From: Marivirga sericea
GTDB taxonomy: Bacteria; Bacteroidota; Bacteroidia; Cytophagales; Cyclobacteriaceae
Reading direction: 5' to 3'
Length of the DNA: 64,000 nt
Assembly (NCBI RefSeq): GCF_900177665.1
Contig: NZ_FXAW01000002.1
Location: 310,001 to 374,000 of the forward strand
Shown: positions 1-64,000 of the stretch, one piece after another
Position numbering within the stretch: position 1 is the first letter of the stretch
Layout of the letters: every line of letters starts with the position of its first letter
The notes under the pieces: generated by a model
Told to the model about the DNA's origin: nothing
The model's database searches: none
The model's input: only the letters and a program-made list of their open reading frames with translations
Translations under genes and position numbers: made by a program

Positions 1-507
1 GATTTCCTCACTAGTGCTAAGCCACATACCGCCTTTGTTGTCGTTGTACATTGGGCAATACTGGTGGTATAAGGTTCTGTCTGTACCGACAATAGCAGTC
101 AGGTCTTTTATATCCTGACTCATGGCCTCAAAATGCTCTCTTTGATGCTCAATTTCGCTCTTTGAGATATGCTCACCATGATTTTTAGCTACTTCCACAA
201 TCTCCTGCAGTTCAGTTTGCTTGTCGACATCAAATTGAGATATATCCAGACTTGCCAGAGCTGTAGCCAGTGTAGCTCCCGATTTGGCAGCTTCCTCTTG
301 ATTGTCATTCACAAGGGCATTCTTCACTGCCAGGTAAGCATCAATAATCGGTGTTATAGCTTTTCCACCTTCTTGATCACTAGCAGCCGTATTCTCTGCT
401 TTGGCTGTCGTTTCATTCGTGGTTTCAGCTGCTCTTTTTTCTGTTTTTGAGTTGTTGCATGAGATAATTGTCAATGCTAATCCGATTGTTAATAGTGTCG
501 TTTTCAT
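1..507 (-). CDS. DUF3347-domain lipoprotein, C-terminus outside window
   Basis: Open reading frame of 169 codons from an ATG at 505-507 running off the left edge without a stop. The first 17 residues form a lipoprotein signal ending L-T-I-I-S-C, so the mature protein should be anchored by Cys17. A Glu/Ala/Thr-rich linker is followed by a helical DUF3347 domain, and the visible end carries the Tyr-Cys-Pro-Met motif plus N-D-N-K-G-G-x-W-L-S, which recurs in two other proteins of this region. The Cys and Met residues suggest copper or silver binding in the periplasm; this is inferred from motif and from the Cus-type efflux operon immediately upstream. The last Cys-Gly of the domain is beyond the window. 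Confidence 0.85.
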   Translation of the reverse strand, partial: MKTTLLTIGLALTIISCNNSKTEKRAAETTNETTAKAENTAASDQEGGKAITPIIDAYLAVKNALVNDNQEEAAKSGATLATALASLDISQFDVDKQTELQEIVEVAKNHGEHISKSEIEHQREHFEAMSQDIKDLTAIVGTDRTLYHQYCPMYNDNKGGMWLSTSEEI

Positions 508-600
508 TTTTCTGATTGTTTAGTGTCCAAGGACAAAACGCAAACTCATATTTTTCGATAATTTGCGTCACGCCTTAAGCTATTTATTTAATTGTTTTAT

Positions 601-1272
601 TTACTTGATTGTTTCTTTTACACTTCCGCACTTCAGCATTCTCTCACCGAAATATGGGTTTTTGATTTCCTTTTGATTGGATAGCCAATAGGCCCCTGCA
701 TTGTTATTTGCCATTGGGCAATACTCCAGGTACACTTCACCCATAGAAAGTTCACCACTTTTTACTAAAGAAGCCATCTCATTACTCAACAAATCGAAAG
801 CTTTACGCTGACCATCCAAAGTAGTAGCCGAAACCACCTTTGCCGCCTCTGCCTTAGCTTTCTGGTTTTTGTCTACTTCTCCTAAAGATGCTTCCAGTTT
901 GGTTGCAGCTTTTGTTGCCTCATTCATCTGTGAAGCAACCAGGGTTTCTTTCAGGTGGATATAATGGTCGTAAGCCACACCCAAATCTTTGTCTTTGAAC
1001 ATAGGCTCCATTTTTTGGTCCATTTCCTTTTTGTCATCATGATTACCATGATCGTGTTGCGCAAATGCTCCAAAGCTTACTAAAGCCAGGGTCATTATTA
1101 AAACTGTTTTTTTTCTCATTACATTTCTCATTTTATTGTTATTTAATTTAAACATTTGCATAAGGGCTATCCCAATCACGAGGAGAATTACTACACCCCA
1201 GATGATACGTCCAGCCCATTTTTTTAATTTTGAAGGGGCTTTTTCATCCCCTGTTTTGCAACATTCTTTCAT
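601..1272 (-). CDS. DUF3347 metal-binding protein read in frame with a small membrane ORF
   Basis: The frame holds two modules with no stop between them. Residues 1-47 begin M-K-E-C-C-K and contain one transmembrane helix (about 23-40), like a stand-alone small membrane protein. Residue 48 onward (ATG at 1129-1131, or ATG at 1117-1119) starts a new signal peptide ending A-F-A-Q, then a His/Asp-rich stretch and a DUF3347 domain with E-Y-C-P-M-A near residue 182 and M-L-K-C-G near the end. The secreted DUF3347 protein therefore probably starts at 1131 or 1119, with the upstream 47 codons a separate gene lacking its stop or a real fusion. Role is inferred as periplasmic Cu/Ag binding beside Cus efflux genes. 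Confidence 0.75.
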   Translation of the reverse strand: MKECCKTGDEKAPSKLKKWAGRIIWGVVILLVIGIALMQMFKLNNNKMRNVMRKKTVLIMTLALVSFGAFAQHDHGNHDDKKEMDQKMEPMFKDKDLGVAYDHYIHLKETLVASQMNEATKAATKLEASLGEVDKNQKAKAEAAKVVSATTLDGQRKAFDLLSNEMASLVKSGELSMGEVYLEYCPMANNNAGAYWLSNQKEIKNPYFGERMLKCGSVKETIK

Positions 1273-1285
1273 ACAATAATACCTA

Positions 1286-1975
1286 TCAAGCCTTTTTCTT
1301 AATTCTCTTTTTATTGGTCACAAAGAATAGAGTAAAGCCAGAGAGTACGGTTAGCAAACCAAAAACAGAAAATATTCTCAACAGCCAATTATTGAAATCA
1401 TCTCTGCTTTCATAATCCATAGTATGGCCCATCCATAAAAAATCAAACCACCTCCAGGCTCGATGCCTTACTCTTTGAAAACTTCCGTCTCTTTGAGACA
1501 CATAGGCAGTCAGGTTTTCAGGACTGTCAAACTTTACCGCCCATACAGGTAAAGGCCTGCCCCTATACTCGTGATGTGGTCCTACTTCGGTAAGCATCTC
1601 ACTTGATTTGATCTCATATTGTTCAATAACGTGTTTTCTTGCTATCGACTCTGCCTCCTTCTTTGTGACACCATTCTTCTTCAAGCCAGTTTGAGTGTGT
1701 ATAAGCAGTGAGTCATTAATAAAGAAGTATGACTGCTCACCTATGAACCTCAGGGAAATTTCATTGATCTGAACGGTGCTATCTAGTACGGGTAGTATAC
1801 CTATAGCTGCGCTATGATTGCGATGTTCTTCAATAAAATGATCACCGTGGATCTCATCTATATCGGTCCAACTAAAGTAAAGTCCGCTCACAGTCCAAAA
1901 AAGAAATTGCACTCCAATGATTACGCCTAACCACCGGTGCGTTTTTCTTACATAATATTTATTGTTCTTTCTCAT
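1286..1975 (-). CDS. PepSY-associated transmembrane protein
   Basis: A 229-residue protein with an N-terminal helix (about 15-34, H-R-W-L-G-V-I-I-G start typical of PepSY_TM proteins), a central extracytoplasmic PepSY-like region with an acidic and His-rich face (D-E-I-H-G-D-H), a W-R-W-F-D-F-L-W-M-G-H segment, and a C-terminal helix (about 198-220) followed by a Lys-rich tail. PepSY membrane proteins are often found with metal or siderophore uptake and reduction genes. It overlaps the DUF2911 gene by four bases (ATGA-type coupling), so it is translated from the same metal-efflux operon. Molecular activity is unknown; a metal-handling or inner-membrane redox role is inference. Confidence 0.8.
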   Translation of the reverse strand: MRKNNKYYVRKTHRWLGVIIGVQFLFWTVSGLYFSWTDIDEIHGDHFIEEHRNHSAAIGILPVLDSTVQINEISLRFIGEQSYFFINDSLLIHTQTGLKKNGVTKKEAESIARKHVIEQYEIKSSEMLTEVGPHHEYRGRPLPVWAVKFDSPENLTAYVSQRDGSFQRVRHRAWRWFDFLWMGHTMDYESRDDFNNWLLRIFSVFGLLTVLSGFTLFFVTNKKRIKKKA

Positions 1976-2553
1976 TGAGCGTTATTAACTTCAAAAGAGA
2001 TTTGCCTGTCAGCCCAACTTAAGGATATTCTGGCTGTGTTTTTTTCTAATACTTCAAGGTTATAGGTCAAAGACTCAACGGATTCTTCCAGCTGTTGGGG
2101 AATAGTGGCAAATCGTAAAATGTCTTTTTGCTGGTTATAATCATCAGCCAAATGCATGTCCCAAACTTCATTTAATATGATGGTCCATTTCTCTTTTCCC
2201 GGTATAGTAAAAAAACCATATTTGCCTGCCGAAATGAGCTTTTTATTAATGATTACATCCTCCTGAATAGTAATGTTAGTTGCCTTGTGCGCACCTGCTA
2301 CCCATACTTCATCATAAGCCACCAAGCCACCAAATATTTGGCGATTTCTTACACTCGGAGAACTATATTCAATGTGAATATGATTGTCACCTAAATTTGC
2401 CATAGCCGTCTGCTTAGGGCTTTTAGGCTTATTTTTATTGTCTTGCGATACCTCTTCAGTATGGTCTGAATGATTATTTTCATTAGATTTATGGTCTGAT
2501 GTACCACAGCTCCAGAAAATTGTTACGAGTGTTATTAATATAAATTGTTTCAT
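1972..2553 (-). CDS. DUF2911-domain lipoprotein
   Basis: A 193-residue protein. The signal ends I-F-W-S-C-G, giving a lipobox with Cys16, followed by a His/Asn/Glu-rich linker that could bind metal. Residues about 50-190 form a DUF2911 domain, recognisable from the S-P-S-V-R-N-R-Q-I-F-G-G-L core, the V-W-V-A-G-A-H-K-A-T-x-I segment and the G-K-Y-G-F-F-T-I-P stretch. DUF2911 has no established enzyme activity and is common as a lipoprotein in Bacteroidota. It is tightly linked to the PepSY gene (four-base overlap) and lies 19 bases after the CusB gene, so it belongs to the copper/silver efflux operon. Function is not known. Confidence 0.85.
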   Translation of the reverse strand: MKQFILITLVTIFWSCGTSDHKSNENNHSDHTEEVSQDNKNKPKSPKQTAMANLGDNHIHIEYSSPSVRNRQIFGGLVAYDEVWVAGAHKATNITIQEDVIINKKLISAGKYGFFTIPGKEKWTIILNEVWDMHLADDYNQQKDILRFATIPQQLEESVESLTYNLEVLEKNTARISLSWADRQISFEVNNAQ

Positions 2554-2572
2554 TTAAATATGGGGTTATAGA

Positions 2573-4372
2573 TTATTTTAATATGTTTTCAACCTCTCCG
2601 CAAGTGAGCATAGATTCTCCGAAGTACGGATTGCGGATCTCCTCTTCGGTACTCAACCAATTCGCTCCTTTATTATCATCTGCCATAGGGCAATACTGGA
2701 CATAGAGTCTTTTCTCCAATGGATTAAAAGCTTTGGTCAATTTAATCATTCCTTCAGATACCTGCTGAAATGTAGTCCGGAGTTCAGCTATCGTTTTAAG
2801 GTGCTGAACATGTTGCAGTGCATTTTTTAAATCGCTACTATAGCTCATCCATACATTATGAGATTCTCCGGTAAAAATTGACATATTCACTGCATCTAGT
2901 TTGGCTTTTAAATCACTAGCCGTGCTCTGAGCCTCAGCTAAATTGTCAGAAACCAGCGCATCCTTGAAATTAAGGTATTCCGCAAAAAGAGGCTTTAAAG
3001 CATCTTTAGCATTTTTGTTAATTGATACAGGTTTTACTTCCTCTTTGTTCGTAGGTACTGAAGTTGAAGGAGAGGCCGACATCTCCATATCCCCGTGGTT
3101 ATGCCCCGTCATGGCCGGACCGCCTTCCGGATTCATCATGCTTGGCTTACCAGCCAACTGTGCTGCCGCATCAATACTGAAGGTACCATTGACTGCTATC
3201 TCTTCACCAGCTGTCAATCCACTTTCTACAATGAAGCTGTCTCCAAGGGCAGGTCCTAAAACTACATTGCGCATCATGAAACTTACTCCACTAGCGGTAG
3301 TATTTTTCACATAAACTACCGAACGCGTGCCTGTCCACATTACGGCTGTTTTCGGAACAATTACATTGTCAGACTTTTTCGGTAATGTAGCTTCTACCGT
3401 ACCGGAGGCAAACATCTCCGGTTTAAGAGTTTGCCCTCTGTTGGAAACCTCAACCCTTGCTTTAGCTACTCTTGTCTTAGGATCAATAACAGGATCCAGG
3501 AAAGTTATCTTACCTTCAAATGTCTCTCCCGGTAGAGAGGCCACTGTAAAGTTTACCTTATCATCTTTTTTGATCCAGGGCATTTCCGACTCATAAACAT
3601 CAAACAATACCCATACCTTTGAAAGATCTGCTATTTCATAAATGGCCTCTCCTTTTCGGATATAATCTCCCAGATTTACCATTTTCTCCGTTACATAACC
3701 TGAAACATCAGCTTGAACAGCAAATTCCTCTTTCGGTGTCCCCGCTTTGAGAATTTGCTCTACCTGAGTGTCAGTAAGTTTCCAGTTTTTGAGCTTTTCT
3801 TTGGCGGAATTAAACAATTGCGGCTGTGTATCTTTAATTTTTTGAGCTTCAAATAATTCCTCCTGTGCAGTAACCAAATCCGGAGAGTATATATAAGCAA
3901 TGGCCTGTCCTTTCCTTACGAACTCACCTGTGAAATTGACCATCAGCTTTTCTATCCTGCCCGGTATATGGGAAGACTGAGAAAAAACCAGTCGCTCATC
4001 CTCCTGTACCTTTCCGTTCAGCCTAACCGACTTAACCGGATCCATGGTTCCTACAATAGCCGTTCTGATATCAGCCAGTTGCATGGCCGTGGGCGACATA
4101 CTAACAGCCATCGGGTCTAGCTCCTCACCATCATCATTATCCAATGGGATCAAATCCATGCCACAGATAGGGCAGTCTCCGGGTTCACCCTGACGGATCT
4201 GAGGATGCATGGAGCAGGTCCATACGGTCTCTCCGGCTATTTCTGTAGTGTGCTGGTGCTCATCATCCATTTTACTTTCGGATGATGAACCACCAAAAAT
4301 CAACCAACCCAGCAATAAACCTATTGCCAGCGTTGACAGTGCTATGATTACTATTTTTTTATTCGTGTTCAT
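2573..4372 (-). CDS. cusB: CusB-type RND periplasmic adaptor fused to heavy-metal and DUF3347 domains
   Basis: A 599-residue membrane-fusion protein linking the RND pump to the outer-membrane channel for Cu(I)/Ag(I) export. An N-terminal helix (about 8-26) is followed by a heavy-metal-binding domain with C-S-M-H-P-Q and C-P-I-C-G-M (about residues 53-73). The hairpin/lipoyl/beta-barrel adaptor body covers about 110-400. A Met/His-rich linker follows (M-M-N-P-E-G-G-P-A-M-T-G-H-N-H-G-D-M), and a C-terminal DUF3347 domain (about 455-599) with Q-Y-C-P-M-A and M-L-T-C-G ends the protein. This is far longer than E. coli CusB (about 407 residues) because of the two extra metal-binding modules, which may replace a separate CusF-like chaperone (inference). 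It is one base from the TolC-family gene. Confidence 0.93.
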   Translation of the reverse strand: MNTNKKIVIIALSTLAIGLLLGWLIFGGSSSESKMDDEHQHTTEIAGETVWTCSMHPQIRQGEPGDCPICGMDLIPLDNDDGEELDPMAVSMSPTAMQLADIRTAIVGTMDPVKSVRLNGKVQEDERLVFSQSSHIPGRIEKLMVNFTGEFVRKGQAIAYIYSPDLVTAQEELFEAQKIKDTQPQLFNSAKEKLKNWKLTDTQVEQILKAGTPKEEFAVQADVSGYVTEKMVNLGDYIRKGEAIYEIADLSKVWVLFDVYESEMPWIKKDDKVNFTVASLPGETFEGKITFLDPVIDPKTRVAKARVEVSNRGQTLKPEMFASGTVEATLPKKSDNVIVPKTAVMWTGTRSVVYVKNTTASGVSFMMRNVVLGPALGDSFIVESGLTAGEEIAVNGTFSIDAAAQLAGKPSMMNPEGGPAMTGHNHGDMEMSASPSTSVPTNKEEVKPVSINKNAKDALKPLFAEYLNFKDALVSDNLAEAQSTASDLKAKLDAVNMSIFTGESHNVWMSYSSDLKNALQHVQHLKTIAELRTTFQQVSEGMIKLTKAFNPLEKRLYVQYCPMADDNKGANWLSTEEEIRNPYFGESMLTCGEVENILK

Positions 4373-4373
4373 C

Positions 4374-5606
4374 TTAATATGTTTTTGCAGTTAAGTAATT
4401 GAGTTTGGCCAGGGCAATTTGGTACTGCGTTGCGGCCGTTGCCTTCATCTTTTCATATTTTAAGAGTTGTTGCTGCATACGCAGTACCTCTTCAAATTCA
4501 TTTCCTGAATTACTGTAAGCCGTAAATAATAGATTTAAAGCCTGATTGGATTCCTGAATTTGTTGATCGTATAGCTCAATCAATTCTTGCTGTTGCTGAA
4601 TTTCAAACCAGGCCATTTCGTAGTTTGACGTTAGGGTATTGGCAAAATCCTTTTTTTGGAGTGAATAGCTTTCCTGCATGAGTTGTGCTTCTTTAACAGC
4701 CGCTTTGTATTTACTCCTGAAAATGGGAATGCTGACAGAAACCATAGGCATTAGAATGTCCTGACCATTGTCGGGAAGTTCCACTTCGGGTCTGTTTCCC
4801 ACAATAGCATAATCCAATCCTACACCTAATTTTGGAAGTCCTTGTTTGTAAGCGACCTCTTCACTTGCCTCACTGGAGGCTATTTTTAAGTCCAGTTCTT
4901 CCAGGACAGGGTTTTTAGCCAACAAGGAGTCCTTTCTGAAATTATCAGGCAAGGTTTGAGCAAGGAGTGAATCCTCTACGGTTACCCATGCGTTTTCCTC
5001 TCTGTTGAGCAGTTTATTAAACCAGGTCAGCAGAGGAGCTTCCTTATCATTTAGAATGGAAAGGTTGGTAGAGGCATCTTTCAACATAATATCCACACGC
5101 AAGAAGTCAACCATGGTACCCACTCCATTTTCAAACTTCTTATTGGCAATGGTTTTATAAGACTCCAGTATTTCAATATTCTCCCGCTCAATCTCTATCC
5201 ATTGATTAAGTTCATAAAGCGGGTAATAGGCTGCTGCCACTTGGTAGTACAACCTGTTCCGAGCGTCTAAGAAGGCTTGATATTTTGCCTCCGCCATTAA
5301 GGTTGCGGCATCACCTTGTGCGCGTAAAGTACCGAACCAGGGAAACATCTGCGTTAGGGAAAACCTTGCCCTTTGCGGCCCTACCCTTGTTTCTACAGGA
5401 GATATAAAATACCCGAAGGAAAATGAAGGATCAGGCAGTGTACTCACCTGTGGCACCCGTTGCAATGCCGCTTCAAATTCACGGTATTTGGCCTGTAATC
5501 CTGGATTGTTTTCTGCTGCTTTTTTAAAATAGTCATCCAGCGTCTGCGCCTGACTCAGGCTGGTTCCGAGAAAAACAAGTACTATAATATTTATAACGAT
5601 TTTCAT
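4374..5606 (-). CDS. TolC-family outer-membrane efflux protein (CusC-like)
   Basis: A 410-residue outer-membrane factor with a signal peptide ending T-S-L-S-Q-A-Q and two repeats of long amphipathic helices (about 25-200 and 215-405), the layout of TolC/CusC proteins. It should form the outer-membrane exit duct of the tripartite pump encoded by the flanking genes. It is somewhat shorter than E. coli CusC (about 457 residues) and lacks a lipobox, so it is not lipid-anchored in the CusC manner. The start overlaps the CusA stop by four bases, showing translational coupling. Substrate assignment (Cu/Ag) comes from its neighbours and not from its own sequence. Confidence 0.9.
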   Translation of the reverse strand: MKIVINIIVLVFLGTSLSQAQTLDDYFKKAAENNPGLQAKYREFEAALQRVPQVSTLPDPSFSFGYFISPVETRVGPQRARFSLTQMFPWFGTLRAQGDAATLMAEAKYQAFLDARNRLYYQVAAAYYPLYELNQWIEIERENIEILESYKTIANKKFENGVGTMVDFLRVDIMLKDASTNLSILNDKEAPLLTWFNKLLNREENAWVTVEDSLLAQTLPDNFRKDSLLAKNPVLEELDLKIASSEASEEVAYKQGLPKLGVGLDYAIVGNRPEVELPDNGQDILMPMVSVSIPIFRSKYKAAVKEAQLMQESYSLQKKDFANTLTSNYEMAWFEIQQQQELIELYDQQIQESNQALNLLFTAYSNSGNEFEEVLRMQQQLLKYEKMKATAATQYQIALAKLNYLTAKTY

Positions 5607-8600
5607 GACTGTATTTTTTTAAGTTTTCTTTCCTCTCTCATAGCGTATAAAACCGGTACTATAAAGTAGGTGACTGCAGCGAAGATCATACCTCCAAAGG
5701 CTGGAATAGCCATAGGGATCATAATGTCTGCTCCGCGACCCGTTGAGGTAAGTATGGGTAACAAGGCAATGATGGTGGTGGCAGAGGTCATCACGGCAGG
5801 TTTTATTCTTCGTTGCCCGGCTTCCACTGTTGCTGCTCTTATTCCTTTCAGATTGTCTGTTTTATTACGATTAAAACTTTGGTCTAAATAAGTAGCCATT
5901 AATACCCCATCATCCGTGGCTATACCAAACAAAGCAATGAAACCAACCCACACAGCCACACTTAGATTAATCGTTTGTATTTGGAAAAGGTCACGGAAAT
6001 TAGTCCCGAAAAGGGAGAAGTCAGCAAACCAGGTTTGTCCATACAACCATAGCATGATAAAACCACCACTAAATGCCATGGCAATACCTGTAAATACCAT
6101 TAATGAAGTGGCTACTGATTTAAACTGGAAGTAGAGTATCAGAAAGACAATCCCCAGAACCAATGGAACGATAATAGCAAGCCTCTTTTCAGCCCTTACC
6201 TGATTCTCATAACTGCCGGAGAACTTGTAGCTGATCCCGGCAGGAACAATTAAATCCCCAGCATCTATCTTGGCCTCGATAGCCGCCTGTGCGTCATTGA
6301 CCACTCCCACTTCTGAGTATCCGTCCCTTTTGTCAAATAGTACATAACCTACCAAAAAAGTCTCCTCACTTTTGATCGCCTGTGGCCCCCTCTCATACTC
6401 AAAGTCCACCACCTGTCTGATTGGTATCTGTGCGCCCGTAGGCGTGGGCAATAATATTTTGCCCAGTGCTTCAGGATCGTCCCTAAGTTCGCGCGGGTAG
6501 CGTACCCTCACTGGAAAACGCTCACGTCCCTCCACAGTAGAAGTAATTTTCATTCCTCCAATGGCTGTTTCAATAGTCTGCTGTACGTCTTCCACATTGA
6601 GCCCATAGCGAGAAATTTCATCTCGGTTGATATTCAAATGAAGATAGGGCTTACCCACAATCCGATCAGCAAACACAGCTTCCTTCTTTACTGAAGGGAC
6701 ATTTTTGAGTATTTCCTCCAGTTGAAGCCCGAAATTTTCTATCGTTTTCAGGTCTGGGCCGTACACTTTAATCCCCATAGGGGCACGCATACCTGTTTGG
6801 AGCATGACCAGCCGGGTTTCAATAGGCTGCAGCTTAGGTGCTGAAGTTACTCCCGGTATTTTGGTGACCTTCACGATTTCATTCCAGATATCATCCGGGG
6901 ATTTTATCTGCGTCCGCCAGTTGCGGAAATAATTCCCGTTATCATCAGGGATGAGTTCCTCCAAAACAACCCCTCGATTAATGGCTTCTTCGTTAGAAAG
7001 GCTATCACCGCTATTGAGTATGAAGCGATCTTCCTTGTCAACCTTAAACCTTACCCGGTGCCCTTTTTCATTGAGCATGTACTCCGTTTTATAGTTGATG
7101 ATATTTTCATACATGGAAACAGGTGCCGGATCTAAGGCGGATTCTACTCTTCCAAGCTTACCTACCACCATTTCTACTTCGGGTATATTATTAATCAGCA
7201 TGTCCAGTTGGCCTAATACCTTGCGATTGTATTCAACACCAGAATGCGGCATAGAAGTTGGCATGAGCAAGAAACTTCCTTCATCCAGAGATGGCATAAA
7301 TTCTTTCCCCACACCTGGGAAAGTATGGGTTAGGCCTGACCAAACTGTAGTGGTCCGAATGTCCCAGCCGAGCTTATCAATCGTTTTAGGTATAAATCCA
7401 AAAATGGAGTTAAAGCCCAACCAAACATTGGCACCAAGCAAAATCAAGAAGGTAGGTATTAATAGAAACTTAACTTTATTATCGAGGCACCATTTTAATA
7501 TCGATTTATAGTAATATTCTAAAAACCTAAATGACCCAAGGATAAAACCTACCAATAAGCTCACAAAAATAAAGTTGAGTAATAGAGACTTTGAAGCTCC
7601 TAGTGGTAGCCAATATTTAGCTAAAAGCCAGGTTACGCCAATAAGAACAATGATCAGCTCGGCATAATTGAAGAGAAATAGTACAGGCTTGGAAAAATTT
7701 TCCTTTTTAGTGTCAAAAACATTCTTGACAATTCCTATGGCACCAAACAGTAGTAGCAAAACACCACCCCAAATTTGACTGGTAAAGAGCCCTATAATTC
7801 CAAATAGTACTAATGCATAGCCACCATATTTCTTAAGAAACTTATTATTGATTTTGAACCCAAAAAACCAATGTGCCAAGGTCGGCATGATCAATAGACT
7901 CACCAACAGCGCAGCTATCAGGGCAAAGGTCTTGGTGAATGCCAAAGGTCCAAAGAGCTTTCCTTCAGCAGCCTGCATGGTAAATACCGGAATGAAGCTG
8001 ACAATGGTGGTAGAAACAGCAGTGAGAATAGCAGTACCCACTTCCGATGCTCCATTGTAAATAGTTTCTATCAGTTTTTGACCGGGAGGAGCTTCATCTA
8101 TATGCTTAATAATATTTTCGGAAAGTATAACGCCCAAGTCCACCATGGTACCGATGGCAATGGCAATTCCAGACAAGGCCACTATATTGGCATCCACACT
8201 AAAATAGCGCATGGCGATAAACACCATCAATACTGCAATGGGCAGGATACTTGAAATGAGAAATGAAGCTCTGAGATTATACACCATCACGATCACTACC
8301 AAAATGGTAATGAGCACCTGAAGCGAAATGGCTTCTTCCAGGGTTCCCAAAGTTTCATAAATAAGCTCGGAGCGGTCATAAAACGGAACGATGGTCAACT
8401 GGCTTTCCCTTCCATCTGCCAACATTTTTTTAGGCAGTCCTGGGGCTATTTCTTTGATCTTGTCCTTGACATTGTTAATGACCTGCAAAGGATTGGCCCC
8501 ATAACGTGCAACAACCACTCCACCTACTACTTCGGCTCCACCTTTATCCAGCAAGCCTCTGCGGGTTGAGGGGCCCAAAGATACTACCCCAATATCTTTA

Positions 8601-9442
8601 ATACGAACGGGAACATTTTCCTGAACAGCAACTACTGCCTTTTCAATGTCCTCTACTTTTTTGATGTAACCCAAACCACGTACCAGGTATTCTGCCTGGT
8701 TGATCTCAATGGTTTTAGCCCCTACGTCTTTGTTTGATTTTCGTACCGCCTGCATTACTTTATGCAAGGGGATATCATAGGCTTTAAGGGCATCAGGGTT
8801 AACATCAATCTGATACTCCTGTACAAAACCACCAATGGAAGCGACCTCTGAAACGCCTGCTGTTGCGTTTAATCCATATTTGACATAGAAGTCTTGTACA
8901 GTACGGATTTCGTGCAAATCCCATCCACCGGTAGGGTTTCCATCCTTATCTCTGCCTTCAATGGTATACCAATACACCTGACCCAGTGCGGTGGCATCAG
9001 GCCCGAGTGCGGGTTGAACTCCTTCCGGTAATAAGTCGGAAGGCAAGGAACTTAGTTTCTCAAGGATACGGGATCGAGACCAGTAAAACTCTACATCTTC
9101 ACTGAAAATGATGAAGATACTGGAGAAGCCAAATATAGAAGAACTCCGTATAGATTTTACGCCCGGAATACCTAATAAATAGGTAGTCAGCGGATAGGAA
9201 ATTTGGTCTTCTATGTCCTGTGGTGATCGGCCCTGCCACTGGGTAAAAACAATCTGTTGGTTTTCTCCAATATCCGGTATGGCATCTACCGGAACGGGAT
9301 CAGAAGGTAATGCGCCTATCTGCCAGCCGAAAGGGGCGGTCACAATACCCCAGGCAATGAAGCCAATTAAGATGAGAACGGTAACTAATTTATTCTCAAG
9401 AAAGTATTTAATAATTTTATTTAGCATATTCTTAATATTCAA
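5603..9442 (-). CDS. cusA: CusA-type heavy-metal RND efflux pump, enlarged form
   Basis: A 1279-residue inner-membrane proton-driven pump of the heavy-metal efflux (HME) family. It has the N-terminal helix, porter domain, E-F-M-P-S-L-D-E-G-S motif, and G-x-x-x-D charged helix segments (A-I-G-T-M-V-D-L-G). Methionines matching the CusA metal-relay triad are visible in L-L-M-P-T-S-M (near residue 725), P-V-S-M-Y-E (near 775) and R-L-V-M-L-Q-T-G-M (near 880), supporting Cu(I)/Ag(I). It is about 230 residues longer than E. coli CusA. Much of the excess is a block near 530-650 holding about four additional hydrophobic helices between the two porter halves. First gene of the cusA-C-B operon. Confidence 0.94.
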   Translation of the reverse strand: MNIKNMLNKIIKYFLENKLVTVLILIGFIAWGIVTAPFGWQIGALPSDPVPVDAIPDIGENQQIVFTQWQGRSPQDIEDQISYPLTTYLLGIPGVKSIRSSSIFGFSSIFIIFSEDVEFYWSRSRILEKLSSLPSDLLPEGVQPALGPDATALGQVYWYTIEGRDKDGNPTGGWDLHEIRTVQDFYVKYGLNATAGVSEVASIGGFVQEYQIDVNPDALKAYDIPLHKVMQAVRKSNKDVGAKTIEINQAEYLVRGLGYIKKVEDIEKAVVAVQENVPVRIKDIGVVSLGPSTRRGLLDKGGAEVVGGVVVARYGANPLQVINNVKDKIKEIAPGLPKKMLADGRESQLTIVPFYDRSELIYETLGTLEEAISLQVLITILVVIVMVYNLRASFLISSILPIAVLMVFIAMRYFSVDANIVALSGIAIAIGTMVDLGVILSENIIKHIDEAPPGQKLIETIYNGASEVGTAILTAVSTTIVSFIPVFTMQAAEGKLFGPLAFTKTFALIAALLVSLLIMPTLAHWFFGFKINNKFLKKYGGYALVLFGIIGLFTSQIWGGVLLLLFGAIGIVKNVFDTKKENFSKPVLFLFNYAELIIVLIGVTWLLAKYWLPLGASKSLLLNFIFVSLLVGFILGSFRFLEYYYKSILKWCLDNKVKFLLIPTFLILLGANVWLGFNSIFGFIPKTIDKLGWDIRTTTVWSGLTHTFPGVGKEFMPSLDEGSFLLMPTSMPHSGVEYNRKVLGQLDMLINNIPEVEMVVGKLGRVESALDPAPVSMYENIINYKTEYMLNEKGHRVRFKVDKEDRFILNSGDSLSNEEAINRGVVLEELIPDDNGNYFRNWRTQIKSPDDIWNEIVKVTKIPGVTSAPKLQPIETRLVMLQTGMRAPMGIKVYGPDLKTIENFGLQLEEILKNVPSVKKEAVFADRIVGKPYLHLNINRDEISRYGLNVEDVQQTIETAIGGMKITSTVEGRERFPVRVRYPRELRDDPEALGKILLPTPTGAQIPIRQVVDFEYERGPQAIKSEETFLVGYVLFDKRDGYSEVGVVNDAQAAIEAKIDAGDLIVPAGISYKFSGSYENQVRAEKRLAIIVPLVLGIVFLILYFQFKSVATSLMVFTGIAMAFSGGFIMLWLYGQTWFADFSLFGTNFRDLFQIQTINLSVAVWVGFIALFGIATDDGVLMATYLDQSFNRNKTDNLKGIRAATVEAGQRRIKPAVMTSATTIIALLPILTSTGRGADIMIPMAIPAFGGMIFAAVTYFIVPVLYAMREERKLKKIQS

Positions 9443-9539
9443 ATTTGAACGGATTTACAAGGCATATTAATCAGGCATATCAATAATGCCTAAGGGCTTA
9501 ACGAACTAAGCCTTGACTGCAATCAAGTGAATGGAATGC

Positions 9540-9959
9540 TTAAATAAGGAACGACTGAACGAGCACAGGTATATCACGTTCAATCAGCGGGGGAGCATAA
9601 TTTGTAAACTCTGCTTTATGCTTCGTAGAAAGAAATGACCTGCCTGTAAAAGTAACGACAAAAGTAGAGATGAATTCTAAGTTCAAAGAACTACCAAATA
9701 CTTGATGCTGAAATTCATCTGCCATCTCAAGAGATTGATACTCATTTTCACAGCAAGGTTTTTTCTTGATTTGCTTTTCTTCGGAAGAACCGTTTTCACA
9801 AATCTTATCCATATCGGACATTCCACAATTTAATTCGGCATGACCGAGAACAAATTGCGATTCCACGGCCGATCCTCCACAATAGTGAGTAGCTACTGCC
9901 AGACCGGAATTACCGATAAGCAAGATAAATAGTAGCGTTATGGAGATTGTTTTTTTCAA
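9540..9959 (-). CDS. HYC_CC_PP family secreted protein
   Basis: A 139-residue protein with a signal peptide (about 1-23) and the three marks that name this family: T-H-Y-C-G-G just after the signal (residue about 25), a central K-K-P-C-C-E-N-E, and a C-terminal Y-A-P-P-L-I-E-R-D-I-P-V-L-V-Q-S-F. It is a small periplasmic or surface protein found in Bacteroidota next to copper/silver Cus-type systems; paired cysteines and histidines make metal binding likely, but no activity is established. It lies 97 bases upstream of cusA on the same strand and may be the first gene of that operon. Confidence 0.85.
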   Translation of the reverse strand: MKKTISITLLFILLIGNSGLAVATHYCGGSAVESQFVLGHAELNCGMSDMDKICENGSSEEKQIKKKPCCENEYQSLEMADEFQHQVFGSSLNLEFISTFVVTFTGRSFLSTKHKAEFTNYAPPLIERDIPVLVQSFLI

Positions 9960-10151
9960 AAAGTTGATTTTCGTCCTGTTAATAGTTTCTGAAACGTAAA
10001 ATTAAGAATAAATGATTCCAGATTCTGTTTAATATCATGTTTTAAATGTATGAAATTTCGCTCCGACATACCTTCCTCTCAAAGGTAATACCGCTATTTA
10101 AGCAATTCATTCAACTGACACTTTTACTATAATTTTTGCAATTAACCACCT

Positions 10152-10340
10152 TTAATCGGTCTTTCCGTTACCTGATGACTTGCGTGAATTATTCTCAAAC
10201 CTTTCATTATACCATTGATCTAGTAGATCGGCTTTCTCATCAGAAAGAGATTTCAAGGCTTTTTCATACTCCTTCGTTAAAAGCGTTTTATCAAAACTCA
10301 CTTTTTTAAGAATATCTTTACAGTATTCAAGCTTGTCCAT
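10152..10340 (-). CDS. Small conserved hypothetical protein, 62 residues
   Basis: Short, charged, predicted all-helical protein beginning M-D-K-L-E-Y-C-K-D-I-L-K-K-V-S-F-D-K. The start matches my memory of a small Bacteroidota family that begins with K-L-E-Y-C and continues into a two-helix hairpin. No signal peptide or membrane segment and one cysteine. It sits alone between a terminator-like hairpin after the porin gene and the HYC_CC_PP gene. Function is unknown. The coherent start codon and composition argue that it is a real gene and not a chance frame. Confidence 0.6.
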   Translation of the reverse strand: MDKLEYCKDILKKVSFDKTLLTKEYEKALKSLSDEKADLLDQWYNERFENNSRKSSGNGKTD

Positions 10341-10363
10341 TTTGTAAATCAGTATTCAGAAAA

Positions 10364-10386
10364 GTGCCGGAAATAGTATCCGGCAC
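10364..10386 (-). terminator. Hairpin terminator after the porin gene
   Basis: Perfect 8-bp inverted repeat GTGCCGGA / TCCGGCAC with a 7-base loop, starting 13 bases past the porin stop and followed on the minus strand by TTTTC. It has the form of a short rho-independent terminator for the porin transcript. Confidence 0.65.
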
Positions 10387-10398
10387 ATCTTCCCCTGT

Positions 10399-11670
10399 TT
10401 AAAAGCTAATTACTGCCTCAATGTTGATACCATCAAATTCGCCCCCATTATATTTGGTGCCTGTCCAGCCTTCACCTTCATACTTTTGATTTACATATTC
10501 CAGTTTGGCCATTACGTTTTTGGTCATATACCAGCCACCTCCTATATTCAGCCGATTTATTTCTTGCGTTAAAGCACTTTCTACCATTTCTCCGGAAACA
10601 GTGTTGTATCGTCCTCCCAGATAAAACTGTTCCGTACTTCCAAAACGATAAAGAAGTTCTCCTGCTAACTGTGTAAAAGCTCCTCCGCCTTGATCGTCAC
10701 TGTTTGAGGCTACCTCGTATATGCCAAAAAATTCCAAACCTTTATATTTGATAAACGGGTTGATCTGAATAGCAGTTAATTCTCTGAATCTTGGGTTAAA
10801 TCGTCCTTCAAAAGGCCCTCCATCACCATCTAAGGTCTCCATTACGTTATAATATCTGCTCCCTGCACGGTCTCCACCATAGATCCAGGTTCCTGTAGTG
10901 GTTCCTTTGTTAATATACCAGGAGCTTGTCAAACGCAATCTGAAATCATCACTCAACTGGTTATCATAACCCAGTTTTCCGAAAAAGGAAGCTTTGTTGT
11001 CAGAGTTGTCATTGACTACTACATTTTGATTCAATTTACCATTTGTTATTCCAATGACTCCCAAAAAACCATTTTTCATAATAGTAAGCTCACCGAAAGC
11101 CTCGGTAGAAAAAGCATCCATGATATAATTGCCTACAAATGGGTTAAAAATGGCCCGTGCATTATCACTTCTTCTGAAGTGGGCATCTCCATAATTGAAC
11201 TCGTCCAAGCCAATGGTTATACGGGCTACATCCATAAAACCTTGTAGAAAACCCGGTTTTATAAAGTCTAATTTGTCAATTTGAAGATAACCTCCTTTTA
11301 CCCATGCCTCCTGGTGATTTTTGGATGATAAATAAGTTCTCAAATGCATTCTCAATCCATCATATAGCTGGACATCAATGTTAAGATTGGCTGTAGGGAG
11401 GTTGAAATTTGTACCCAAATCTACCAGACTATCCAATGAGTTGGTTTGGTTTATACTTTGGAACTGCATGGCAAAATCACCTCCGATTCGTACTCTCACT
11501 CTATCAAACTCCACGGTGTCTTGCTTGGAAGGTTCAAATACATTAAGCCCGGCTTTATTATTAGGCCGGAAATGCTGTAGGGCAGGCTGCTGCGCATATG
11601 CTACACCTGTTGTAAGAAGCACCATTGAAAGTATGGTGGTTCTATACCAATTGTTGCTCGTTTTCATCAT
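10399..11670 (-). CDS. Outer-membrane porin-like beta-barrel protein
   Basis: A 423-residue protein with a signal peptide cut near A-Y-A-Q-Q (residue about 27), then repeating amphipathic beta-strand segments rich in Gly, Asn, Tyr and Phe. It ends in A-V-I-S-F, the C-terminal aromatic signature for outer-membrane barrel insertion. Strand pairs such as G-G-D-F-A-M-Q-F and L-E-F-F-G-I-Y-E-V are characteristic of porins. I cannot tell the substrate. It lies downstream of a broken YceI gene and the mercury-type operon on the same strand; whether it belongs to metal resistance is inference from position only. An alternative start one codon in (MK) is equally possible. Confidence 0.8.
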   Translation of the reverse strand: MMKTSNNWYRTTILSMVLLTTGVAYAQQPALQHFRPNNKAGLNVFEPSKQDTVEFDRVRVRIGGDFAMQFQSINQTNSLDSLVDLGTNFNLPTANLNIDVQLYDGLRMHLRTYLSSKNHQEAWVKGGYLQIDKLDFIKPGFLQGFMDVARITIGLDEFNYGDAHFRRSDNARAIFNPFVGNYIMDAFSTEAFGELTIMKNGFLGVIGITNGKLNQNVVVNDNSDNKASFFGKLGYDNQLSDDFRLRLTSSWYINKGTTTGTWIYGGDRAGSRYYNVMETLDGDGGPFEGRFNPRFRELTAIQINPFIKYKGLEFFGIYEVASNSDDQGGGAFTQLAGELLYRFGSTEQFYLGGRYNTVSGEMVESALTQEINRLNIGGGWYMTKNVMAKLEYVNQKYEGEGWTGTKYNGGEFDGINIEAVISF

Positions 11671-11680
11671 TATCTGAATT

Positions 11681-12009
11681 TTAATTTATTAACTTAAATG
11701 TTATTTTAAAGGAAATTTCTAGTTCATCATCGGCTTTGATTGTTCCAAATACAGCTTTTGGAGAATCAATTTTATATTGCGTGAAAGTAATGGGAAATCC
11801 CTTGTTAACGGAATCGCCCATTCCGAAACCTTGTACTTAATTTGAAGTGGTATCATGCAGGTGCTGGTTACTGCAAGAGTGATTTCACCTTCTCTCTTAA
11901 ATCCCTGATTTGGGGCAAGTACAAGGGTTTGTTGTGCTATTGACTGCCTGCCCGACATCAACCAAACAACCAGCACAAGAATCCAAATGTATTTTCTAGT
12001 GCGTCTCAT
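11681..12009 (-). pseudogene. YceI-family periplasmic protein, frameshifted and shortened
   Basis: An ATG at 12007-12009 starts a signal peptide (about residues 1-26, ending S-I-A-Q) and a short stretch ending near M-I-P-L-Q-I-K-Y-K. A second frame then takes over around 11831-11843 and reads G-F-G-M-G-D-S-V-N-K-G-F-P-I-T-F-T-Q-Y-K, then a P-K-A-V-F-G-T-I-K segment and a strand ending S-F-K-I-T-F-K, stopping with TAA at 11681-11683. That second piece is the typical C-terminus of YceI lipocalin-like proteins. The undisturbed first frame would give an unrelated 96-residue tail. Total length (about 109 codons) is well below the usual 180-200, so a middle part also looks lost. Confidence 0.72.
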
Positions 12010-12384
12010 TAGTTATTTTAGTTTCGTAATCATATCCTATAGGTATATATGAGAAAAAATGCATGATTATTATCTTTTTAGAAATCCCCTTCAAATGTAT
12101 TTAGATATGCTTGAGTAAGCTGTATAGTATTGTGTCTATTATGTATGAATTCTTGTTTTGACAGGGCTGAATGAAAAATATTGATTTGCCCTGCCTGCTA
12201 AGGTGACTCCGGACGAATGCCAATATCAGGAATGGAAGGTGTGAAAGAAGAAGGGCAGGTACAATGGTATAAATTGTATTTGCGGAATTACTGATTAGTA
12301 TTTAATCTCAGAAGCTAAAAAGGAAATTGCAATTAAGAACATATAGTTGATTTCAGATTTTACGTTTTGATTTCAACACCTTTT
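12010..12384. other. Intergenic region without a recognised gene
   Basis: About 375 bases between the flavoprotein gene and the YceI remnant. I see no convincing ORF, RNA gene or strong hairpin. The part at 12180-12260 is richer in G and C than its surroundings and could be decayed sequence, but I could not match it to anything. Confidence 0.5.
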
Positions 12385-13728
12385 TTAAACCATAGATCCG
12401 ATATCAGATGCCATAGACGGATAGGAATAGACCATGTCCCTGATGTCCGAGACCTTAAGCTTTGCCTTAATTGTCATAGCAAAAAGGTTGATCATTTCTT
12501 CAGCATGAGGGCCAATGATGTGGGCTCCTAAAATGTACCCTTCTTTATCGGAAATGATTTTATAAGCATAAGTTGATTCATTGATCCGTTTGGCATTGTA
12601 CCAACTTGATGCTGAGCTGGCTTTTACCTGATATTCTAAACCTGCCTTCTTTGCCTGTGCTTCCGTCATGCCAACCGCGGCAAGTGTGGGCAAGGTAAAG
12701 ACTGAACTGGGCATTTCCGTGTAGTCAGGCTTTTTGGAGTTACCCCGTATAATATTGGTTGCCACTGCATGGCCTTCCATAACTGCAACAGGTGTGAGAT
12801 TGAGACCTTTGCTATCAGCCGCATCACCTGCTGCATATACCCGTTCATTGGTTAAACTTTGTAGGTATTCATTTACGTCAATCCCTTTCTTGCCGTAGGA
12901 AATGTTTGCCTTTTCCAGGTTCATGCCATCCAACTCCGGTACTCTACCTGCTGCATTCACCACCAAATTCGTTTGAATAGTTTTTTCACCCCCTTTTGAT
13001 TCTGCCTTTACGGTATAGCCACTATCCTTTTTTTCAACTGCAACCACATCCCACTCAAGGTGAAGTTCAATCCCCAATTCCTCAGTAGCTTTGACCAAGT
13101 GCTTCACGATATCAGACTCAAAGCTTTCTAAAGGCATTTTGCCTCGGTGGAATATGGTCACTTTACTTCCGGCCCTGACAGCCAGGTGGGCAAACTCCAT
13201 CGCTATATATCCGCCTCCAATAAAGGTGATGTGCTCAGGGAGTTTTCCCAGATTTAGAAAATCTGTGCTGTCAATTGGTAAATTACCCCCTGGAATATCA
13301 AGAACAACAGGTCGGACACCTGTAGCTATCACTATTTTATCAGCTTCCAGTAGGTCGTCTCCGATGCGCACCGTGTTTTCAGATTCAAAGCTGGCTGTTC
13401 CATGATACATTTCTACACCTGACTTTTCATAGCCTTTCTCCACATTTTTAGGCATTTTGGAAACTAACTCATTTTTGTAAGCCATCAAATCCTGCCAATT
13501 GATGGAGATATGTCCTTGAATACCGATTCCCTTCATTTTATTGGCCCGGTCTATAATTTCAGCAGCTCCGACTAATATTTTCTTAGGATCACAACCGCGT
13601 AGTGCGCACGTTCCACCATACGGTCTGGAATCTGTAACGGCAGTCTTTAGTCCTTTTTTAGCACATTTATTGGCAATGGTCATTCCTCCCATGCCTGATC
13701 CGATTACAATTACATCGTATTTTTTCAT
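12385..13728 (-). CDS. FAD/NAD(P)-dependent disulfide oxidoreductase, MerA-like position
   Basis: About 447 residues in the dihydrolipoamide dehydrogenase/glutathione reductase fold. It has an N-terminal FAD site G-S-G-M-G-G-M, a redox pair in G-G-T-C-A-L-R-G-C-D-P-K-K (Cys about 41 and 46), an NAD(P) site G-G-G-Y-I-A-M-E-F and the second FAD motif V-Y-A-A-G-D-A-A-D. It occupies the mercuric reductase position, but lacks the MerA N-terminal HMA domain and the C-terminal vicinal Cys pair. Its disulfide motif differs from the usual G-T-C-V-N-V-G-C-V-P-S-K, and the C-terminal His-Pro of classical members is Y-P-S. The start is taken at the ATG that overlaps the upstream TGA by one base; three TTG/CTG codons upstream are less likely. 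Confidence 0.88.
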   Translation of the reverse strand: MKKYDVIVIGSGMGGMTIANKCAKKGLKTAVTDSRPYGGTCALRGCDPKKILVGAAEIIDRANKMKGIGIQGHISINWQDLMAYKNELVSKMPKNVEKGYEKSGVEMYHGTASFESENTVRIGDDLLEADKIVIATGVRPVVLDIPGGNLPIDSTDFLNLGKLPEHITFIGGGYIAMEFAHLAVRAGSKVTIFHRGKMPLESFESDIVKHLVKATEELGIELHLEWDVVAVEKKDSGYTVKAESKGGEKTIQTNLVVNAAGRVPELDGMNLEKANISYGKKGIDVNEYLQSLTNERVYAAGDAADSKGLNLTPVAVMEGHAVATNIIRGNSKKPDYTEMPSSVFTLPTLAAVGMTEAQAKKAGLEYQVKASSASSWYNAKRINESTYAYKIISDKEGYILGAHIIGPHAEEMINLFAMTIKAKLKVSDIRDMVYSYPSMASDIGSMV

Positions 13729-13946
13729 CAGCAGCAATTGTTTTTACCACCTTCCTGAATGGGAGGACAGGCATTTGTTCCATAGCTGCAATACACGCAG
13801 CAATCACCTTGTTTTGGCTTTAATACTTCTTGGCAGTTTTCACATTCGTAAAAGTATTGGCATGCATCCGTAGGCATGATTTCTTCTTTTTGATGTCCAC
13901 AGTTTGGACAGGTAATGGTGGATTGTAATACGATCTCTTTTTCCAT
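13728..13946 (-). CDS. GDCCVxC-domain small metal/thiol protein
   Basis: A 72-residue cytosolic protein with two zinc-ribbon-like pairs, C-P-N-C-G-H (about 14-17) and C-E-N-C-Q (about 35-38), and the family signature G-D-C-C-V-Y-C-S-Y-G-T (about 47-57), ending N-N-C-C. Ten or more cysteines make it a thiol or metal carrier. Homologues in other bacteria include selenoproteins with Sec in the G-D-C-C-V-x-C motif; here all positions are Cys. It lies between the HMA protein and the flavoprotein in a tightly packed operon, so a role in passing a soft metal or reduced thiol to the reductase is plausible (inference). Confidence 0.85.
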   Translation of the reverse strand: MEKEIVLQSTITCPNCGHQKEEIMPTDACQYFYECENCQEVLKPKQGDCCVYCSYGTNACPPIQEGGKNNCC

Positions 13947-13948
13947 TA

Positions 13949-14281
13949 TTAATCGATTTTAGGTTTTAGTACTTCTGCTTTATAGGTTGTTTTTTCTTCA
14001 ATTGCTGCAATAAGCTGTTCAGGTTGGGTTTGTTTGGGGTCATAATCCACTACAGCTATATCTCCGGGATATTGCACTGAGTTGTCAATCACCCCTTTTG
14101 TTTCTTTCAAAACCTTGTAGAGATGACTGGCACAACCGGCACAGGTGAGCCCGGTGACTTTGAGCTTAACTGTCTCACTTTTCTGAATAGTTTTGACTGT
14201 TTTTTGAGGATCAGCAGATTGTGCCATTCCATGTCCTGCAAGCAAGAAGATGAATGCTAGGCTGAAAATTATGGGTTTCAT
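13949..14281 (-). CDS. Secreted HMA-domain metal-binding protein (MerP-like)
   Basis: A 110-residue protein with a signal peptide (about 1-20, ending G-M-A-Q) and one heavy-metal-associated domain with G-L-T-C-A-G-C-A-S-H (about residues 45-54), the MerP/CopZ-type two-Cys site. It probably binds a soft metal ion in the periplasm and delivers it to the MerTP protein encoded seven bases upstream. It is longer than classical MerP (about 91 residues) because of a Lys/Thr-rich linker after the signal. Metal identity (Hg, Cu or other) cannot be read from the motif alone. Confidence 0.87.
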   Translation of the reverse strand: MKPIIFSLAFIFLLAGHGMAQSADPQKTVKTIQKSETVKLKVTGLTCAGCASHLYKVLKETKGVIDNSVQYPGDIAVVDYDPKQTQPEQLIAAIEEKTTYKAEVLKPKID

Positions 14282-14288
14282 TTTTCTA

Positions 14289-14939
14289 TTAATTTAAGGT
14301 TTCTTCTTTTATAATTTTCTTGCCAGTGACTTTATAGCCAGTGGCTTCCTCCACCGCAGTTGCCAATTGCTCAACAGATACTTTTGATTGATCAAACTTT
14401 ACCAATGCAATACCGTTTTCGTAGGAAGAAGAAGCTTCGAGAACGCCTTCGCTATTATTAAGTGCTGCATTCACGCTATGCTCACAACCGGTGCAGGTCA
14501 TGCCTTTGATACTAAGCTCAGCATTCAGAATATCATTTTCACTTACCACGATAACATTGGATGTATTGCTATTGTCAGAGAAAAAGATGCCGGAATAAGT
14601 CGGAAAAGCAAGCATCAATACAGCAAAGACGGTAACGATTCCAAGAAACTTCTTAGACTGCCAAAAAGTGGGCTGTTCATCGTCCTCGCAAGCGCATTCA
14701 ATTTCTTCCTGTGTCCTTGGCTTTAATTTCTGGTACCAGGCAAACCCTAACACCAAAACTGTAAGACCTATTAAATAAGGCCTGAATGGCTCCATCCATG
14801 AAAAGGACGATGCAATGCCTCCTATGCCTGCGAGTGTCGCAAAAACAGGGGTGACACAGCATAGTGAAGAAGTGAATGCCACTAACAATCCGGCTCCAAT
14901 GTTTTTTGATGAGGTATTTGATTGGTTTGAACTACTCAT
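14289..14939 (-). CDS. merTP: MerTP-type metal transporter (MerT helices plus HMA domain)
   Basis: A 216-residue inner-membrane protein. The first helix (about 15-42) carries S-S-L-C-C-V-T-P, the vicinal Cys pair that receives metal in MerT. A second helix lies near 52-68, then a cytosolic loop E-I-E-C-A-C-E-D-D (about 77-85), a third helix near 95-115, and a C-terminal HMA domain with G-M-T-C-T-G-C-E-H (about 143-152). This matches the fused MerTP architecture known from Bacteroidota mercury operons: uptake of Hg(II) toward the cytosolic reductase. The start overlaps the ArsR-type regulator stop by four bases. Confidence 0.88.
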   Translation of the reverse strand: MSSSNQSNTSSKNIGAGLLVAFTSSLCCVTPVFATLAGIGGIASSFSWMEPFRPYLIGLTVLVLGFAWYQKLKPRTQEEIECACEDDEQPTFWQSKKFLGIVTVFAVLMLAFPTYSGIFFSDNSNTSNVIVVSENDILNAELSIKGMTCTGCEHSVNAALNNSEGVLEASSSYENGIALVKFDQSKVSVEQLATAVEEATGYKVTGKKIIKEETLN

Positions 14940-15310
14940 GATATTGGTTCTTTCTTATTGTCAATAAACAAGCTCTCTAATACATGTCTTATGATCTGGA
15001 TACTACCTTCTACCAAAAAGTAGAACACGGTTTGCCCCACCTTCTCACTTGTTACAAGCCCACCTTCTCTCAATTTCTTCAAATGTTGGGAAATGGCAGG
15101 TACGGTCATTTCCAAAATGTCGCTCAGGTCACAGGGACAAAGTCTGGTTTCTTTGTTAAGCAGGTACAGAATTTTTAATCGGACTTCATTGCCCGACAGT
15201 CTCAATGCCTTAGCTGCCGTAGTTATTGATGGTGCGACTCTGTTAATTTCTTCTTTGCCCTGTTTGATCTGTTCAACATCTGCAAAAACTCTGATACACG
15301 ATTTACTCAT
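14936..15310 (-). CDS. ArsR/SmtB-family metal-responsive repressor
   Basis: A 124-residue winged-helix regulator with the ArsR core at about 35-100 (recognition helix region V-P-A-I-S-Q-H-L-K-K-L-R). The sensing-helix motif R-L-C-P-C-D-L has two Cys one residue apart, close to the E-L-C-V-C-D-L of ArsR, plus an extra Cys near the N-terminus (M-S-K-S-C). It should bind the two palindromes directly upstream and release them when a thiophilic metal binds. It is the first gene of the mercury-type operon and replaces the MerR regulator of classical mer operons. Identity of the inducer is inference. Confidence 0.9.
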   Translation of the reverse strand: MSKSCIRVFADVEQIKQGKEEINRVAPSITTAAKALRLSGNEVRLKILYLLNKETRLCPCDLSDILEMTVPAISQHLKKLREGGLVTSEKVGQTVFYFLVEGSIQIIRHVLESLFIDNKKEPIS

Positions 15311-15320
15311 ACTTCTAGTT

Positions 15321-15340
15321 ATTTAAGCAACTACTTAAAT
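15321..15340. promoter_or_regulatory. Operator palindrome 1, ArsR-type
   Basis: ATTTAAG-CAACTA-CTTAAAT, two perfect 7-bp arms with a 6-base centre, 10 bases upstream of the repressor start and covering the expected transcription start. Confidence 0.75.
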
Positions 15341-15342
15341 AA

Positions 15343-15372
15343 CGAAGATAAGAAAATAAAGGTTTAAGCAAA
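15343..15372 (-). promoter_or_regulatory. Promoter of the mercury-type operon
   Basis: On the minus strand TTTG (15369-15372), an 18-base spacer and TATCTTCG (15343-15350) match the Bacteroidota -33 TTTG / -7 TAnnTTTG promoter with one mismatch. The -33 box lies inside operator 2 and operator 1 follows the -7 box, the arrangement expected for repression by blocking polymerase. Confidence 0.6.
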
Positions 15373-15380
15373 TGCTTAAA
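15363..15380. promoter_or_regulatory. Operator palindrome 2, ArsR-type
   Basis: TTTAAGC-AAAT-GCTTAAA, two perfect 7-bp arms with a 4-base centre. It shares the TTTAAG/CTTAAA half-site with palindrome 1, whose first base is 42 bases to the left, about four helical turns. Confidence 0.75.
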
Positions 15381-15406
15381 TAAAGTGAATTTCAAAAAAA
15401 ATAACT

Positions 15407-15643
15407 TTAATGCAACTTCGTATGCCAGTTCAATGCCTTTTGAGAGTGTAAGCCTCTGCCACATTGCAAACATTTGAAATGTCTATCTTGCCCGTTTACA
15501 GTGTGGCTTTTAGGTTTGTAAACGGGTTTTCTTCTAGCTGATAGCAGATTTTCTGCCACTTTTCCAACAAATAGCTCGGCATAGTTATAGCAGGTCACCG
15601 CCAGTACTCCGGATAAAAATACTTTGGTGAAAGCAGTGATTAA
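15407..15643 (-). pseudogene. ORF fragment ending in a classical C2H2 zinc finger
   Basis: A frame open from 15643 (directly after a TAA at 15644-15646) to a TAA at 15407-15409, 78 residues, with no ATG; a GTG at 15596-15598 is the only conventional start. The C-terminus reads F-K-C-L-Q-C-G-R-G-L then H-S-Q-K-A-L-N-W-H-T-K-L-H, which is the C-x2-C-x12-H-x3-H eukaryote-like finger spacing with the usual leading Phe and central Leu. The upstream part is basic (A-R-R-K-P-V-Y-K-P-K). I take it as the tail of a gene whose beginning is lost, or a small protein with a non-ATG start. Family not identified. Confidence 0.35.
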
Positions 15644-15773
15644 TTATGGTTCGAGGAATGAAAAAGGATTGTTGTAGGAGCAGCTGATTACGGATTCCTA
15701 TTTTGAGCGTTACCTGCTTCATTTACTACTGCCGGATTTTTTTGAAACCATTGCGATCATTGATGGGATGAAA

Positions 15774-16115
15774 CTAGGGGTGGGGTTTGGGTATCCGGTG
15801 ATAGGGGCTTCTCGTCAGCCAACGAGCCACTGTGTTGATTCTGCTAAATGCTGTTCCTTGGTAATTGAGCCACTCTTTTTCTGTGCCATTCCTTTGAATC
15901 CTGCCGTAAGTCTTCTCCCAGACCAGTTTGAGGATTTATCGTTCTTCCGGCTCTGAAAACACTAAATCTAGATAAAGCACTTTTCGGGCATACTCCCAGA
16001 ACTGCAGGATGAGTGAAAGTAAGAAAATACGCCCCGCCTCTAGCTTTTGTTTCTGTTTTTCGGCATTATAATGTCTAACTTGCCTTTTTAAGGTAGCTTT
16101 AGCATTTCTTAGAAT
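15774..16115 (-). pseudogene. Decayed ORF with one internal stop
   Basis: One minus-strand frame is open for 59 codons (16115-15939), meets a TAA at 15936-15938, then stays open another 53 codons to a TAG at 15774-15776. The first part is protein-like, with K-R-Q-V-R-H-Y-N-A-E-K-Q-K-Q-K-L-E-A-G and a W-E-Y-A-R-K-V-L-Y-L-D-L segment; the second holds W-L-N-Y-Q-G-T-A-F-S-R-I-N-T-V-A-R-W-L. No start codon lies ahead of it. I could not assign a family. A gene remnant, possibly of a mobile element, is the simplest reading, and the overlapping plus-strand frame at 15768-15956 is the less likely alternative. Confidence 0.3.
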
Positions 16116-16310
16116 TTAATGCTTCAAAAGCACCTCAAAAAAATTGGGTTTAAATAGTAATTGGAAAGGATTTTAAATCGTGATTTTATTTAGGGATAAA
16201 TATTTCGCAAGTATTTATTAGCTTTGAAATGTTAATGTTTGAAAAAATCTTATTATAAGTCTAAATTAGTAACTAATACCTTTGATTCATTTCCTATAGT
16301 TAAGATTTTT
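16116..16310. other. AT-rich spacer, no gene seen
   Basis: AT-rich sequence between the gene remnants and the repeat boxes. No ORF, RNA gene or hairpin that I can support. Confidence 0.4.
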
Positions 16311-16380
16311 TGTTCAAACTTTTTTAAACAAAGTCTAAAAATTATGTTCAAACCTTTTTAAACAAGTGTTCAAACTTTAT
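16311..16380. repeat. Three TGTTCAAAC direct-repeat boxes
   Basis: TGTTCAAAC occurs at 16311, 16345 and 16367. The first two continue as (C/T)TTTTTAAACAA, so each full unit is a quasi-palindrome TGTTcaaa...tttAAACA of about 20 bases. Regular boxes of this sort can be operators for a regulator, but the gene they would serve is not evident. Confidence 0.55.
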
Positions 16381-16393
16381 TGTTGAGCCCTAT

Positions 16394-16418
16394 AGGGCTT
16401 TGAAGCCCTATTTTTTTT
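16394..16418 (+). terminator. Hairpin with T8 tract, plus-strand orientation
   Basis: AGGGCT-TTGA-AGCCCT hairpin (a further TA/AT extension possible) followed by ATTTTTTTT on the plus strand. It has rho-independent form for plus-strand transcription, though no intact plus-strand gene precedes it. It may shield the polysaccharide locus from antisense transcription. Confidence 0.55.
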
Positions 16419-16483
16419 GATGAATTTTTATATAAAGCTATTGCTGTCAAAAAAAATAGTAATTAGAAACTATAAGAAAGAAC

Positions 16484-17599
16484 TTAGTCTCTTCTAAAGT
16501 TCTTTACTACTTCCTTTTTCTTCCTTTTGATGCTTGTTTTTAAAATTTGATCCAGCATCAGACTTAATAGGATGCACAATACTATTATTATAGGGACTAA
16601 AATATTATCACCTAAGAAATCTAATGATAAAGCAATACATATAATTGCAATATTTGTAGCAATCATAATTAAGGTAGTGCCGGAATGGCTAAAGCCTAGT
16701 CTCATTAAGATATGATGCAGATGCGTTTTATCGGGAGAGAATGGAGATTTCTTCTTCATTGCTCGAGATATAAAAACTCGGAGAGTATCAAATAATGGTA
16801 TTATTATTACTGAAATACCGACAGCAACAGAAGAACTAAGTTTGAAAGGAGTTTCTTCCGGTAAGTAATGATTATAATCAATAAATTTGATTGTGACTAC
16901 TGCCAAAGCAAATCCAATTAATAAGGCACCAGTATCACCCATAAAAATCCGAGACGGTTCCCAGTTGAAATTAAGAAATGCTATTAAAGCACCTATGAAA
17001 GCAAAGCAAACCATCGAATAGTAGGTTTGTCCTACTAAAAAGAAATAGATTCCAAAAAAGAAAAATGCAATTATGCCGATGCTACTCGCTAAACCATCCA
17101 GACCGTCTATTAGGTTATAAGAATTTGTAATGACAATTAAAGTAGATAGTGAGATAAAAAAACTGATTAAGAACGGTAGTTCCTGTACAGTGAAAATGCT
17201 ATATAATGAATTTAATTTAATGTCCATTAAGAAAATCACCATGCATGATGACAGAAGCTGGGCGGCTAGTTTGACGGTCGGCCTCACAGGCACTAAGTCG
17301 TCCCTTAAACCAACAATAAACATAATACCCATAGCACCATATAAGAACTTAAAGCGTTGTAAACCTGGTAATGGCATCCAAATCAATAATGCAATGATCA
17401 TCCCAATAAAAATTGCTATTCCTCCCATACTTGGGGTGTCACCAGTATGGATTTTCCTTCCCCCAGGTTTATCCATAATATTTCGCTTTCTAAAAAAACC
17501 AATTACTAGAGGCGTAACCAAGAAGGTTAGAATAAAAGATGTTATTAAACTAGCTAGGGTTTGGGGCATCACAAAAATTAATGGTACAAAAATATACAA
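16484..17599 (-). CDS. WecA/MraY-family undecaprenyl-phosphate sugar-1-phosphate transferase
   Basis: A 371-residue polytopic protein (about 10-11 helices) of the polyprenyl-phosphate N-acetylhexosamine-1-phosphate transferase family. Family motifs are visible: G-G-I-A-I-F-I-G, the acidic pair in G-L-R-D-D-L-V (near residue 100), N-L-I-D-G-L-D-G-L-A (near 160), F-M-G-D-T-G-A-L-L-I-G (near 218) and H-L-H-H-I-L (near 294). It should transfer GlcNAc-1-P or a related sugar phosphate to undecaprenyl phosphate at the inner membrane, starting the repeat unit of the polysaccharide built by the genes upstream. A second start at residue 11 (M-P-Q-T-L) is possible. It is the last gene of the locus on this strand. 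Confidence 0.9.
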   Translation of the reverse strand: MYIFVPLIFVMPQTLASLITSFILTFLVTPLVIGFFRKRNIMDKPGGRKIHTGDTPSMGGIAIFIGMIIALLIWMPLPGLQRFKFLYGAMGIMFIVGLRDDLVPVRPTVKLAAQLLSSCMVIFLMDIKLNSLYSIFTVQELPFLISFFISLSTLIVITNSYNLIDGLDGLASSIGIIAFFFFGIYFFLVGQTYYSMVCFAFIGALIAFLNFNWEPSRIFMGDTGALLIGFALAVVTIKFIDYNHYLPEETPFKLSSSVAVGISVIIIPLFDTLRVFISRAMKKKSPFSPDKTHLHHILMRLGFSHSGTTLIMIATNIAIICIALSLDFLGDNILVPIIIVLCILLSLMLDQILKTSIKRKKKEVVKNFRRD

Positions 17600-17676
17600 A
17601 ATATAATAAAGCGCATAAAATCCAGTTCTTCTTTGTTAGAAGAAATTGTAGTATAGTTTTATTGTTTCACAAACAG

Positions 17677-18510
17677 TTAGTGAATTACTTTATATACAAG
17701 ACCCCTAAGCTTTTGAGGAGCTAATCTTACGATTGATCGTAATAGTAGGTTGCGGTAGTATTCATAAACAGTTAAGAAACCCATATTTTTTAAATATTTT
17801 AAATAGTAATTTTCGATTCGTTGGTAAGACAAGCCCCCTCTTCTACTTAGCAAAGATTTGCCAGTTCTGGCATTTACTAAGACTTGTGGTATATTAGCAA
17901 AATTAAGGCCTTTGTGCAAGAGGGTAGCCCAAAGTACATAATCCTCAATGTTTGTTTTTGGATCAACAGAAGGATAACCACCATGGGAAATCACTGCATC
18001 TCTTCGAAAAAAAACTGTCATATGATTGATAGGACATCGTAATTTAGCGAACCTATAAATCTCCTTGTGGTTTGTAGGTACTTTTCGAAGGCCAACTTTA
18101 TTTTGCATCTTTTCATCGTATTCCATTATCCAACTACCTAAAACATCAATTGAAGGATTATCCTCAATAAATTTTATTTGCTTTTCAAATCTATCTCTCA
18201 ATGCAATATCGTCTGTATCCATTCTCGCAACCCAATCATGTTTGCATATCTGTAGGCCAGCATTTAGAGCTGTGGCTAACCCGACATTTTGTTTAAGGGG
18301 TAGAATATCAAGCTGGTCATTCTTTTTCTCCTTCCATTTCGCTAAAATATCTTCCAAATCAGATGTTAATATGCCATCCTTGACGACCACAACCTGATTG
18401 GCATGAACAGTTTGGTTAAAAACACTAGCCAATGCTTCATCTAGAAAAGAAGGTTTTTCTCCTTTATATAATGAGAATAATACTGAAAATCTTAATTTTT
18501 GCGCTTCCAT
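17677..18510 (-). CDS. Family 2 glycosyltransferase
   Basis: A 277-residue GT-A enzyme. The N-terminus S-V-L-F-S-L-Y-K-G-E begins the nucleotide-binding strand, V-A-R-M-D-T-D-D-I (about residues 91-99) gives the DxD metal/donor site, and N-I-E-D-Y-V-L-W (about 180-188) supplies the acidic catalytic region. No membrane helix. It transfers a sugar from an NDP donor to the growing lipid-linked oligosaccharide on the cytosolic face; donor and linkage cannot be read. It overlaps the ligase-like gene by 19 bases. Confidence 0.9.
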   Translation of the reverse strand: MEAQKLRFSVLFSLYKGEKPSFLDEALASVFNQTVHANQVVVVKDGILTSDLEDILAKWKEKKNDQLDILPLKQNVGLATALNAGLQICKHDWVARMDTDDIALRDRFEKQIKFIEDNPSIDVLGSWIMEYDEKMQNKVGLRKVPTNHKEIYRFAKLRCPINHMTVFFRRDAVISHGGYPSVDPKTNIEDYVLWATLLHKGLNFANIPQVLVNARTGKSLLSRRGGLSYQRIENYYLKYLKNMGFLTVYEYYRNLLLRSIVRLAPQKLRGLVYKVIH

Positions 18511-19778
18511 TTATATGCCATAAATAAAAAGGTAGAATATGCCATCAAACCCTTTTGTGTGTTTAACAAGTTTTCCGTCCAAAAGCCAATGAGAAAGATT
18601 AGTAGAATTGCTAAATATAATTTATTATTCGCAAGTATACCAAATCTAGCCAACCCTATAATAGCTATTACCAATATGCCAAGTCCAATGAAACCATAAG
18701 TGATAGCATAAAACAAGTATTGATTATGGGTGTTGTAATAACTACCTAGGCCATCTTCTCTGTATTTGCTTAGTAATGCCTCTTTTTGACCTAATACTCC
18801 ATAACCAAGTAAAGGCTTTTCTTTGATTAGCTCAATCGCCGTATGCCAGATATAAAGTCGGTGCTTAATTCCGTTGGTCACAAGTTCACCTTCAGTCTTA
18901 AAATCAGTTGTATCTTGAAATTGATGGATTAAATCAGAAAATTTGTTAAATCTATATGTAGTACCTGGAAGTTGAAAAAAAAGTAATATAATAGAAAGAC
19001 CTACAAACAACACTTTAATTTTATTTTTTAAGGGCGCCTTTAAATCAAATAATGACTTTATTATGAATAAAAATATTAGGCTTAAAGTAATAAGTACCAA
19101 TAGGCGGGAGGCACAGAATAAGATTAGTAATATATTTATTGCAACTATGATGTAAAGCTTAAAGTCATTCTTTTTATTGGATAACTTTATAGTGAAAAAA
19201 ATCGTAAATAGAGAAAATATCGATATATATGTTGGATGTGCCTGAAGGGCTCTAACAAATTCTTTATAAGTAAATAAATTCCAGTTTATAAAAGAATCCC
19301 CCCAAACTTGATTAAATTTCTGCGAGTCAACGGTTCCCCAATTAGTGAAGGTAACATTTGATTCTATCCAAAAATTCCTAATTAATGCTACAACTACAAG
19401 TAAAAGAAAGATAAAAACACTTGAAGAAGTGATTGCTTTGCTAAATAATTTTACGTGTGAATGATTTAGACCAGATAGTTTTAGTAAAAATGGAATCAAG
19501 ATGAGGCCGCTGCTACGTATTACAAAATTTAGCGATTGTCCATTATGTATTAAATATGATAATAAAAGTATTAAAAAGGGTGCCCCGATTAAAAATACTA
19601 TTAAGTCTGGTGTCAATGACCTTTTTTCCTGTTTTACTATAAATAATCTAATAACTGTCACTCCAATAAAGAAGAAGAGACCAATATTAAATAACTTGAT
19701 AGGCATTGGTATTAAAAAAGCAAAAAGAAAAAATGAAAGATCCCTTAGCTTATTTATATAGTATTCATTGTTAATCAT
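18492..19778 (-). CDS. O-antigen ligase/polymerase family membrane protein (first of two)
   Basis: A 428-residue protein with about 11-12 membrane helices and the large periplasmic loop of the Wzy_C/WaaL family: a Q-A-H-P-T-Y-I-S segment near residue 180, then G-Y-G-V-L-G-Q near 324-330 and Y-Y-N-T-H-N-Q-Y-L near 345-353, where the His-Asn pair is the conserved ligase/polymerase signature. It either polymerises repeat units (Wzy) or ligates glycan to an acceptor. It overlaps both neighbours, so the genes are translationally coupled. Confidence 0.85.
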   Translation of the reverse strand: MINNEYYINKLRDLSFFLFAFLIPMPIKLFNIGLFFFIGVTVIRLFIVKQEKRSLTPDLIVFLIGAPFLILLLSYLIHNGQSLNFVIRSSGLILIPFLLKLSGLNHSHVKLFSKAITSSSVFIFLLLVVVALIRNFWIESNVTFTNWGTVDSQKFNQVWGDSFINWNLFTYKEFVRALQAHPTYISIFSLFTIFFTIKLSNKKNDFKLYIIVAINILLILFCASRLLVLITLSLIFLFIIKSLFDLKAPLKNKIKVLFVGLSIILLFFQLPGTTYRFNKFSDLIHQFQDTTDFKTEGELVTNGIKHRLYIWHTAIELIKEKPLLGYGVLGQKEALLSKYREDGLGSYYNTHNQYLFYAITYGFIGLGILVIAIIGLARFGILANNKLYLAILLIFLIGFWTENLLNTQKGLMAYSTFLFMAYKWKRKN

Positions 19779-20802
19779 TTTTAAAAACCTTTAAATAATC
19801 AAGAGCCATCTTTTTTGCAGAATATTCATTGTTAATTTTCATTCTTATTTTCTCTCCATAATATTCTCTTTTGGTCCTTGTTTCTTCAATTGCCTTTACT
19901 AATGACTCGGCACTATTTAACTGAAAAAATATTATTTCTTCAGGGAATAATTCTCTAAATATTTCTAAGTCAGATGCAATTACTGGAATCTTGAATTGGC
20001 CAGCCTCAAGCATTGAAAGCGGAAACCCTTCTGAAAAAGAAGAACAAACATAAACATCTATAAGTGGATAATAGCTAAATGGTTCTTGTTCGAAACCCAA
20101 GAATAGAATTTTTTCTGTCACGCCTTTAGAAGTCGCTAAATTTTTTAAGTTCGATAGTTCTGGGCCATCACCAATAATTAGCAGTTTAACGTTTTCCAAG
20201 TATTCAAGAATTTCAATAATTTGATGTATTCCTTTGCGCCTAATAAGCTGAGCAACAACGCCTAGTAACATAGAATCCTGCTTGAAGTCCTGAACGGTTT
20301 GTAATTTATCCTTATCGGACACTACGGTCTTGGAAATTGTCCGCCCATTATAGATTACTTTTAATTTAGATTGATTGATGAATTTGGAATAATAATTTTT
20401 CATAAGCTGAGATAGACAGACAATATAGTCGTGACCTTTTAGAATATATATCCACAACAATTGTATCAGTTTACCATTGAACTTTCCATATACAGAACCT
20501 AAATCTTGACTGATGTAGTTATGCATTGTGCTAACTTTAACTCCATCAATTCTTTTCCTATTTAGATAAACGAAAAAATCAGGCCTGATACCATGAGAGT
20601 GAACTACGTCAAATTTCTCGAAATTCAGTCTATCGAATATTTTAATTTTTTCAACTTTACCAGGGAAATCTATTTCAACTTTCTCATCAAAATAGTACAC
20701 ATGAATTTGTACATTGTATTTAAATAATGCGTCAGCCAATTCCTTTGCAACAAGAATAGGGCCCTTTTTGGCAAGTGATGGTAAAATGATTGCTATTTGC
20801 AT
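19771..20802 (-). CDS. Family 4 glycosyltransferase
   Basis: A 343-residue GT-B retaining glycosyltransferase. The N-terminal Rossmann half has A-K-K-G-P-I-L-V-A-K-E-L and the H-S-H-G-I-R-P-D acceptor-side loop. The C-terminal half has G-V-V-A-Q-L-I-R-R-K-G (about 185-195) and the donor-site E-x7-E motif in S-E-G-F-P-L-S-M-L-E-A-G (about 262-273). It is cytosolic and adds an NDP-activated sugar to the repeat unit. It overlaps the upstream membrane protein gene by 10 bases and the downstream ligase-like gene by 8. Confidence 0.9.
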   Translation of the reverse strand: MQIAIILPSLAKKGPILVAKELADALFKYNVQIHVYYFDEKVEIDFPGKVEKIKIFDRLNFEKFDVVHSHGIRPDFFVYLNRKRIDGVKVSTMHNYISQDLGSVYGKFNGKLIQLLWIYILKGHDYIVCLSQLMKNYYSKFINQSKLKVIYNGRTISKTVVSDKDKLQTVQDFKQDSMLLGVVAQLIRRKGIHQIIEILEYLENVKLLIIGDGPELSNLKNLATSKGVTEKILFLGFEQEPFSYYPLIDVYVCSSFSEGFPLSMLEAGQFKIPVIASDLEIFRELFPEEIIFFQLNSAESLVKAIEETRTKREYYGEKIRMKINNEYSAKKMALDYLKVFKND

Positions 20803-21911
20803 TTATGCCTATTCAATTTTGATTGTTCTATGAGATAGATTAGTCCTACCGTACCATAAAGATACGGGACAAAAGTGGTTATTGCCGAGAAAGAGGTAAC
20901 TAAATACGGAATCAAAACCCATAGTGCTTTTTTTCTAGTGTAGTATACAAAAGATGAGAATAGCATTAAGATAAATGTTAGACCAATAATTCCAGATTCT
21001 AAAAGAAAAACTATAAAAATATTATGGCCATATATGCCTAATACTTCCTCTGACTTAAAAAAACCAACACCAAAGATTAAATTCATGATATCAGCGCTTT
21101 TCAGATAATCATATGTGGTTTCTAATATGTATAATTTAGACAAGAAGCTTATGTCACCAGATATTTTTGAGTATCCTATTCCTAAAAAAGCAACTATAAT
21201 ACCAGAGGTACTCATAAAAATTATAAATCGTTTGAAATATTTACCTTTAAACCCGTAAATATATATCAGACCAATTATTGCACCAAGCCACGCAGCTCGG
21301 GAAAATGTAAAAATCAATAAAATAATAAGACCCCATCGAATAAATAAGAATTTTTTCTCTCTTTCTCTAGCCCAATATAAGATAAAAAAGAATAAGCAGA
21401 TTATATGAAGTCCAGTGGCATTACTATCCGTATACATGATACCATCAAATTTGTACATGTAAATCCAGCGGCTATCGACACCTTTAAATTGAGCATACTT
21501 CATCTCTGGATCAATTAACCTTGAAATACCTTCACTAACTAGGATAATAAAACTGAAAATAATGAAGAAATTAATTACTTTTTCAAGTTCTTGTGTTTTT
21601 AGTTTGCTACCAAAGTATACTACAGGAACAATGTAGAGAAATGAGCAAAGCAAGCCAAAGACTCTATGAAGACTGGGAAAAAAAAAAGGCTGAGTAGTGA
21701 GTAAATAAATTATAAAAAGAATCGGTATGAATAGAATGTTATGATATTCAATTCTTGGTTTATTAATTAACGTCAAGGTTAAAAAAAACATTGATATTAA
21801 AAATAAAAAAATGGTTGGCGGAATGCTCAGTAAAGTATGACTGATAAGACTCATGAAGCCCGATACCAGCCAAAAACCGAGATAATTAATATTTGCCACT
21901 TGCTTATGCAT
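20793..21911 (-). CDS. O-antigen polymerase/ligase-like membrane protein (second of two)
   Basis: A 372-residue protein with about 10-11 helices. A periplasmic loop region ends in G-V-G-F-F-K and Y-G-H-N-I-F-I-V-F-L-L-E-S-G (about 290-310), the G-x-G-x-x and H-N signature of Wzy/WaaL-type proteins. Shorter than the other homologue of this locus. One of the two is probably the Wzy polymerase and the other a ligase or a polymerase for a second glycan; the sequence does not say which. Confidence 0.8.
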   Translation of the reverse strand: MHKQVANINYLGFWLVSGFMSLISHTLLSIPPTIFLFLISMFFLTLTLINKPRIEYHNILFIPILFIIYLLTTQPFFFPSLHRVFGLLCSFLYIVPVVYFGSKLKTQELEKVINFFIIFSFIILVSEGISRLIDPEMKYAQFKGVDSRWIYMYKFDGIMYTDSNATGLHIICLFFFILYWAREREKKFLFIRWGLIILLIFTFSRAAWLGAIIGLIYIYGFKGKYFKRFIIFMSTSGIIVAFLGIGYSKISGDISFLSKLYILETTYDYLKSADIMNLIFGVGFFKSEEVLGIYGHNIFIVFLLESGIIGLTFILMLFSSFVYYTRKKALWVLIPYLVTSFSAITTFVPYLYGTVGLIYLIEQSKLNRHKCK

Positions 21912-22047
21912 TACTTATTTTTATTGTTAAGCTAGTATTTGATAAGGTCATTGGCTCATTAATTCAAAAGTTAATTTTGTTAAATTAAGTAAGTATGCCA
22001 AAATCTGTAGAGAATTAAATACCAATGAATTTAGAATTAATTCGTAT

Positions 22048-23196
22048 TTACTGTACCTCGTCAATTTTGCTTTGAATAAAGTTAAACCTTTTTTCCCATG
22101 TGTTATCTTGAGCAAAAGATATTAAATCCTTTCGAAAAATCACCTTCTTTTGAGACAGGTCTTTTATGTAGTTAATCATTTCTTCAGAAGTCTTATAAAT
22201 TTTCAAAAATGGTTTTTCATATTGCAGTATATCTGGCAATGCGGAGCTTATTATGGGTACTTCACAAGCAGCATACTCGAATAATTTCGTAGGGAAAACG
22301 CCAGAGGTGAATGGAGTCAGTTCATAGGGGATAAGGCCTACATCAAAGATGTGATAATAGTTGACAAGTTCTCTTTTATCCTTTCGACCTAAAAAAAGGA
22401 CATTGTCAAAATGAGTTAATATACTTGATTTTTTATCAACTATATTTCCGACAAACAGAAAAATATAATCAGGTAATGCTTGAATTACCGTCCTCAAAAG
22501 CTCATAGTTTATAGAAGCATGAAGTGCTCCACAATACCCAACAATTTTTTTACCTTCTTTTTTAAATTTTATTAAATAATCAATAGGTTCCGGTTTTGTG
22601 AACATTTCAATTCCCACACCTTGCGGAACATAGTATATTTGATTATTTAGATCTTTATAATCTAAATAGGTATTGTAGTTATCCACAAAGACAATATTTG
22701 CATTTTCTACGGCAATTCTTTCAGTTTCTTTAGCTCTTTTACTAATCAAATTCATTACTTGTCTCCTTGCGGCCAAATCTATAACACTGAAAGAATTCTT
22801 AGAAATCAGTTTTATAGTAAATCCATTCACATAAGTAAACCAATAGAAAACTTTTGTATTTCGTTTAATCTTTAATTTCATCTTTAAGAAAAAGAAATTA
22901 ACTAAGTCGATAGATTTTATAAAATGGAACGGAATGTAATTTAATTGTCCGAAAACCATGTTATTTAATTTAGGGTTTTCACTATTTTCAAAAGTTGATC
23001 TTTCTTTTAGTTTTATAAATATCTTACCTACAATATTCCAGAGACTGTAATTAATTAATCCAAGAGGTTGCATGATCAGAACTTTTCTTTGTACAGATGC
23101 AGTTATTCTGTATATAAGTTCATGCTGCCGCTCCCAATTATGAGACCAATATACAGACGGGAAAAAAATTATTTTATCATATTTTTTAAAAGACAT
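22048..23196 (-). CDS. GT-B glycosyltransferase, family 4-like
   Basis: A 382-residue cytosolic protein. The N-terminus F-P-S-V-Y-W-S-H-N-W-E-R-Q-H and the C-terminal Rossmann half K-I-V-G-Y-C-G-A-L-H (about 223-232) place it in the GT-B fold. The donor motif is P-T-K-L-F-E-Y-A-A-C-E-V-P-I-I-S (about 304-319). The arrangement resembles teichuronic-acid/TuaH-type enzymes, but this similarity is from memory of the motif order. It acts in repeat-unit assembly; sugar unknown. It stands 136 bases after the preceding minus-strand unit and 14 bases from the next GT2 gene. Confidence 0.85.
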   Translation of the reverse strand: MSFKKYDKIIFFPSVYWSHNWERQHELIYRITASVQRKVLIMQPLGLINYSLWNIVGKIFIKLKERSTFENSENPKLNNMVFGQLNYIPFHFIKSIDLVNFFFLKMKLKIKRNTKVFYWFTYVNGFTIKLISKNSFSVIDLAARRQVMNLISKRAKETERIAVENANIVFVDNYNTYLDYKDLNNQIYYVPQGVGIEMFTKPEPIDYLIKFKKEGKKIVGYCGALHASINYELLRTVIQALPDYIFLFVGNIVDKKSSILTHFDNVLFLGRKDKRELVNYYHIFDVGLIPYELTPFTSGVFPTKLFEYAACEVPIISSALPDILQYEKPFLKIYKTSEEMINYIKDLSQKKVIFRKDLISFAQDNTWEKRFNFIQSKIDEVQ

Positions 23197-23227
23197 TAGC
23201 TATGTTAATTCGAAAGAAGTAGATGAT

Positions 23228-24211
23228 TTAATACTTTATTATCTTGAATGGTTTCAAGAAAGGTAAATGTATAAATTCCTTAATTGAAATAAGTGGTTTT
23301 GATTTAAAAGATCGAACAAAAATTTTAAACCACATTCTTAATAGTATATAATTAAATATTTTTGAGGAAAAAATTCTTGTTTTATTATTTTGAGCGTGTA
23401 TTTTTTTCAACCAACTTCTTCCCGTTTTGAAAAAATCTTTTGAGCCTTCAAACGTACTATTAGCAATATTATAGTGAAGTTCAATTTCGCTTGCAGTGGC
23501 ATCGATTCTCAACCATTTCAATTGTTCTCTGTAATTATTTTTTATTCCGTTAATTTGAATATCTCTATTTGTATGTGAAATGCTGCTAGAGTGTACTCTG
23601 TATTTTATTAATGGCTTTTGCAAAGAATATATACTATATTCTTTCGCTATTCGTACCCACAGATCATAGTCTTCTGCAGGAGGAAATTCAGGTCGGTATC
23701 CAAACTTCTGTATTATCTTCCTCTTACAAATTATTGATGACTGAATAATATAGTTGTTAAATAACATTATGGAGGGGTATGCAGCGGAAGGCGCTTTTTG
23801 AATGTATACTTCACCTGTCTCGAATCCGTTTTCATCTATAATTATCGCACTACTTCCCAATAGTGCTATATCCGGATTTTTTTCTAGAAAATCTATTTGA
23901 TATTGAAATTTTCCTTGAATTGCAATATCATCTGAATCTAACATAGCAATATATTTGCCTTCTGATAATGATAGTCCTCGATTTCTGGTAAAAAATAATC
24001 CCTCGTTTTTTTTGTTCTTGTAATACTTAATCCTTTCGTCATTAATTGACATTATAATTTTGTGAGTTTCATCCGTTGACCCATCATTTATTATAATTAA
24101 CTCGAAATGTCTGAATGATTGATTTAAGACACTGTCTATAGCATCTTTAATATAGGCCCCAGCATTATAGGCAGGCATGACAATTGATAAGATTGGAGAA
24201 GAATTTTCCAT
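23228..24211 (-). CDS. Family 2 glycosyltransferase
   Basis: A GT-A enzyme of about 327 residues. L-S-I-V-M-P-A-Y-N-A-G opens the fold, D-G-S-T-D-E completes the nucleotide site, A-M-L-D-S-D-D-I gives the DxD motif, and P-A-E-D-Y-D-L-W is the catalytic acidic segment. I place the start at the ATG at 24209-24211 because it follows the upstream TAG by two bases and directly precedes the fold. The longer frame from 24265 would overlap the upstream gene by 52 bases and add 18 unconserved residues. It transfers an unknown sugar to the lipid-linked oligosaccharide. Confidence 0.88.
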   Translation of the reverse strand: MENSSPILSIVMPAYNAGAYIKDAIDSVLNQSFRHFELIIINDGSTDETHKIIMSINDERIKYYKNKKNEGLFFTRNRGLSLSEGKYIAMLDSDDIAIQGKFQYQIDFLEKNPDIALLGSSAIIIDENGFETGEVYIQKAPSAAYPSIMLFNNYIIQSSIICKRKIIQKFGYRPEFPPAEDYDLWVRIAKEYSIYSLQKPLIKYRVHSSSISHTNRDIQINGIKNNYREQLKWLRIDATASEIELHYNIANSTFEGSKDFFKTGRSWLKKIHAQNNKTRIFSSKIFNYILLRMWFKIFVRSFKSKPLISIKEFIHLPFLKPFKIIKY

Positions 24212-24213
24212 TT

Positions 24214-25626
24214 CTAATTTCTCAATTTCTTTAAAGAAAAATAAATTTTTGATAGTATTCTCCAAGGCAATTTTGGCACTACTTTTTTTCCTTTGAAAAA
24301 TGCCCTGTCTACTCCAATCTGTTTGGTATATTTAAACTCCTCCCCAAACTCCCTTTGCCAATTCCCAACCTTTATGGCATTAAGTTTTGGTTTTGGTGCT
24401 AAGTCTTTTTCAATCAATTCAATCACTTGAGAGTGAGAATCGGGATTGTAGCTACAATCAAGATTTTCATATAAAGCTCTTCCAATAACGATAGTCGGTT
24501 TGTTCCAAAATGTAGCCTCAAGCCCTATTGTTGAGTTAAAAACTATTACCTTGTAACAAATATCAAGTAAAGAATAACTGTCAATATTGTCTTCTGCAGG
24601 TATTATGTTTAAATGTGTATGCTTTTGCCTAAGGTTATTAATGCTTTCAATTTGAGAATTTTCCAAGTTTGATAGGTTTGGATGAACCCTTAGGAATAAT
24701 TGATAATCGTCCTTGCCTTTCATGGAAGTGGCAATTTTATCTATAGCGTCATATTCGGAGTTATAAAGAGTTTCCAGCCAACCATCAACTGATTCAAATT
24801 CGTCTCTAGAAGAATTAAAAATACAAACAAGTTTCTTATTGGGATTGTATGCATCTGGAATTTTACCTTTTTCTTGTTTTTCAGAATGAACAAACCAAGA
24901 CTGTATTACTTTGTCTCTTCTTTCTTTAAAAAAAAGCTCCCCTCGTCTTTTAGACTCAATTGGGTCTTTTTGCCATAACTGTTCAATTTCAAGTTCAGCT
25001 TGACTGCGAGAGTGAGGAGTTTCATTTATTCGAGCCATGTACGTACCAAAATTCCCCCCTCTTTCGTGTATTAAAAAGTCTAATTGAGTTGTTTTACAAT
25101 ACTCTACAATCGGGTGATATGATGCAAACCTTCCATTAAAAATAATAATTAAATCAGGTAATGTTGCTTCAATTATTCTTTTGCACTCGTTCAAAAGATG
25201 CTTCGTATTATTTAATTCTTTATTTATTTCGTCCTTTCTTGTTCCTAAATTGATTTTTGGTTCGCGATATCTTGAAATCACGCTGGATGCTACTCCTTTT
25301 CCTATATTGATATTGTTTTCCGTGATACTCTTTAGTTCTTCAATCGAAGAGAACTTGTAGTTAATACTATTCTTGGAATTGATTGGTGCAATTGGGATAA
25401 TATTTGGTTCAGATCCACCTATTAATTTCAAACCCTCCTTCCTTTTGGATATACAAATATTGCAAAGTAGGTTATTATGATTCGGATTGAAAAGACAAGT
25501 TTCAATACTTTTATCGCAAAAAGCTATATTAAGATCTGAACCTCTATCAGAATATAATTGCAGTAGTTCTAATTCGGTTTCAAAATGCGGGGTCTCTGGG
25601 TATATTGAGAATAATAGTATTTTCAT
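24214..25626 (-). CDS. Capsule-synthesis (KpsS/LipB-like) GT-B protein with Cys cluster
   Basis: A 470-residue soluble protein. An N-terminal domain has four closely spaced Cys (37, 44, 55, 58) in C-D-K-S-I-E-T-C and C-N-I-C. The C-terminal half carries F-L-R-V-H-P-N-L and later I-V-F-N-S-T-I-G-L-E-A-T-F, a pattern shared with KpsS/KpsC-type and poly-glycerol-phosphate transferases. I infer a role in priming or extending a capsule-like polymer. The Cys quartet could hold zinc or an iron-sulfur cluster. Overlaps the flippase stop by four bases. Confidence 0.65.
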   Translation of the reverse strand: MKILLFSIYPETPHFETELELLQLYSDRGSDLNIAFCDKSIETCLFNPNHNNLLCNICISKRKEGLKLIGGSEPNIIPIAPINSKNSINYKFSSIEELKSITENNINIGKGVASSVISRYREPKINLGTRKDEINKELNNTKHLLNECKRIIEATLPDLIIIFNGRFASYHPIVEYCKTTQLDFLIHERGGNFGTYMARINETPHSRSQAELEIEQLWQKDPIESKRRGELFFKERRDKVIQSWFVHSEKQEKGKIPDAYNPNKKLVCIFNSSRDEFESVDGWLETLYNSEYDAIDKIATSMKGKDDYQLFLRVHPNLSNLENSQIESINNLRQKHTHLNIIPAEDNIDSYSLLDICYKVIVFNSTIGLEATFWNKPTIVIGRALYENLDCSYNPDSHSQVIELIEKDLAPKPKLNAIKVGNWQREFGEEFKYTKQIGVDRAFFKGKKVVPKLPWRILSKIYFSLKKLRN

Positions 25627-27134
25627 TTATTTTGATAAATATTTTTTAATTTTTCTTTTATTTTGGCGGAAATGGATTTGTTTAACCCAAATATTTCTGG
25701 AAAAATAAAGATTAAAATTAGACATATACATGTATATAAAAAACCCTTTGTAATAAATTCAAAATAAATGGAATTAAATGGGAGAAAATCAATAGAGTAA
25801 ATAAGGCTAGAAATTCCATAGAAGATTATGATTATTATGGAAATTTTTAATATGAAATTTTTAAGTGAAAATTTCAAGTATCGAGAATTCAGAAGTAATA
25901 TAATTACAACACTCAAGGATTCAATAGAAACCTGTTTTATTGCTAAGCCAGTTGCGCCAAGGCCGTATCCAAAATCTTTGCTGATTAAAAGCACTAATAA
26001 TAATATATGAATAGGGCCAAATATCAATATTAGGTTTCTAAAAATTTTAGTTCTATTTGTAGTATAAATAACAGTACCGCTCATATTTGAAAATGTAGAA
26101 ACCAAAGGGTAGAAAAACATTATTTTAATAGTCTGCTCAGCACCTAAGTAACCTTCATCTGCAAATATCAAAATCAAATCTTCGCTAAAAACTGAGCAAA
26201 AACAACAAATGAATGCTACAAATGTGAAAATTATAGGTGTATATAATAAGAATACATCTTTCATTTTAGATTTGTTTCCATTTTGTGTAGAAAGCTCCTT
26301 TGTGTAAAGTGGTAATAATGACGTAAGAAAAATAAGTATGATATTCGACAATAAAAATGCGAAACCATAGTATCCTTGCTCTATACTACCACCTATTTTT
26401 TGAAGGAACCATCGATCAAAAATAGCAATAAAAGTACCAACTAGCAGATATATAAATAGTGGGCTGATATAATCAAATTGCTTTTCAAAGAAATATCTAA
26501 ATCTTAAACTCGAGTACTTTAATACTTTTCTTAGGTTCGGTTTTAAGAATACATAAGCTGATAGTATAGAAATGAATACTACAGATATAGAATAAAAGAA
26601 ATATGTAAACAGATTAAGGTTCGTAGTAAAGAAAAGTGATAATAGAAGGATAAGGCCTACTATCCGACCTATTATTTTAAATATTTCTACTTTTTTAGTC
26701 TCACCTATTGCATCCATTAATTTAGTAAATATGTCTTGAAACCAAAAAAAAAGAACATATAGTAAGCCTACTAGAATTATTTTTAAGGAGATATTTTCAA
26801 ATATTAGATCACCGATTGGAGTTATTTTGATCAGTATAATGACCAATGTAAATAGTGAGCTTATAGAAATCGCATATAAAAAATAGAAGCTTAAAAAATA
26901 TTTATCTCTTGTGTTTTGTGAATATTTAATATAAAAATAGGTCGATGACCTTAAATCAAATAAAGCAAAAATCTTGGTTAGAACATCGGTCAGATAACTA
27001 AAAATTCCGTAATTACTAGCTCCTAGGGTCTTGGGTACTATTGCAGTTGTTATAAATCCTATAATAACTGTTAGGAGGTTGGAAATTAATTTAAACCCAT
27101 AATTGATAAGGAAGTTATTTTGCTTATTTCTCAT
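25623..27134 (-). CDS. Wzx-type oligosaccharide flippase (MOP superfamily)
   Basis: A 503-residue integral membrane protein with about 14 helices, no large soluble domain, and the family start N-Y-G-F-K-L-I-S-N-L then P-K-T-L-G-A-S-N-Y-G-I-F (about 34-45). This is the Wzx/polysaccharide-export pattern of multidrug/oligosaccharidyl-lipid/polysaccharide flippases. It should move undecaprenyl-pyrophosphate-linked repeat units to the periplasmic face, feeding one of the two ligase/polymerase proteins of this locus. It overlaps the upstream lipoprotein gene by 11 bases. Confidence 0.9.
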   Translation of the reverse strand: MRNKQNNFLINYGFKLISNLLTVIIGFITTAIVPKTLGASNYGIFSYLTDVLTKIFALFDLRSSTYFYIKYSQNTRDKYFLSFYFLYAISISSLFTLVIILIKITPIGDLIFENISLKIILVGLLYVLFFWFQDIFTKLMDAIGETKKVEIFKIIGRIVGLILLLSLFFTTNLNLFTYFFYSISVVFISILSAYVFLKPNLRKVLKYSSLRFRYFFEKQFDYISPLFIYLLVGTFIAIFDRWFLQKIGGSIEQGYYGFAFLLSNIILIFLTSLLPLYTKELSTQNGNKSKMKDVFLLYTPIIFTFVAFICCFCSVFSEDLILIFADEGYLGAEQTIKIMFFYPLVSTFSNMSGTVIYTTNRTKIFRNLILIFGPIHILLLVLLISKDFGYGLGATGLAIKQVSIESLSVVIILLLNSRYLKFSLKNFILKISIIIIIFYGISSLIYSIDFLPFNSIYFEFITKGFLYTCICLILIFIFPEIFGLNKSISAKIKEKLKNIYQNK

Positions 27135-28182
27135 TATTAGTGATCACAATTTCATATCGGCCTATGCCTGTCACGTAATCATTATTGTTTGTTATGGGCG
27201 AGTCATGATTTTTTTCTGTACCTGAATAGTATAAGAAATAAGTAGAATCATTATCAGATTTTACTAAAGAAGGAGAGGCATAAATGGCTTTATTGTCCCA
27301 AGAGTTCTGCGATTGCTTCCAGTCAATTTTATTATTGTACTTATAAAATGTATTGCCATTTCTACTGTAAGCTAAGCCAAGATAGATATCGCCTTTTGAT
27401 TTATTGAATATTGACGTTAAACAAAGAATTAAATTGTCATATTTAATTGCGCCATTAGTGTAAACATCTTCTTCGAAATTGTTTCTATAAGCTAATTCTG
27501 CTTGTTCAAAGAATAATGAGGAGAATCGATTTATTCTAGAAATCCCAACTGCTCTTTCGCCTGTGGAAATTTCGCCTATCCATTTTCTTACAAATAATTT
27601 TTTCTGATCATTGAAGTTCAATAAGACATTTTGTGTGTCCGAATAGCCATCGTATATTTTTGAAAATTTGCTCCAATTTACTCCATTTTCTGAGTATGCT
27701 ACTGCAATTGAATATTTTGGAGAATCATTGTCAACTATAATTTGATTTACAATTAAGTGATAGATGCCATTCTCTTTATAGATGAAGGGTCCATGAATTC
27801 CATTGGTTTCTTGGCCGGAAAGAATAATATTATTCTCAGAACTACCCTCGAAATTTACTAAGCCTAGTTTTGGCTTTTCCCAATTGATTCCATTTTTTGA
27901 TGTAGCGTAGCATAAGTAAGACTTATAGTCATCGTTTGCAGTAGGCGCAAAACTTTCGTACCACATCTGCCAAAAATTCTCATCACTTTTAAGTACCATG
28001 CAGTATCCTATCAGGCCATTTTCCCAAGGGTTTGAAGCACTAATCAGTGGTGCATTGGTTTTGTTTAATACTCTAAAATCAATTGGTGCTTGCTCTTCAG
28101 TTTTTAATCGGATATCCTCTAATTCATTTTTACAGCTTAACAATGAAATTAGTATTAGAATTAGTATAAGTCTATGCTTCAT
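27124..28182 (-). CDS. Secreted glycosidase-like beta-propeller lipoprotein
   Basis: About 352 residues, starting at the ATG at 28180-28182 that directly precedes the signal (an in-frame ATG lies 9 bases earlier). A lipobox L-L-S-C (Cys about 17) anchors it. The rest is repeating blades with S-Y-L-C-Y-A-T-S-K-N-G-I-N-W-E, G-P-F-I-Y-K-E-N-G-I-Y and A-Y-S-E-N-G-V-N-W, the pattern of five-bladed glycoside hydrolase families 43/32/68 and their relatives. It is the only outward-facing enzyme-like protein of the polysaccharide locus, perhaps trimming or binding the polymer; catalytic acids cannot be assigned by eye. Confidence 0.65.
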   Translation of the reverse strand: MKHRLILILILISLLSCKNELEDIRLKTEEQAPIDFRVLNKTNAPLISASNPWENGLIGYCMVLKSDENFWQMWYESFAPTANDDYKSYLCYATSKNGINWEKPKLGLVNFEGSSENNIILSGQETNGIHGPFIYKENGIYHLIVNQIIVDNDSPKYSIAVAYSENGVNWSKFSKIYDGYSDTQNVLLNFNDQKKLFVRKWIGEISTGERAVGISRINRFSSLFFEQAELAYRNNFEEDVYTNGAIKYDNLILCLTSIFNKSKGDIYLGLAYSRNGNTFYKYNNKIDWKQSQNSWDNKAIYASPSLVKSDNDSTYFLYYSGTEKNHDSPITNNNDYVTGIGRYEIVITNNEK

Positions 28183-28293
28183 TGGAATCAATAATTTCAG
28201 CCTTTTGTATATTGTAAAGATAGTACAAACTTTATATTTTTCCTTAAGAGGTATCGATTCCGTATGATTTTAGGATATCAATTTCTTTTCTAT

Positions 28294-28730
28294 TTAATCT
28301 ATAGCCTTTATTAAAGTCTTGAGACTTAGTTTAGTGGATATCTAGGTCCAACTTACTGATTGTTTAATATTGCTAATATCTGGCTAACTTTGTTTTATTT
28401 CTCCTTATCTTTCTTTAAGGTAAGCAGACATAGTTGAATAGGTTAAGGTATCTGCCATCTTATTAAAGAGAATATTAATTGAAGAAGGGTTTCCACTTCC
28501 TAAATTGAAAACTTAACACTTTAAATCACTTTCAGCTGCTTGAATTAAGCAATCTGCTACATCTGAAACATAAATTAATACCCTGATTTATTCAACGTCT
28601 TCATATACTTCAATTGGAAAATCATGAATCATTTTGTCACAGTATTTGTCGTTGTTTGTTTATAAGATGATACCCTATGAATCCTGCTTCACTGCGAACA
28701 CTGTTGTTTTTTTATATAATTTGTCTTCAT
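28294..28730 (-). pseudogene. NAD-dependent sugar epimerase remnant, internally deleted
   Basis: On the minus strand the first part carries a Rossmann start (G-F-I-G-Y-H-L near 28665-28690), then jumps to the C-terminal part of an epimerase/dehydratase: P-I-E-V-Y-E-D-V-E, then I-R-V-L-I-Y-V-S-D-V-A-D-C-L, V-F-N-L-G-S-G-N-P-S-S-I-N-I-L-F-N-K-M and D-I-S-N-I-K-Q-S-V-S-W. Stops interrupt it in several places and about 200 codons are missing between the two parts near 28632-28665. It is a dead relic of an SDR-family nucleotide-sugar gene once in this locus. Confidence 0.7.
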
Positions 28731-29131
28731 GATGTTAATTTGTAGTTAATGTTACTTTAAGACTAACTAACTTGCTGATTAAAGCCTACACGTCCAAGTT
28801 TTAATATCTGTCTTCAGAATAGATTAAGCTCTCGTTATTAAGATCTAGAGTGAATGTTTTGGGGTCGATATTTTTGTCAGTTTTGCTTTGAGTTAGGCCA
28901 AAGGCCAATTAAAGTATAAAGTTATATACTATAACTTTATCCAGAAACGTTTTTCCAACTCAATTTTCAGTATTTTCCCAATTAAATCTTTGCTAACATA
29001 TCTTTAGAATATCTGATATTTTCTAAATTAGTAATATAATCTTTTCAAAAAGTAAAGTGCTTTTTTGCAATCATTTTTGTAATCTATTATGGTTATCTGC
29101 TTTGTAATTGTTTTAAAGGAGAGTTATTATA
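28731..29131. other. AT-rich intergenic region, no gene seen
   Basis: About 400 bases between the epimerase relic and the large membrane protein gene. All frames are broken by stops. No hairpin or RNA gene that I can support; it may contain further decayed sequence. Confidence 0.4.
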
Positions 29132-31324
29132 TCATAGATTATTAGTGAGTTTTAATGTGTCTAGTTTGTTTTTGGGAATATACAATAATGTATAATTCAT
29201 ACTATCTATGGCATTTCTTGCTGAGTCCAAATTGAGTCCTTTATAATGATGAACCGTCATTTCACCGGTTTTGTAATATTGATCTTTGTAAGTAGGGTAG
29301 CCATAAGTTCTGTAATAGTTATCATCCAAATATTTAGGGAGTGCACCAATAGTTTTTATACCTGTTAGAGCGGGAATGGACAAACCACTTAACCTGTCAT
29401 TATTAAAAAGCGACCAAAGCAGGTTTTGCTTCGGAACATATATGAAAGATTTTGATTTTAGATTCACATCAAAAGAGTTCACGGAATCCAAAAGACTAAA
29501 TAGCTTGTAGTTAGGAGTTATTTTAAGCCCTTTAAATGGGACATTGATCATTTCATCCACCTTTTTATCTAAATCACTGAATTTCCCAGAAGTGTACTGA
29601 AGAATGTCTGGTTGTGCACCTTTTATAAACTCAGTGCTATCATTTGCATCTTTATAGTAATTAGCCATTTTTATTCGACTGCTAAGATTATTATTAAAAG
29701 CAGTCTCAACTTTAATGAAAATATTGTTTAATGAAAATATGATCAGCAATGGCACAATTAGTAATATTCGTCTTAGTAGTGTAGAGAATTTATATGAATT
29801 CATATAATTTTCTAAGACAAACAATAGAACTAGAGAGATACTAACTCTTGCTTGAATATCCGTAAAGTAATAAGCACTTCCACCGTCAATTCTAAGTAAG
29901 GAGGTGGGAATGAGACCCATAATGGATATAACAATCAGTATTTCAACATCCAACAATTTTCTTTCAAAGAGTAATTTTTTGAAATTTGTAAAATTAACAT
30001 GAAGGTTTTTGAACTTTAGGTATATATATATAAATGTAAAGAAGTAATGAAAGTAATAAAAGAATCCTTTCCAACCGTCTTGAGTCCATCTTTTAATAAA
30101 ATGGAATAAATAGAAATTGTCATTTTCAACATCCCCTAAATAATTTGTTGCTTTAAAAATTATGTATCCAAGAATAATACTTATAGCAAGAGCAAGACTG
30201 CTAACCCAATTAATATATAACTTTAGCCGTAAAAATAGATAGCAACATGTGGCTAATAAAATAATTAACAGTGATATTTTTAATAGTCCAATTAATGGTA
30301 ATAGGATACTTAGTGCTAACGCATATAATGCAAAAATCTTTGCATTTTCAATTTTAGTGTAAGCTCTAATAATTACGCTTGATAAAAGAAAGAAATAAAG
30401 TAGGCCGACCAAGTAAGATTCAGATCCTACCCAGGAATCCCATATAGCCCACTTGCTAGTGAAGGTATAGGGTAAAAACCCTACTATCAAAAGCAAGAAA
30501 GCTAACCAAAAAATAACTCCAGTTTTGTATTTGGAAGTATTATTGTTTCTGAGGTCAAAGAGATCTTTTGAAAAGATAAGTACGCTTTTAAGGAAAATAG
30601 GAATTAATAAGCAAGGATATAGAAGATTATACGACAGCGTAGAACTGATATTCACCAAGATACTTAATCGGGCCAATAACCAATGGCTTCCCCAATGATA
30701 GGGTAAATAGGGAGTGTCATTTAGACCAGTACTAGGAATACCATTGGTTTTGATCATTTCTAAAATAGAAGAATGAAAAATGGTGTCTTGAGAGATTATT
30801 CCAATAGAAAAGTTTTCGAAAGCTAATGGGCTGTGATATCCGCTGTATACTCTTCCAAATAGCCATAATCCAATAAGAACCCCAAAGAGAATCATTGAAG
30901 TGGCATACAGAAGGGGCTTGGCCTTAAAAAAGTATATTAAATGCAAGAGGAATAAGAGATAGCCTATGTAAATGGAAGACAAGAAAAAGATATTAGAAAT
31001 AGTCTTCGGCAGGAAGGAAATCAATATCAAAGTTAGAAATAAGAGTAAAGTTATTAATGCTGAAAGTCCTATGGTACTATTAGATATTTTGTTTATTCTG
31101 ATGTAGTAGCCGGGCAAGCATAAAATAAAAAAACCTAAGCCTACAATCTGATGAATCTCATATAAGTATGATTCAAATCCAGCCCTCGAGAAGTGAAAAA
31201 ATACTAAAACTGTCGTTAATATAATTGAAGTGAAAACTGAAACTTCAATCTCGAATCTGTTATGCTTTTTTAAGACAATGGATTCTTGCAAAGATAAATT
31301 TAGATGTGTTATTGATTTCATCAT
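29132..31324 (-). CDS. Large polytopic membrane protein, possibly GT-C glycosyltransferase
   Basis: A 730-residue protein: a cytosolic start, about 15 membrane helices to residue 520, and a soluble C-terminal domain of about 200 residues. Between helices lie P-Y-L-P-Y-H-W-G-S-H-W-L-L-A-R-L (about 205-220) and W-A-I-W-D-S-W-V-G-S-E-S-Y (about 285-297), periplasmic loops of the kind found in GT-C lipid-linked-sugar transferases, although the usual N-terminal D-D or D-E pair is not obvious. I cannot name the family. Its place in the locus suggests transfer of a polyprenyl-phosphate sugar to the glycan (inference). Confidence 0.6.
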   Translation of the reverse strand: MMKSITHLNLSLQESIVLKKHNRFEIEVSVFTSIILTTVLVFFHFSRAGFESYLYEIHQIVGLGFFILCLPGYYIRINKISNSTIGLSALITLLLFLTLILISFLPKTISNIFFLSSIYIGYLLFLLHLIYFFKAKPLLYATSMILFGVLIGLWLFGRVYSGYHSPLAFENFSIGIISQDTIFHSSILEMIKTNGIPSTGLNDTPYLPYHWGSHWLLARLSILVNISSTLSYNLLYPCLLIPIFLKSVLIFSKDLFDLRNNNTSKYKTGVIFWLAFLLLIVGFLPYTFTSKWAIWDSWVGSESYLVGLLYFFLLSSVIIRAYTKIENAKIFALYALALSILLPLIGLLKISLLIILLATCCYLFLRLKLYINWVSSLALAISIILGYIIFKATNYLGDVENDNFYLFHFIKRWTQDGWKGFFYYFHYFFTFIYIYLKFKNLHVNFTNFKKLLFERKLLDVEILIVISIMGLIPTSLLRIDGGSAYYFTDIQARVSISLVLLFVLENYMNSYKFSTLLRRILLIVPLLIIFSLNNIFIKVETAFNNNLSSRIKMANYYKDANDSTEFIKGAQPDILQYTSGKFSDLDKKVDEMINVPFKGLKITPNYKLFSLLDSVNSFDVNLKSKSFIYVPKQNLLWSLFNNDRLSGLSIPALTGIKTIGALPKYLDDNYYRTYGYPTYKDQYYKTGEMTVHHYKGLNLDSARNAIDSMNYTLLYIPKNKLDTLKLTNNL

Positions 31325-31629
31325 ATGAGCCAGATCAATTGATTTGAGTAGCCAAAGGGTAATTCTGTTACAAGTGTAGAGTGCTCACGATAGTAAACCC
31401 TGGACAAGATTTTTAGTAGAAATTCTCCTTCTAAGCATGAAAAATATTGAAACAGTAATCTATTTTTTATAATAGGCATATTCAAAGTCGTAAAAGTAAT
31501 AAAAAATGAACATAAAGAGTGTTTTTAATACTAAATACTACAAGGTTTCTTCCTGTTAAGAGGTATGAAAAAAGGTTGTTTAATTCGGGAAATGCCTAGA
31601 AAGAAAAGAAATTTATGATACTATACTTA
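31325..31629. other. Intergenic region without a recognised feature
   Basis: About 300 bases between the large membrane protein gene and pseI. No ORF, RNA or clear terminator is visible. The gap probably separates two transcription units of the locus. Confidence 0.4.
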
Positions 31630-32670
31630 TCACTTGTTAATTAACTCAAGTGAAAGACGAGTCCCTGCTTCTAAATCTGTAGTAAAAGTCTTTCCTAAAA
31701 TTGAACTTAAGTATTTGGGATGAAGACCGAAACCAGGACGAACACTACGCACATTCTCTTCAGTTATTGTTTCACCTTTTTTAACATCAGTCGCGATGTA
31801 AAGAGATCGTGAAAAATCTTTGCCTTTTCTTTGTTTTTCCGTCAATCTGTAATCTACTATTCCAACAGCTTTTTCAGCCTCTCGTACTGCTTTTACCATG
31901 TCACTAAACTCCTGCTCGTCCATTGAGAATGATGCATCCGGCCCCCCTACTGATTTGTCTAAAATAAAATGTTTCTCAATGATTTTCGCACCTAGAGATG
32001 TAGCCACAATTGGAACTGTGCTCCCTAAGGTGTGATCTGAAAGCCCGGAAATGACTCCATAACGTTTAGCTAGATCTTTGACCATTATCATATTAGCTTC
32101 TTCAATCGGAGCAGGATAACTTGAGGTACATTTTAATAATCCGATAGCATTATTTCCCATTCTGTTACAGGCGTCTAGTGCCAATTCTATGTCTTCTTTT
32201 TCAGCAATACCGGTCGAAATAATAACGGGCTTACCCTTTGAGGCTGTATATTCAATTAAAGGGATATCGGTGATCTCAAAGGAAGCAATTTTATAAGCAG
32301 GTGTATTTAATGTCTCTAAAAAATCGACTGCTGTTTTGTCGAAAGGTGAGGAAAAGCATACTAGTCCTTCTGCTGCCGCTGCTTTGAATAATGTTTCATG
32401 CCACTCCCAGGGAGTAAAGGCCTCTTTATATAAATCGTAAAGATTTTTTCCTTGCCAAATAGTCCCTTTGATCATAAAGTCATCTAGCTTTGAATTAAGA
32501 GTTATGGTATCTGCGGTATATGTTTGTAATTTAATGCAGTCTGCCCCAGCTCTTTTGGCGGCTTTTATAGTGGCCAAGGCAGTCTCTAAGCTACCGTTAT
32601 GATTGGCGGAAAGTTCAGCGATTATAAAAACAGGCTTATTCGGTCCTATATAATGATTTTTGATTCTCAT
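31630..32670 (-). CDS. pseI: Pseudaminic acid synthase (PseI/NeuB family)
   Basis: A 346-residue enzyme that condenses phosphoenolpyruvate with a 2,4-diacetamido-hexose to give a nonulosonic acid. The NeuB barrel occupies about 1-270 with I-I-A-E-L-S-A-N-H-N-G and C-I-K-L-Q-T-Y-T; W-Q-G-K-N-L-Y-D-L-Y-K-E-A-F-T-P-W-E-W is typical of PseI and differs from NeuB/LegI. G-L-S-D-H-T-L-G and K-H-F-I-L-D lie in the catalytic barrel, and a C-terminal SAF antifreeze-like domain follows (about 285-346). It is the last gene of the nonulosonate operon and overlaps the tandem GNAT gene by four bases. Confidence 0.93.
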   Translation of the reverse strand: MRIKNHYIGPNKPVFIIAELSANHNGSLETALATIKAAKRAGADCIKLQTYTADTITLNSKLDDFMIKGTIWQGKNLYDLYKEAFTPWEWHETLFKAAAAEGLVCFSSPFDKTAVDFLETLNTPAYKIASFEITDIPLIEYTASKGKPVIISTGIAEKEDIELALDACNRMGNNAIGLLKCTSSYPAPIEEANMIMVKDLAKRYGVISGLSDHTLGSTVPIVATSLGAKIIEKHFILDKSVGGPDASFSMDEQEFSDMVKAVREAEKAVGIVDYRLTEKQRKGKDFSRSLYIATDVKKGETITEENVRSVRPGFGLHPKYLSSILGKTFTTDLEAGTRLSLELINK

Positions 32671-33680
32671 GCTATTGTTTTTTCAAATTTGATCTCTCTA
32701 TCGTTCTGGTAACTGATACTGAATTTAAGCTTTTCAAATATTCGAATAGAGGCAATATTTTCTTTTATAACAAACCCATAAACGTGGTCTATGTTCGGTT
32801 TTGTCTGAACTAGCTTTTTTATTCCATTTTCCAGCAAATAAGTTCCGTAACCTCTGCCAGTACATCTAGGATCTACAAGATAACTTATCATGGCACTACT
32901 TCCCATATCGTCAATATCAAAACGAATTGAACCAGCAATCTTATTCTTATTCTCTTCAAGAATATAATATTTACAGTTATTGGAACTGAGCTTACTTAAA
33001 AACCATTCAGAGTGTTCTTCTTTTTCAATGCGTTTTTGATTATAGGCAAATGTTCTAACAAGTTTATCATTTGCCCAGGTGTAGGTGGTTTCCAAGTCAT
33101 CACTTGCAGCTTCCCTCAAAATCATAGTAAGCTTAATTTTTGAATGAATTAAAACATCAACAAATTTTCCCTCAAATAAGCAATGCTCATTTAATGTAGC
33201 TTCTTTCCTAAATTCTCTATTTGCAAGTGCAATGTACAATCTTGGTCTTAAATCGAATGCATAAGTGTAAATTTTATGAAAGTTCAATTGCTCAAATGCA
33301 ACTTCCTCTATAAGTTCCAAATACTTACTCCAATGATATTCAAAATACTCTTCCTCTAGTGATGTATCCATTATAAAGGAGATTTCCGCATTTTTATCTT
33401 TCCAATTGATGTGAACTAATCCACCGTAACCGATACATTTATCATTTTTCAGATATGAAAATAGAATTTGATTTGGACTTTCCTGCGGAAATAATTTTGA
33501 AACTACATCTGTGAAGTATTGATCCTGCTTTTCTTTTGTTAATAGCTCATCTTGACGTAAATGATAGATTTGTTCATTTCGCCATTGCATAATCGAATAC
33601 CTATCTTCATGTCTAATAGGAACTAAGGAATAATTTCCGGAACTAAAAGTCTGCTTCTTAAAAACTCTATATCGGTCCAA
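32667..33680 (-). CDS. Tandem GNAT acetyltransferase-like protein
   Basis: A 337-residue protein made of two GNAT-type halves. The second (about 182-335) has the acyl-CoA site pattern in L-V-D-P-R-C-T-G-R-G-Y-G-T-Y-L-L and N-I-A-S-I-R-I-F-E-K-L-K-F. The first (about 12-170) keeps the overall alpha/beta order (Y-S-L-V-P-I-R-H-E-D, W-R-N-E-Q, G-Y-G-G-L-V) but has a weak acyl-CoA loop and may be inactive. In comparable operons this slot often holds PseG, the UDP-sugar hydrolase; no such fold is seen here. It probably acetylates an amino group of the sugar precursor. Confidence 0.8.
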   Translation of the reverse strand: MDRYRVFKKQTFSSGNYSLVPIRHEDRYSIMQWRNEQIYHLRQDELLTKEKQDQYFTDVVSKLFPQESPNQILFSYLKNDKCIGYGGLVHINWKDKNAEISFIMDTSLEEEYFEYHWSKYLELIEEVAFEQLNFHKIYTYAFDLRPRLYIALANREFRKEATLNEHCLFEGKFVDVLIHSKIKLTMILREAASDDLETTYTWANDKLVRTFAYNQKRIEKEEHSEWFLSKLSSNNCKYYILEENKNKIAGSIRFDIDDMGSSAMISYLVDPRCTGRGYGTYLLENGIKKLVQTKPNIDHVYGFVIKENIASIRIFEKLKFSISYQNDREIKFEKTIA

Positions 33681-33685
33681 TTTTG

Positions 33686-34993
33686 TTAGTTTAAACGTTT
33701 AAAACCAGCATGGCAAACAGGTCCTTCCAGTAAATGATCTATTGTTTTATCCCCCTTTTCACAATCTGAGATCGTCTTATAAATATCAGATAGAGCTTCA
33801 AAGTACTTTTCAAAGTCATTCTCAGAATGTGCAATTGATGCATAAAAAATAGTACTTGCTAAAAATCCCTTCTTCAACATCTCCTGTGTAATGTAAGTTT
33901 TATACTTTAAATGATTCTCACTGTCAAATGAGTAAGAGGAAAGCGAAGGAATCCCTGCAATTTTAATATTTAAATTAAATTCATTAGCAAGTCTCTGCCA
34001 ACCTTCCCTCATTAATTGACCCTTTTCTGTAATGATTTCCCATGATTTAATTTTATCCATTACTTCTAGGGTTTTTAAAGCTGCAGTTGGGCCTATTCTT
34101 TCCGTCCAAAAAGTACTACTTATAAAAGTTTTCTGAGCAGCTTCCATTACACTTTTTTTCCCTACTACTGCCGTTAATGCGTAACCATTGCCTATAGTTT
34201 TCCCAAACATTGCCATATCTGGCTCGACTCCATATTTTTTGTAGATACCACCGAATGTCTCTCTAAAACCAGAAGTACATTCATCGAAAATTAGTACAAT
34301 ATTATTTTCAGTAGCTAAATCCCGCACCTTTTGCAAGAAATTATTATCAGGACCAAAATTCCGGACGACTTCCATTTTTATGACACCAATATCTCCCTTT
34401 GAAACTATTTCTTTTAATCCTTCAAAATCATTGTAATTAAATGGAACAGTGGTATTTTTCAATTCTTTGGGTACACCTGTTGGATCAAGTCCAGGTAATA
34501 GATGATTACCTAAGCCATCTCCTGAGCCTAAATTAGTTGATATATACCAATCGTGCCATCCATGGTACCCACAAATTGCAACTTTATCTTTTCCAGATGC
34601 AGCTCTTGCTATCCGAATTGCAATTGCATTTGCTTCTCCACCACTTCGGGCGAATCTTACCATTTCAGCCCAAGGATTAATTTCTATTAATTTTTCTGCT
34701 AAATGTACTTCTTCTGGGCAACATAAGGTACTCATATTGCCTTTTTTGACAGTCTCGATAACGGCTGAATCAACTTCTTCATTTCCGTAGCCAAGAGTGT
34801 TCGTACCTATGCCCATAATACTCATATCAGTAAGTTCGGTTCCATCTAAGTCCCAAACCTTACATCCTTTGGCTTTTGAAAAGTAGGAGGGCCAATGTTC
34901 AGGCAAAAACATCTCAGGTCTTTTAGAAAGCAACATAGTGCCACCAGGAATGATTTGTTTTGCTTTTTTATATAATTCTTGTCCTTTTCCCAT
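33686..34993 (-). CDS. Class III (GSA-aminomutase-like) PLP aminotransferase
   Basis: A 435-residue PLP enzyme similar to glutamate-1-semialdehyde aminomutase. Landmarks are I-P-G-G-T near residue 15, the R-S-G-G-E-A-N-A-I-A-I-R phosphate loop (about 113-124), Y-H-G-W-H-D-W (about 142-148), I-F-D-E-C-T-S-G-F (about 234-242) and the catalytic Lys in F-G-K-T-I-G-N-G-Y (about 265). It is not in a haem-synthesis context: its neighbours are SpsF and PseI, so its substrate is probably a keto-sugar or nonulosonate intermediate (inference). Separated from the SpsF gene by one base. Confidence 0.85.
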   Translation of the reverse strand: MGKGQELYKKAKQIIPGGTMLLSKRPEMFLPEHWPSYFSKAKGCKVWDLDGTELTDMSIMGIGTNTLGYGNEEVDSAVIETVKKGNMSTLCCPEEVHLAEKLIEINPWAEMVRFARSGGEANAIAIRIARAASGKDKVAICGYHGWHDWYISTNLGSGDGLGNHLLPGLDPTGVPKELKNTTVPFNYNDFEGLKEIVSKGDIGVIKMEVVRNFGPDNNFLQKVRDLATENNIVLIFDECTSGFRETFGGIYKKYGVEPDMAMFGKTIGNGYALTAVVGKKSVMEAAQKTFISSTFWTERIGPTAALKTLEVMDKIKSWEIITEKGQLMREGWQRLANEFNLNIKIAGIPSLSSYSFDSENHLKYKTYITQEMLKKGFLASTIFYASIAHSENDFEKYFEALSDIYKTISDCEKGDKTIDHLLEGPVCHAGFKRLN

Positions 34994-34994
34994 A

Positions 34995-35771
34995 TTAGTA
35001 ACTGTTGTTATCCTTTTTAAGTGACTTTAGATATCCTTCGTTTCGAATAATTTTTTGATTATTGAACATATCCTGATTAGTAAGTATGAAATCACTATAA
35101 TCTAACCAGGATTTTTCTGAACCAAGTTCTTTAATTAAAGTCTGAATTGTCTTAAGATCATCTGGCTCATCAACTGTCATTCTGATATCTGAAAATTGTG
35201 AATCAACTGAAAGGTTTTGAGCTTTAAAGAGATGACCACCATTATAATCTGAATTTTTTCTAATGTAGGGTGTAACATGTTCTCTGTCAGAAGCTATTTT
35301 TGCATCTTTCCAAGCTTTTTCTAAAGACTTCCACCTGATTACCTCTATATCTTGTCCGTCAGGGAAATCTTCCTTTAATACATTAGAAGCATAATCAAGA
35401 TCATTCTGAATAGCAAGCGAAATTACTTGATCTATCAAATCAGCATCAATCAATGGACAATCTGAAGTTACTCTTACTATATAATCAGGCTGATGATTTT
35501 TCGCAGCTTGATAAAACCTATCCAAAACATCAATAGTAGAACCTTTAAAAGATAGGACTCCTTCAGATTTAGCTATCATTTCTATCTTTTCTGCCTTTTC
35601 TTCAAAGGTAGTAGCTACAATTATTTCACTATATAATCGAGAATGTTTCAGTCGCTGCAAATGTAAAGCCAGCATTGACAATCCCGAATCCACCTCATGC
35701 AACACTTTTTCAGGAAACCGACTACTTCCTACTCTTGCTTGAGTGATAAATACGATTTTTAAATTTTCCAT
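34995..35771 (-). CDS. SpsF/COG1861-type cytidylyltransferase
   Basis: A 258-residue nucleotidyltransferase. The start I-T-Q-A-R-V-G-S-S-R-F-P-E-K-V-L (about 10-25) is the SpsF nucleotide-binding loop, which is not the A-R-G-G-S-K-R-I of true PseF/NeuA proteins. R-V-T-S-D-C-P-L-I-D (about 100-109) contains the metal-binding Asp and T-V-D-E-P-D-D-L (about 200-207) a later acidic motif. It is expected to activate the nonulosonic acid with CMP. The 3' end of the aldo/keto reductase gene overlaps its start by 13 bases. Confidence 0.85.
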   Translation of the reverse strand: MENLKIVFITQARVGSSRFPEKVLHEVDSGLSMLALHLQRLKHSRLYSEIIVATTFEEKAEKIEMIAKSEGVLSFKGSTIDVLDRFYQAAKNHQPDYIVRVTSDCPLIDADLIDQVISLAIQNDLDYASNVLKEDFPDGQDIEVIRWKSLEKAWKDAKIASDREHVTPYIRKNSDYNGGHLFKAQNLSVDSQFSDIRMTVDEPDDLKTIQTLIKELGSEKSWLDYSDFILTNQDMFNNQKIIRNEGYLKSLKKDNNSY

Positions 35772-36631
35772 TTTGAAGGGTTCAGCAAAAAATTGTCAAT
35801 TACATTTATTTCATCAATAGCATTTATAAGATCTTCAGGAAGTTGTGGATTTATGTTTGCCATATTTTGATTCAATTGGCTTACATTATCTACTCCAAAA
35901 AGTACACCATCAATATATTTTTTATTCAATACATAATTTAAGGATAATTCTTGTACACTAATATCGTATTGATTGCATAACTTTTTAATTTCATCTAAAA
36001 ATGGAATCAGCGGACTTAATCCTTTTGGTATAACTTCCTTGTTCATAAAAAAAAGTCCCTGCAAAAAAGATGATCTAGTATGTACAATTTTCCCTTTGCT
36101 TTGTAATTCCTTAAATAGATGACCTCTTTGAGTTTTATTATCCAAAAGATTGAACGGTGCTTGAATAACATCAATTAAGTCATTATCTAATAGTTCAATG
36201 ATTTCATTATTATCATATATTGAAACTCCAATTTTTTCAAATAAATTTCCTTTATGCTTGTTAATGCTATTTCTATGCTTATTAATATTTTTTTTAAAAT
36301 CAGTAAATGAATGGAATAGAATTGTATTAACAGAATCAATTTTAAGATTTGTTAAACTCGCTGTTAAAGATTTTTCAAAATCCACGCTATCATCAGTCTT
36401 AATTTTTGTGATTATTTTAAAACCCATTTCAGGATTACTTTGCAAAAAGTCTCCAATAAGCTTTTCGGAGTTACCATATGCGGCAGCAGTATCTAATGTT
36501 CTAATACCATGTTCGTATGCTTTTTTTAAAATAGTAAAAATTTCTTGCTTAGATGGTTGACCCACAAGGTTATTTACTCCATAAGGAATTCCAAATTGAA
36601 CTGTACCTAAAATGAGCTTTTTTTCAGTCAT
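35759..36631 (-). CDS. Aldo/keto reductase
   Basis: A 290-residue TIM-barrel NAD(P)H oxidoreductase. L-G-T-V-Q-F-G begins the barrel; the catalytic tetrad is visible as D-T-A-A-A-Y (Asp about 47, Tyr about 52), K-I-I-T-K-I-K (Lys about 75-81) and I-L-F-H-S-F (His about 107). It sits between the GNAT and SpsF genes, overlapping both. Reductases of this class accompany SpsF and GSAM-like genes in some nonulosonate clusters. The actual substrate, perhaps a keto-hexose, is not known. Confidence 0.85.
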   Translation of the reverse strand: MTEKKLILGTVQFGIPYGVNNLVGQPSKQEIFTILKKAYEHGIRTLDTAAAYGNSEKLIGDFLQSNPEMGFKIITKIKTDDSVDFEKSLTASLTNLKIDSVNTILFHSFTDFKKNINKHRNSINKHKGNLFEKIGVSIYDNNEIIELLDNDLIDVIQAPFNLLDNKTQRGHLFKELQSKGKIVHTRSSFLQGLFFMNKEVIPKGLSPLIPFLDEIKKLCNQYDISVQELSLNYVLNKKYIDGVLFGVDNVSQLNQNMANINPQLPEDLINAIDEINVIDNFLLNPSKWKI

Positions 36632-37169
36632 ATCGATAATTTGGGTTAAATAAGGCCATTCTTATAACATCGCAGTACTTGCCATTGTGGAATGCATGTT
36701 TTAGAAAGCGTCCCTCTTCTTCAAATCCTAATTTTTCATATAGTTTCACAGCTGCAATATTATCTTTTAGAACTCCTAGTGTTATTTTTCTTAAATTCAA
36801 TCCTTCAAAAAAGCAAAATCTAATCACTCTATTAGAAGCTTCGGCAGCGTACCCTTTTCCCCATTCTAATTTGTCACCCATCATTATACCATATTCTCCC
36901 ACACTATGTTTACTATTAATTGGATCAATTTTAATGTTGCCAATATGTTTCTGATTTTCTTTTAAATGTATGGCCCAAAAATAAATATTGCTATTTTGAA
37001 CTTCATGCAGATAATCATTTAACATTTCCTTAGTATAATTACCACCAGTTTCGAGAAATTGATAAATGACATAATCATTTAGCCAATTCACATATTGATC
37101 TGTGCAATAGTTTAGGTTTAAAGGTTTGTAAGACAAACGTTCAGATTCAAATTCTTTAGCTTTCACCAT
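36624..37169 (-). CDS. GNAT N-acetyltransferase, probable PseH role
   Basis: A 181-residue GNAT protein of the RimJ/PseH kind. It contains F-W-A-I-H-L (about 55), G-E-Y-G-I-M-M-G (about 81-88), the acyl-CoA loop W-G-K-G-Y-A-A-E-A-S (about 95-104) and the C-terminal N-I-A-A-V-K-L-Y-E-K-L-G-F (about 143-155). Placed directly after PseC, it is the natural candidate for acetylating the 4-amino group of UDP-4-amino-4,6-dideoxy-AltNAc, the step of PseH. Position supports that role; sequence alone does not distinguish it from other sugar acetyltransferases. Confidence 0.8.
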   Translation of the reverse strand: MVKAKEFESERLSYKPLNLNYCTDQYVNWLNDYVIYQFLETGGNYTKEMLNDYLHEVQNSNIYFWAIHLKENQKHIGNIKIDPINSKHSVGEYGIMMGDKLEWGKGYAAEASNRVIRFCFFEGLNLRKITLGVLKDNIAAVKLYEKLGFEEEGRFLKHAFHNGKYCDVIRMALFNPNYRYD

Positions 37170-37258
37170 TTTAAGCTATTATTTCAATAAATCTTTCAAA
37201 AATCAATTCGTAGTTTCATCTGATAGATGGATTAATTTACTTAAAAGATATGGATCAA

Positions 37259-38443
37259 TCATTCAAAGAATATTCTAATAGTTTCTAAAATAAATTCCTG
37301 GTCTTCGTCAGACAAGGTTGGAAACATAGGTAAGCTAATACAATGCTTATAATAAGTCTCGGCATGGGGCATGTCACCTTCTTTCCAACCAAACTGTCTA
37401 TAATACGGCATTAAGTGGGTAGGGATGTAATGAATTTGAGCAAATATTTTGTTTTCTCTTAGATGGTTGTACAATCCTAACCTGTCCTCAACTTCAATTA
37501 CGTACAAATGATAGGCATGACCTTCAATTACTCCAGATTGACCTTTGATAAATTTCTGATTTTTAAACGCATTAAAATATTTTTCTGCAATTTTTCTTCT
37601 TTTTCCTAATCCTTCATCAGCTCTTTTTAATTGACTTAATCCTAAAGCTGCCTGAAAATCAGTCAACCTATAGTTATAACCCAAGTCCTGCATTTCCATG
37701 TACCAGGCAGGGTAATCAATTTCACCGCCTGCAAATTCAACCGAATTTTCGTACAAATCTTCATCCTTTGTAATACCGTGAGTTCTCAGCTTCATTAACT
37801 TTTCGTAGAGACCTTTATCATTTGTGGTGATCATCCCACCCTCTCCAGCTGCAATATGCTTTACAGGATGAAATGAGAAAATAGCTAAATCTGCATACTT
37901 ACCATTTCCACAGTTTTGTTTTTGAGCTGTGCTGTCTATGAAATATCCACCAGGAGAGTGGCAAGAATCTTCAATAATCCATAGTCCGTACTCATATGCC
38001 AGTTTCCTAAAAGCTTCTAAATCTACTGCTCTACCAGCGAAATCTACTGGTATTATGCCTTTGTAGGTTCCTTTTGAGGAAGCCTCTAAAAGCTCTCGTA
38101 CTTTTTCTATATCTAATAAATAGGTTTCTGGATCAATGTCAGCAAATACTACCTCTCCACCACAATACCTGATGCAGTTGGCCGATGCAGCGAAAGTGAT
38201 GGGTGTTGTGATTACCTTATCACCAGGCTTCACATTCAAAGCAAGGCAGTTCAAGTGTAATGCGGCTGTGCCATTCGCAACGGCAATAGCATATTTAGCG
38301 CCGACGTAATCAGCAAAAGCTTCCTCAAATTCCTTAATTTTAGGCCCTTGAGTGAGATAATCTGATTGTAGTGTTTCTACTACTGCTTGAATGTCTGCTT
38401 CTGTTATATCTTGCTTTCCGTATGGAATTACTTTTTCATTCAT
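37259..38443 (-). CDS. pseC: UDP-4-amino-4,6-dideoxy-L-AltNAc transaminase (PseC)
   Basis: A 394-residue DegT/DnrJ/EryC1 PLP aminotransferase. Y-L-T-Q-G-P (about 29-34), A-N-G-T-A-A-L-H-L (about 57-65), E-D-S-C-H-S-P-G-G (about 158-166) and the Schiff-base Lys in S-F-H-P-V-K-H-I-A-A-G-E-G-G (Lys about 193) fit the PseC subgroup. It converts the PseB keto-sugar to the 4-amino sugar using glutamate. It overlaps pseB by four bases, and the acetyltransferase gene follows after 89 bases. Confidence 0.92.
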   Translation of the reverse strand: MNEKVIPYGKQDITEADIQAVVETLQSDYLTQGPKIKEFEEAFADYVGAKYAIAVANGTAALHLNCLALNVKPGDKVITTPITFAASANCIRYCGGEVVFADIDPETYLLDIEKVRELLEASSKGTYKGIIPVDFAGRAVDLEAFRKLAYEYGLWIIEDSCHSPGGYFIDSTAQKQNCGNGKYADLAIFSFHPVKHIAAGEGGMITTNDKGLYEKLMKLRTHGITKDEDLYENSVEFAGGEIDYPAWYMEMQDLGYNYRLTDFQAALGLSQLKRADEGLGKRRKIAEKYFNAFKNQKFIKGQSGVIEGHAYHLYVIEVEDRLGLYNHLRENKIFAQIHYIPTHLMPYYRQFGWKEGDMPHAETYYKHCISLPMFPTLSDEDQEFILETIRIFFE

Positions 38444-39456
38444 ACCTCAAATTCTGGGTCAACATGTTCTTTAATCAACTTTCGTAAGCTTTCTACGCTT
38501 TCCCATTCAGTATTTTCTGCAGAATTATATTGAAAACCTTCTTTTACTTTGGTTGCGTTAAAATGAGCTATAAAATCCTTTAAATCCCATTTATGTGTTG
38601 CTGGAAGTATAGTGTAATATTTGCCCAAGTCATAAGTATAATAAGAATCAGATGAAGTAATCATTTCTTCATGAATTTTTTCACCAGGCCTAATTCCTAT
38701 TATTGGTTTAGCTGCCTGAGGACTTACTGCTTCGGCCACGTCAGTAACCTTATAAGATGGTATTTTTGGTATAAATATTTCTCCACCCCACGCTTGCTCC
38801 ATAGCATGCATAACCATGTCTACACCTCCTTGCAAGGAAATATTGAAACGAGTCATTGTTGGGTCGGTAATAGGTAGTATCCCTTCATTTTTTTTTCTTA
38901 GGAAAAAAGGAATAACAGAACCATTAGACCCCATTACATTACCATAGCGAACTACAGAGAATTTAATAGGATTCCATCCAGTAATATTATTAGCTGCTAT
39001 AAAAAGCTTATCAGATGCTAATTTTGTCGCTCCATATAAATTTATTGGTGCGCAAGCTTTGTCTGTTGATAATGCAACAACTCGTCCAACGCCAGTTTCC
39101 AAGCATGCATTAATCACATTTTGCGCTCCATTCACATTTGTTTTGACGCACTCCTCTGGGTTATATTCTGCCAAATGGACATGTTTCATAGCTGCAGCAT
39201 GTATTACATAGTCTACATCCTTACATGCCCGAACTAACCTATCCTTATCTCTTACATCCCCAATTAAGAAGCGTAATTTAGGATAACTATTTTGAGGGAA
39301 CTCTTGGGCCATCTGAAACTGCTTTTGCTCATCTCGTGAAAAAATTACAAGCTTTCTTATTTCAGAATGATTTGTTAATATATGTTTTGTTAGAGCTTTT
39401 CCTAACGAACCCGTGCCCCCAGTGATTAATATAGTTTTATCTTTATAAATACTCAT
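38440..39456 (-). CDS. pseB: UDP-GlcNAc 4,6-dehydratase, inverting (PseB)
   Basis: A 338-residue SDR enzyme. The NAD(P) loop is T-G-G-T-G-S-L-G (about 12-19). H-A-A-A-M-K-H-V (about 86-93), S-T-D-K-A-C-A-P (about 129-136) and Y-G-A-T-K (about 140-144) are the active-site elements of the PseB/FlaA1 short form. It removes water and inverts C5 of UDP-GlcNAc, the first committed step of pseudaminic acid synthesis. It is a soluble short form and not a membrane-bound FlaA1/CapD-type protein. Overlaps the UDP-xylose synthase gene stop by four bases. Confidence 0.92.
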
Positions 39457-40445
39457 TTAATAATATATTTGTCAAAATCCTTATGCTCTTTTTCAAAGAG
39501 CTTTCCCTTATCCAATGATTTAAAATAGTCATAGGTAATCTTCAAACCTACTTGCCTACTGACCCTTGGTCGCCAGCCCAATAGTTCTTTTGCCTTCGTG
39601 ATATCCGGCTGTCTCTTTTTTGGGTCGTCTTTAGGCAAATCTTTGTATACCACCTTTTGGGTGGTGCCGGTCAATTTAATGATTTCTTCTGCAAATTCCG
39701 AAATCGTGATCTCATCCGGGTTCCCTACATTTACGGGATGACTATGGTCACTCAACAACAGCCTATAGATCCCTTCCACCAAGTCATCCACATAGCAAAA
39801 GGATCGGGTTTGGGAACCATCACCAAAAATAGTGAGGTCTTCTCCTCTCAAGGCCTGGCCAATAAAGGCAGGCAACACCCTTCCATCATTGAGCCTCATC
39901 CGGGGGCCGTAAGTGTTGAAAATCCTGATTATGCGGGTTTCCAGTTGATGGTAAGTGTGGTAGGCCATCGTGATGGATTCCATAAAGCGCTTGGCTTCAT
40001 CATAGACTCCTCTTGGGCCGATCGGGTTCACATTTCCGTAATACCCTTCCGTCTGCGGATGCACTAGAGGGTCCCCATATACTTCGGAAGTGGAGGCCAC
40101 CAAAATCCGGGCTTTTTTATCTTTTGCAAGACCCAATAGATTATGGGTGCCATGTGCACCGACCTTCAAGGTCTGGATGGGGATCTTTAAATAGTCTATC
40201 GGGCTGGCAGGAGAAGCAAAATGCAATATATATTTCAAATCACCGGGAACATGCACATATTTGCTCACATCATGATGGTAGAATTCAAAATCCTCTTTAC
40301 CCATCAGATGGGCAATATTGTCCATGGAGCCCGTGATCAGATTGTCCATTCCGATCACATCGTACCCCTCTTTTATGAAGCGGTCACATAAATGTGAACC
40401 TAAAAATCCTGCTGCCCCTGTTATTAAAACTCGCTCTTTCGCCAT
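39453..40445 (-). CDS. UDP-glucuronate decarboxylase (UDP-xylose synthase)
   Basis: A 330-residue SDR enzyme. NAD loop T-G-A-A-G-F-L-G (about 8-15); [11 protein letters not shown] (about 71-81) and [13 protein letters not shown] (about 132-144) are marks of UXS proteins; the catalytic Y-D-E-A-K is at about 148-152. It converts UDP-glucuronic acid, made by the next gene upstream, to UDP-xylose. These two genes have more G and C, including at wobble positions, than the flanking polysaccharide genes, so they may have a separate origin. Confidence 0.92.
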
Positions 40446-40450
40446 AGCCC

Positions 40451-41749
40451 TTATCTTCCTATACTGAAATAAGTGAAGCCAAGTTCTTTCATCTGCTCCA
40501 CTTCATATAAATTCCTTCCGTCCAAAATCAACGGCTCTTTCAATTCCTTTTTGACCACATTAAAATCAGGTGTCCTGAAGACTGGCCATTCGGTCATGAT
40601 CATGAGCGCATCCGCGCCTTTCAGTGCTTCATAAGCAGTATCGGCATAGACAATCTCATCACCCAATTGACCTTTTACGTTCTCCATTGCCTCAGGATCG
40701 AAGGCTTGGATCTTTGCACCTGCAGCTATCAATGCCTCAATGTTATACAATGCCGGTGCTTCCCTGATGTCGTCAGTATTTGGTTTAAAGGCCAGGCCCC
40801 ACATCGCAATGCTCTTGCCCTTTAGGTCATTCTTGAAATAACCGTTCAAGTTGTCCATCAAGCGGGTCTTCTGCGTGGTGTTCACCTCCATCACGGCATT
40901 CAGTATCTTGAAATCATAATTGGCATCCTTGGCCGATTTGGCCAATGCCTGCACATCTTTTGGAAAACAGCTGCCTCCATACCCGATGCCAGCAAAGAGA
41001 AACCGTTTGCCGATCCTTGTATCGGTCCCGATCCCTTTGCGGACCATGTCCACATTGGCCCCCAAGCGCTCGCACAGATTGGCGATCTCGTTCATGAAGG
41101 TAATCTTTGTGGCCAAGAAGGAGTTGGCCGCATACTTGGTCAGCTCGGCTGATTTCTCGTCCATAAAGATGACAGGGTTGCCCTGGCGCACCAATGGGGT
41201 ATATAAGCGCTCCATTATTTTGGTGGCCCTTTCAGATTGTGTCCCGATCACGACTCTATCTGGCTTCATGAAATCGTCCACGGCCACCCCCTCCCGCAAA
41301 AACTCGGGATTGGAGACCACGTCAAACTCCACTTTTGCATTTTTGGCAATCGCGGAATGTACTTTGTCGGCAGTGCCCACGGGCACGGTACTCTTGTCCA
41401 CTACCACTACATATTCCTCAAGGATATGTCCCAAATCGTCTGCCACCTTCAATACATATTGCAAATCCGCGGCACCATCCCCACCTGGCGGGGTAGGCAA
41501 TGCCAGGAAGATGACTTCTGCATCTTTTATGCCTTCTTCCAAATTGGTGGTGAAATCCAGCCTTTTTTGCTTGACATTCCGTTCGAAGATTACTTCAAGA
41601 CCAGGCTCGTATATGGTCACCTTGCCGGATTGTAATTTCTGTACTTTGACTTCATCTATATCCACACAGGTCACATGATTGCCGGTCTCCGCAAAACATG
41701 TGCCCGTTACCAATCCTACATATCCTGTGCCTACTACTGCTATTTTCAT
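40451..41749 (-). CDS. ugd: UDP-glucose 6-dehydrogenase
   Basis: A 432-residue NAD-dependent dehydrogenase. [10 protein letters not shown] (about 7-16) is the NAD loop; [11 protein letters not shown] (about 145-155) and [12 protein letters not shown] (about 253-264, catalytic Cys about 260) define the UDP-glucose type. It oxidises UDP-glucose to UDP-glucuronate, the substrate of the decarboxylase encoded five bases downstream. G+C-rich like its partner. Three bases separate it from the upstream epimerase gene, so the long operon continues through it. Confidence 0.95.
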
Positions 41750-41752
41750 TTC

Positions 41753-42703
41753 TTATGTTATTTGCAAATTATCTTTTAAAAATTTTAAACCCTCGTGTAA
41801 GTTAGTGGTAGCTTTAATGTCAAATGAGTTTTTAAGTTTCTGGATGTCCGCAACGCTTTCGACTATATCTCCAGATCTCACCTCTTTGTATGATGGTGAC
41901 TTGTTGTAGTTAAACAAAGATGCCATAGTATTAAAAAGTTCATTTATACTGGTAGATTTCCCTGTACCTAGATTGAAAATCTCAGAGGTGTTTTTTAATT
42001 CAATACTTGATATTAAAATTTTAACCAAGTCTTCAATAAACACAAAGTCCCTGGTTTGCTCACCGTCACCAAAGATACTAATTTCACCATTTTGTATCAT
42101 TTTTTCTCTGAAAATAGAAATAACGCCAGAATAGGGTGAATCGCTTTTTTGACCTTTTCCATAAACATTGAAAAATCTAAACCCATTCGAATCTATATCA
42201 AAAAACTCTTTGTATGTTTTAGCATAAATTTCATTGATTGATTTACTAAATCCATATGGCGAGGTTGGTTTTATAATTGCATCTTCTGAAATTGGAGTTT
42301 TTGTGGGATTCCCATAGACAGCTGAAGAAGACGCGTATATTATTTTTTTAGCTTGATGACGTTTAGCGTATTCTAAAATATTCTGAAAGCCAACAATATT
42401 GATATTGTTATTTTTAGCACTTTCTGAAAAGGAAAGTGGAACGCTTACCAACGCTGCCAAATTGAATATGTAATCGACAGCCGGTAGATTTTCGACTTTA
42501 TTAAAATCACTAATGTCAATTTCTATTAATTCTAATCTGCTGTCTTTTGAAAATGGCGTCAAATTTGATTTTAGTCCTGTGGATAGATCGTCAGCTACGT
42601 AAATTTTTTTAATCTTATATTTTAACAATTCAGACACTAAGTGATGCCCAATAAAACCAGCTCCACCCGTAACTAGTACCTTAGCGTTTTCTAGCAATTT
42701 CAT
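41753..42703 (-). CDS. UDP-N-acetylhexosamine 4-epimerase-like SDR protein
   Basis: A 316-residue SDR enzyme with T-G-G-A-G-F-I-G-H-H (about 12-21), A-A-L-V-S-V-P-L-S-F (about 83-92), S-S-S-A-V-Y-G-N-P (about 125-133) and Y-G-F-S-K (about 150-154). The S-V-P-x-S segment and F-R-F-F-N-V-Y-G-K-G-Q fit the WbpP/TviC group that epimerises UDP-GlcNAc(A) at C4. With the dehydrogenase immediately upstream (one-base overlap), the pair would make UDP-GalNAcA from UDP-GlcNAc (inference from known TviB/TviC pairs). Confidence 0.85.
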   Translation of the reverse strand: MKLLENAKVLVTGGAGFIGHHLVSELLKYKIKKIYVADDLSTGLKSNLTPFSKDSRLELIEIDISDFNKVENLPAVDYIFNLAALVSVPLSFSESAKNNNINIVGFQNILEYAKRHQAKKIIYASSSAVYGNPTKTPISEDAIIKPTSPYGFSKSINEIYAKTYKEFFDIDSNGFRFFNVYGKGQKSDSPYSGVISIFREKMIQNGEISIFGDGEQTRDFVFIEDLVKILISSIELKNTSEIFNLGTGKSTSINELFNTMASLFNYNKSPSYKEVRSGDIVESVADIQKLKNSFDIKATTNLHEGLKFLKDNLQIT

Positions 42704-43953
42704 TACAACCTTTTATTTACTAATTCTCTCTCAAAAAACCCTTTAATGTCGTAAGTGACTCCATTTTCATTCAAATGGTTGGATAAATTGAAATCTTTAA
42801 ATTCTTTATGAGATACCGCTAAAACAATTGCGTTATAATCTGAGCCGGGTTTTTCAATTAAGTCAACTCCGTACTCATGTTTCACTTCTTCTTTATTGGC
42901 TTGAGGATCATAAATTTCTACATTTATGCCGTAAGAACCCAGTTCTTTAATGACATCAATTACTTTGCTGTTACGGATATCTGGACAATTTTCTTTGAAA
43001 GTTATCCCCAAGACCAAAGCTTTTGAGCCTTTGATCACAGAGCCTTTTTGTGCCATTAGCTTCACAACTGAGCTGGAAACGTGAGCACCCATGTTGTCAT
43101 TAATCCTTCTTCCTGCTAAAATGACTTGAGGATGATAACCCAAAGCCTCAGCTTTATGGGTTAGATAGTAAGGATCAACGCCTATACAATGTCCACCGAC
43201 TAACCCTGGTTTAAATGGCAAGAAATTCCATTTAGTACCCGCAGCTTCTAATACATCTGCAGTGTCAATTCCCATTTTATCAAAAATTAAGGCCAGCTCA
43301 TTTACGAAAGCGATGTTCAAATCTCTTTGAGAGTTTTCAATTACTTTAGCTGCTTCTGCCACTTTAATAGTAGCGGCTTTATGAGTTCCTGCCGTAATAA
43401 TTGTTTTGTAGAGTTGATCGACTTCCTCCGCTATTTCAGGAGTGCTTCCTGAAGTCACTTTTGTAATTGTGGGCAAACAATGCTCTTTATCTCCTGGATT
43501 AATTCTTTCGGGAGAATAACCGCAGAAGAAGTCTTGATTGAATTTTAAACCACTTTCTTTTTGCAAGATGGGAACACAGTCGTCTTCTGTGCAACCGGGA
43601 TAAACAGTAGATTCATAAATTACAATATCCCCTTTTCTCAAGGTCTTGCCAACTGTGGACGAAGCCATCATAAGTGGAGTTAAATCTGGTTGTTTATATT
43701 CGTTAATAGGAGTAGGAACTGTTACTATATAAATCTGAGCTTCTGCTAAATCACTTGAGTCAAAAGTGTAAGATAAGTGAATAGCTTCTTTTAACTCATC
43801 TGATTCTACTTCTAAAGTCCGGTCAAATCCCTGAGAAAGCTCATCAATACGTTTTTGATTAATATCAAAGCCTATAACAGCTCCTTTCTTCCCGAATTCT
43901 ACGGCTAGAGGTAATCCCACATAACCCAAACCAATAACTGCTATTTTTTTCAT
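42703..43953 (-). CDS. UDP-N-acetylhexosamine dehydrogenase (WbpO/TviB-like)
   Basis: About 416 residues from the ATG at 43951-43953; the 11-codon longer frame from 43986 is not supported because the fold begins [13 protein letters not shown]. Further marks are T-V-P-T-P-I-N (about 86-92), [11 protein letters not shown] (about 117-127), [11 protein letters not shown] (about 149-159) and the catalytic Cys in [14 protein letters not shown] (about 248-261). These separate the UDP-HexNAc dehydrogenases from UDP-glucose dehydrogenase. It is the first gene of the long operon ending at pseI. Confidence 0.9.
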
Positions 43954-44466
43954 ATAATAATCCAAATGAAGTGTAAAATTAGTCATTTTCTACTACTTAG
44001 AAAGTGAATGTAATTTTAATATCAAATGAACTACTGATTTGTTGGTGCGTGTCGGCTAGCAGTAGGGTTGGCGCTGTCACATAGGATTCTGTTAAACCAA
44101 TAAAAAAATAAGTACATTATAAATGTGGTTCAATGCAAAGTTCTTTAATTTTCGTTCGATTCCATTCGAATAGTGGATCTTTATGATCAAAAAGACCTAC
44201 TTTTTGTTTTTGTTGCTCTCATAATTTTAGTGACAACAACTATTCAATCATTAGAGACAACTAATTATTAGAAAAGTAGGGTTGGTGATTTTCCTTAAAA
44301 AAGTGCTAGCATTTGTATTTTCACTTCTAGTAAGAAACGATTGTCTTGAATCAAAATTTTTAGTGTGTCTTAGAAACTATTCGTGACACATGACCATTTA
44401 TAAATAATGGTTCTAAGCTTATTTTACACTTTGTCAAAGTCGCGCTATACGCTTTTCATAAAAGTA
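43954..44466. other. Intergenic region with an 11-bp direct repeat
   Basis: About 510 bases upstream of the long nonulosonate/UDP-sugar operon. AGTAGGGTTGG occurs at 44061-44071 and again at 44275-44285. A short palindrome CCATT-tataaat-AATGG lies near 44395-44411. No ORF or RNA gene is visible. The long operon's promoter must be in here, but I could not find a clean TAnnTTTG. Confidence 0.45.
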
Positions 44467-45576
44467 CTATAAACTTTTAAGAGTCTCAATAATATCCTTT
44501 ATTGGCAACTCATAAAAAAGAGGCAATCTTACTAAACAATCAGAATAATGATCAGTGTTTGGTAAATCTCTTCCGTCATGTTTATTTTGATAGAAAGGAC
44601 TGTCATGTAGAGATAAGTAATGAAAAACAGCCAATATACCTTTTTCTTTTAATTCTGTGATAAAACGATTTCTTCTTTCCAACGAATCCGTTACAACATA
44701 GTACATATGTGCATTATTTGTAGCATAGGCTGGCATTGAAGGCAATTTGAGCCATGGGATGGCCATTTCTTTAAAAAGCTCATTATAAGTTTGCCATAAT
44801 TCTTTTCTTCGATTTTGGATGTCCTGCAGATTTTCTAACTGTGCCCATAAAAATGCTGCTATTACCTCCGATGGTAAAAAAGAACTTCCAACGTCTACCC
44901 AGCCATACTTATCAACCTCACCTCTAAAAAATGCACTTCTGTTTGTTCCCTTTTCCCAAATGATTTCTGCTCTGGCCTCAAATTGTTCATCGTTTATAAC
45001 TAGCATTCCGCCTTCCCCAGAAATTACATTTTTTGTTTCATGGAATGAAAAGGCCGCTAAATGTCCGATGCTTCCCAAAGGGTTTCCTTTATAAAAGCTA
45101 TCAATAGCTTGAGCAGCATCCTCAACCACCCATAGATTATGGCGCTTTGCGATGTTCATAATCGCATCCATGTCACAAGCAACACCAGCATAATGAACAA
45201 CTACAATGGCTTTAGTTTTTGGTGTGATTAAATTCTCTATGGACTTTTCATTTATCCCAGGATGATCTACTCTCGAGTCAGCAAAAACCAATTTTGCACC
45301 TCTGAGAACAAATGCATTAGCAGTTGAAACGAAGGTGTAGGAAGGCATAATTATTTCATCACCTTCTTCAATATTCAAGAGAATAGCAGCCATTTCCAGT
45401 GCATCAGTACAAGAAGTGGTGAGCAAACATTTCTTAAATCCATAATGCTTCTCAAAAAACTGATGACATTTTTTGGTGAACATTCCATTTCCTGAAATCT
45501 TTCCTGATTGAACTGCTTCTGTAATGTACTCGGTCTCTCTTCCGGTTAAATATGGTTTATTGAAAGGGATATTCAT
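44467..45576 (-). CDS. rffA: dTDP-4-amino-4,6-dideoxygalactose transaminase (WecE/RffA)
   Basis: A 369-residue DegT-family PLP aminotransferase. I-P-F-N-K-P-Y-L-T-G-R-E (about 3-14), G-K-I-S-G-N-G (about 25-31), T-T-S-C-T-D-A-L-E-M (about 53-62), V-E-D-A-A-Q (about 152-157) and the Schiff-base Lys in S-F-H-E-T-K-N (Lys about 181), then W-V-D-V-G-S-S-F-L-P-S-E, match WecE closely. It aminates dTDP-4-keto-6-deoxyglucose to dTDP-Fuc4N; the WecD-like acetyltransferase two genes upstream would finish dTDP-Fuc4NAc. The enzymes making its substrate (RmlA, RmlB) are not in this window. Confidence 0.93.
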   Translation of the reverse strand: MNIPFNKPYLTGRETEYITEAVQSGKISGNGMFTKKCHQFFEKHYGFKKCLLTTSCTDALEMAAILLNIEEGDEIIMPSYTFVSTANAFVLRGAKLVFADSRVDHPGINEKSIENLITPKTKAIVVVHYAGVACDMDAIMNIAKRHNLWVVEDAAQAIDSFYKGNPLGSIGHLAAFSFHETKNVISGEGGMLVINDEQFEARAEIIWEKGTNRSAFFRGEVDKYGWVDVGSSFLPSEVIAAFLWAQLENLQDIQNRRKELWQTYNELFKEMAIPWLKLPSMPAYATNNAHMYYVVTDSLERRNRFITELKEKGILAVFHYLSLHDSPFYQNKHDGRDLPNTDHYSDCLVRLPLFYELPIKDIIETLKSL

Positions 45577-45672
45577 ATACGTTTTAGATTCTTAATTTTA
45601 CTTAGTTTATTTTTCCAAATTTACTTATTGTATTTACAGATTATCAAATCTTTAGTTTTTAAAGTTGAGGAA

Positions 45673-46833
45673 TCAAAAGTAGGACTTAAAATAAAGAATC
45701 TTAAACAAATAGAAAAACCCACTAGCAGTATGTAAAAAAACAACAAATAATAGAAAGGAATTACGCCATTTGCTTGCTCCATATAGCTGGATTTTCTCAT
45801 ATAATAAAGTTAAAGTTACGAGAAAAAGAATGTAATTTGACATGACGATTTGCCAAGTTAGATTCCCATGATCTGCTCTTTTTCCAGTTTCCGTAAAAAC
45901 TATCCCTATGAATAATGAAAATAAAAACAAAAAAATACTATACTTCAATTTATAGCTTTTAAGGATATCTGAAGGATAAAGCAAGCAATAACTTAAAGGT
46001 AAAGCTAGGCTTACAAATGCATCAACAACTATATTTTTACTGTATAAGTTAAAAAAATAAAAGGGAGAAACGACAATACCGCCTTCTTCATCTTTACTGA
46101 GGGAATTATAAACATCAAGCTCATAGATAAGATAGTATTCATATATTATACCTATTCCAAGAATCAAAGAAATGGAAAAAGCAATTAATACTTTTTTATT
46201 TATTTTCTTTGTCTTAAGTAATACTACAAGTGGAAAAATAGGTATTAAAGCGAACAGAAAACTTGGTTTGATTAAAATTAACGTACCCCCAAATATTAGT
46301 ACTTTGACAATTAGATTTTTTGACGGTTGAGAATGCTTAATAAATTCTAGAGAATCCCGAAATATTAAAATTACAAATGGCATCGCTAAAATAGTAGTAG
46401 AATTGTGCCAGACATTAGTTGCAAGCTTTCCTAAATACATTCCCTTCGTGACAATATCATAAAAAATGGGTGCTGAAAAAATGAGAGATAAACTTAAAAT
46501 AAGTATAATTGAATTGTTACTTTTTTTTGTATCGTACTGAAGGTTATTTAAACTAAAGTAATAGGATAATATGAATTTGTAGGTGACGGAAGCACTTAAA
46601 ACTAATACTGCAGCTAAGTTTAACGCGCCGAGATTTGTTGAAAACCCCGAGATAAAAAAAATCAAAGCATAATACAAAGGAGGTACTGGGAAACTACCTG
46701 CTTCTAGTAAAGAAACGATCATTTTACTATGCGACTGAATATCTGTACTTATATTTGATTTAATAATGAAAGAAAATATCAAAAAACTAGAAAATAGGAT
46801 TAATATGAAAGATGTTTTTTCTTTTTTTTTCAT
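45673..46833 (-). CDS. Polytopic membrane protein of unknown family
   Basis: A 386-residue hydrophobic protein with about 9-10 helices and short loops; T-D-I-Q-S-H (about 30-35) and E-T-G-K-R-A-D-H-G-N (about 319-328) are the only conspicuous polar stretches. The D-I-x-x-H near the first periplasmic loop and the late D-H-G-N resemble GT-C-like or Wzy-like membrane glycan enzymes, but I cannot assign a family. It lies between rffA and the WecD-like gene, so a role in handling the Fuc4NAc-containing glycan is possible. Confidence 0.6.
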   Translation of the reverse strand: MKKKEKTSFILILFSSFLIFSFIIKSNISTDIQSHSKMIVSLLEAGSFPVPPLYYALIFFISGFSTNLGALNLAAVLVLSASVTYKFILSYYFSLNNLQYDTKKSNNSIILILSLSLIFSAPIFYDIVTKGMYLGKLATNVWHNSTTILAMPFVILIFRDSLEFIKHSQPSKNLIVKVLIFGGTLILIKPSFLFALIPIFPLVVLLKTKKINKKVLIAFSISLILGIGIIYEYYLIYELDVYNSLSKDEEGGIVVSPFYFFNLYSKNIVVDAFVSLALPLSYCLLYPSDILKSYKLKYSIFLFLFSLFIGIVFTETGKRADHGNLTWQIVMSNYILFLVTLTLLYEKIQLYGASKWRNSFLLFVVFLHTASGFFYLFKILYFKSYF

Positions 46834-47011
46834 CGACTACAAAATTGAGTTAAAAATTATTATTGCAATGAACGGGAATAGTGAGGCCTAAGCAGTTATT
46901 CCTTTGGATAAACATTTTATGTGAAAAATTGTCCTTGACCGGACCTTTTTTGTAATATTGCTTATTTCAACGCACCACAAATAGCTTGTTGTAAAGTTAG
47001 CATTTTTGGTA

Positions 47012-47701
47012 TTATTGCCAGTAATGATAAATATATTTTTTTTCAACAACCTCGAAATCATTTTTGTAATAAAGTTTTACCGCACCTAAATTGGCTTCTT
47101 GAGTAGATACATTTAAAAATTGACCGTCATTGATTTTTTCCTCACAGGCCCTAATTAATTTTGAAGCTATTTTTCTTCCTTGCGACTCAGGGTCTACCGC
47201 TATTAAGCCAATTTGGCCAGTACCGTAATTATCTATTCTTAATGTCACAAAGCCAATAATTCTTGTTTTATATTGAGCAACCAAAATATAATCTGCTATA
47301 TTCTTATTAATGCTCTCATCCAACCACTTCTTATACAGTTTTCTAAAATTATTCTCTCCAAACTTTTCATCTAACTTATATCGTGAAAATTCACCACTGA
47401 GATAGGCTAAATTTTCAATTTCATCGTAGGAATCAGTTTTTAGATTAAAGCTTGAAAATGAAATCTCACCTAAATTATTAAAAACAGATTCTTCTCTATG
47501 AATAACTTTTTTTTGAAATATCAATTTGGTATCAACATGCTTAAGGCCTGGCCAGTCCAAAGCATAATCAGAGAAAAAGTATATCAGTTTGAATTCCTTA
47601 GCTAACTCTTCGACATTATGCAGAGACCTGTCAGCATTAACATCAATTCTTCCAATAGGAAAGCCAAAAAAGTCTGAATCCCAATCTAATTTCTTAACCA
47701 C
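47012..47701 (-). CDS. GNAT acetyltransferase, WecD/RffC-like
   Basis: A 229-residue protein. The start L-D-W-D-S-D-F-F-G-F-P-I-G (about 4-16) is the WecD opening, followed by S-R-Y-K-L-D (about 131-136), F-R-K-L-Y-K-K-W-L, I-G-L-I-A-V-D-P-E-S-Q-G-R-K-I (the acyl-CoA loop, about 176-190) and N-L-G-A-V-K-L-Y-Y-K-N-D-F. WecD acetylates dTDP-Fuc4N to dTDP-Fuc4NAc, the reaction directly after WecE, whose gene lies nearby. The start overlaps the upstream transferase gene stop by eight bases. Confidence 0.82.
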   Translation of the reverse strand: MVKKLDWDSDFFGFPIGRIDVNADRSLHNVEELAKEFKLIYFFSDYALDWPGLKHVDTKLIFQKKVIHREESVFNNLGEISFSSFNLKTDSYDEIENLAYLSGEFSRYKLDEKFGENNFRKLYKKWLDESINKNIADYILVAQYKTRIIGFVTLRIDNYGTGQIGLIAVDPESQGRKIASKLIRACEEKINDGQFLNVSTQEANLGAVKLYYKNDFEVVEKKYIYHYWQ

Positions 47702-48620
47702 GTTTTATCTTCTTTTCAATGATATATATTGGCCTTTGCTTAACGCCTTCAAAGGTTTTTCCTATATACAAGCCTACTAAACCTAAAGTTGCCATAGTTA
47801 GTCCTGACAGCAGCCATATCGATATTATTAAGCTTGTGTAACCCAGTATCACAACATGGCCCGCAAGATATTTCGCTAAGTAAACGATGGAAATAACTAG
47901 AGACATAGCTGAAATTAATAATCCCAGCTTCACAGCTAAACGAATAGGCTTATCAGAAAATGCCAATATGATATCAAGGGCAAGATTTAAAAGCTTCTTC
48001 ATATTGTAACTTGTTTCGCCTTCTGATCTTTTGTTATGCTTAACTTTAAGTTTGGTAGATTTGAAGCCTACCCATTTCACCATAGTTGGGAAATATCTGA
48101 TTGATTCCCGCATACTTTTCACAGCATCAATAACTTTTTTACTATAAATACCAAAATTAGCTATGCTTTCATCTTGCTTTGAACCCGTTAAATATCCTAG
48201 GACTCTATAAAAAGCAGCGGAAAAAAATCTTTTAAAAAAGCTGTCTCTTCTCTGATGACGCTGAGCTAGCACAATGTCATAACCCTTCAAAGCTTCGGAA
48301 TAGAGGTTTGGTATCTCTTCGGGCTGGTCTTGCAAATCGCAATCCATTACCACAACCCAATCTCCGTTAGAAGCATCTAAACCAGCAGTAATGGCATAAT
48401 GCTGCCCAAAATTTCTACTTAGCTTAATACCAATAATGGTTTCATCATTTTGGGCCAAGTTTTCAATCACCTGCCATGAATCATCAGGGCCATTATCTTC
48501 CACTAGAATAATTTCATAATCCATAGTGATATTTTCTACACTTTCTTTTATGCGAGAAATAAGTTCTGGTATTATTTTTTCTGCTCTATAAACAGGGCTA
48601 ACTACAGATATTTTAGGCAT
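47694..48620 (-). CDS. Polyprenyl-phosphate glycosyltransferase, ArnC/DPM1-like
   Basis: A 308-residue GT2 protein. The cytosolic GT-A domain (about 1-225) has V-S-P-V-Y-R-A-E (about 7-14), V-E-D-N-G-P-D-D-S (about 40-48) and V-M-D-C-D-L-Q-D-Q-P (about 89-98), the last typical of dolichol/undecaprenyl-phosphate sugar transferases. Two C-terminal helices (about 232-255 and 267-290) anchor it. It probably loads a sugar on undecaprenyl phosphate for use by a periplasmic GT-C-type enzyme. First gene of its operon with the WecD-like gene. Confidence 0.88.
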   Translation of the reverse strand: MPKISVVSPVYRAEKIIPELISRIKESVENITMDYEIILVEDNGPDDSWQVIENLAQNDETIIGIKLSRNFGQHYAITAGLDASNGDWVVVMDCDLQDQPEEIPNLYSEALKGYDIVLAQRHQRRDSFFKRFFSAAFYRVLGYLTGSKQDESIANFGIYSKKVIDAVKSMRESIRYFPTMVKWVGFKSTKLKVKHNKRSEGETSYNMKKLLNLALDIILAFSDKPIRLAVKLGLLISAMSLVISIVYLAKYLAGHVVILGYTSLIISIWLLSGLTMATLGLVGLYIGKTFEGVKQRPIYIIEKKIKRG

Positions 48621-48953
48621 TATTGCACAGGGATTAGCGATTGTAAACTACAAATTTATAATAAATTTTATACTCTTCATATTTTGAGAATAAATCAATT
48701 ACACAATTTGTTATTATATACAATGCTTGAAATTCGGAAAAACATTATTGTTAGTTTTAGTCATTCGATTCTCGGTAGATCATTTTGATTTGAATAGAGG
48801 TTTAGAACTTATATTGATTCTTAGTTACTTAGGGAATTGGAGATGCCCTGTTTTTGGTTCTCAATCTATTTTTGCATCTGCGAAATCCTACTCTCATAGA
48901 TTTAAGATTGAAAATAATTAAGCTTTTATTTTTTAGAAATCATTATTCCTTCT
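48621..48953. other. AT-rich intergenic region, no gene seen
   Basis: About 330 bases between the polysaccharide locus and the tRNA-His promoter. Short frames here have no coding features. No hairpin terminator is visible. Confidence 0.4.
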
Positions 48954-48961
48954 TACCTTTG
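48954..48961 (+). promoter_or_regulatory. -7 promoter element of tRNA-His
   Basis: TACCTTTG, a perfect TAnnTTTG box, 11 bases before the tRNA. A T-rich tract at 48925-48935 is in the place of the -33 element without a clear TTTG. Confidence 0.6.
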
Positions 48962-48972
48962 TCAGCTCAAAT

Positions 48973-49047
48973 GGTGGATGTAGCTCAGCTGGTTAGAGTA
49001 TCGGTTTGTGGTACCGAGGGTCGTGGGTTCGAGCCCCATCTTCCACC
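48973..49047 (+). tRNA. tRNA-His (anticodon GTG)
   Basis: Full cloverleaf: acceptor GTGGATG at 48974-48980 against CTTCCAC at 49040-49046, with an extra G at 48973 opposite C at 49047 (the tRNA-His G-1:C73 pair). The D arm is GCTC...GAG, the anticodon stem TCGGT/ACCGA holds loop TTGTGGT (anticodon GTG), and the T arm is GTGGG-TTCGAGC-CCCAT. The sixth acceptor pair is a T-T mismatch. CCA is not fully encoded. Confidence 0.95.
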
Positions 49048-49058
49048 CATCTTTTGTT

Positions 49059-49091
49059 AGCCTGATTCTTTACAGATTCAGGCTTTTTTTT
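49059..49091 (+). terminator. Terminator after tRNA-His
   Basis: AGCCTGA...TCAGGCT stem with a 12-base loop followed by T8, 12 bases past the tRNA. Strong rho-independent form. Confidence 0.85.
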
Positions 49092-49325
49092 ATTCTTAAG
49101 TTTCAAGTTATCTTTTCTAACTAGTAATTCAAAGGATCAAGCAAAACGGAGGAATCAGCAGTAAATCTTGAGATTACAATCAGAAAGGATTAACAGAGCG
49201 GGTTAATAATATTTTGTCATAATTTTAGTTATTCCTCCCTAGTAGCAAATTTTCTAATTGAAGATTCGTATTTTGCGCTTAAATTGAATTTATGCATTTT
49301 TACATGTGCTTAGGGAGCATTATTT

Positions 49326-51788
49326 ATGGCAAAGAACACTTATAAGTCTAATACTTTTAAAAAAGGAGAGAAAGAGAAGAAATCTGCTAAAATTAACTTG
49401 CAATGGAATTTTCTGAAAGATAGGAGACTCCATTTGGCTTTTGGTTTCTTTTTATTGACCGCTTCTATTTTTCTATTTACTGCATTTATTTCTTATTTAT
49501 TTACAGGCAAAGCCGATATGAGCATTTTGCAGTCAGTTTCAGAAACAGGTGTGAAAGCTTCTGGAGCTGAAATGGATAATTGGCTTGGGCTGTTAGGTGC
49601 ACAGTCTGCTTATTATTTCATTTTTAAATGGTTTGGCTTAGCCGCATTTTTAATTCCCCCATTTCTATTTTTAGCTGGTTATCGCATTACTTTCAATAAG
49701 GTAATCTTCTCCATAAAAAGTGCTTTCACTTTTATGTTGTTTTTCCTTTTTTGGTTCAGTTTACTTCTGGGCTTTATGGTTTTTGAATCAGGTAAAATTA
49801 CAGCATTCTCTTTCTTGTGTGGTGGGATAGGCTATGAATTAGCAGTGCTTTTCAATAGCCTTTTTGGCTGGGGCACCTATCTTGTTTTAATTCTTTCCCT
49901 TCTCATATTTACCGTTTTCTATTTTAATGTCACCTCACTACTCTTTTTTAGTTCCAAAACAGCTGGTGATGTCCCATTAGCAGATGAAACCGTAAGCTTT
50001 TCAGATGAAAAAATTACTTCGGAAACTGAGAAAGATGAAATCACAAGCGAAAAGCAAGATGAAGTTGTAGAAGAAGAGTCTTTCGATGATGCTAGTACAT
50101 GGACAGTGGCCGAACAAAAGCCCAAAAAAGCCCCTCCGCAAGAAGAATTAAAAATGGAGGTGGAAAATACACTGGAAAATAAGGTAGTTCAGGAAGAACC
50201 CCCAAAAGAAGAAAAGCAGGAAATGGAGGTAGAAGAGTCTTCGTTTGACGAGGCTTTAGGTAAAAAAGTAGAAAATTATGACCCGACTTTAGATTTATCC
50301 TCTTATAAATATCCGACTTTAGATTTATTAGCAGATCATGATTCAGGGAAAGTAAAAGTGACTCAAGAAGAGCTAGAGGCTAATAAAGATAAGATTTTGG
50401 AAACTTTGACCAATTTCAAAATCAAGATTCAGAGTATAAAAGCCACTATTGGTCCAACGGTGACGCTTTATGAGATTGTACCAGAAGCAGGCGTGAAAAT
50501 TTCAAAAATCAAGAACTTGGAAGATGATATTGCTTTAAGTTTGGCAGCTTTGGGTATTAGGATAATTGCCCCCATACCTGGAAAAGGAACTATCGGTATT
50601 GAGGTTCCGAATAAAAACCGTGAGATGGTGAGTATGAAGTCGGTTTTAGCTACCGATAAGTTCCTAAAAAGTGATAAGGAATTGCCAATCATAATGGGTA
50701 AAACTATTAGTAATGATGTGTATATTGCAGATTTGGCTAAAATGCCTCATTTGCTCATGGCAGGAGCAACTGGTCAAGGTAAATCAGTTGGATTGAATGT
50801 GATGCTAGCTTCTTTGATTTACAAAAAGCATCCATCCCAACTTAAATTTGTATTGGTTGATCCTAAAAAGGTAGAATTAACACTTTTTAATAAATTGGAA
50901 AGGCACTTTTTAGCCATGTTGCCAGGAACGGAAGAGCCAATCATTACAGATACAAAAAAGGTTGTAAACACATTGAATTCACTCTGCATAGAAATGGATA
51001 ATCGTTATGATTTACTGAAAGATGCAGGCTGTAGAAATCTAAAAGAATACAATGCGAAATTTGTAAGCAGGAAATTAAATCCGGAAAAGGGCCATAAATT
51101 TTTACCATACATAGTTTTAGTAATAGATGAGTTAGCGGATTTGATGATGACAGCTGGTAAGGAAGTCGAAACACCTATTGCTCGACTTGCACAGCTAGCA
51201 AGAGCCATAGGTATTCATTTAATCATTGCAACTCAGCGTCCTTCAGTTAATGTTATTACAGGTATCATTAAAGCTAACTTCCCAGCTAGACTATCATTTA
51301 GAGTAACTTCAAAAATTGATTCTAGAACCATTTTGGACACAGGGGGATCTGAGCAGTTAGTAGGTATGGGAGATATGTTACTTTCTCAAGGTTCTGACCT
51401 GATCCGATTGCAATGCCCATTTATTGATACACCAGAGATTGATGAAGTAGTGGAGTATATAGGGAATCAAAGAGGCTATGAAAGAGCATATCAGTTACCT
51501 GAGTTCGCAGGAGATGATGATGATAGCAAAGTAGGGGAGGTAGATTTATCGGAAAGAGATGCCTTATTTGACGAAGCCGCTAAATTAATTGTATTGCATC
51601 AGCAAGGAAGTACTTCCTTAATCCAAAGAAAATTGAAATTAGGTTACAATAGAGCGGGTAGATTAATTGACCAGTTGGAGGCTGCTGGAATAGTAGGATC
51701 CTTTGAAGGAAGTAAAGCGCGGGAAGTATTAATTCCTGATGAATATAGTTTGGAACAATTATTGAACAATATCGATAACAATCATTAG
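49326..51788 (+). CDS. ftsK: DNA translocase FtsK
   Basis: An 820-residue septal DNA pump that clears chromosome ends and activates XerCD at dif. Four helices (about 36-56, 97-118, 127-150, 165-195) anchor it. An acidic Glu/Lys-rich linker spans about 220-335. The motor has Walker A G-A-T-G-Q-G-K-S-V-G (about 478-487), Walker B V-L-V-I-D-E-L-A-D-L (about 597-606), and the I-A-T-Q-R-P-S sensor. A C-terminal gamma winged helix (about 745-815) reads K-L-K-L-G-Y-N-R-A-G-R. The linker is short compared with E. coli FtsK. The leader is A-rich with no Shine-Dalgarno motif. Confidence 0.96.
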   Translation: MAKNTYKSNTFKKGEKEKKSAKINLQWNFLKDRRLHLAFGFFLLTASIFLFTAFISYLFTGKADMSILQSVSETGVKASGAEMDNWLGLLGAQSAYYFIFKWFGLAAFLIPPFLFLAGYRITFNKVIFSIKSAFTFMLFFLFWFSLLLGFMVFESGKITAFSFLCGGIGYELAVLFNSLFGWGTYLVLILSLLIFTVFYFNVTSLLFFSSKTAGDVPLADETVSFSDEKITSETEKDEITSEKQDEVVEEESFDDASTWTVAEQKPKKAPPQEELKMEVENTLENKVVQEEPPKEEKQEMEVEESSFDEALGKKVENYDPTLDLSSYKYPTLDLLADHDSGKVKVTQEELEANKDKILETLTNFKIKIQSIKATIGPTVTLYEIVPEAGVKISKIKNLEDDIALSLAALGIRIIAPIPGKGTIGIEVPNKNREMVSMKSVLATDKFLKSDKELPIIMGKTISNDVYIADLAKMPHLLMAGATGQGKSVGLNVMLASLIYKKHPSQLKFVLVDPKKVELTLFNKLERHFLAMLPGTEEPIITDTKKVVNTLNSLCIEMDNRYDLLKDAGCRNLKEYNAKFVSRKLNPEKGHKFLPYIVLVIDELADLMMTAGKEVETPIARLAQLARAIGIHLIIATQRPSVNVITGIIKANFPARLSFRVTSKIDSRTILDTGGSEQLVGMGDMLLSQGSDLIRLQCPFIDTPEIDEVVEYIGNQRGYERAYQLPEFAGDDDDSKVGEVDLSERDALFDEAAKLIVLHQQGSTSLIQRKLKLGYNRAGRLIDQLEAAGIVGSFEGSKAREVLIPDEYSLEQLLNNIDNNH

Positions 51789-51807
51789 AACAGAAAAAAA
51801 TAAAGGA

Positions 51808-52443
51808 ATGAGAAAATTCACATTGATAATGATGCTGTGCGTTTATAGCATCACATCGTTTGCACAAAACGATCCCAAAGCAAAAGAAATTTTGGATAAA
51901 ATGAGTGCCAAGTACAGTAACATCCAAGGATTTACAGCCACTTTTACTCAAACACTGGAAAATAAGATGGAAGATATCACAGATACTTTCAAAGGAGAAA
52001 TTGTGGTAAGTGGTGATAAATTTAAAGCGGATGTGGCTGGGCAATTGATCGTCAATAATAACGAAACTGTTTGGACCTATTTGAGAGATGCTAACGAAGT
52101 GACTATTAATAATTATGATGAAGAGGCTGGGGAGATGAATCCAAGTAAAATCTATAAAGCATATCAAAAAGGCTATAAGTACTTATATATGGCTGGAGAA
52201 GGTAGTGCTCAATATCATGTAATTGATTTGGTTCCTGAGGATAAAGATGAATCGTTTTATAAGATTAGATTGAAAATAGACAAAAAAACTAATTTGCTGG
52301 ATAAATGGACGATTTTCGATAGAGCAGGAAATATTTTTAATTATGAAGTTACCAACTTCAAAGTTGATGATTCTTTAAATGCGGATGATTTTGTATTTAA
52401 TCCATCAGATTACCCAGATATTGAGGTGTTGGATTTTAGATAA
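51808..52443 (+). CDS. lolA: Outer-membrane lipoprotein carrier LolA
   Basis: A 211-residue periplasmic protein with a signal peptide ending S-F-A-Q (about 1-20) and the LolA half-barrel: A-K-E-I-L-D-K-M-S-A-K-Y, F-T-A-T-F-T-Q-T-L, then F-K-G-E-I-V-V-S-G-D-K-F and the C-terminal D-F-V-F-N-P-S-D-Y-P. It ferries lipoproteins released by LolCDE to the outer membrane. The ftsK-lolA order is usual in Bacteroidota. It lies 19 bases after ftsK and so probably shares its transcript. Confidence 0.92.
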   Translation: MRKFTLIMMLCVYSITSFAQNDPKAKEILDKMSAKYSNIQGFTATFTQTLENKMEDITDTFKGEIVVSGDKFKADVAGQLIVNNNETVWTYLRDANEVTINNYDEEAGEMNPSKIYKAYQKGYKYLYMAGEGSAQYHVIDLVPEDKDESFYKIRLKIDKKTNLLDKWTIFDRAGNIFNYEVTNFKVDDSLNADDFVFNPSDYPDIEVLDFR

Positions 52444-52462
52444 TTCACTCATTAATTATATT

Positions 52463-52548
52463 TAAACCTGTCAGGTCCCGTAGCTTTTTAAAGCTATAGT
52501 GAGAGCAAATCAATACAGTGTGTGATTACTAAAAACCAGACAGGTTTA
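52463..52548. repeat. Palindromic intergenic element
   Basis: TAAACCTGTC at 52463-52472 and its exact reverse complement GACAGGTTTA at 52539-52548 enclose 66 bases that include AGCTTTTTAAAGCT. Sequences with AACCTG/CAGGTT ends occur as small dispersed repeats in this phylum; copy number cannot be known from this window. Confidence 0.55.
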
Positions 52549-52570
52549 TTTAGCCAACCTACTTGAAACC

Positions 52571-53392
52571 ATGAAGTACCAACAGCTTTCTGACCAAATT
52601 AGATCCAAATCCAGCTATCTTTGTGTAGGACTGGATACTGATATCAATAAAATTCCAAAGCATCTACTGAAGGAAAAAGATCCAATCTTTGAATTTAATA
52701 AGCAGATTATTGATGCTACGATTGATTATGCAGTGGCCTACAAGCCCAATATTGCTTTTTATGAAGCATTAGGTATCAAGGGCTGGGAAAGTTTACAAAA
52801 GACGATAGAATATCTACCCAAAGATGTTTTTACCATAGCCGATGCGAAAAGAGGAGATATTGGCAATACATCCAAAATGTACGCAAAAGCATTTTTTGAA
52901 CAAATGAAATTTGACTCTATCACTGTAGCACCCTATATGGGAAGCGATTCCGTTGAGCCTTTTCTTGAATTTGAAGATAAATGGGTGATATTGTTGGCAC
53001 TTACATCTAATGAAGGCGGAAAGGATTTTCAGTTTGAGGAATTAAAATCTGGAGAGAAGGTCTATCAAAAAGTTTTGGAAGTTTCTAAGAAATGGGGTAC
53101 TCAAGAGAATTTGATGTATGTAGTGGGGGCCACCCGTTCCGAAGAGTTTCAGCAAATAAGAAAAGCAGTTCCTTACCATTTTTTACTGGTACCTGGAGTG
53201 GGGGCGCAAGGAGGTAATTTAAAAGAGCTCTCTAAATACGGGTTGAATAAAAATGGGGGTTTATTAGTTAATTCTTCCAGAGGAATTATTTACGCCTCAA
53301 AAGGCGAAGATTTTGCTAAAGTAGCGAGAGAAAAAGCCCAAACCATTCAACAGGAAATGAAAGGATATCTAGAGCAATTTAGTGAAGTGTAA
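52571..53392 (+). CDS. pyrF: Orotidine 5'-phosphate decarboxylase, type 2
   Basis: A 273-residue TIM-barrel enzyme making UMP from OMP, the last step of pyrimidine synthesis. L-C-V-G-L-D-T-D (about 17-24), K-P-N-I-A-F-Y-E-A (about 59-67), the catalytic [10 protein letters not shown] (about 89-98) and V-P-G-V-G-A-Q-G-G (about 207-215) are typical of the long PyrF form (about 270 residues). Confidence 0.95.
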
Positions 53393-53395
53393 AAC

Positions 53396-53430
53396 AAAGC
53401 TCAGACTTAAATTCTTAAATCTGAGCTTTT
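53396..53430. terminator. Bidirectional terminator between pyrF and amt
   Basis: AAAGCTCAGACTTAA / TTAAATCTGAGCTTTT forms a stem of about 14 pairs with one mismatch, with A and T tracts at both ends, between the convergent pyrF and ammonium-transporter genes. Confidence 0.8.
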
Positions 53431-53445
53431 GCAGTATGATACTGT

Positions 53446-54744
53446 TTATTCGTAGGTAATGGTATAGCCTCTAATTCCATGCTCATGGCTATCCAATCCT
53501 TGTTCTTCATGTTTTCTGGACACTCTCAATCCAATGGTCTTTTTCAATAATAAGAACAAGATTAAAGCCGAACCAAAAGCTGCTGCGCCACAGACTGCTA
53601 CTCCGATTAATTGATTCAGAAATTGGTCCCAGCCTGCTTTTTCGCCAAAAAATCCGACAGCTAGGGTTCCAAAAATCCCACAAGTTAAGTGAACAGAAAC
53701 TGCGCCTACTGCATCGTCTAATTTCAATTTATCTAATCCGATGGCGGAAAGCACCACTAAATTACCAGCTATAAATCCGATTAGAAGGGATAAGCCGGGT
53801 GTCATGAGGTCTGCACCTGCAGTAATTCCGACTAAGCCTGCTAAAGTCCCGTTCAGCACCATTCCCAGATCTAATCGCTTGAATGTGAAATAGCCCATTA
53901 CAAAACCACCTAATGCACCAGCTGCTGCTGCAAGAGAGGTATTCATAATCACTAAGGAAGTTGCTCTAGGCTCTGCTGAAAGTACTGACCCTCCATTAAA
54001 CCCAAACCAACCAAACCAAAGCAAGAACACTCCGATTGTTGCTAAAGGAACACTTGATCCTTCTTTATCGATCACTTTTCCATTCACATATTTTCCAATT
54101 CTAGGACCTAATACAATGATACCTGCAAGAGCTCCCCAGCCTCCTACTGAATGAACCATGGTAGAGCCTGCAAAATCATAAAAGCCCATTGCGGCTAAAG
54201 CACCGCCTCCCCATTGCCAACTTCCGATGGCAGGATATACGAAACCAACGAAAACAATGGTAAATATGAAATATGCAGAAATCTTTATTCGCTCAGCAAC
54301 AGCACCAGAAACAATGGTTGCAGCTGTAGCAGCAAACATGGCCTGAAAAAGAAAGTCAGTCCAGTATGTGTAATTTTGATTGTAATTAAGACCAGCGAAA
54401 TCATCCAAGAAAAAACCGTTGAAATCAAACCAGCCTGGTCCATTTGCAAATTCAGGATACATGAGATTAAATCCAATAATGGTATAGGAAACTAAACCTA
54501 TTGCAGGGGTTAGTGTATTCTTGAAAAGAATGTTTACTGTATTTTTAGATTGTGTGAAACCCGCTTCCACGCAAGCAAACCCTAAATGCATAATGAAAAC
54601 CAATGCAATACAGAGCATCATCCATAAATTATTTACTGTAAGGATTTCTATATTGATTTCTGATGCTATGGCAGTATTTTCAAGATTTGATGCCAGTAGG
54701 GGTTTAATTAATCCCTGAAATGACTGTAGAAATGATAATTCCAT
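53446..54744 (-). CDS. amt: Ammonium transporter (Amt family)
   Basis: A 432-residue membrane protein with about 11 helices after an extracytoplasmic N-terminus. G-F-A-C-V-E-A-G-F-T-Q-S (about 55-66), D-F-A-G-S-T-M-V-H-S-V-G-G-W (about 190-203, with the pore His), G-V-F-L-L-W-F-G-W-F-G-F-N-G-G-S (about 235-250) and the late D-A-V-G-A-V-S-V-H (second pore His, about 351) define the family. It conducts ammonium/ammonia for nitrogen supply. No glnK/PII gene is adjacent, unlike in many proteobacteria. Confidence 0.95.
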   Translation of the reverse strand: MELSFLQSFQGLIKPLLASNLENTAIASEINIEILTVNNLWMMLCIALVFIMHLGFACVEAGFTQSKNTVNILFKNTLTPAIGLVSYTIIGFNLMYPEFANGPGWFDFNGFFLDDFAGLNYNQNYTYWTDFLFQAMFAATAATIVSGAVAERIKISAYFIFTIVFVGFVYPAIGSWQWGGGALAAMGFYDFAGSTMVHSVGGWGALAGIIVLGPRIGKYVNGKVIDKEGSSVPLATIGVFLLWFGWFGFNGGSVLSAEPRATSLVIMNTSLAAAAGALGGFVMGYFTFKRLDLGMVLNGTLAGLVGITAGADLMTPGLSLLIGFIAGNLVVLSAIGLDKLKLDDAVGAVSVHLTCGIFGTLAVGFFGEKAGWDQFLNQLIGVAVCGAAAFGSALILFLLLKKTIGLRVSRKHEEQGLDSHEHGIRGYTITYE

Positions 54745-54925
54745 AAAAATAGGTTTGATTTATCATCAAATTTATGAAAATATACAGATATGAAAATATA
54801 ATTGGTTAAAAAGTTAACCTGATTTATTAAATATGATGTTAAATAATAAATTTCAGGCCTTTTTATAGGGAAGATAGTGTTGTTTTGCAAAATTGGATGG
54901 ACATTAGGGGTAAATTTTCAGCTTA

Positions 54926-55726
54926 TTAGAGCTTTTTTGCCTTTTCCCAATAAATATCCATTTCTTCCAAACTCATTTCTGAAATTTGCTTGCCATCTTT
55001 CTTGCTTTCGGCTTCTAAATAATTGAACCGTGTAATGAATTTTCTATTGGTTTTCTCAAGGGCTTCTTCTGGATTTATACCTGCGAATCGTGCATAGTTA
55101 ATGAGGCTAAACATTAAGTCTCCAAACTCTTCAGTGGCTTTTTCTTGATCACCAGATTCTTCTTCTTGTTTAAATTCTTGCATTTCTTCCTCTACCTTTC
55201 CCCAAACCTGCTCCTTTTTATCCCAGTCAAAGCCTACACCTCGTGCTTTTTCTTGAATTCGGATAGACTTTATTAAAGCAGGCAAGGATTTTGGAACTCC
55301 GCCTAAAACTGATTTATTCCCTTTTTCTTTCAGTTTAATTTTTTCCCAGTTTTCTTTTACCGCTTGCTCGTCATTAGCTTCTACATCTGCATAAATATGA
55401 GGATGACGGTTTATTAGTTTATCGCAAATTCCGTTTAGAACGTCAGCCATGTCAAAAGCTTTTTGCTCATCCGCCATTCTAGCGTAGAATACCATATGAA
55501 GCATAATATCGCCCAGCTCTTTTCTGATTTCTTCTAAATCATGATCTAAAATTGCATCGGATAATTCGAAGGTTTCTTCTATGGTTAAATGACGGATACT
55601 TTCAATGGTTTGCTTCTTATCCCAAGGGCAAAGGTTTCTGAGCTGATCCATTATGGTTAACAGTCTGTCAAAAGCTTGCAGTTTTACTTCTCTTCTTGCG
55701 TCAGGGTATTTTTGTACTTCCTTCAT
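54926..55726 (-). CDS. mazG: Nucleoside triphosphate pyrophosphohydrolase MazG
   Basis: A 266-residue all-alpha NTP pyrophosphatase. Two MazG repeats are seen: the first has C-P-W-D-K-K-Q-T-I-E-S-I (about 33-44), then E-E-T-F-E-L-S-D-A-I (about 50-59) and the metal-binding E-L-G-D-I-M-L-H. The second has E-E-M-Q-E-F-K-Q and E-F-G-D-L-M-F-S-L-I-N. It hydrolyses abnormal or excess NTPs to NMP and PPi. Size and motifs match E. coli MazG (263 residues). Confidence 0.95.
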   Translation of the reverse strand: MKEVQKYPDARREVKLQAFDRLLTIMDQLRNLCPWDKKQTIESIRHLTIEETFELSDAILDHDLEEIRKELGDIMLHMVFYARMADEQKAFDMADVLNGICDKLINRHPHIYADVEANDEQAVKENWEKIKLKEKGNKSVLGGVPKSLPALIKSIRIQEKARGVGFDWDKKEQVWGKVEEEMQEFKQEEESGDQEKATEEFGDLMFSLINYARFAGINPEEALEKTNRKFITRFNYLEAESKKDGKQISEMSLEEMDIYWEKAKKL

Positions 55727-55855
55727 TTGTTTTTATAGCTATTAGGGAAAAGTGCAATTTAAGAAACTTTGCTTTCTTAGTAGGCGTTATGAAATTAGAA
55801 TGTTAAATTTGCGGATCGATCAACAGGATGAATTAAAGTCCTAAACATTAATATT

Positions 55856-56077
55856 ATGACTACTTTTTTATTAGCAATTGGATTAATAGGTGCGTTTTTT
55901 ATTTTAATGTCAGTAAGGCTGATTTTTATAAAAAATGGTGAGTTTAAAGGTACATGTGCATCGCAGAGCCCTTTTCTGAATAAGGATGGTGAAGCTTGTA
56001 GCTTCTGTGGGAAGCAACCTGGTGAGCAATGTGCAAACCCTGATTCAGAAGTGAATAAAGTGTTGAATAAATTCTAA
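55856..56077 (+). CDS. NqrM-like small membrane cysteine protein
   Basis: A 73-residue protein with one N-terminal helix (about 3-25) and a short exposed tail carrying K-G-T-C-A-S, then C-S-F-C-G-K and E-Q-C. The single helix followed by K-G-x-C and clustered Cys resembles NqrM (DUF539), which helps deliver iron or assemble the Fe centre of Na+-NQR. The C-terminal Cys spacing differs from classical NqrM, so I call it a relative only. It stands alone, with its own terminator. Confidence 0.6.
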   Translation: MTTFLLAIGLIGAFFILMSVRLIFIKNGEFKGTCASQSPFLNKDGEACSFCGKQPGEQCANPDSEVNKVLNKF

Positions 56078-56098
56078 TTAAGTAATAGATAGATTTAT

Positions 56099-56134
56099 AA
56101 AAGCACAGCAAAAGCAACTTGCTGTGCTTTTTTT
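56099..56134 (+). terminator. Terminator after the NqrM-like gene
   Basis: AAAAGCACAGCAA / TTGCTGTGCTTTT stem of about 13 pairs with a 7-base loop and a T tract. Confidence 0.85.
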
Positions 56135-56238
56135 ATGTCTAATGGTTTGAGTTATCGGTACAGGAACAAAATACTTTACCCCCTATGCAACCAATTAAAT
56201 TTATATGCATCTTTACTAAGAAACTAACCCATACACAC

Positions 56239-56973
56239 ATGAAAAATTTAGTACTAGTATTTGTCCTTGCTCTTTTTGCATGTCAGGCGCAATCTCAAGA
56301 ATCTGAAACACGTTCATTATCTGATTTTACTTCGGTATCTTCCTCTCAAAGCATCAGAGTTATTTTGAAAAAGGGAAGTGATGCAAAAGTAGATGTTAGC
56401 ACTACTGGTGAATTAGAAGATGTTATCACTGAAGTAAAAGGTGGTGATTTGAAAATTGAAATGGAATCAAATAAAATTTTCCGAAATGTTGAGGTCGAGG
56501 TAATAGTCTATTTCCAAGAACTTGAAAGCTTGAAAGCTAGTAGTTCTTCAAGGATGATGTCAGAAGATTTGATTGAAGCAAGTAATCTAGATATAAAAGG
56601 TTCGAGCTCCGCTAGAATGGATTTAAATGTGAAAGCAACTAATATAGAAGTATCCGGATCAAGCTCCGCTAGAATCTCTTTACAAGCTGAAGCTAAAAAT
56701 ATCGAATCGCAAGTTAGCAGTTCTTGTCGATTTAGCTTATCTGGAAATGCTGAGAATATGGAGGCACAAGTGAGCAGCTCGGGAAGAATTGATGCTTCTG
56801 AATTTACTTGCGATAATGCTGATTTAGCGGCCAGTTCATCCGGTAGAATCGAATTAAATGTAGAAGAGAAATTAATTGCTAAGGCCTCTTCGTCAGGAAG
56901 AATTTCTTATGGTGGTAAGCCTTCTATTGTTGATGCTGATTCCGGCTCAGGTGGACGAGTCTCTAAAATGTAA
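56239..56973 (+). CDS. GIN-domain (DUF2807) lipoprotein
   Basis: About 244 residues from the ATG at 56239. The frame extends 18 codons upstream but the signal peptide begins at this ATG. A lipobox L-F-A-C (Cys about 15) is followed by a head-GIN/DUF2807 beta-solenoid. A Ser-Ser-Ser-x-Arg motif recurs about every 19-22 residues (S-S-S-S-R, S-S-S-A-R, S-S-S-C-R, S-S-S-G-R), one per coil. Such proteins are envelope-exposed in Bacteroidota with unknown function. Confidence 0.85.
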   Translation: MKNLVLVFVLALFACQAQSQESETRSLSDFTSVSSSQSIRVILKKGSDAKVDVSTTGELEDVITEVKGGDLKIEMESNKIFRNVEVEVIVYFQELESLKASSSSRMMSEDLIEASNLDIKGSSSARMDLNVKATNIEVSGSSSARISLQAEAKNIESQVSSSCRFSLSGNAENMEAQVSSSGRIDASEFTCDNADLAASSSGRIELNVEEKLIAKASSSGRISYGGKPSIVDADSGSGGRVSKM

Positions 56974-56990
56974 TTTTATATGATTGGAGT

Positions 56991-57029
56991 AAAAAAGGCT
57001 GCCTAAAATCAAATTAGACAGCCTTTTTT
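56991..57029. terminator. Bidirectional terminator between GIN-domain gene and ppa
   Basis: AAAAAAGGCTG(C)CTAA / TTAGACAGCCTTTTTT stem of about 14 pairs, with A and T tracts on opposite sides, between convergent genes. Confidence 0.85.
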
Positions 57030-57047
57030 CTTTTGCTAGAATATATA

Positions 57048-57593
57048 CTATTTCTTGAAAGTTTCATCATATAGCTTAATACTGTCATTAATGACATTCA
57101 TAGCTTCCTTTTTATCAAAGAAATCTTCTACCACTACTTTCTTGTTTTCTAACTGCTTGTAATCTTCAAAGAATCTTTGCATTTCCTTGGAAGTATGCGG
57201 AGGTAAGTCATTAATGTCATTCATATGATTTACTGACATGTCATTAGCGGCAACTGCAATGATTTTATCATCTGCTTCCCCCTGATCCATCATTTTCATA
57301 ACACCTAATACTTTTGCTTTTACCATGCAGAGAGGAGGTAATTCAATCGAAGTAATCACCATTATGTCCAAGGGATCTTTATCATCACAGTAAGTTTGCG
57401 GAATAAAGCCATAATTTGCTGGGTAATGAACAGAACTAAATAGCACTCTGTCCAACATTAAATAACCTGTTTCTTTGTCCAACTCAAATTTACCCTTGCT
57501 ACCTTTAGAAATTTCAATCACAGCATTTACATACTCAGGCACCTCATCTCCGTAATGGATATCGTGCCAAGGGTTTCTTTTCTTATCTATCAT
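57048..57593 (-). CDS. ppa: Inorganic pyrophosphatase, family I
   Basis: About 181 residues from the ATG at 57591-57593; the 17 codons upstream in the same frame are unlikely to be translated because the conserved part begins [19 protein letters not shown] (about 25-37), [12 protein letters not shown] (about 56-67) and the metal-binding D-D-K-D-P-L-D-I-M (about 70-78) are the family I active site. It splits PPi to drive biosynthesis and needs Mg2+. Family I has about 175-180 residues in bacteria, supporting this start. Confidence 0.95.
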
Positions 57594-57616
57594 CTTTAAT
57601 TTGTAAAATATTTTTA

Positions 57617-57624
57617 CAAAAATA
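57617..57624 (-). promoter_or_regulatory. -7 promoter element of ppa
   Basis: On the minus strand TATTTTTG, a perfect TAnnTTTG box, 23 bases upstream of the chosen ppa start. No clear -33 TTTG. Confidence 0.45.
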
Positions 57625-57670
57625 AGGGATGAAGCTGAGAGCACCTACTTATAGTGTTATTAGATTGTTA

Positions 57671-57678
57671 TAACTTTG
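57671..57678 (+). promoter_or_regulatory. -7 promoter element of the mscS gene
   Basis: TAACTTTG, a perfect TAnnTTTG box, only four bases ahead of the ATG at 57683. If real, the transcript would be leaderless or nearly so. No clear -33 box. Confidence 0.4.
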
Positions 57679-57682
57679 TCAT

Positions 57683-58582
57683 ATGAATAAAGCGAAGAAA
57701 AAATCCATTACCCCCACCATAAATTTAGAGCGAAAGAAAAGAATCTGGTTTGTCGTAAAAGCTTTGATTTTTATTGCTGCGCTTTTTGCTATCGATACCT
57801 ACAAATCACAGCTAGTGGATATTGGCATTCCAGAGCATTATATCAAAGCGCTGAGGCTTTATTTATATGCCGACTTGTGGATTTCATTTATAAGGTTGGC
57901 GGTGGTTCTTTATTACCAGCAAAAGCATAAATTATCGAAGGGTGTTAAAAGTAATTTTATTTTAGGGATTAATCACATTGCGAATATCCTGCACACATTT
58001 GTTCTAATTGGCGCAATTCTTCTCTTATTTAATATTGATCCCATCAATCTAATCACCTCTCTAAGTATAGTGGCAGCAGCTATTGCCATACTTTCGAAAG
58101 ATTATATAGCCAATATGATCAATGGAATGTTAATTATGTTCTCAGAAGAAGTGATGATAGGGGATGAAATAAAAATTGGTGAGGTAAAGGGGAAAGTTGC
58201 TGATATAACCTTAGTGAATATGCATATTGTGAATGATGATGAAGATCTGATCTACATTCCGAATTCTATGGTATTCACCTCGCAGATTTTCAATTATACC
58301 AAGAGAGCAATTCGAAAAGTAAGTTTTGATTTTGATTTAAAAAATGAACTTGCATCTGATGTTTCCTCAGTTGAGAAGCATATTGTTGACGTATTAGGAG
58401 AATATCATCAGTATATAAATAGTGAAAGTTACGTACTGCGCATAATTAAAATTAATGAAAATTTTACTTCTCTAAAATTCCAATTTGTATTGCACCGACA
58501 TTCGGAAGTTCGTGAAAAGGATATAAGGAAAGCAGCATTAAGGGAAGTTTTGAAGTATATAGGAGAAGCTAATAGAAAATAG
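57683..58582 (+). CDS. Small mechanosensitive ion channel (MscS family)
   Basis: A 299-residue protein. Helices lie at about 23-41, 53-75, 97-117 and the pore-lining region 120-155 (S-I-V-A-A-A-I-A-I-L-S-K-D-Y-I-A-N), whose Ala/Ile pattern matches MscS TM3. A beta domain (about 157-205) has G-D-E-I-K-I-G-E-V-K-G-K-V and Y-I-P-N-S-M-V, and a C-terminal alpha/beta cap follows. It should act as an emergency valve for osmotic shock. Confidence 0.92.
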   Translation: MNKAKKKSITPTINLERKKRIWFVVKALIFIAALFAIDTYKSQLVDIGIPEHYIKALRLYLYADLWISFIRLAVVLYYQQKHKLSKGVKSNFILGINHIANILHTFVLIGAILLLFNIDPINLITSLSIVAAAIAILSKDYIANMINGMLIMFSEEVMIGDEIKIGEVKGKVADITLVNMHIVNDDEDLIYIPNSMVFTSQIFNYTKRAIRKVSFDFDLKNELASDVSSVEKHIVDVLGEYHQYINSESYVLRIIKINENFTSLKFQFVLHRHSEVREKDIRKAALREVLKYIGEANRK

Positions 58583-58613
58583 GTAGCTTATCCAGCTGAA
58601 AAAAATGAAACAC

Positions 58614-58642
58614 TTGCGATTGCGATCAGTTTTGTATCTTTA
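58614..58642 (+). promoter_or_regulatory. Promoter of the beta-propeller lipoprotein gene
   Basis: TTG at 58614-58616, an 18-base spacer and TATCTTTA at 58635-58642 (seven of eight positions of TAnnTTTG), 24 bases before the ATG. Confidence 0.5.
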
Positions 58643-58666
58643 TATAAACCAACACAAAAAAAGACT

Positions 58667-59548
58667 ATGAAAAGTACAGTATTCGTATTAGGTCTTGCAT
58701 TGCTAATATTTGCATGCCAGCCCGCTAAAAAAGAGAATCAAGAAGAAGAAACACAAGAAAAGGAGGTAGTGGAAAAATCAGCCGATCCAAAATTGGTCAA
58801 ATTGTGGGAAACGGATAGCATAATGACTACCTGTGAGTCAGTTTTATTTGATGGTGAAGGAAGTCGATTATTTGTTTCTAATATCAACGGACAGCCATTG
58901 GATAAAAATGGTGAAGGATTTATTTCTATTCTAAATCTAGATGGAAGTGTTCAAGATTTGAAATGGGCTACTGGATTGAATGCTCCTAAAGGGATGGGCA
59001 TCTTTGATGGTCATCTATATGTGACGGATATCGATAGAGTAGTTGCTATTGATTTGGAAACTGGTGAAGTAGCTAAAGAATTCACTCCAGAGAAAGCAGA
59101 GTTCTTAAATGACATCACTTCCTCATCAACAGCAGTTTATATTTCTGATATGGGCTTAGGATTAATTCATAAAATTGAAAACGGAGAACTATCAACCATA
59201 GCTGAAGGGGTTGAAGGTGTAAATGGCTTATTAAGCAAAGGAGATCATTTAATGACGTTGGACAAAAAGGGATTGAGGGCTTATGATTTAAGCAAAAATA
59301 AATTCTCTATGGTGAATGATTCCGTAACAGGTGGAGACGGTTTAACCATGCTAAATGATGAAACTTATATTGCCAGCAGATGGCAGGGTGAAATTTATCA
59401 TGTGGCTGGTAATAAAGCTACTTTGTTATTAGACACTAAAGCAGAAGAATCTCAAACTGCCGATATCGGTTTAAATGCTGAGAAGATGATCGTTTACGTG
59501 CCTACTTTTTTTAAGAATAAGGTGGTAGCTTATCAGTTGGAGAAATAA
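58667..59548 (+). CDS. SMP-30/gluconolactonase-like beta-propeller lipoprotein
   Basis: A 293-residue lipoprotein: signal ending L-L-I-F-A-C (Cys 17), a Lys/Glu-rich linker (about 20-45), then a six-bladed propeller with C-E-S-V-L-F-D-G-E (about 62-70), N-A-P-K-G-M-G (about 107-113), F-L-N-D-I-T-S (about 145-151) and V-N-G-L (about 183-186). The E, N-D and D positions that bind calcium in SMP-30 proteins have likely counterparts. Sugar-lactone hydrolysis is possible but not proven; many such lipoproteins only bind ligands. Confidence 0.75.
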   Translation: MKSTVFVLGLALLIFACQPAKKENQEEETQEKEVVEKSADPKLVKLWETDSIMTTCESVLFDGEGSRLFVSNINGQPLDKNGEGFISILNLDGSVQDLKWATGLNAPKGMGIFDGHLYVTDIDRVVAIDLETGEVAKEFTPEKAEFLNDITSSSTAVYISDMGLGLIHKIENGELSTIAEGVEGVNGLLSKGDHLMTLDKKGLRAYDLSKNKFSMVNDSVTGGDGLTMLNDETYIASRWQGEIYHVAGNKATLLLDTKAEESQTADIGLNAEKMIVYVPTFFKNKVVAYQLEK

Positions 59549-59570
59549 TAAAGAGATAGTGTATTTCAAT

Positions 59571-59608
59571 AAAAACCCGCAAGATCCAGATTGGCCTTGC
59601 GGGTTTTT
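59571..59608 (+). terminator. Terminator after the beta-propeller gene
   Basis: AAAAACCCGCAAG...CTTGCGGGTTTTT stem of 11 or more pairs with a T tract. Confidence 0.85.
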
Positions 59609-59623
59609 GTTTTATCTTAATGA

Positions 59624-59657
59624 AAAAAAGCTTCCGAGTTGCCTCAGAAGCTTTTTT
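59624..59657 (-). terminator. Terminator of the TonB receptor gene
   Basis: AAAAAAGCTTC ... GAAGCTTTTTT stem with a 12-base loop, 25 bases past the receptor stop on the minus strand, T-rich at its minus-strand 3' side. Confidence 0.75.
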
Positions 59658-59681
59658 ATAATTAAATAAGTCAACCTAAAC

Positions 59682-62543
59682 TTAAAATCTTCTTGAATAT
59701 TTAATCCGGAAAGATCTGCCAGGGTTTCTGCTGAATTCAATTTGATCTTCAGCATTGAAGGAACTAAAAACTCTTTCCTGAACGTCTCCTAAAATATTAT
59801 CTACCCTAACTCCAATTTTGTTCTTACCATCGATACCAAAGGCTTTACTTACATTGAAGTTCAAGCTATGGAATGGAACTGTATAGGTACTTGGCGTTCT
59901 GTTAACGCCAACGATTGCTAGAGTAGGTCCCTGCACATTATATGCTAAACTTGATTCAAAACCAGACTCAAAATCTACATAATCTATTCCTACATTGGCA
60001 ATATAAGGAGGTTGTCCCAAGAAATCTCTTCTATCAGAATATTCTTCTCCAGTTCTTAAACCATTTTTGGTGCCTTCTGCCTCCGTTTCGTTCCTTTCGA
60101 TAAATGAATTTGCATAAGTAAAATTACCTTTGAATAAGAAATTTTGTAAAGCTGGTGTAATAAAAGCTAAGTTCTTTCTTAGTTCAAATTCTGCACCCAT
60201 TATTTGACCATCACCTACATTTTGAGGTCTGACGTTGTCAGATTGAATATCGTCTCTAACCAGTTCAATAGGATTCACAAATCTCTTATAGAATACCCCT
60301 ACTGAAACGGTTTGCCCTCTACTCATAAACATTTCGTATCTCAAGTCTAAATTATCAATATCTGTTTCGATAAGGTCTATATTACCTATGAAAGTTAAAC
60401 CTGTTAATACATCAGGAATTTCTAAAGTAGATTTTTCTTTAAATGATGGTCTTGCTACTGTTTTGGAATATGACGCTCTTAAATTTGTATTTTCGAATGG
60501 TGAGTAAGTCAAGTTTAAAGATGGAAAAAGCTTCAATGATGATAAAACGTTCTCGTCTTCAAAAACTCTTGAGCCATTTTGGTTTTGACCAGTAAAGAAC
60601 TGATCGTATTTCTCTGATCTAACTCCGACTATCGCTTTAATCTCATCAGTAAAAACTAGTTCGCTGCTCACATATGCACCAATAATATTAATACTTCCGT
60701 TGAATGCATTACTCGGTGTAAATCTCGTTCCAACATAGGTGCCAAATCGAGAGTCATCTATTCCTTCTTCTTCACCAATTATATTCCCAGGTAAAAATAT
60801 TCTGTCTGCATCTCCATCAAGTTCCAGTAGGTTTTGGCTACCAAAGAAATCAACGCCAAAATCTTGAATTTCGTAATCTCTTTGTTTAAAGTCTTCACTA
60901 AAACCAAAATTGAATTTAGATTCATTACCATTGATATCGAAACCTTTTTTGAAATCGACTCTTCCACTGTAGTTTTGCTCATCAAGTAAACGCCAGATTC
61001 TTTGTGATTCTCCACCTTCTTGTGATTGGATAGCTAGGTTTCCTTCATCATCAGCTACTGTGAAAGGAGTGATTCTTACGTCTTTGTCTTCAACAGTTGA
61101 AAAAGTAGAAGCTAAAATCCAATCGATTTCGAAATTTCCTCTGTTAAAGCTATGAGTACCGTTTAAGGTCGCATTATTCATGATCCTCTCTGTATACTCT
61201 AAGTTGTCTAAAAAGGCAGTATATGAATTTGTTAAAGAAGCTGTCCTTGTCCTTTGCCCCGCTCTTGAAATACCGTTTTGTATTCTTAATACTTTAAGAG
61301 AGTATTTTGAGGCATCAGTTTTTAATGATAAGCCTGCCAAACCGCTTAATCTTGTATCTCTTGCGCTCAAAGGCCCCTCGTAAATATTATCCGATATCAA
61401 TTCAAACTCATCTGCATCTTGAGGTCTTAAGTAATATCCGTCAATCGCATTTTGATAGTGACTTGTACTTTTATTGTAATTTATAGCTACATTATAGCCT
61501 AATTTATAGGTGTTGATGTCAAATTGATTCCCCCTTGAGTATGAAGCACTCATATCGGGTAGATTGTTACCATAGACATCTGCAGCCATGTTTGAATCGA
61601 ATCTTCTGGTTACGTCACTTAAAAAGCGGATACTTTGTTCATCAGTCGGAATTGTACTTTGCAATTTCCCACCATCTAATTTAGCATTATAAGGTAGATC
61701 CCTTGTTCCGTCATCAATTCCTAAAAAATCTAAACCTCCACCTTGATAACTTCTAAAGTCTGATTGAAAATGCATTGAAGGATTATAGGTAGTACTAAAT
61801 GAAAAACTAGAAGTCTTTTCTGATGGGAAATCTTTTAATTCTATATCAACTGTTCCTCCAACGAAATCAGCGTTTAATTCCGGAGTAAATGACTTATAGA
61901 CAATTATATTATTAATTAAGCTAGTAGGAAAAATATCCATTTGAACAGCATTTTTATCAGGATCAAGTCCTGGTATATTCATTCTGTTTAAAGTGGTCTT
62001 AGTATATCTGTCCCCTAAACCTCTAACAAAAACATATTGTCCATCTTGGATAGATACTCCAGAAACACGTTTTACAGCTGTGGCAGCGTGGGAGTCACCG
62101 ATTAATTTGAATGTTTCAGAAGATATGCCGTCCATGATATTTGCGGATTTCTTTTTAACAGTTAGTAATGCAGCCTCAGTTTCTCTTATGGCTTTAGCCT
62201 TTACTACAACTTCTTGCATTTGTTCGACAGATTCACCTAATCTAATCGTTCCTAATGCAGTAACTTCATCAGGTTTTACTTCGATACCTTTGATTATTTT
62301 TGTCTCAAATGAAATAAAAGAAATTTTAAGATCGTAGGTTCCTGGATCTGCATTAAAGGAGAAAGCTCCCTCAAGATCTGTAGCTGCACCATTGGCCGTT
62401 CCATCAATAACCACGGAAACGCCAATCATTTCTTCACCTGTTTTGTTATCAATAACCTTACCTCTGATCGTTCCTTTTTGAGCCATCAGCAAGCTTGAGA
62501 CAAATACAAGTGCGATAGTAAAAACTCCTAGTTTGATATTCAT
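59682..62543 (-). CDS. TonB-dependent outer-membrane receptor with regulatory-like N-domain
   Basis: A 953-residue receptor. After the signal peptide (ending L-L-M-A-Q, about 1-21) comes a carboxypeptidase-regulatory-like beta domain (about 23-105: G-T-I-R-G-K-V-I-D, G-A-F-S-F-N-A-D-P-G-T-Y-D-L). A plug (about 120-245) contains V-F-V-R-G-L-G-D-R-Y and G-G-T-V-D-I-E, then a 22-strand barrel ending R-I-K-Y-S-R-R-F. There is no SusD partner, so it is not a typical SusC polysaccharide receptor; a metal-complex or peptide ligand is possible. Gene order suggests co-function with the secreted protein encoded upstream. Confidence 0.9.
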   Translation of the reverse strand: MNIKLGVFTIALVFVSSLLMAQKGTIRGKVIDNKTGEEMIGVSVVIDGTANGAATDLEGAFSFNADPGTYDLKISFISFETKIIKGIEVKPDEVTALGTIRLGESVEQMQEVVVKAKAIRETEAALLTVKKKSANIMDGISSETFKLIGDSHAATAVKRVSGVSIQDGQYVFVRGLGDRYTKTTLNRMNIPGLDPDKNAVQMDIFPTSLINNIIVYKSFTPELNADFVGGTVDIELKDFPSEKTSSFSFSTTYNPSMHFQSDFRSYQGGGLDFLGIDDGTRDLPYNAKLDGGKLQSTIPTDEQSIRFLSDVTRRFDSNMAADVYGNNLPDMSASYSRGNQFDINTYKLGYNVAINYNKSTSHYQNAIDGYYLRPQDADEFELISDNIYEGPLSARDTRLSGLAGLSLKTDASKYSLKVLRIQNGISRAGQRTRTASLTNSYTAFLDNLEYTERIMNNATLNGTHSFNRGNFEIDWILASTFSTVEDKDVRITPFTVADDEGNLAIQSQEGGESQRIWRLLDEQNYSGRVDFKKGFDINGNESKFNFGFSEDFKQRDYEIQDFGVDFFGSQNLLELDGDADRIFLPGNIIGEEEGIDDSRFGTYVGTRFTPSNAFNGSINIIGAYVSSELVFTDEIKAIVGVRSEKYDQFFTGQNQNGSRVFEDENVLSSLKLFPSLNLTYSPFENTNLRASYSKTVARPSFKEKSTLEIPDVLTGLTFIGNIDLIETDIDNLDLRYEMFMSRGQTVSVGVFYKRFVNPIELVRDDIQSDNVRPQNVGDGQIMGAEFELRKNLAFITPALQNFLFKGNFTYANSFIERNETEAEGTKNGLRTGEEYSDRRDFLGQPPYIANVGIDYVDFESGFESSLAYNVQGPTLAIVGVNRTPSTYTVPFHSLNFNVSKAFGIDGKNKIGVRVDNILGDVQERVFSSFNAEDQIEFSRNPGRSFRIKYSRRF

Positions 62544-62662
62544 GATTTACTCTTATTAAATTTATAATGCAAAAGTAGCTAGAATTAAACTAGAGTAGTT
62601 TACCAGATAATTGTCTGTATGTTAATAATTTGTTAACCGAAATATTCTGTTAATATAGATAC

Positions 62663-62696
62663 AAAAAAAAATAGCCCTCAATTCTGAGAGCTATTT
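62663..62696 (-). terminator. Terminator of the secreted Asp-rich protein gene
   Basis: On the minus strand AAATAGCTCTCA-GAAT-TGAGGGCTATTT followed by T8, 25 bases after the stop. Strong rho-independent form. Confidence 0.85.
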
Positions 62697-62720
62697 CCTT
62701 TATTAATATGATTTTCTTGC

Positions 62721-64000
62721 TTAGAAAGAGTCTAACTGCCCTTGTGCTGCCGCATAAGACCAAGCTAATACACTTACATCTGCACCTACGGTTGGCTCTG
62801 ATACAACTGCATTATTGCTAATGAATTTAGCGTTGTTTGCTGTGATTTGAGCAGCAAATTCAGTTTCAGTTCTATCATTAGCTGCTGCAGCTGCAGCTGC
62901 ATCTAATTGATCAACAAAAATATCACCTATCGCATTTGTTGTATTAAATTCAAGTCCGATAAATTTGGTAATATCATTAGCGTAATTATCTGAACCTCTT
63001 GGATCATCATCATTATCATCAGCATCAATCTCAATATCTGAACCTTCCGCAAAATCGAAGAAATACGTATTTTGGATATCATATTTAGCACCGTCTCTTA
63101 GATCAGCATAATCACTAGAAGATAGGCCTCTTAAAGAACCGTTGATAAATTTACCAACCAAATTAGTTGATCCATCATCTCCTTCTGAACCATCTAACTC
63201 CATACCATGGTCTCCATCCCATGCGTAACCATTTGCTTCATCAGCTCCAATATATACAAAGTTGTCAATAGTTCCACTCCATCCTTGATCAGTATCGTAT
63301 CCATCATCATCTTGAGCCCAAACTATAAAGTTTGAAATATTAACTGTTCCGCCAAATATTTCAACACCGTCATCTGAGCTATTAATTGACTCAACATGGT
63401 TGATTGTAGTACCTGAACCTACACCACCTAAGGTTAACCCTTGTAATTCATTTCCAGGGCCTAATTCAGCACCAGTAAATCTAATTGATACATATTCAAA
63501 TACACCTGAGTTGTCATCAGCAGCATCGCCACCGTATAGTCCTTCAGTTACTGTAACAGGAATTCCTTCAATTTGCGCTTCAGCAGCTTCAGCTGAAATA
63601 GGGGCGTTACCTAATATTAAAACTCCACCCCATAAACCTCTTTGGGTAGTTAAATCAAGAGAACTTTCAAATTCACCCACTCCAATTTCATCAGCGGTTG
63701 AAGTAAAAACTATTGGAGCCTCAGCTGTTCCATTTGCTTGAATATCACCACCTCTAGCAACTATCAATACAGAAGCTGCTGCAGCGTCACCTGGACGTCC
63801 CTTTATTATAGTACCAGGTTCAATTGTTAATGTGTTGCCTGCAGTTACAATTACTCGTCCTGCTAGTTCCCATATTCTGTCACTAGTCAGCGTAAGATCT
63901 TCTTGGATTAAACCTGAAAGCACTTCATTAGGTAACTGAGCTGGAGCTTCTCCAACTGAAAGCACATGCGTAACTGTTTCTGAATCACCATCAGCATCAG
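62721..64000 (-). CDS. Secreted Asp-rich parallel beta-helix-like protein, N-terminus outside window
   Basis: The frame is open from the right edge (D-A-D-G-D-S-E-T-V-T-H-V at the edge) to a stop at 62721; a GTG at 63965 is internal. About 425 residues are visible. Segments such as L-T-I-E-P-G-T-I-I-K-G-R, G-G-V-L-I-L-G-N-A-P-I and I-N-H-V-E-S-I-N-S-S-D-D-G-V-E-I-F-G-G repeat like coils of a right-handed beta-helix, with many Asp/Gly turns (D-D-D-G-Y-D-T-D-Q-G-W) that could bind calcium. It has no obvious membrane anchor at its C-terminus. It lies upstream of the TonB receptor, a pairing I have seen in Bacteroidota, but function is unknown. Confidence 0.75.
   Translation of the reverse strand, partial: DADGDSETVTHVLSVGEAPAQLPNEVLSGLIQEDLTLTSDRIWELAGRVIVTAGNTLTIEPGTIIKGRPGDAAAASVLIVARGGDIQANGTAEAPIVFTSTADEIGVGEFESSLDLTTQRGLWGGVLILGNAPISAEAAEAQIEGIPVTVTEGLYGGDAADDNSGVFEYVSIRFTGAELGPGNELQGLTLGGVGSGTTINHVESINSSDDGVEIFGGTVNISNFIVWAQDDDGYDTDQGWSGTIDNFVYIGADEANGYAWDGDHGMELDGSEGDDGSTNLVGKFINGSLRGLSSSDYADLRDGAKYDIQNTYFFDFAEGSDIEIDADDNDDDPRGSDNYANDITKFIGLEFNTTNAIGDIFVDQLDAAAAAAANDRTETEFAAQITANNAKFISNNAVVSEPTVGADVSVLAWSYAAAQGQLDSF

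Follow-up and report, generated by a model that had tools for sequence, protein, structure and literature searches.

How does an operon that encodes most of a pseudaminic acid pathway release UDP from its sugar intermediate when PseG, the UDP-sugar hydrolase, is missing? The question is raised by a nonulosonate operon of eight genes, all on the minus strand, found in Marivirga sericea at positions 31630–39456 of the window (the whole 64,000 nucleotide stretch analysed), where an earlier note on this DNA had placed it. In Campylobacter jejuni and Helicobacter pylori the CMP-pseudaminic acid pathway is reported to run PseB-C-H-G-I-F, and its reconstitution has been described (PMC7910423). The M. 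sericea operon shares with this pathway PseB, PseC, PseI, a PseH-like domain (GNAT2) and a CMP transferase, but PseG and PseF are not present. A further GNAT domain (GNAT1) occupies the PseG slot, an SpsF protein takes the place of PseF, and AKR, GSAT and GNAT-A are added. The features are:

31630..32670, minus strand: PseI, nonulosonate synthase (TIGR03586, 506 bits; cut-off 340)
32667..33125, minus strand: GNAT2, C-terminal domain (aa 186–337) of the tandem GNAT protein, probable PseH (4-N-acetyltransferase; TIGR03585, 76.5 bits)
33126..33680, minus strand: GNAT1, N-terminal domain (aa 1–185) of the tandem GNAT protein, put forward as the UDP-sugar hydrolase that replaces PseG on the basis of its exclusion with PseG, slot, fold and loop loss
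33686..34993, minus strand: GSAT, class-III aminotransferase, possibly for 8-amination (PF00202)
34995..35771, minus strand: SpsF-type CMP-nonulosonate cytidylyltransferase (PF02348, CTP_transf_3)
35759..36631, minus strand: AKR, aldo/keto reductase, possibly a C8 oxidoreductase (PF00248)
36624..37169, minus strand: GNAT-A, acyltransferase that may act on the added amino group (TIGR03585, 56.9 bits; SpeG model, 63.7 bits)
37259..38443, minus strand: PseC aminotransferase (TIGR03588, 472 bits; cut-off 423.5)
38440..39456, minus strand: PseB dehydratase (TIGR03589, 506 bits; cut-off 408)

PseB, PseC and PseI, which the earlier note had recognised, all exceed the curated NCBIfam cut-offs used for these calls, and the reductase, the aminotransferase and the tandem GNAT protein (337 aa, two GNAT domains) that it listed were all found with Pfam and NCBIfam models. 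It had also noted a GNAT in the PseH position. A PseH-like GNAT is indeed present in the operon, but GNAT2 fits the PseH model better than GNAT-A does (76.5 versus 56.9 bits, both below the cut-off of 93.1). In other genomes, a GNAT2-type domain is joined to PseG.

PseG is absent from the operon and from the rest of the M. sericea genome (99.97% complete). When the genome was searched with TIGR03590, no match was returned at E<=0.001, and at E<=0.01 there was a single MurG-like match of 16.8 bits, covering model positions 170–269. A second profile, built from 11 PseGs of the same class, found no PseG in this genome and scored 430 and 273 bits in the two genomes used as positive controls. These searches rule out a pseG gene elsewhere in the genome. 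Similarly, there is no classical PseF; the operon cytidylyltransferase scored 21.9 bits against a PseF cut-off of 205.7, a value that nothing in the genome exceeded (best 40.4 bits), and SpsF stands in for it. As PseG is absent genome-wide, UDP must leave by another route, and this expectation of the earlier note is borne out. None of the open-access papers listed describes a substitute for PseG or an operon that lacks it, though one may be in print elsewhere.

We consider it likely that the operon directs synthesis of a CMP-activated pseudaminic-type nonulosonate, with GNAT1 a PseH-like GNAT that has become a UDP-sugar hydrolase and replaces PseG. Among 295 genomes of the class, 53 carry PseI, and of these 34 have only PseG, 18 only GNAT1, none both and one neither (Fisher 2.9e-13, uncorrected for kinship). 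A further 28 of the 81 genomes with a PseI-profile match fell below the PseI cut-off (NeuB/LegI-like) and are outside the 53. In the genome with neither, which is counted in the 53 and is not on the tree, PseI is at the end of a contig of 3.3 kb. Three lower-scoring proteins were not scored as GNAT1: one (G448, 77.6 bits) is matched more closely by a different GNAT model and has no YGGLVH motif, and the genomes of the other two (G303, 60.5 bits; G305, 44.2 bits) have no PseG. PseG was also absent from 13 further GNAT1 genomes (two sets, of 7 and 6; the seven genomes of the GSAT sample described below may overlap in species with other sampled genomes), and GNAT1 was not detected at E<=1e-10 in 39 genomes with PseG-type loci. 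In total, GNAT1 was found in M. sericea and about thirty related genomes.

The PseIs encoded next to GNAT1 and those next to PseG mix in a single tree, and do so down to 92% identity. On this tree the neighbour changes between GNAT1 and PseG at least 11 times, with five changes forced by well-supported branches, and swaps occur within five genera. In a pair of matched operons (G281 and G176), GNAT1 and PseG are exchanged one for one. An operon with six functions, PseB-C-F-GNAT1-PseH-like-PseI, also has GNAT1 in the PseG slot, and at locus L119 GNAT1 is accompanied by a PseH above the cut-off (155.7 bits). Compared with the GT28-like PseG/SpsG hydrolases (TIGR03590), GNAT1 has a matching operon slot, the same fusion to GNAT2 and a complementary occurrence, but is unrelated in fold and sequence. 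The genomic support is strong, and from the operon slot and mutual exclusion GNAT1 is probably the UDP-sugar hydrolase.

The predicted model of GNAT1 has a GNAT fold (pLDDT 93.9), and Acetyltransf_4 matches all 25 GNAT1 members. The earlier note had asked whether structure prediction would uncover a hidden GT28-like fold; AlphaFold gave two GNAT domains for the whole tandem protein and the best 50 Foldseek matches listed for the GNAT1 domain were all GNATs, headed by PseH (4ri1), ruling out a PseG-like fold. The G-x-[GA] pyrophosphate loop for acetyl-CoA that follows strand 4 is missing from 24 of 25 GNAT1 sequences, and was found in 15/15 PseH, 40/42 GNAT2 and 51/53 GNATa sequences. Invariant columns in GNAT1 (n = 25) number 25 in the acceptor half and none in the CoA half, compared with 10 and 7 in PseH. 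GNAT1 and PseH (PMC4363471) share the fold, and the W-R-N that closes helix 1, invariant in the PseH set, is mostly retained (R34 and N35 are invariant in GNAT1). However, the PseH invariants G96, G98 and N126 (alignment A4) have been lost in the GNAT1 alignment (A2), and GNAT1 genomes often carry PseH too. As the GNAT1 sequence profile scored higher with SpeG structures (35 bits) than with PseH 4ri1 (23 bits), descent from PseH is only putative. The TTG start codon of GNAT1 agrees with the N-termini of its relatives.

The history that we favour, with a little more reserve, is that a PseH-like GNAT-fold protein lost CoA binding, became a nucleotide-sugar hydrolase and was exchanged with PseG many times in nonulosonate operons across the Bacteroidota, including a direct domain swap (PseG-GNAT2 versus GNAT1-GNAT2). 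Judging from family membership, PseB and PseC would convert UDP-GlcNAc to UDP-4-amino-4,6-dideoxy-AltNAc, and GNAT2 in the PseH role would acylate N4. GNAT1 would then strip UDP in place of PseG, and the free hexose would pass to PseI and then SpsF. In this view GNAT1 is PseH-like in structure, with the acetyl-CoA loop gone and a frozen acceptor pocket kept; PseH binds the sugar nucleotide one step before. Water would attack C1 and UDP depart, with the invariant H90 and E99, beside R34, R42 and Q43, as candidate catalytic residues. We know of no GNAT-fold nucleotide-sugar hydrolase, so GNAT1, if the proposal is true, would be the first. It would also show a route from an acyltransferase scaffold to a hydrolase of the next intermediate, fill a gap in Bacteroidota Pse operons that annotation makes look broken, and provide an enzyme for synthesis of these sugars.

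An unlikely alternative is that GNAT1 is a further N-acyltransferase, with an unusual donor or CoA site, and that an unrecognised housekeeping hydrolase encoded elsewhere removes UDP. GNAT1 does have the GNAT fold, and some GNATs with atypical loops are reported to bind CoA, the loop of HpPseH itself being termed atypical (PMC4964394). GNAT1 is the sole GNAT labelled in 8 of the 18 class operons. A formyltransferase accompanies it in four of these, and GNAT1 is still retained; the other four have neither another GNAT nor an identified formyltransferase, so GNAT1 could be an acyltransferase there. However, another GNAT is found in 10 of the 18 operons, and this explanation does not account for the failure of GNAT1 and PseG to co-occur (0/53) or for their exchange in matched operons.

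It is very improbable that GNAT1 is an inactive or structural domain and that PseI or GNAT2 has gained the hydrolysis. Tandem GNATs with one inactive domain exist (PMC4964394), but in 17 of the 25 relatives sampled GNAT1 is encoded on its own, it has 25 invariant columns, and the mixed PseI tree rules out a specialised PseI as the answer. The mixing of the PseI types also argues for the same substrate, and so against removal of UDP by a hydrolysing 2-epimerase (NeuC/LegG type) to give another stereoisomer, which we rate as the most remote of these explanations. NeuC is above the cut-off in 5 of 18 GNAT1 genomes but in none of the other 13, including M. sericea (best 95.9 bits; cut-off 235.9), and is therefore ruled out as a general PseG substitute. 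Hydrolysis of the sugar nucleotide by GNAT1 remains our preferred reading.

The earlier note had seen the missing PseG as connected with the extra enzymes, or with a product other than Pse, and the analysis did not support this. When GSAT was used to find relatives, 80 (65–79% identity) were recovered, mostly within nonulosonate operons. SpsF is joined to GSAT in 57 of these loci and AKR is present in 72. PseG is nearby in 60 and GNAT1 in seven, and L036 and L051 have PseG further off. A GSAT orthologue was found in just one of the 18 GNAT1 operons of the class. Thus, AKR/SpsF/GSAT is a separate, widespread tailoring module that is usually accompanied by PseG, GNAT1 mostly occurs without the aminotransferase (the six-function operon being one example), and a dependence of PseG loss on GSAT is ruled out. 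Six loci (L032, L034, L043, L062, L081 and L103) have neither GNAT1 nor PseG, and no PseG was found elsewhere in their genomes, so other ways of losing UDP exist; the genome-wide searches covered 57 of the 80 GSAT genomes.

The earlier note's suggestion of a modified nonulosonic acid, made from the reductase and the aminotransferase, was upheld. GSAT reached no HemL cut-off among the models listed (TIGR00713 gave 200.7 bits against a cut-off of 527, and the best model, PRK06209, 249.8 bits against 486). The module probably acts at C8, where AKR might oxidise the hydroxyl and GSAT might then aminate the carbon to give an 8-amino sugar. An 8-amino nonulosonate is reported from Flexibacter maritimus (PMC3210612). 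Sugars of this type were described in 2003, and the cited text names no genes for them; the module is a genetic lead to such sugars. The portion of a Leptospira nonulosonate paper available names neither an AKR nor a semialdehyde aminotransferase.

It is possible, though we think it somewhat less probable than not, that the extra enzymes instead serve 8-epimerisation or an acyl group. EpaA, an SpsF-AKR fusion, and the SDR EpaB are reported to produce 8-epi-Pse, identified by NMR (PMC12053666), and the M. sericea operon likewise has SpsF and AKR domains beside a Pse pathway. However, its SpsF and AKR are separate genes, an aminotransferase is found where EpaB is an SDR, and no operon gene is annotated as an EpaB-like stand-alone SDR. 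A transaminase adds nitrogen, and the F. maritimus sugar provides a precedent for 8-amination. A search of phage records for an EpaA homologue returned only three weak AKR matches (23–25% identity). At two of the GSAT loci, L081 and L061, SpsF and AKR are fused in the same domain order as reported for EpaA.

The operon, eight genes on the minus strand of the window running from PseB (39456) to PseI (31630), is a variant Pse pathway. Its PseB, PseC and PseI pass curated NCBIfam cut-offs and its cytidylyltransferase is of the SpsF kind; the remaining genes encode an aldo/keto reductase (AKR), a class-III aminotransferase (GSAT) that scores under the HemL cut-offs, a GNAT (GNAT-A) and a tandem GNAT protein with N- and C-terminal domains GNAT1 and GNAT2. 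These assignments bear out the gene content described in the earlier note, which had also reported no PseG, the UDP-sugar hydrolase of the canonical pathway, and no classical PseF. Both absences were confirmed. The curated model detected no PseG in the operon or anywhere in its genome (4.74 Mb, 99.97% complete), and a profile built from 11 PseGs of the same class detected none in the genome, leaving no pseG elsewhere of the kind the earlier note had proposed searching for, and PseF was not found in the genome (best score 40.4 bits). The absence of PseG is real and recurrent.

When the tandem GNAT was used to search 295 genomes of the class, 20 matches were returned, 18 including GNAT1 and two to GNAT2 alone. 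In both GNAT2-only genomes, GNAT2 is fused to the C-terminal side of PseG, and GNAT1-GNAT2 in the window therefore corresponds to PseG-GNAT2, with GNAT1 in the position of PseG. We think that GNAT1 has replaced the missing PseG, and found no published report of such a replacement in the open-access literature.

PseI was over the cut-off in 53 of the 295 genomes, which include all 18 with GNAT1. Full-length PseG, with best matches of at least 90.8 bits, was present in 34 of the 53, GNAT1 in 18, both in none and neither in one, whose PseI lies right at the end of a contig of 3.3 kb. PseG-model matches in the GNAT1 genomes were partial and weak (28.9 bits or less). Fisher's exact probability for this exclusion is 2.9e-13, a figure that ignores kinship. 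Kinship does not explain the exclusion, as both kinds occur within five genera (g5, g26, g63, g88 and g103) and a 52-row PseI tree made with a quick method requires at least 11 changes of the GNAT1/PseG label, five of them forced by high-support branches. Shuffled labels gave a mean of 15 changes, so the label is mildly clustered.

Among 80 loci found through GSAT, GNAT1 was present in seven, and none of those seven genomes contained PseG. In 50 other genomes of this set, the GNAT1 profile gave only two weak matches (60 and 44 bits), both in PseG-less genomes, and no match in the 39 whose loci carry PseG. Across 395 genomes of the phylum it returned 10 matches: three already in the earlier samples, six new, all with the full YGGLVH motif, and one, in genome G448, with a better fit to a different GNAT model. 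PseG was found in none of these seven newly met genomes. With the samples pooled, PseG was present in 0 of 31 GNAT1 genomes, although some of these may represent one species drawn from both of two collections. The G448 protein and a GNAT at L034:13228-13782 share a related N/Y-x-I-D-W motif, score between the GNAT1 and PseH-like models and are possible intermediates.

Genomes G281 and G176 share a gene order (PseB, PseC, methyltransferase-like, a 383/384-aa gene, HisH-like, HisF-like, PseF-like and PseI; non-Pse names are readings of the sequence, except HisF, which is based on a sister locus), and the common genes are 61-81% identical. The only exchange is GNAT1-GNAT2 in G281 against PseG-GNAT2 in G176, with GNAT2 parts 43% identical. 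In G146, from the same genus as G176, six upstream genes are 95-98% and PseI 92% identical to those of G176. As GNAT1-GNAT2 is accompanied by three other genes between the common genes of G146, one of them SpsF-type, this swap is larger than one gene.

The G247 operon consists solely of PseB, PseC, PseF (300 bits), GNAT1, a PseH-like GNAT (42 bits) and PseI, and G081 has GNAT1 together with a PseH over the cut-off (155.7 bits). Four operons contain a formyltransferase and keep GNAT1, with no second GNAT found. In loci L113, L121, L123 and L125, GNAT1 is the sole GNAT and no formyltransferase was identified; these are the weakest operons for the reading of GNAT1 as a PseG replacement. L125 also encodes an epimerase/ATP-grasp protein, with the ATP-grasp domain fused to the epimerase. 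G591, a genome from a different class of the phylum, encodes a 517-aa protein (L184:7417-8970) with GNAT1 at its N-terminus and a remainder that appears ATP-grasp-like by eye.

The earlier note had proposed testing the tandem GNAT for a hidden GT28-like fold; AlphaFold models of the whole protein (pLDDT 93.6, pTM 0.69) and of GNAT1 (pLDDT 93.9) have GNAT folds and no GT28 fold. In a Foldseek comparison of GNAT1 with the PDB, the first three rows were Helicobacter pylori PseH (E about 1e-13, TM 0.74-0.76, 17% identity), followed by SpeG. Sequence profiles reversed this order, placing SpeG first and PseH later, and we therefore call GNAT1 PseH-like rather than PseH-derived. The pyrophosphate loop of GNATs sits after strand 4 (PMC4964394), where the GNAT1 model has a 26-residue helix starting directly from that strand. 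A loose G-x-[GA] motif follows strand 4 in 1/25 GNAT1, 15/15 PseH, 40/42 GNAT2 and 51/53 GNAT-A-like sequences, scanned over unequal windows of 40, 40, 55 and 60 residues, respectively. GNAT1 has 25 invariant columns in the acceptor half and none in the CoA half; PseH has 10 and seven. Loop loss with acceptor-half invariants is the pattern expected if a GNAT has stopped using CoA but continues to bind its former acceptor.

Modelled substrate residues of H. pylori PseH are Arg30, His49, Thr80, Lys81 and Tyr94 (PMC4363471). Of the W-R-N end of helix 1 in PseH, GNAT1 keeps R34-N35, and these residues, with the other invariants R42, Q43, H90, W93 and E99, would lie in the pocket. PseH binds the UDP-sugar from PseC, and its product is the substrate of PseG. 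A GNAT-fold protein that retained this pocket and positioned an activated water molecule close to C1 could carry out the reaction of PseG. As the PseI tree shows PseI to be interchangeable between GNAT1 and PseG operons, the same sugar is probably passed on in both.

AKR, SpsF and GSAT form a widespread module. AKR lies near GSAT in 72 of the 80 loci and SpsF in 74, with SpsF and GSAT fused in 57; PseG is nearby in 60 and GNAT1 in seven, and in two further loci PseG is present at a greater distance. GSAT occurs in just 1 of the 18 GNAT1 operons of the class, and the set is thus independent of the UDP-removal route. The Acinetobacter baumannii prophage protein EpaA is an SpsF-AKR fusion that, with the SDR EpaB, converts Pse to 8-epi-Pse (PMC12053666). 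Similar SpsF-AKR fusions occur in 2/80 GSAT loci, and L125 has AKR, an SDR and SpsF. We infer that AKR acts at C8 and that GSAT adds an amino group there. An 8-amino nonulosonate is present in the F. maritimus O-polysaccharide (PMC3210612). Counted against 8-amination by GSAT are the Legionella serogroup 6 cluster, in which PseG is accompanied by a GSA-aminotransferase and by a cytidylyltransferase (PMC3694923), and a title cited in PMC3210612, which may not cover serogroup 6, reporting a sugar without the 8-amino group in non-1 serogroups. In some PseG and some GNAT1 operons, the place of GSAT next to AKR and SpsF is taken by members of a second subfamily of class-III aminotransferases, which share 28-31% identity with GSAT:
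L118:8304-9665, second-subfamily aminotransferase
L127:10554-11918, second-subfamily aminotransferase
L137, L138, L140 and L143, second-subfamily aminotransferases

Four GSAT loci lack PseG and GNAT1, with no PseG in the genome, and encode a small protein near PseI:
L032:7903-8553, resembles the L062/L081 proteins by eye
L043:12229-12987, resembles the L062/L081 proteins by eye
L062:10844-11470, DUF218 (PF02698)
L081:7941-8534, DUF218 (PF02698)
This DUF218-type protein is perhaps a third PseG stand-in. An RmlD-like SDR adjoins PseI at L034:11308-12201 and L103:11348-12229 (Pfam basis for L103 only), loci without PseG, GNAT1 or the adjoining PseC-GSAT order.

Elsewhere in the window, metal-efflux RND genes, a mercuric-reductase-like flavoprotein and a MerT-like protein were recognized by eye at 601-14939, left of the polysaccharide locus. 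A WecE/FdtB-type aminotransferase at 44467-45576 scores 569 bits against PRK11706; another GNAT lies nearby (47012-47701), perhaps indicating that this locus also makes a 4-amino-4,6-dideoxy sugar.
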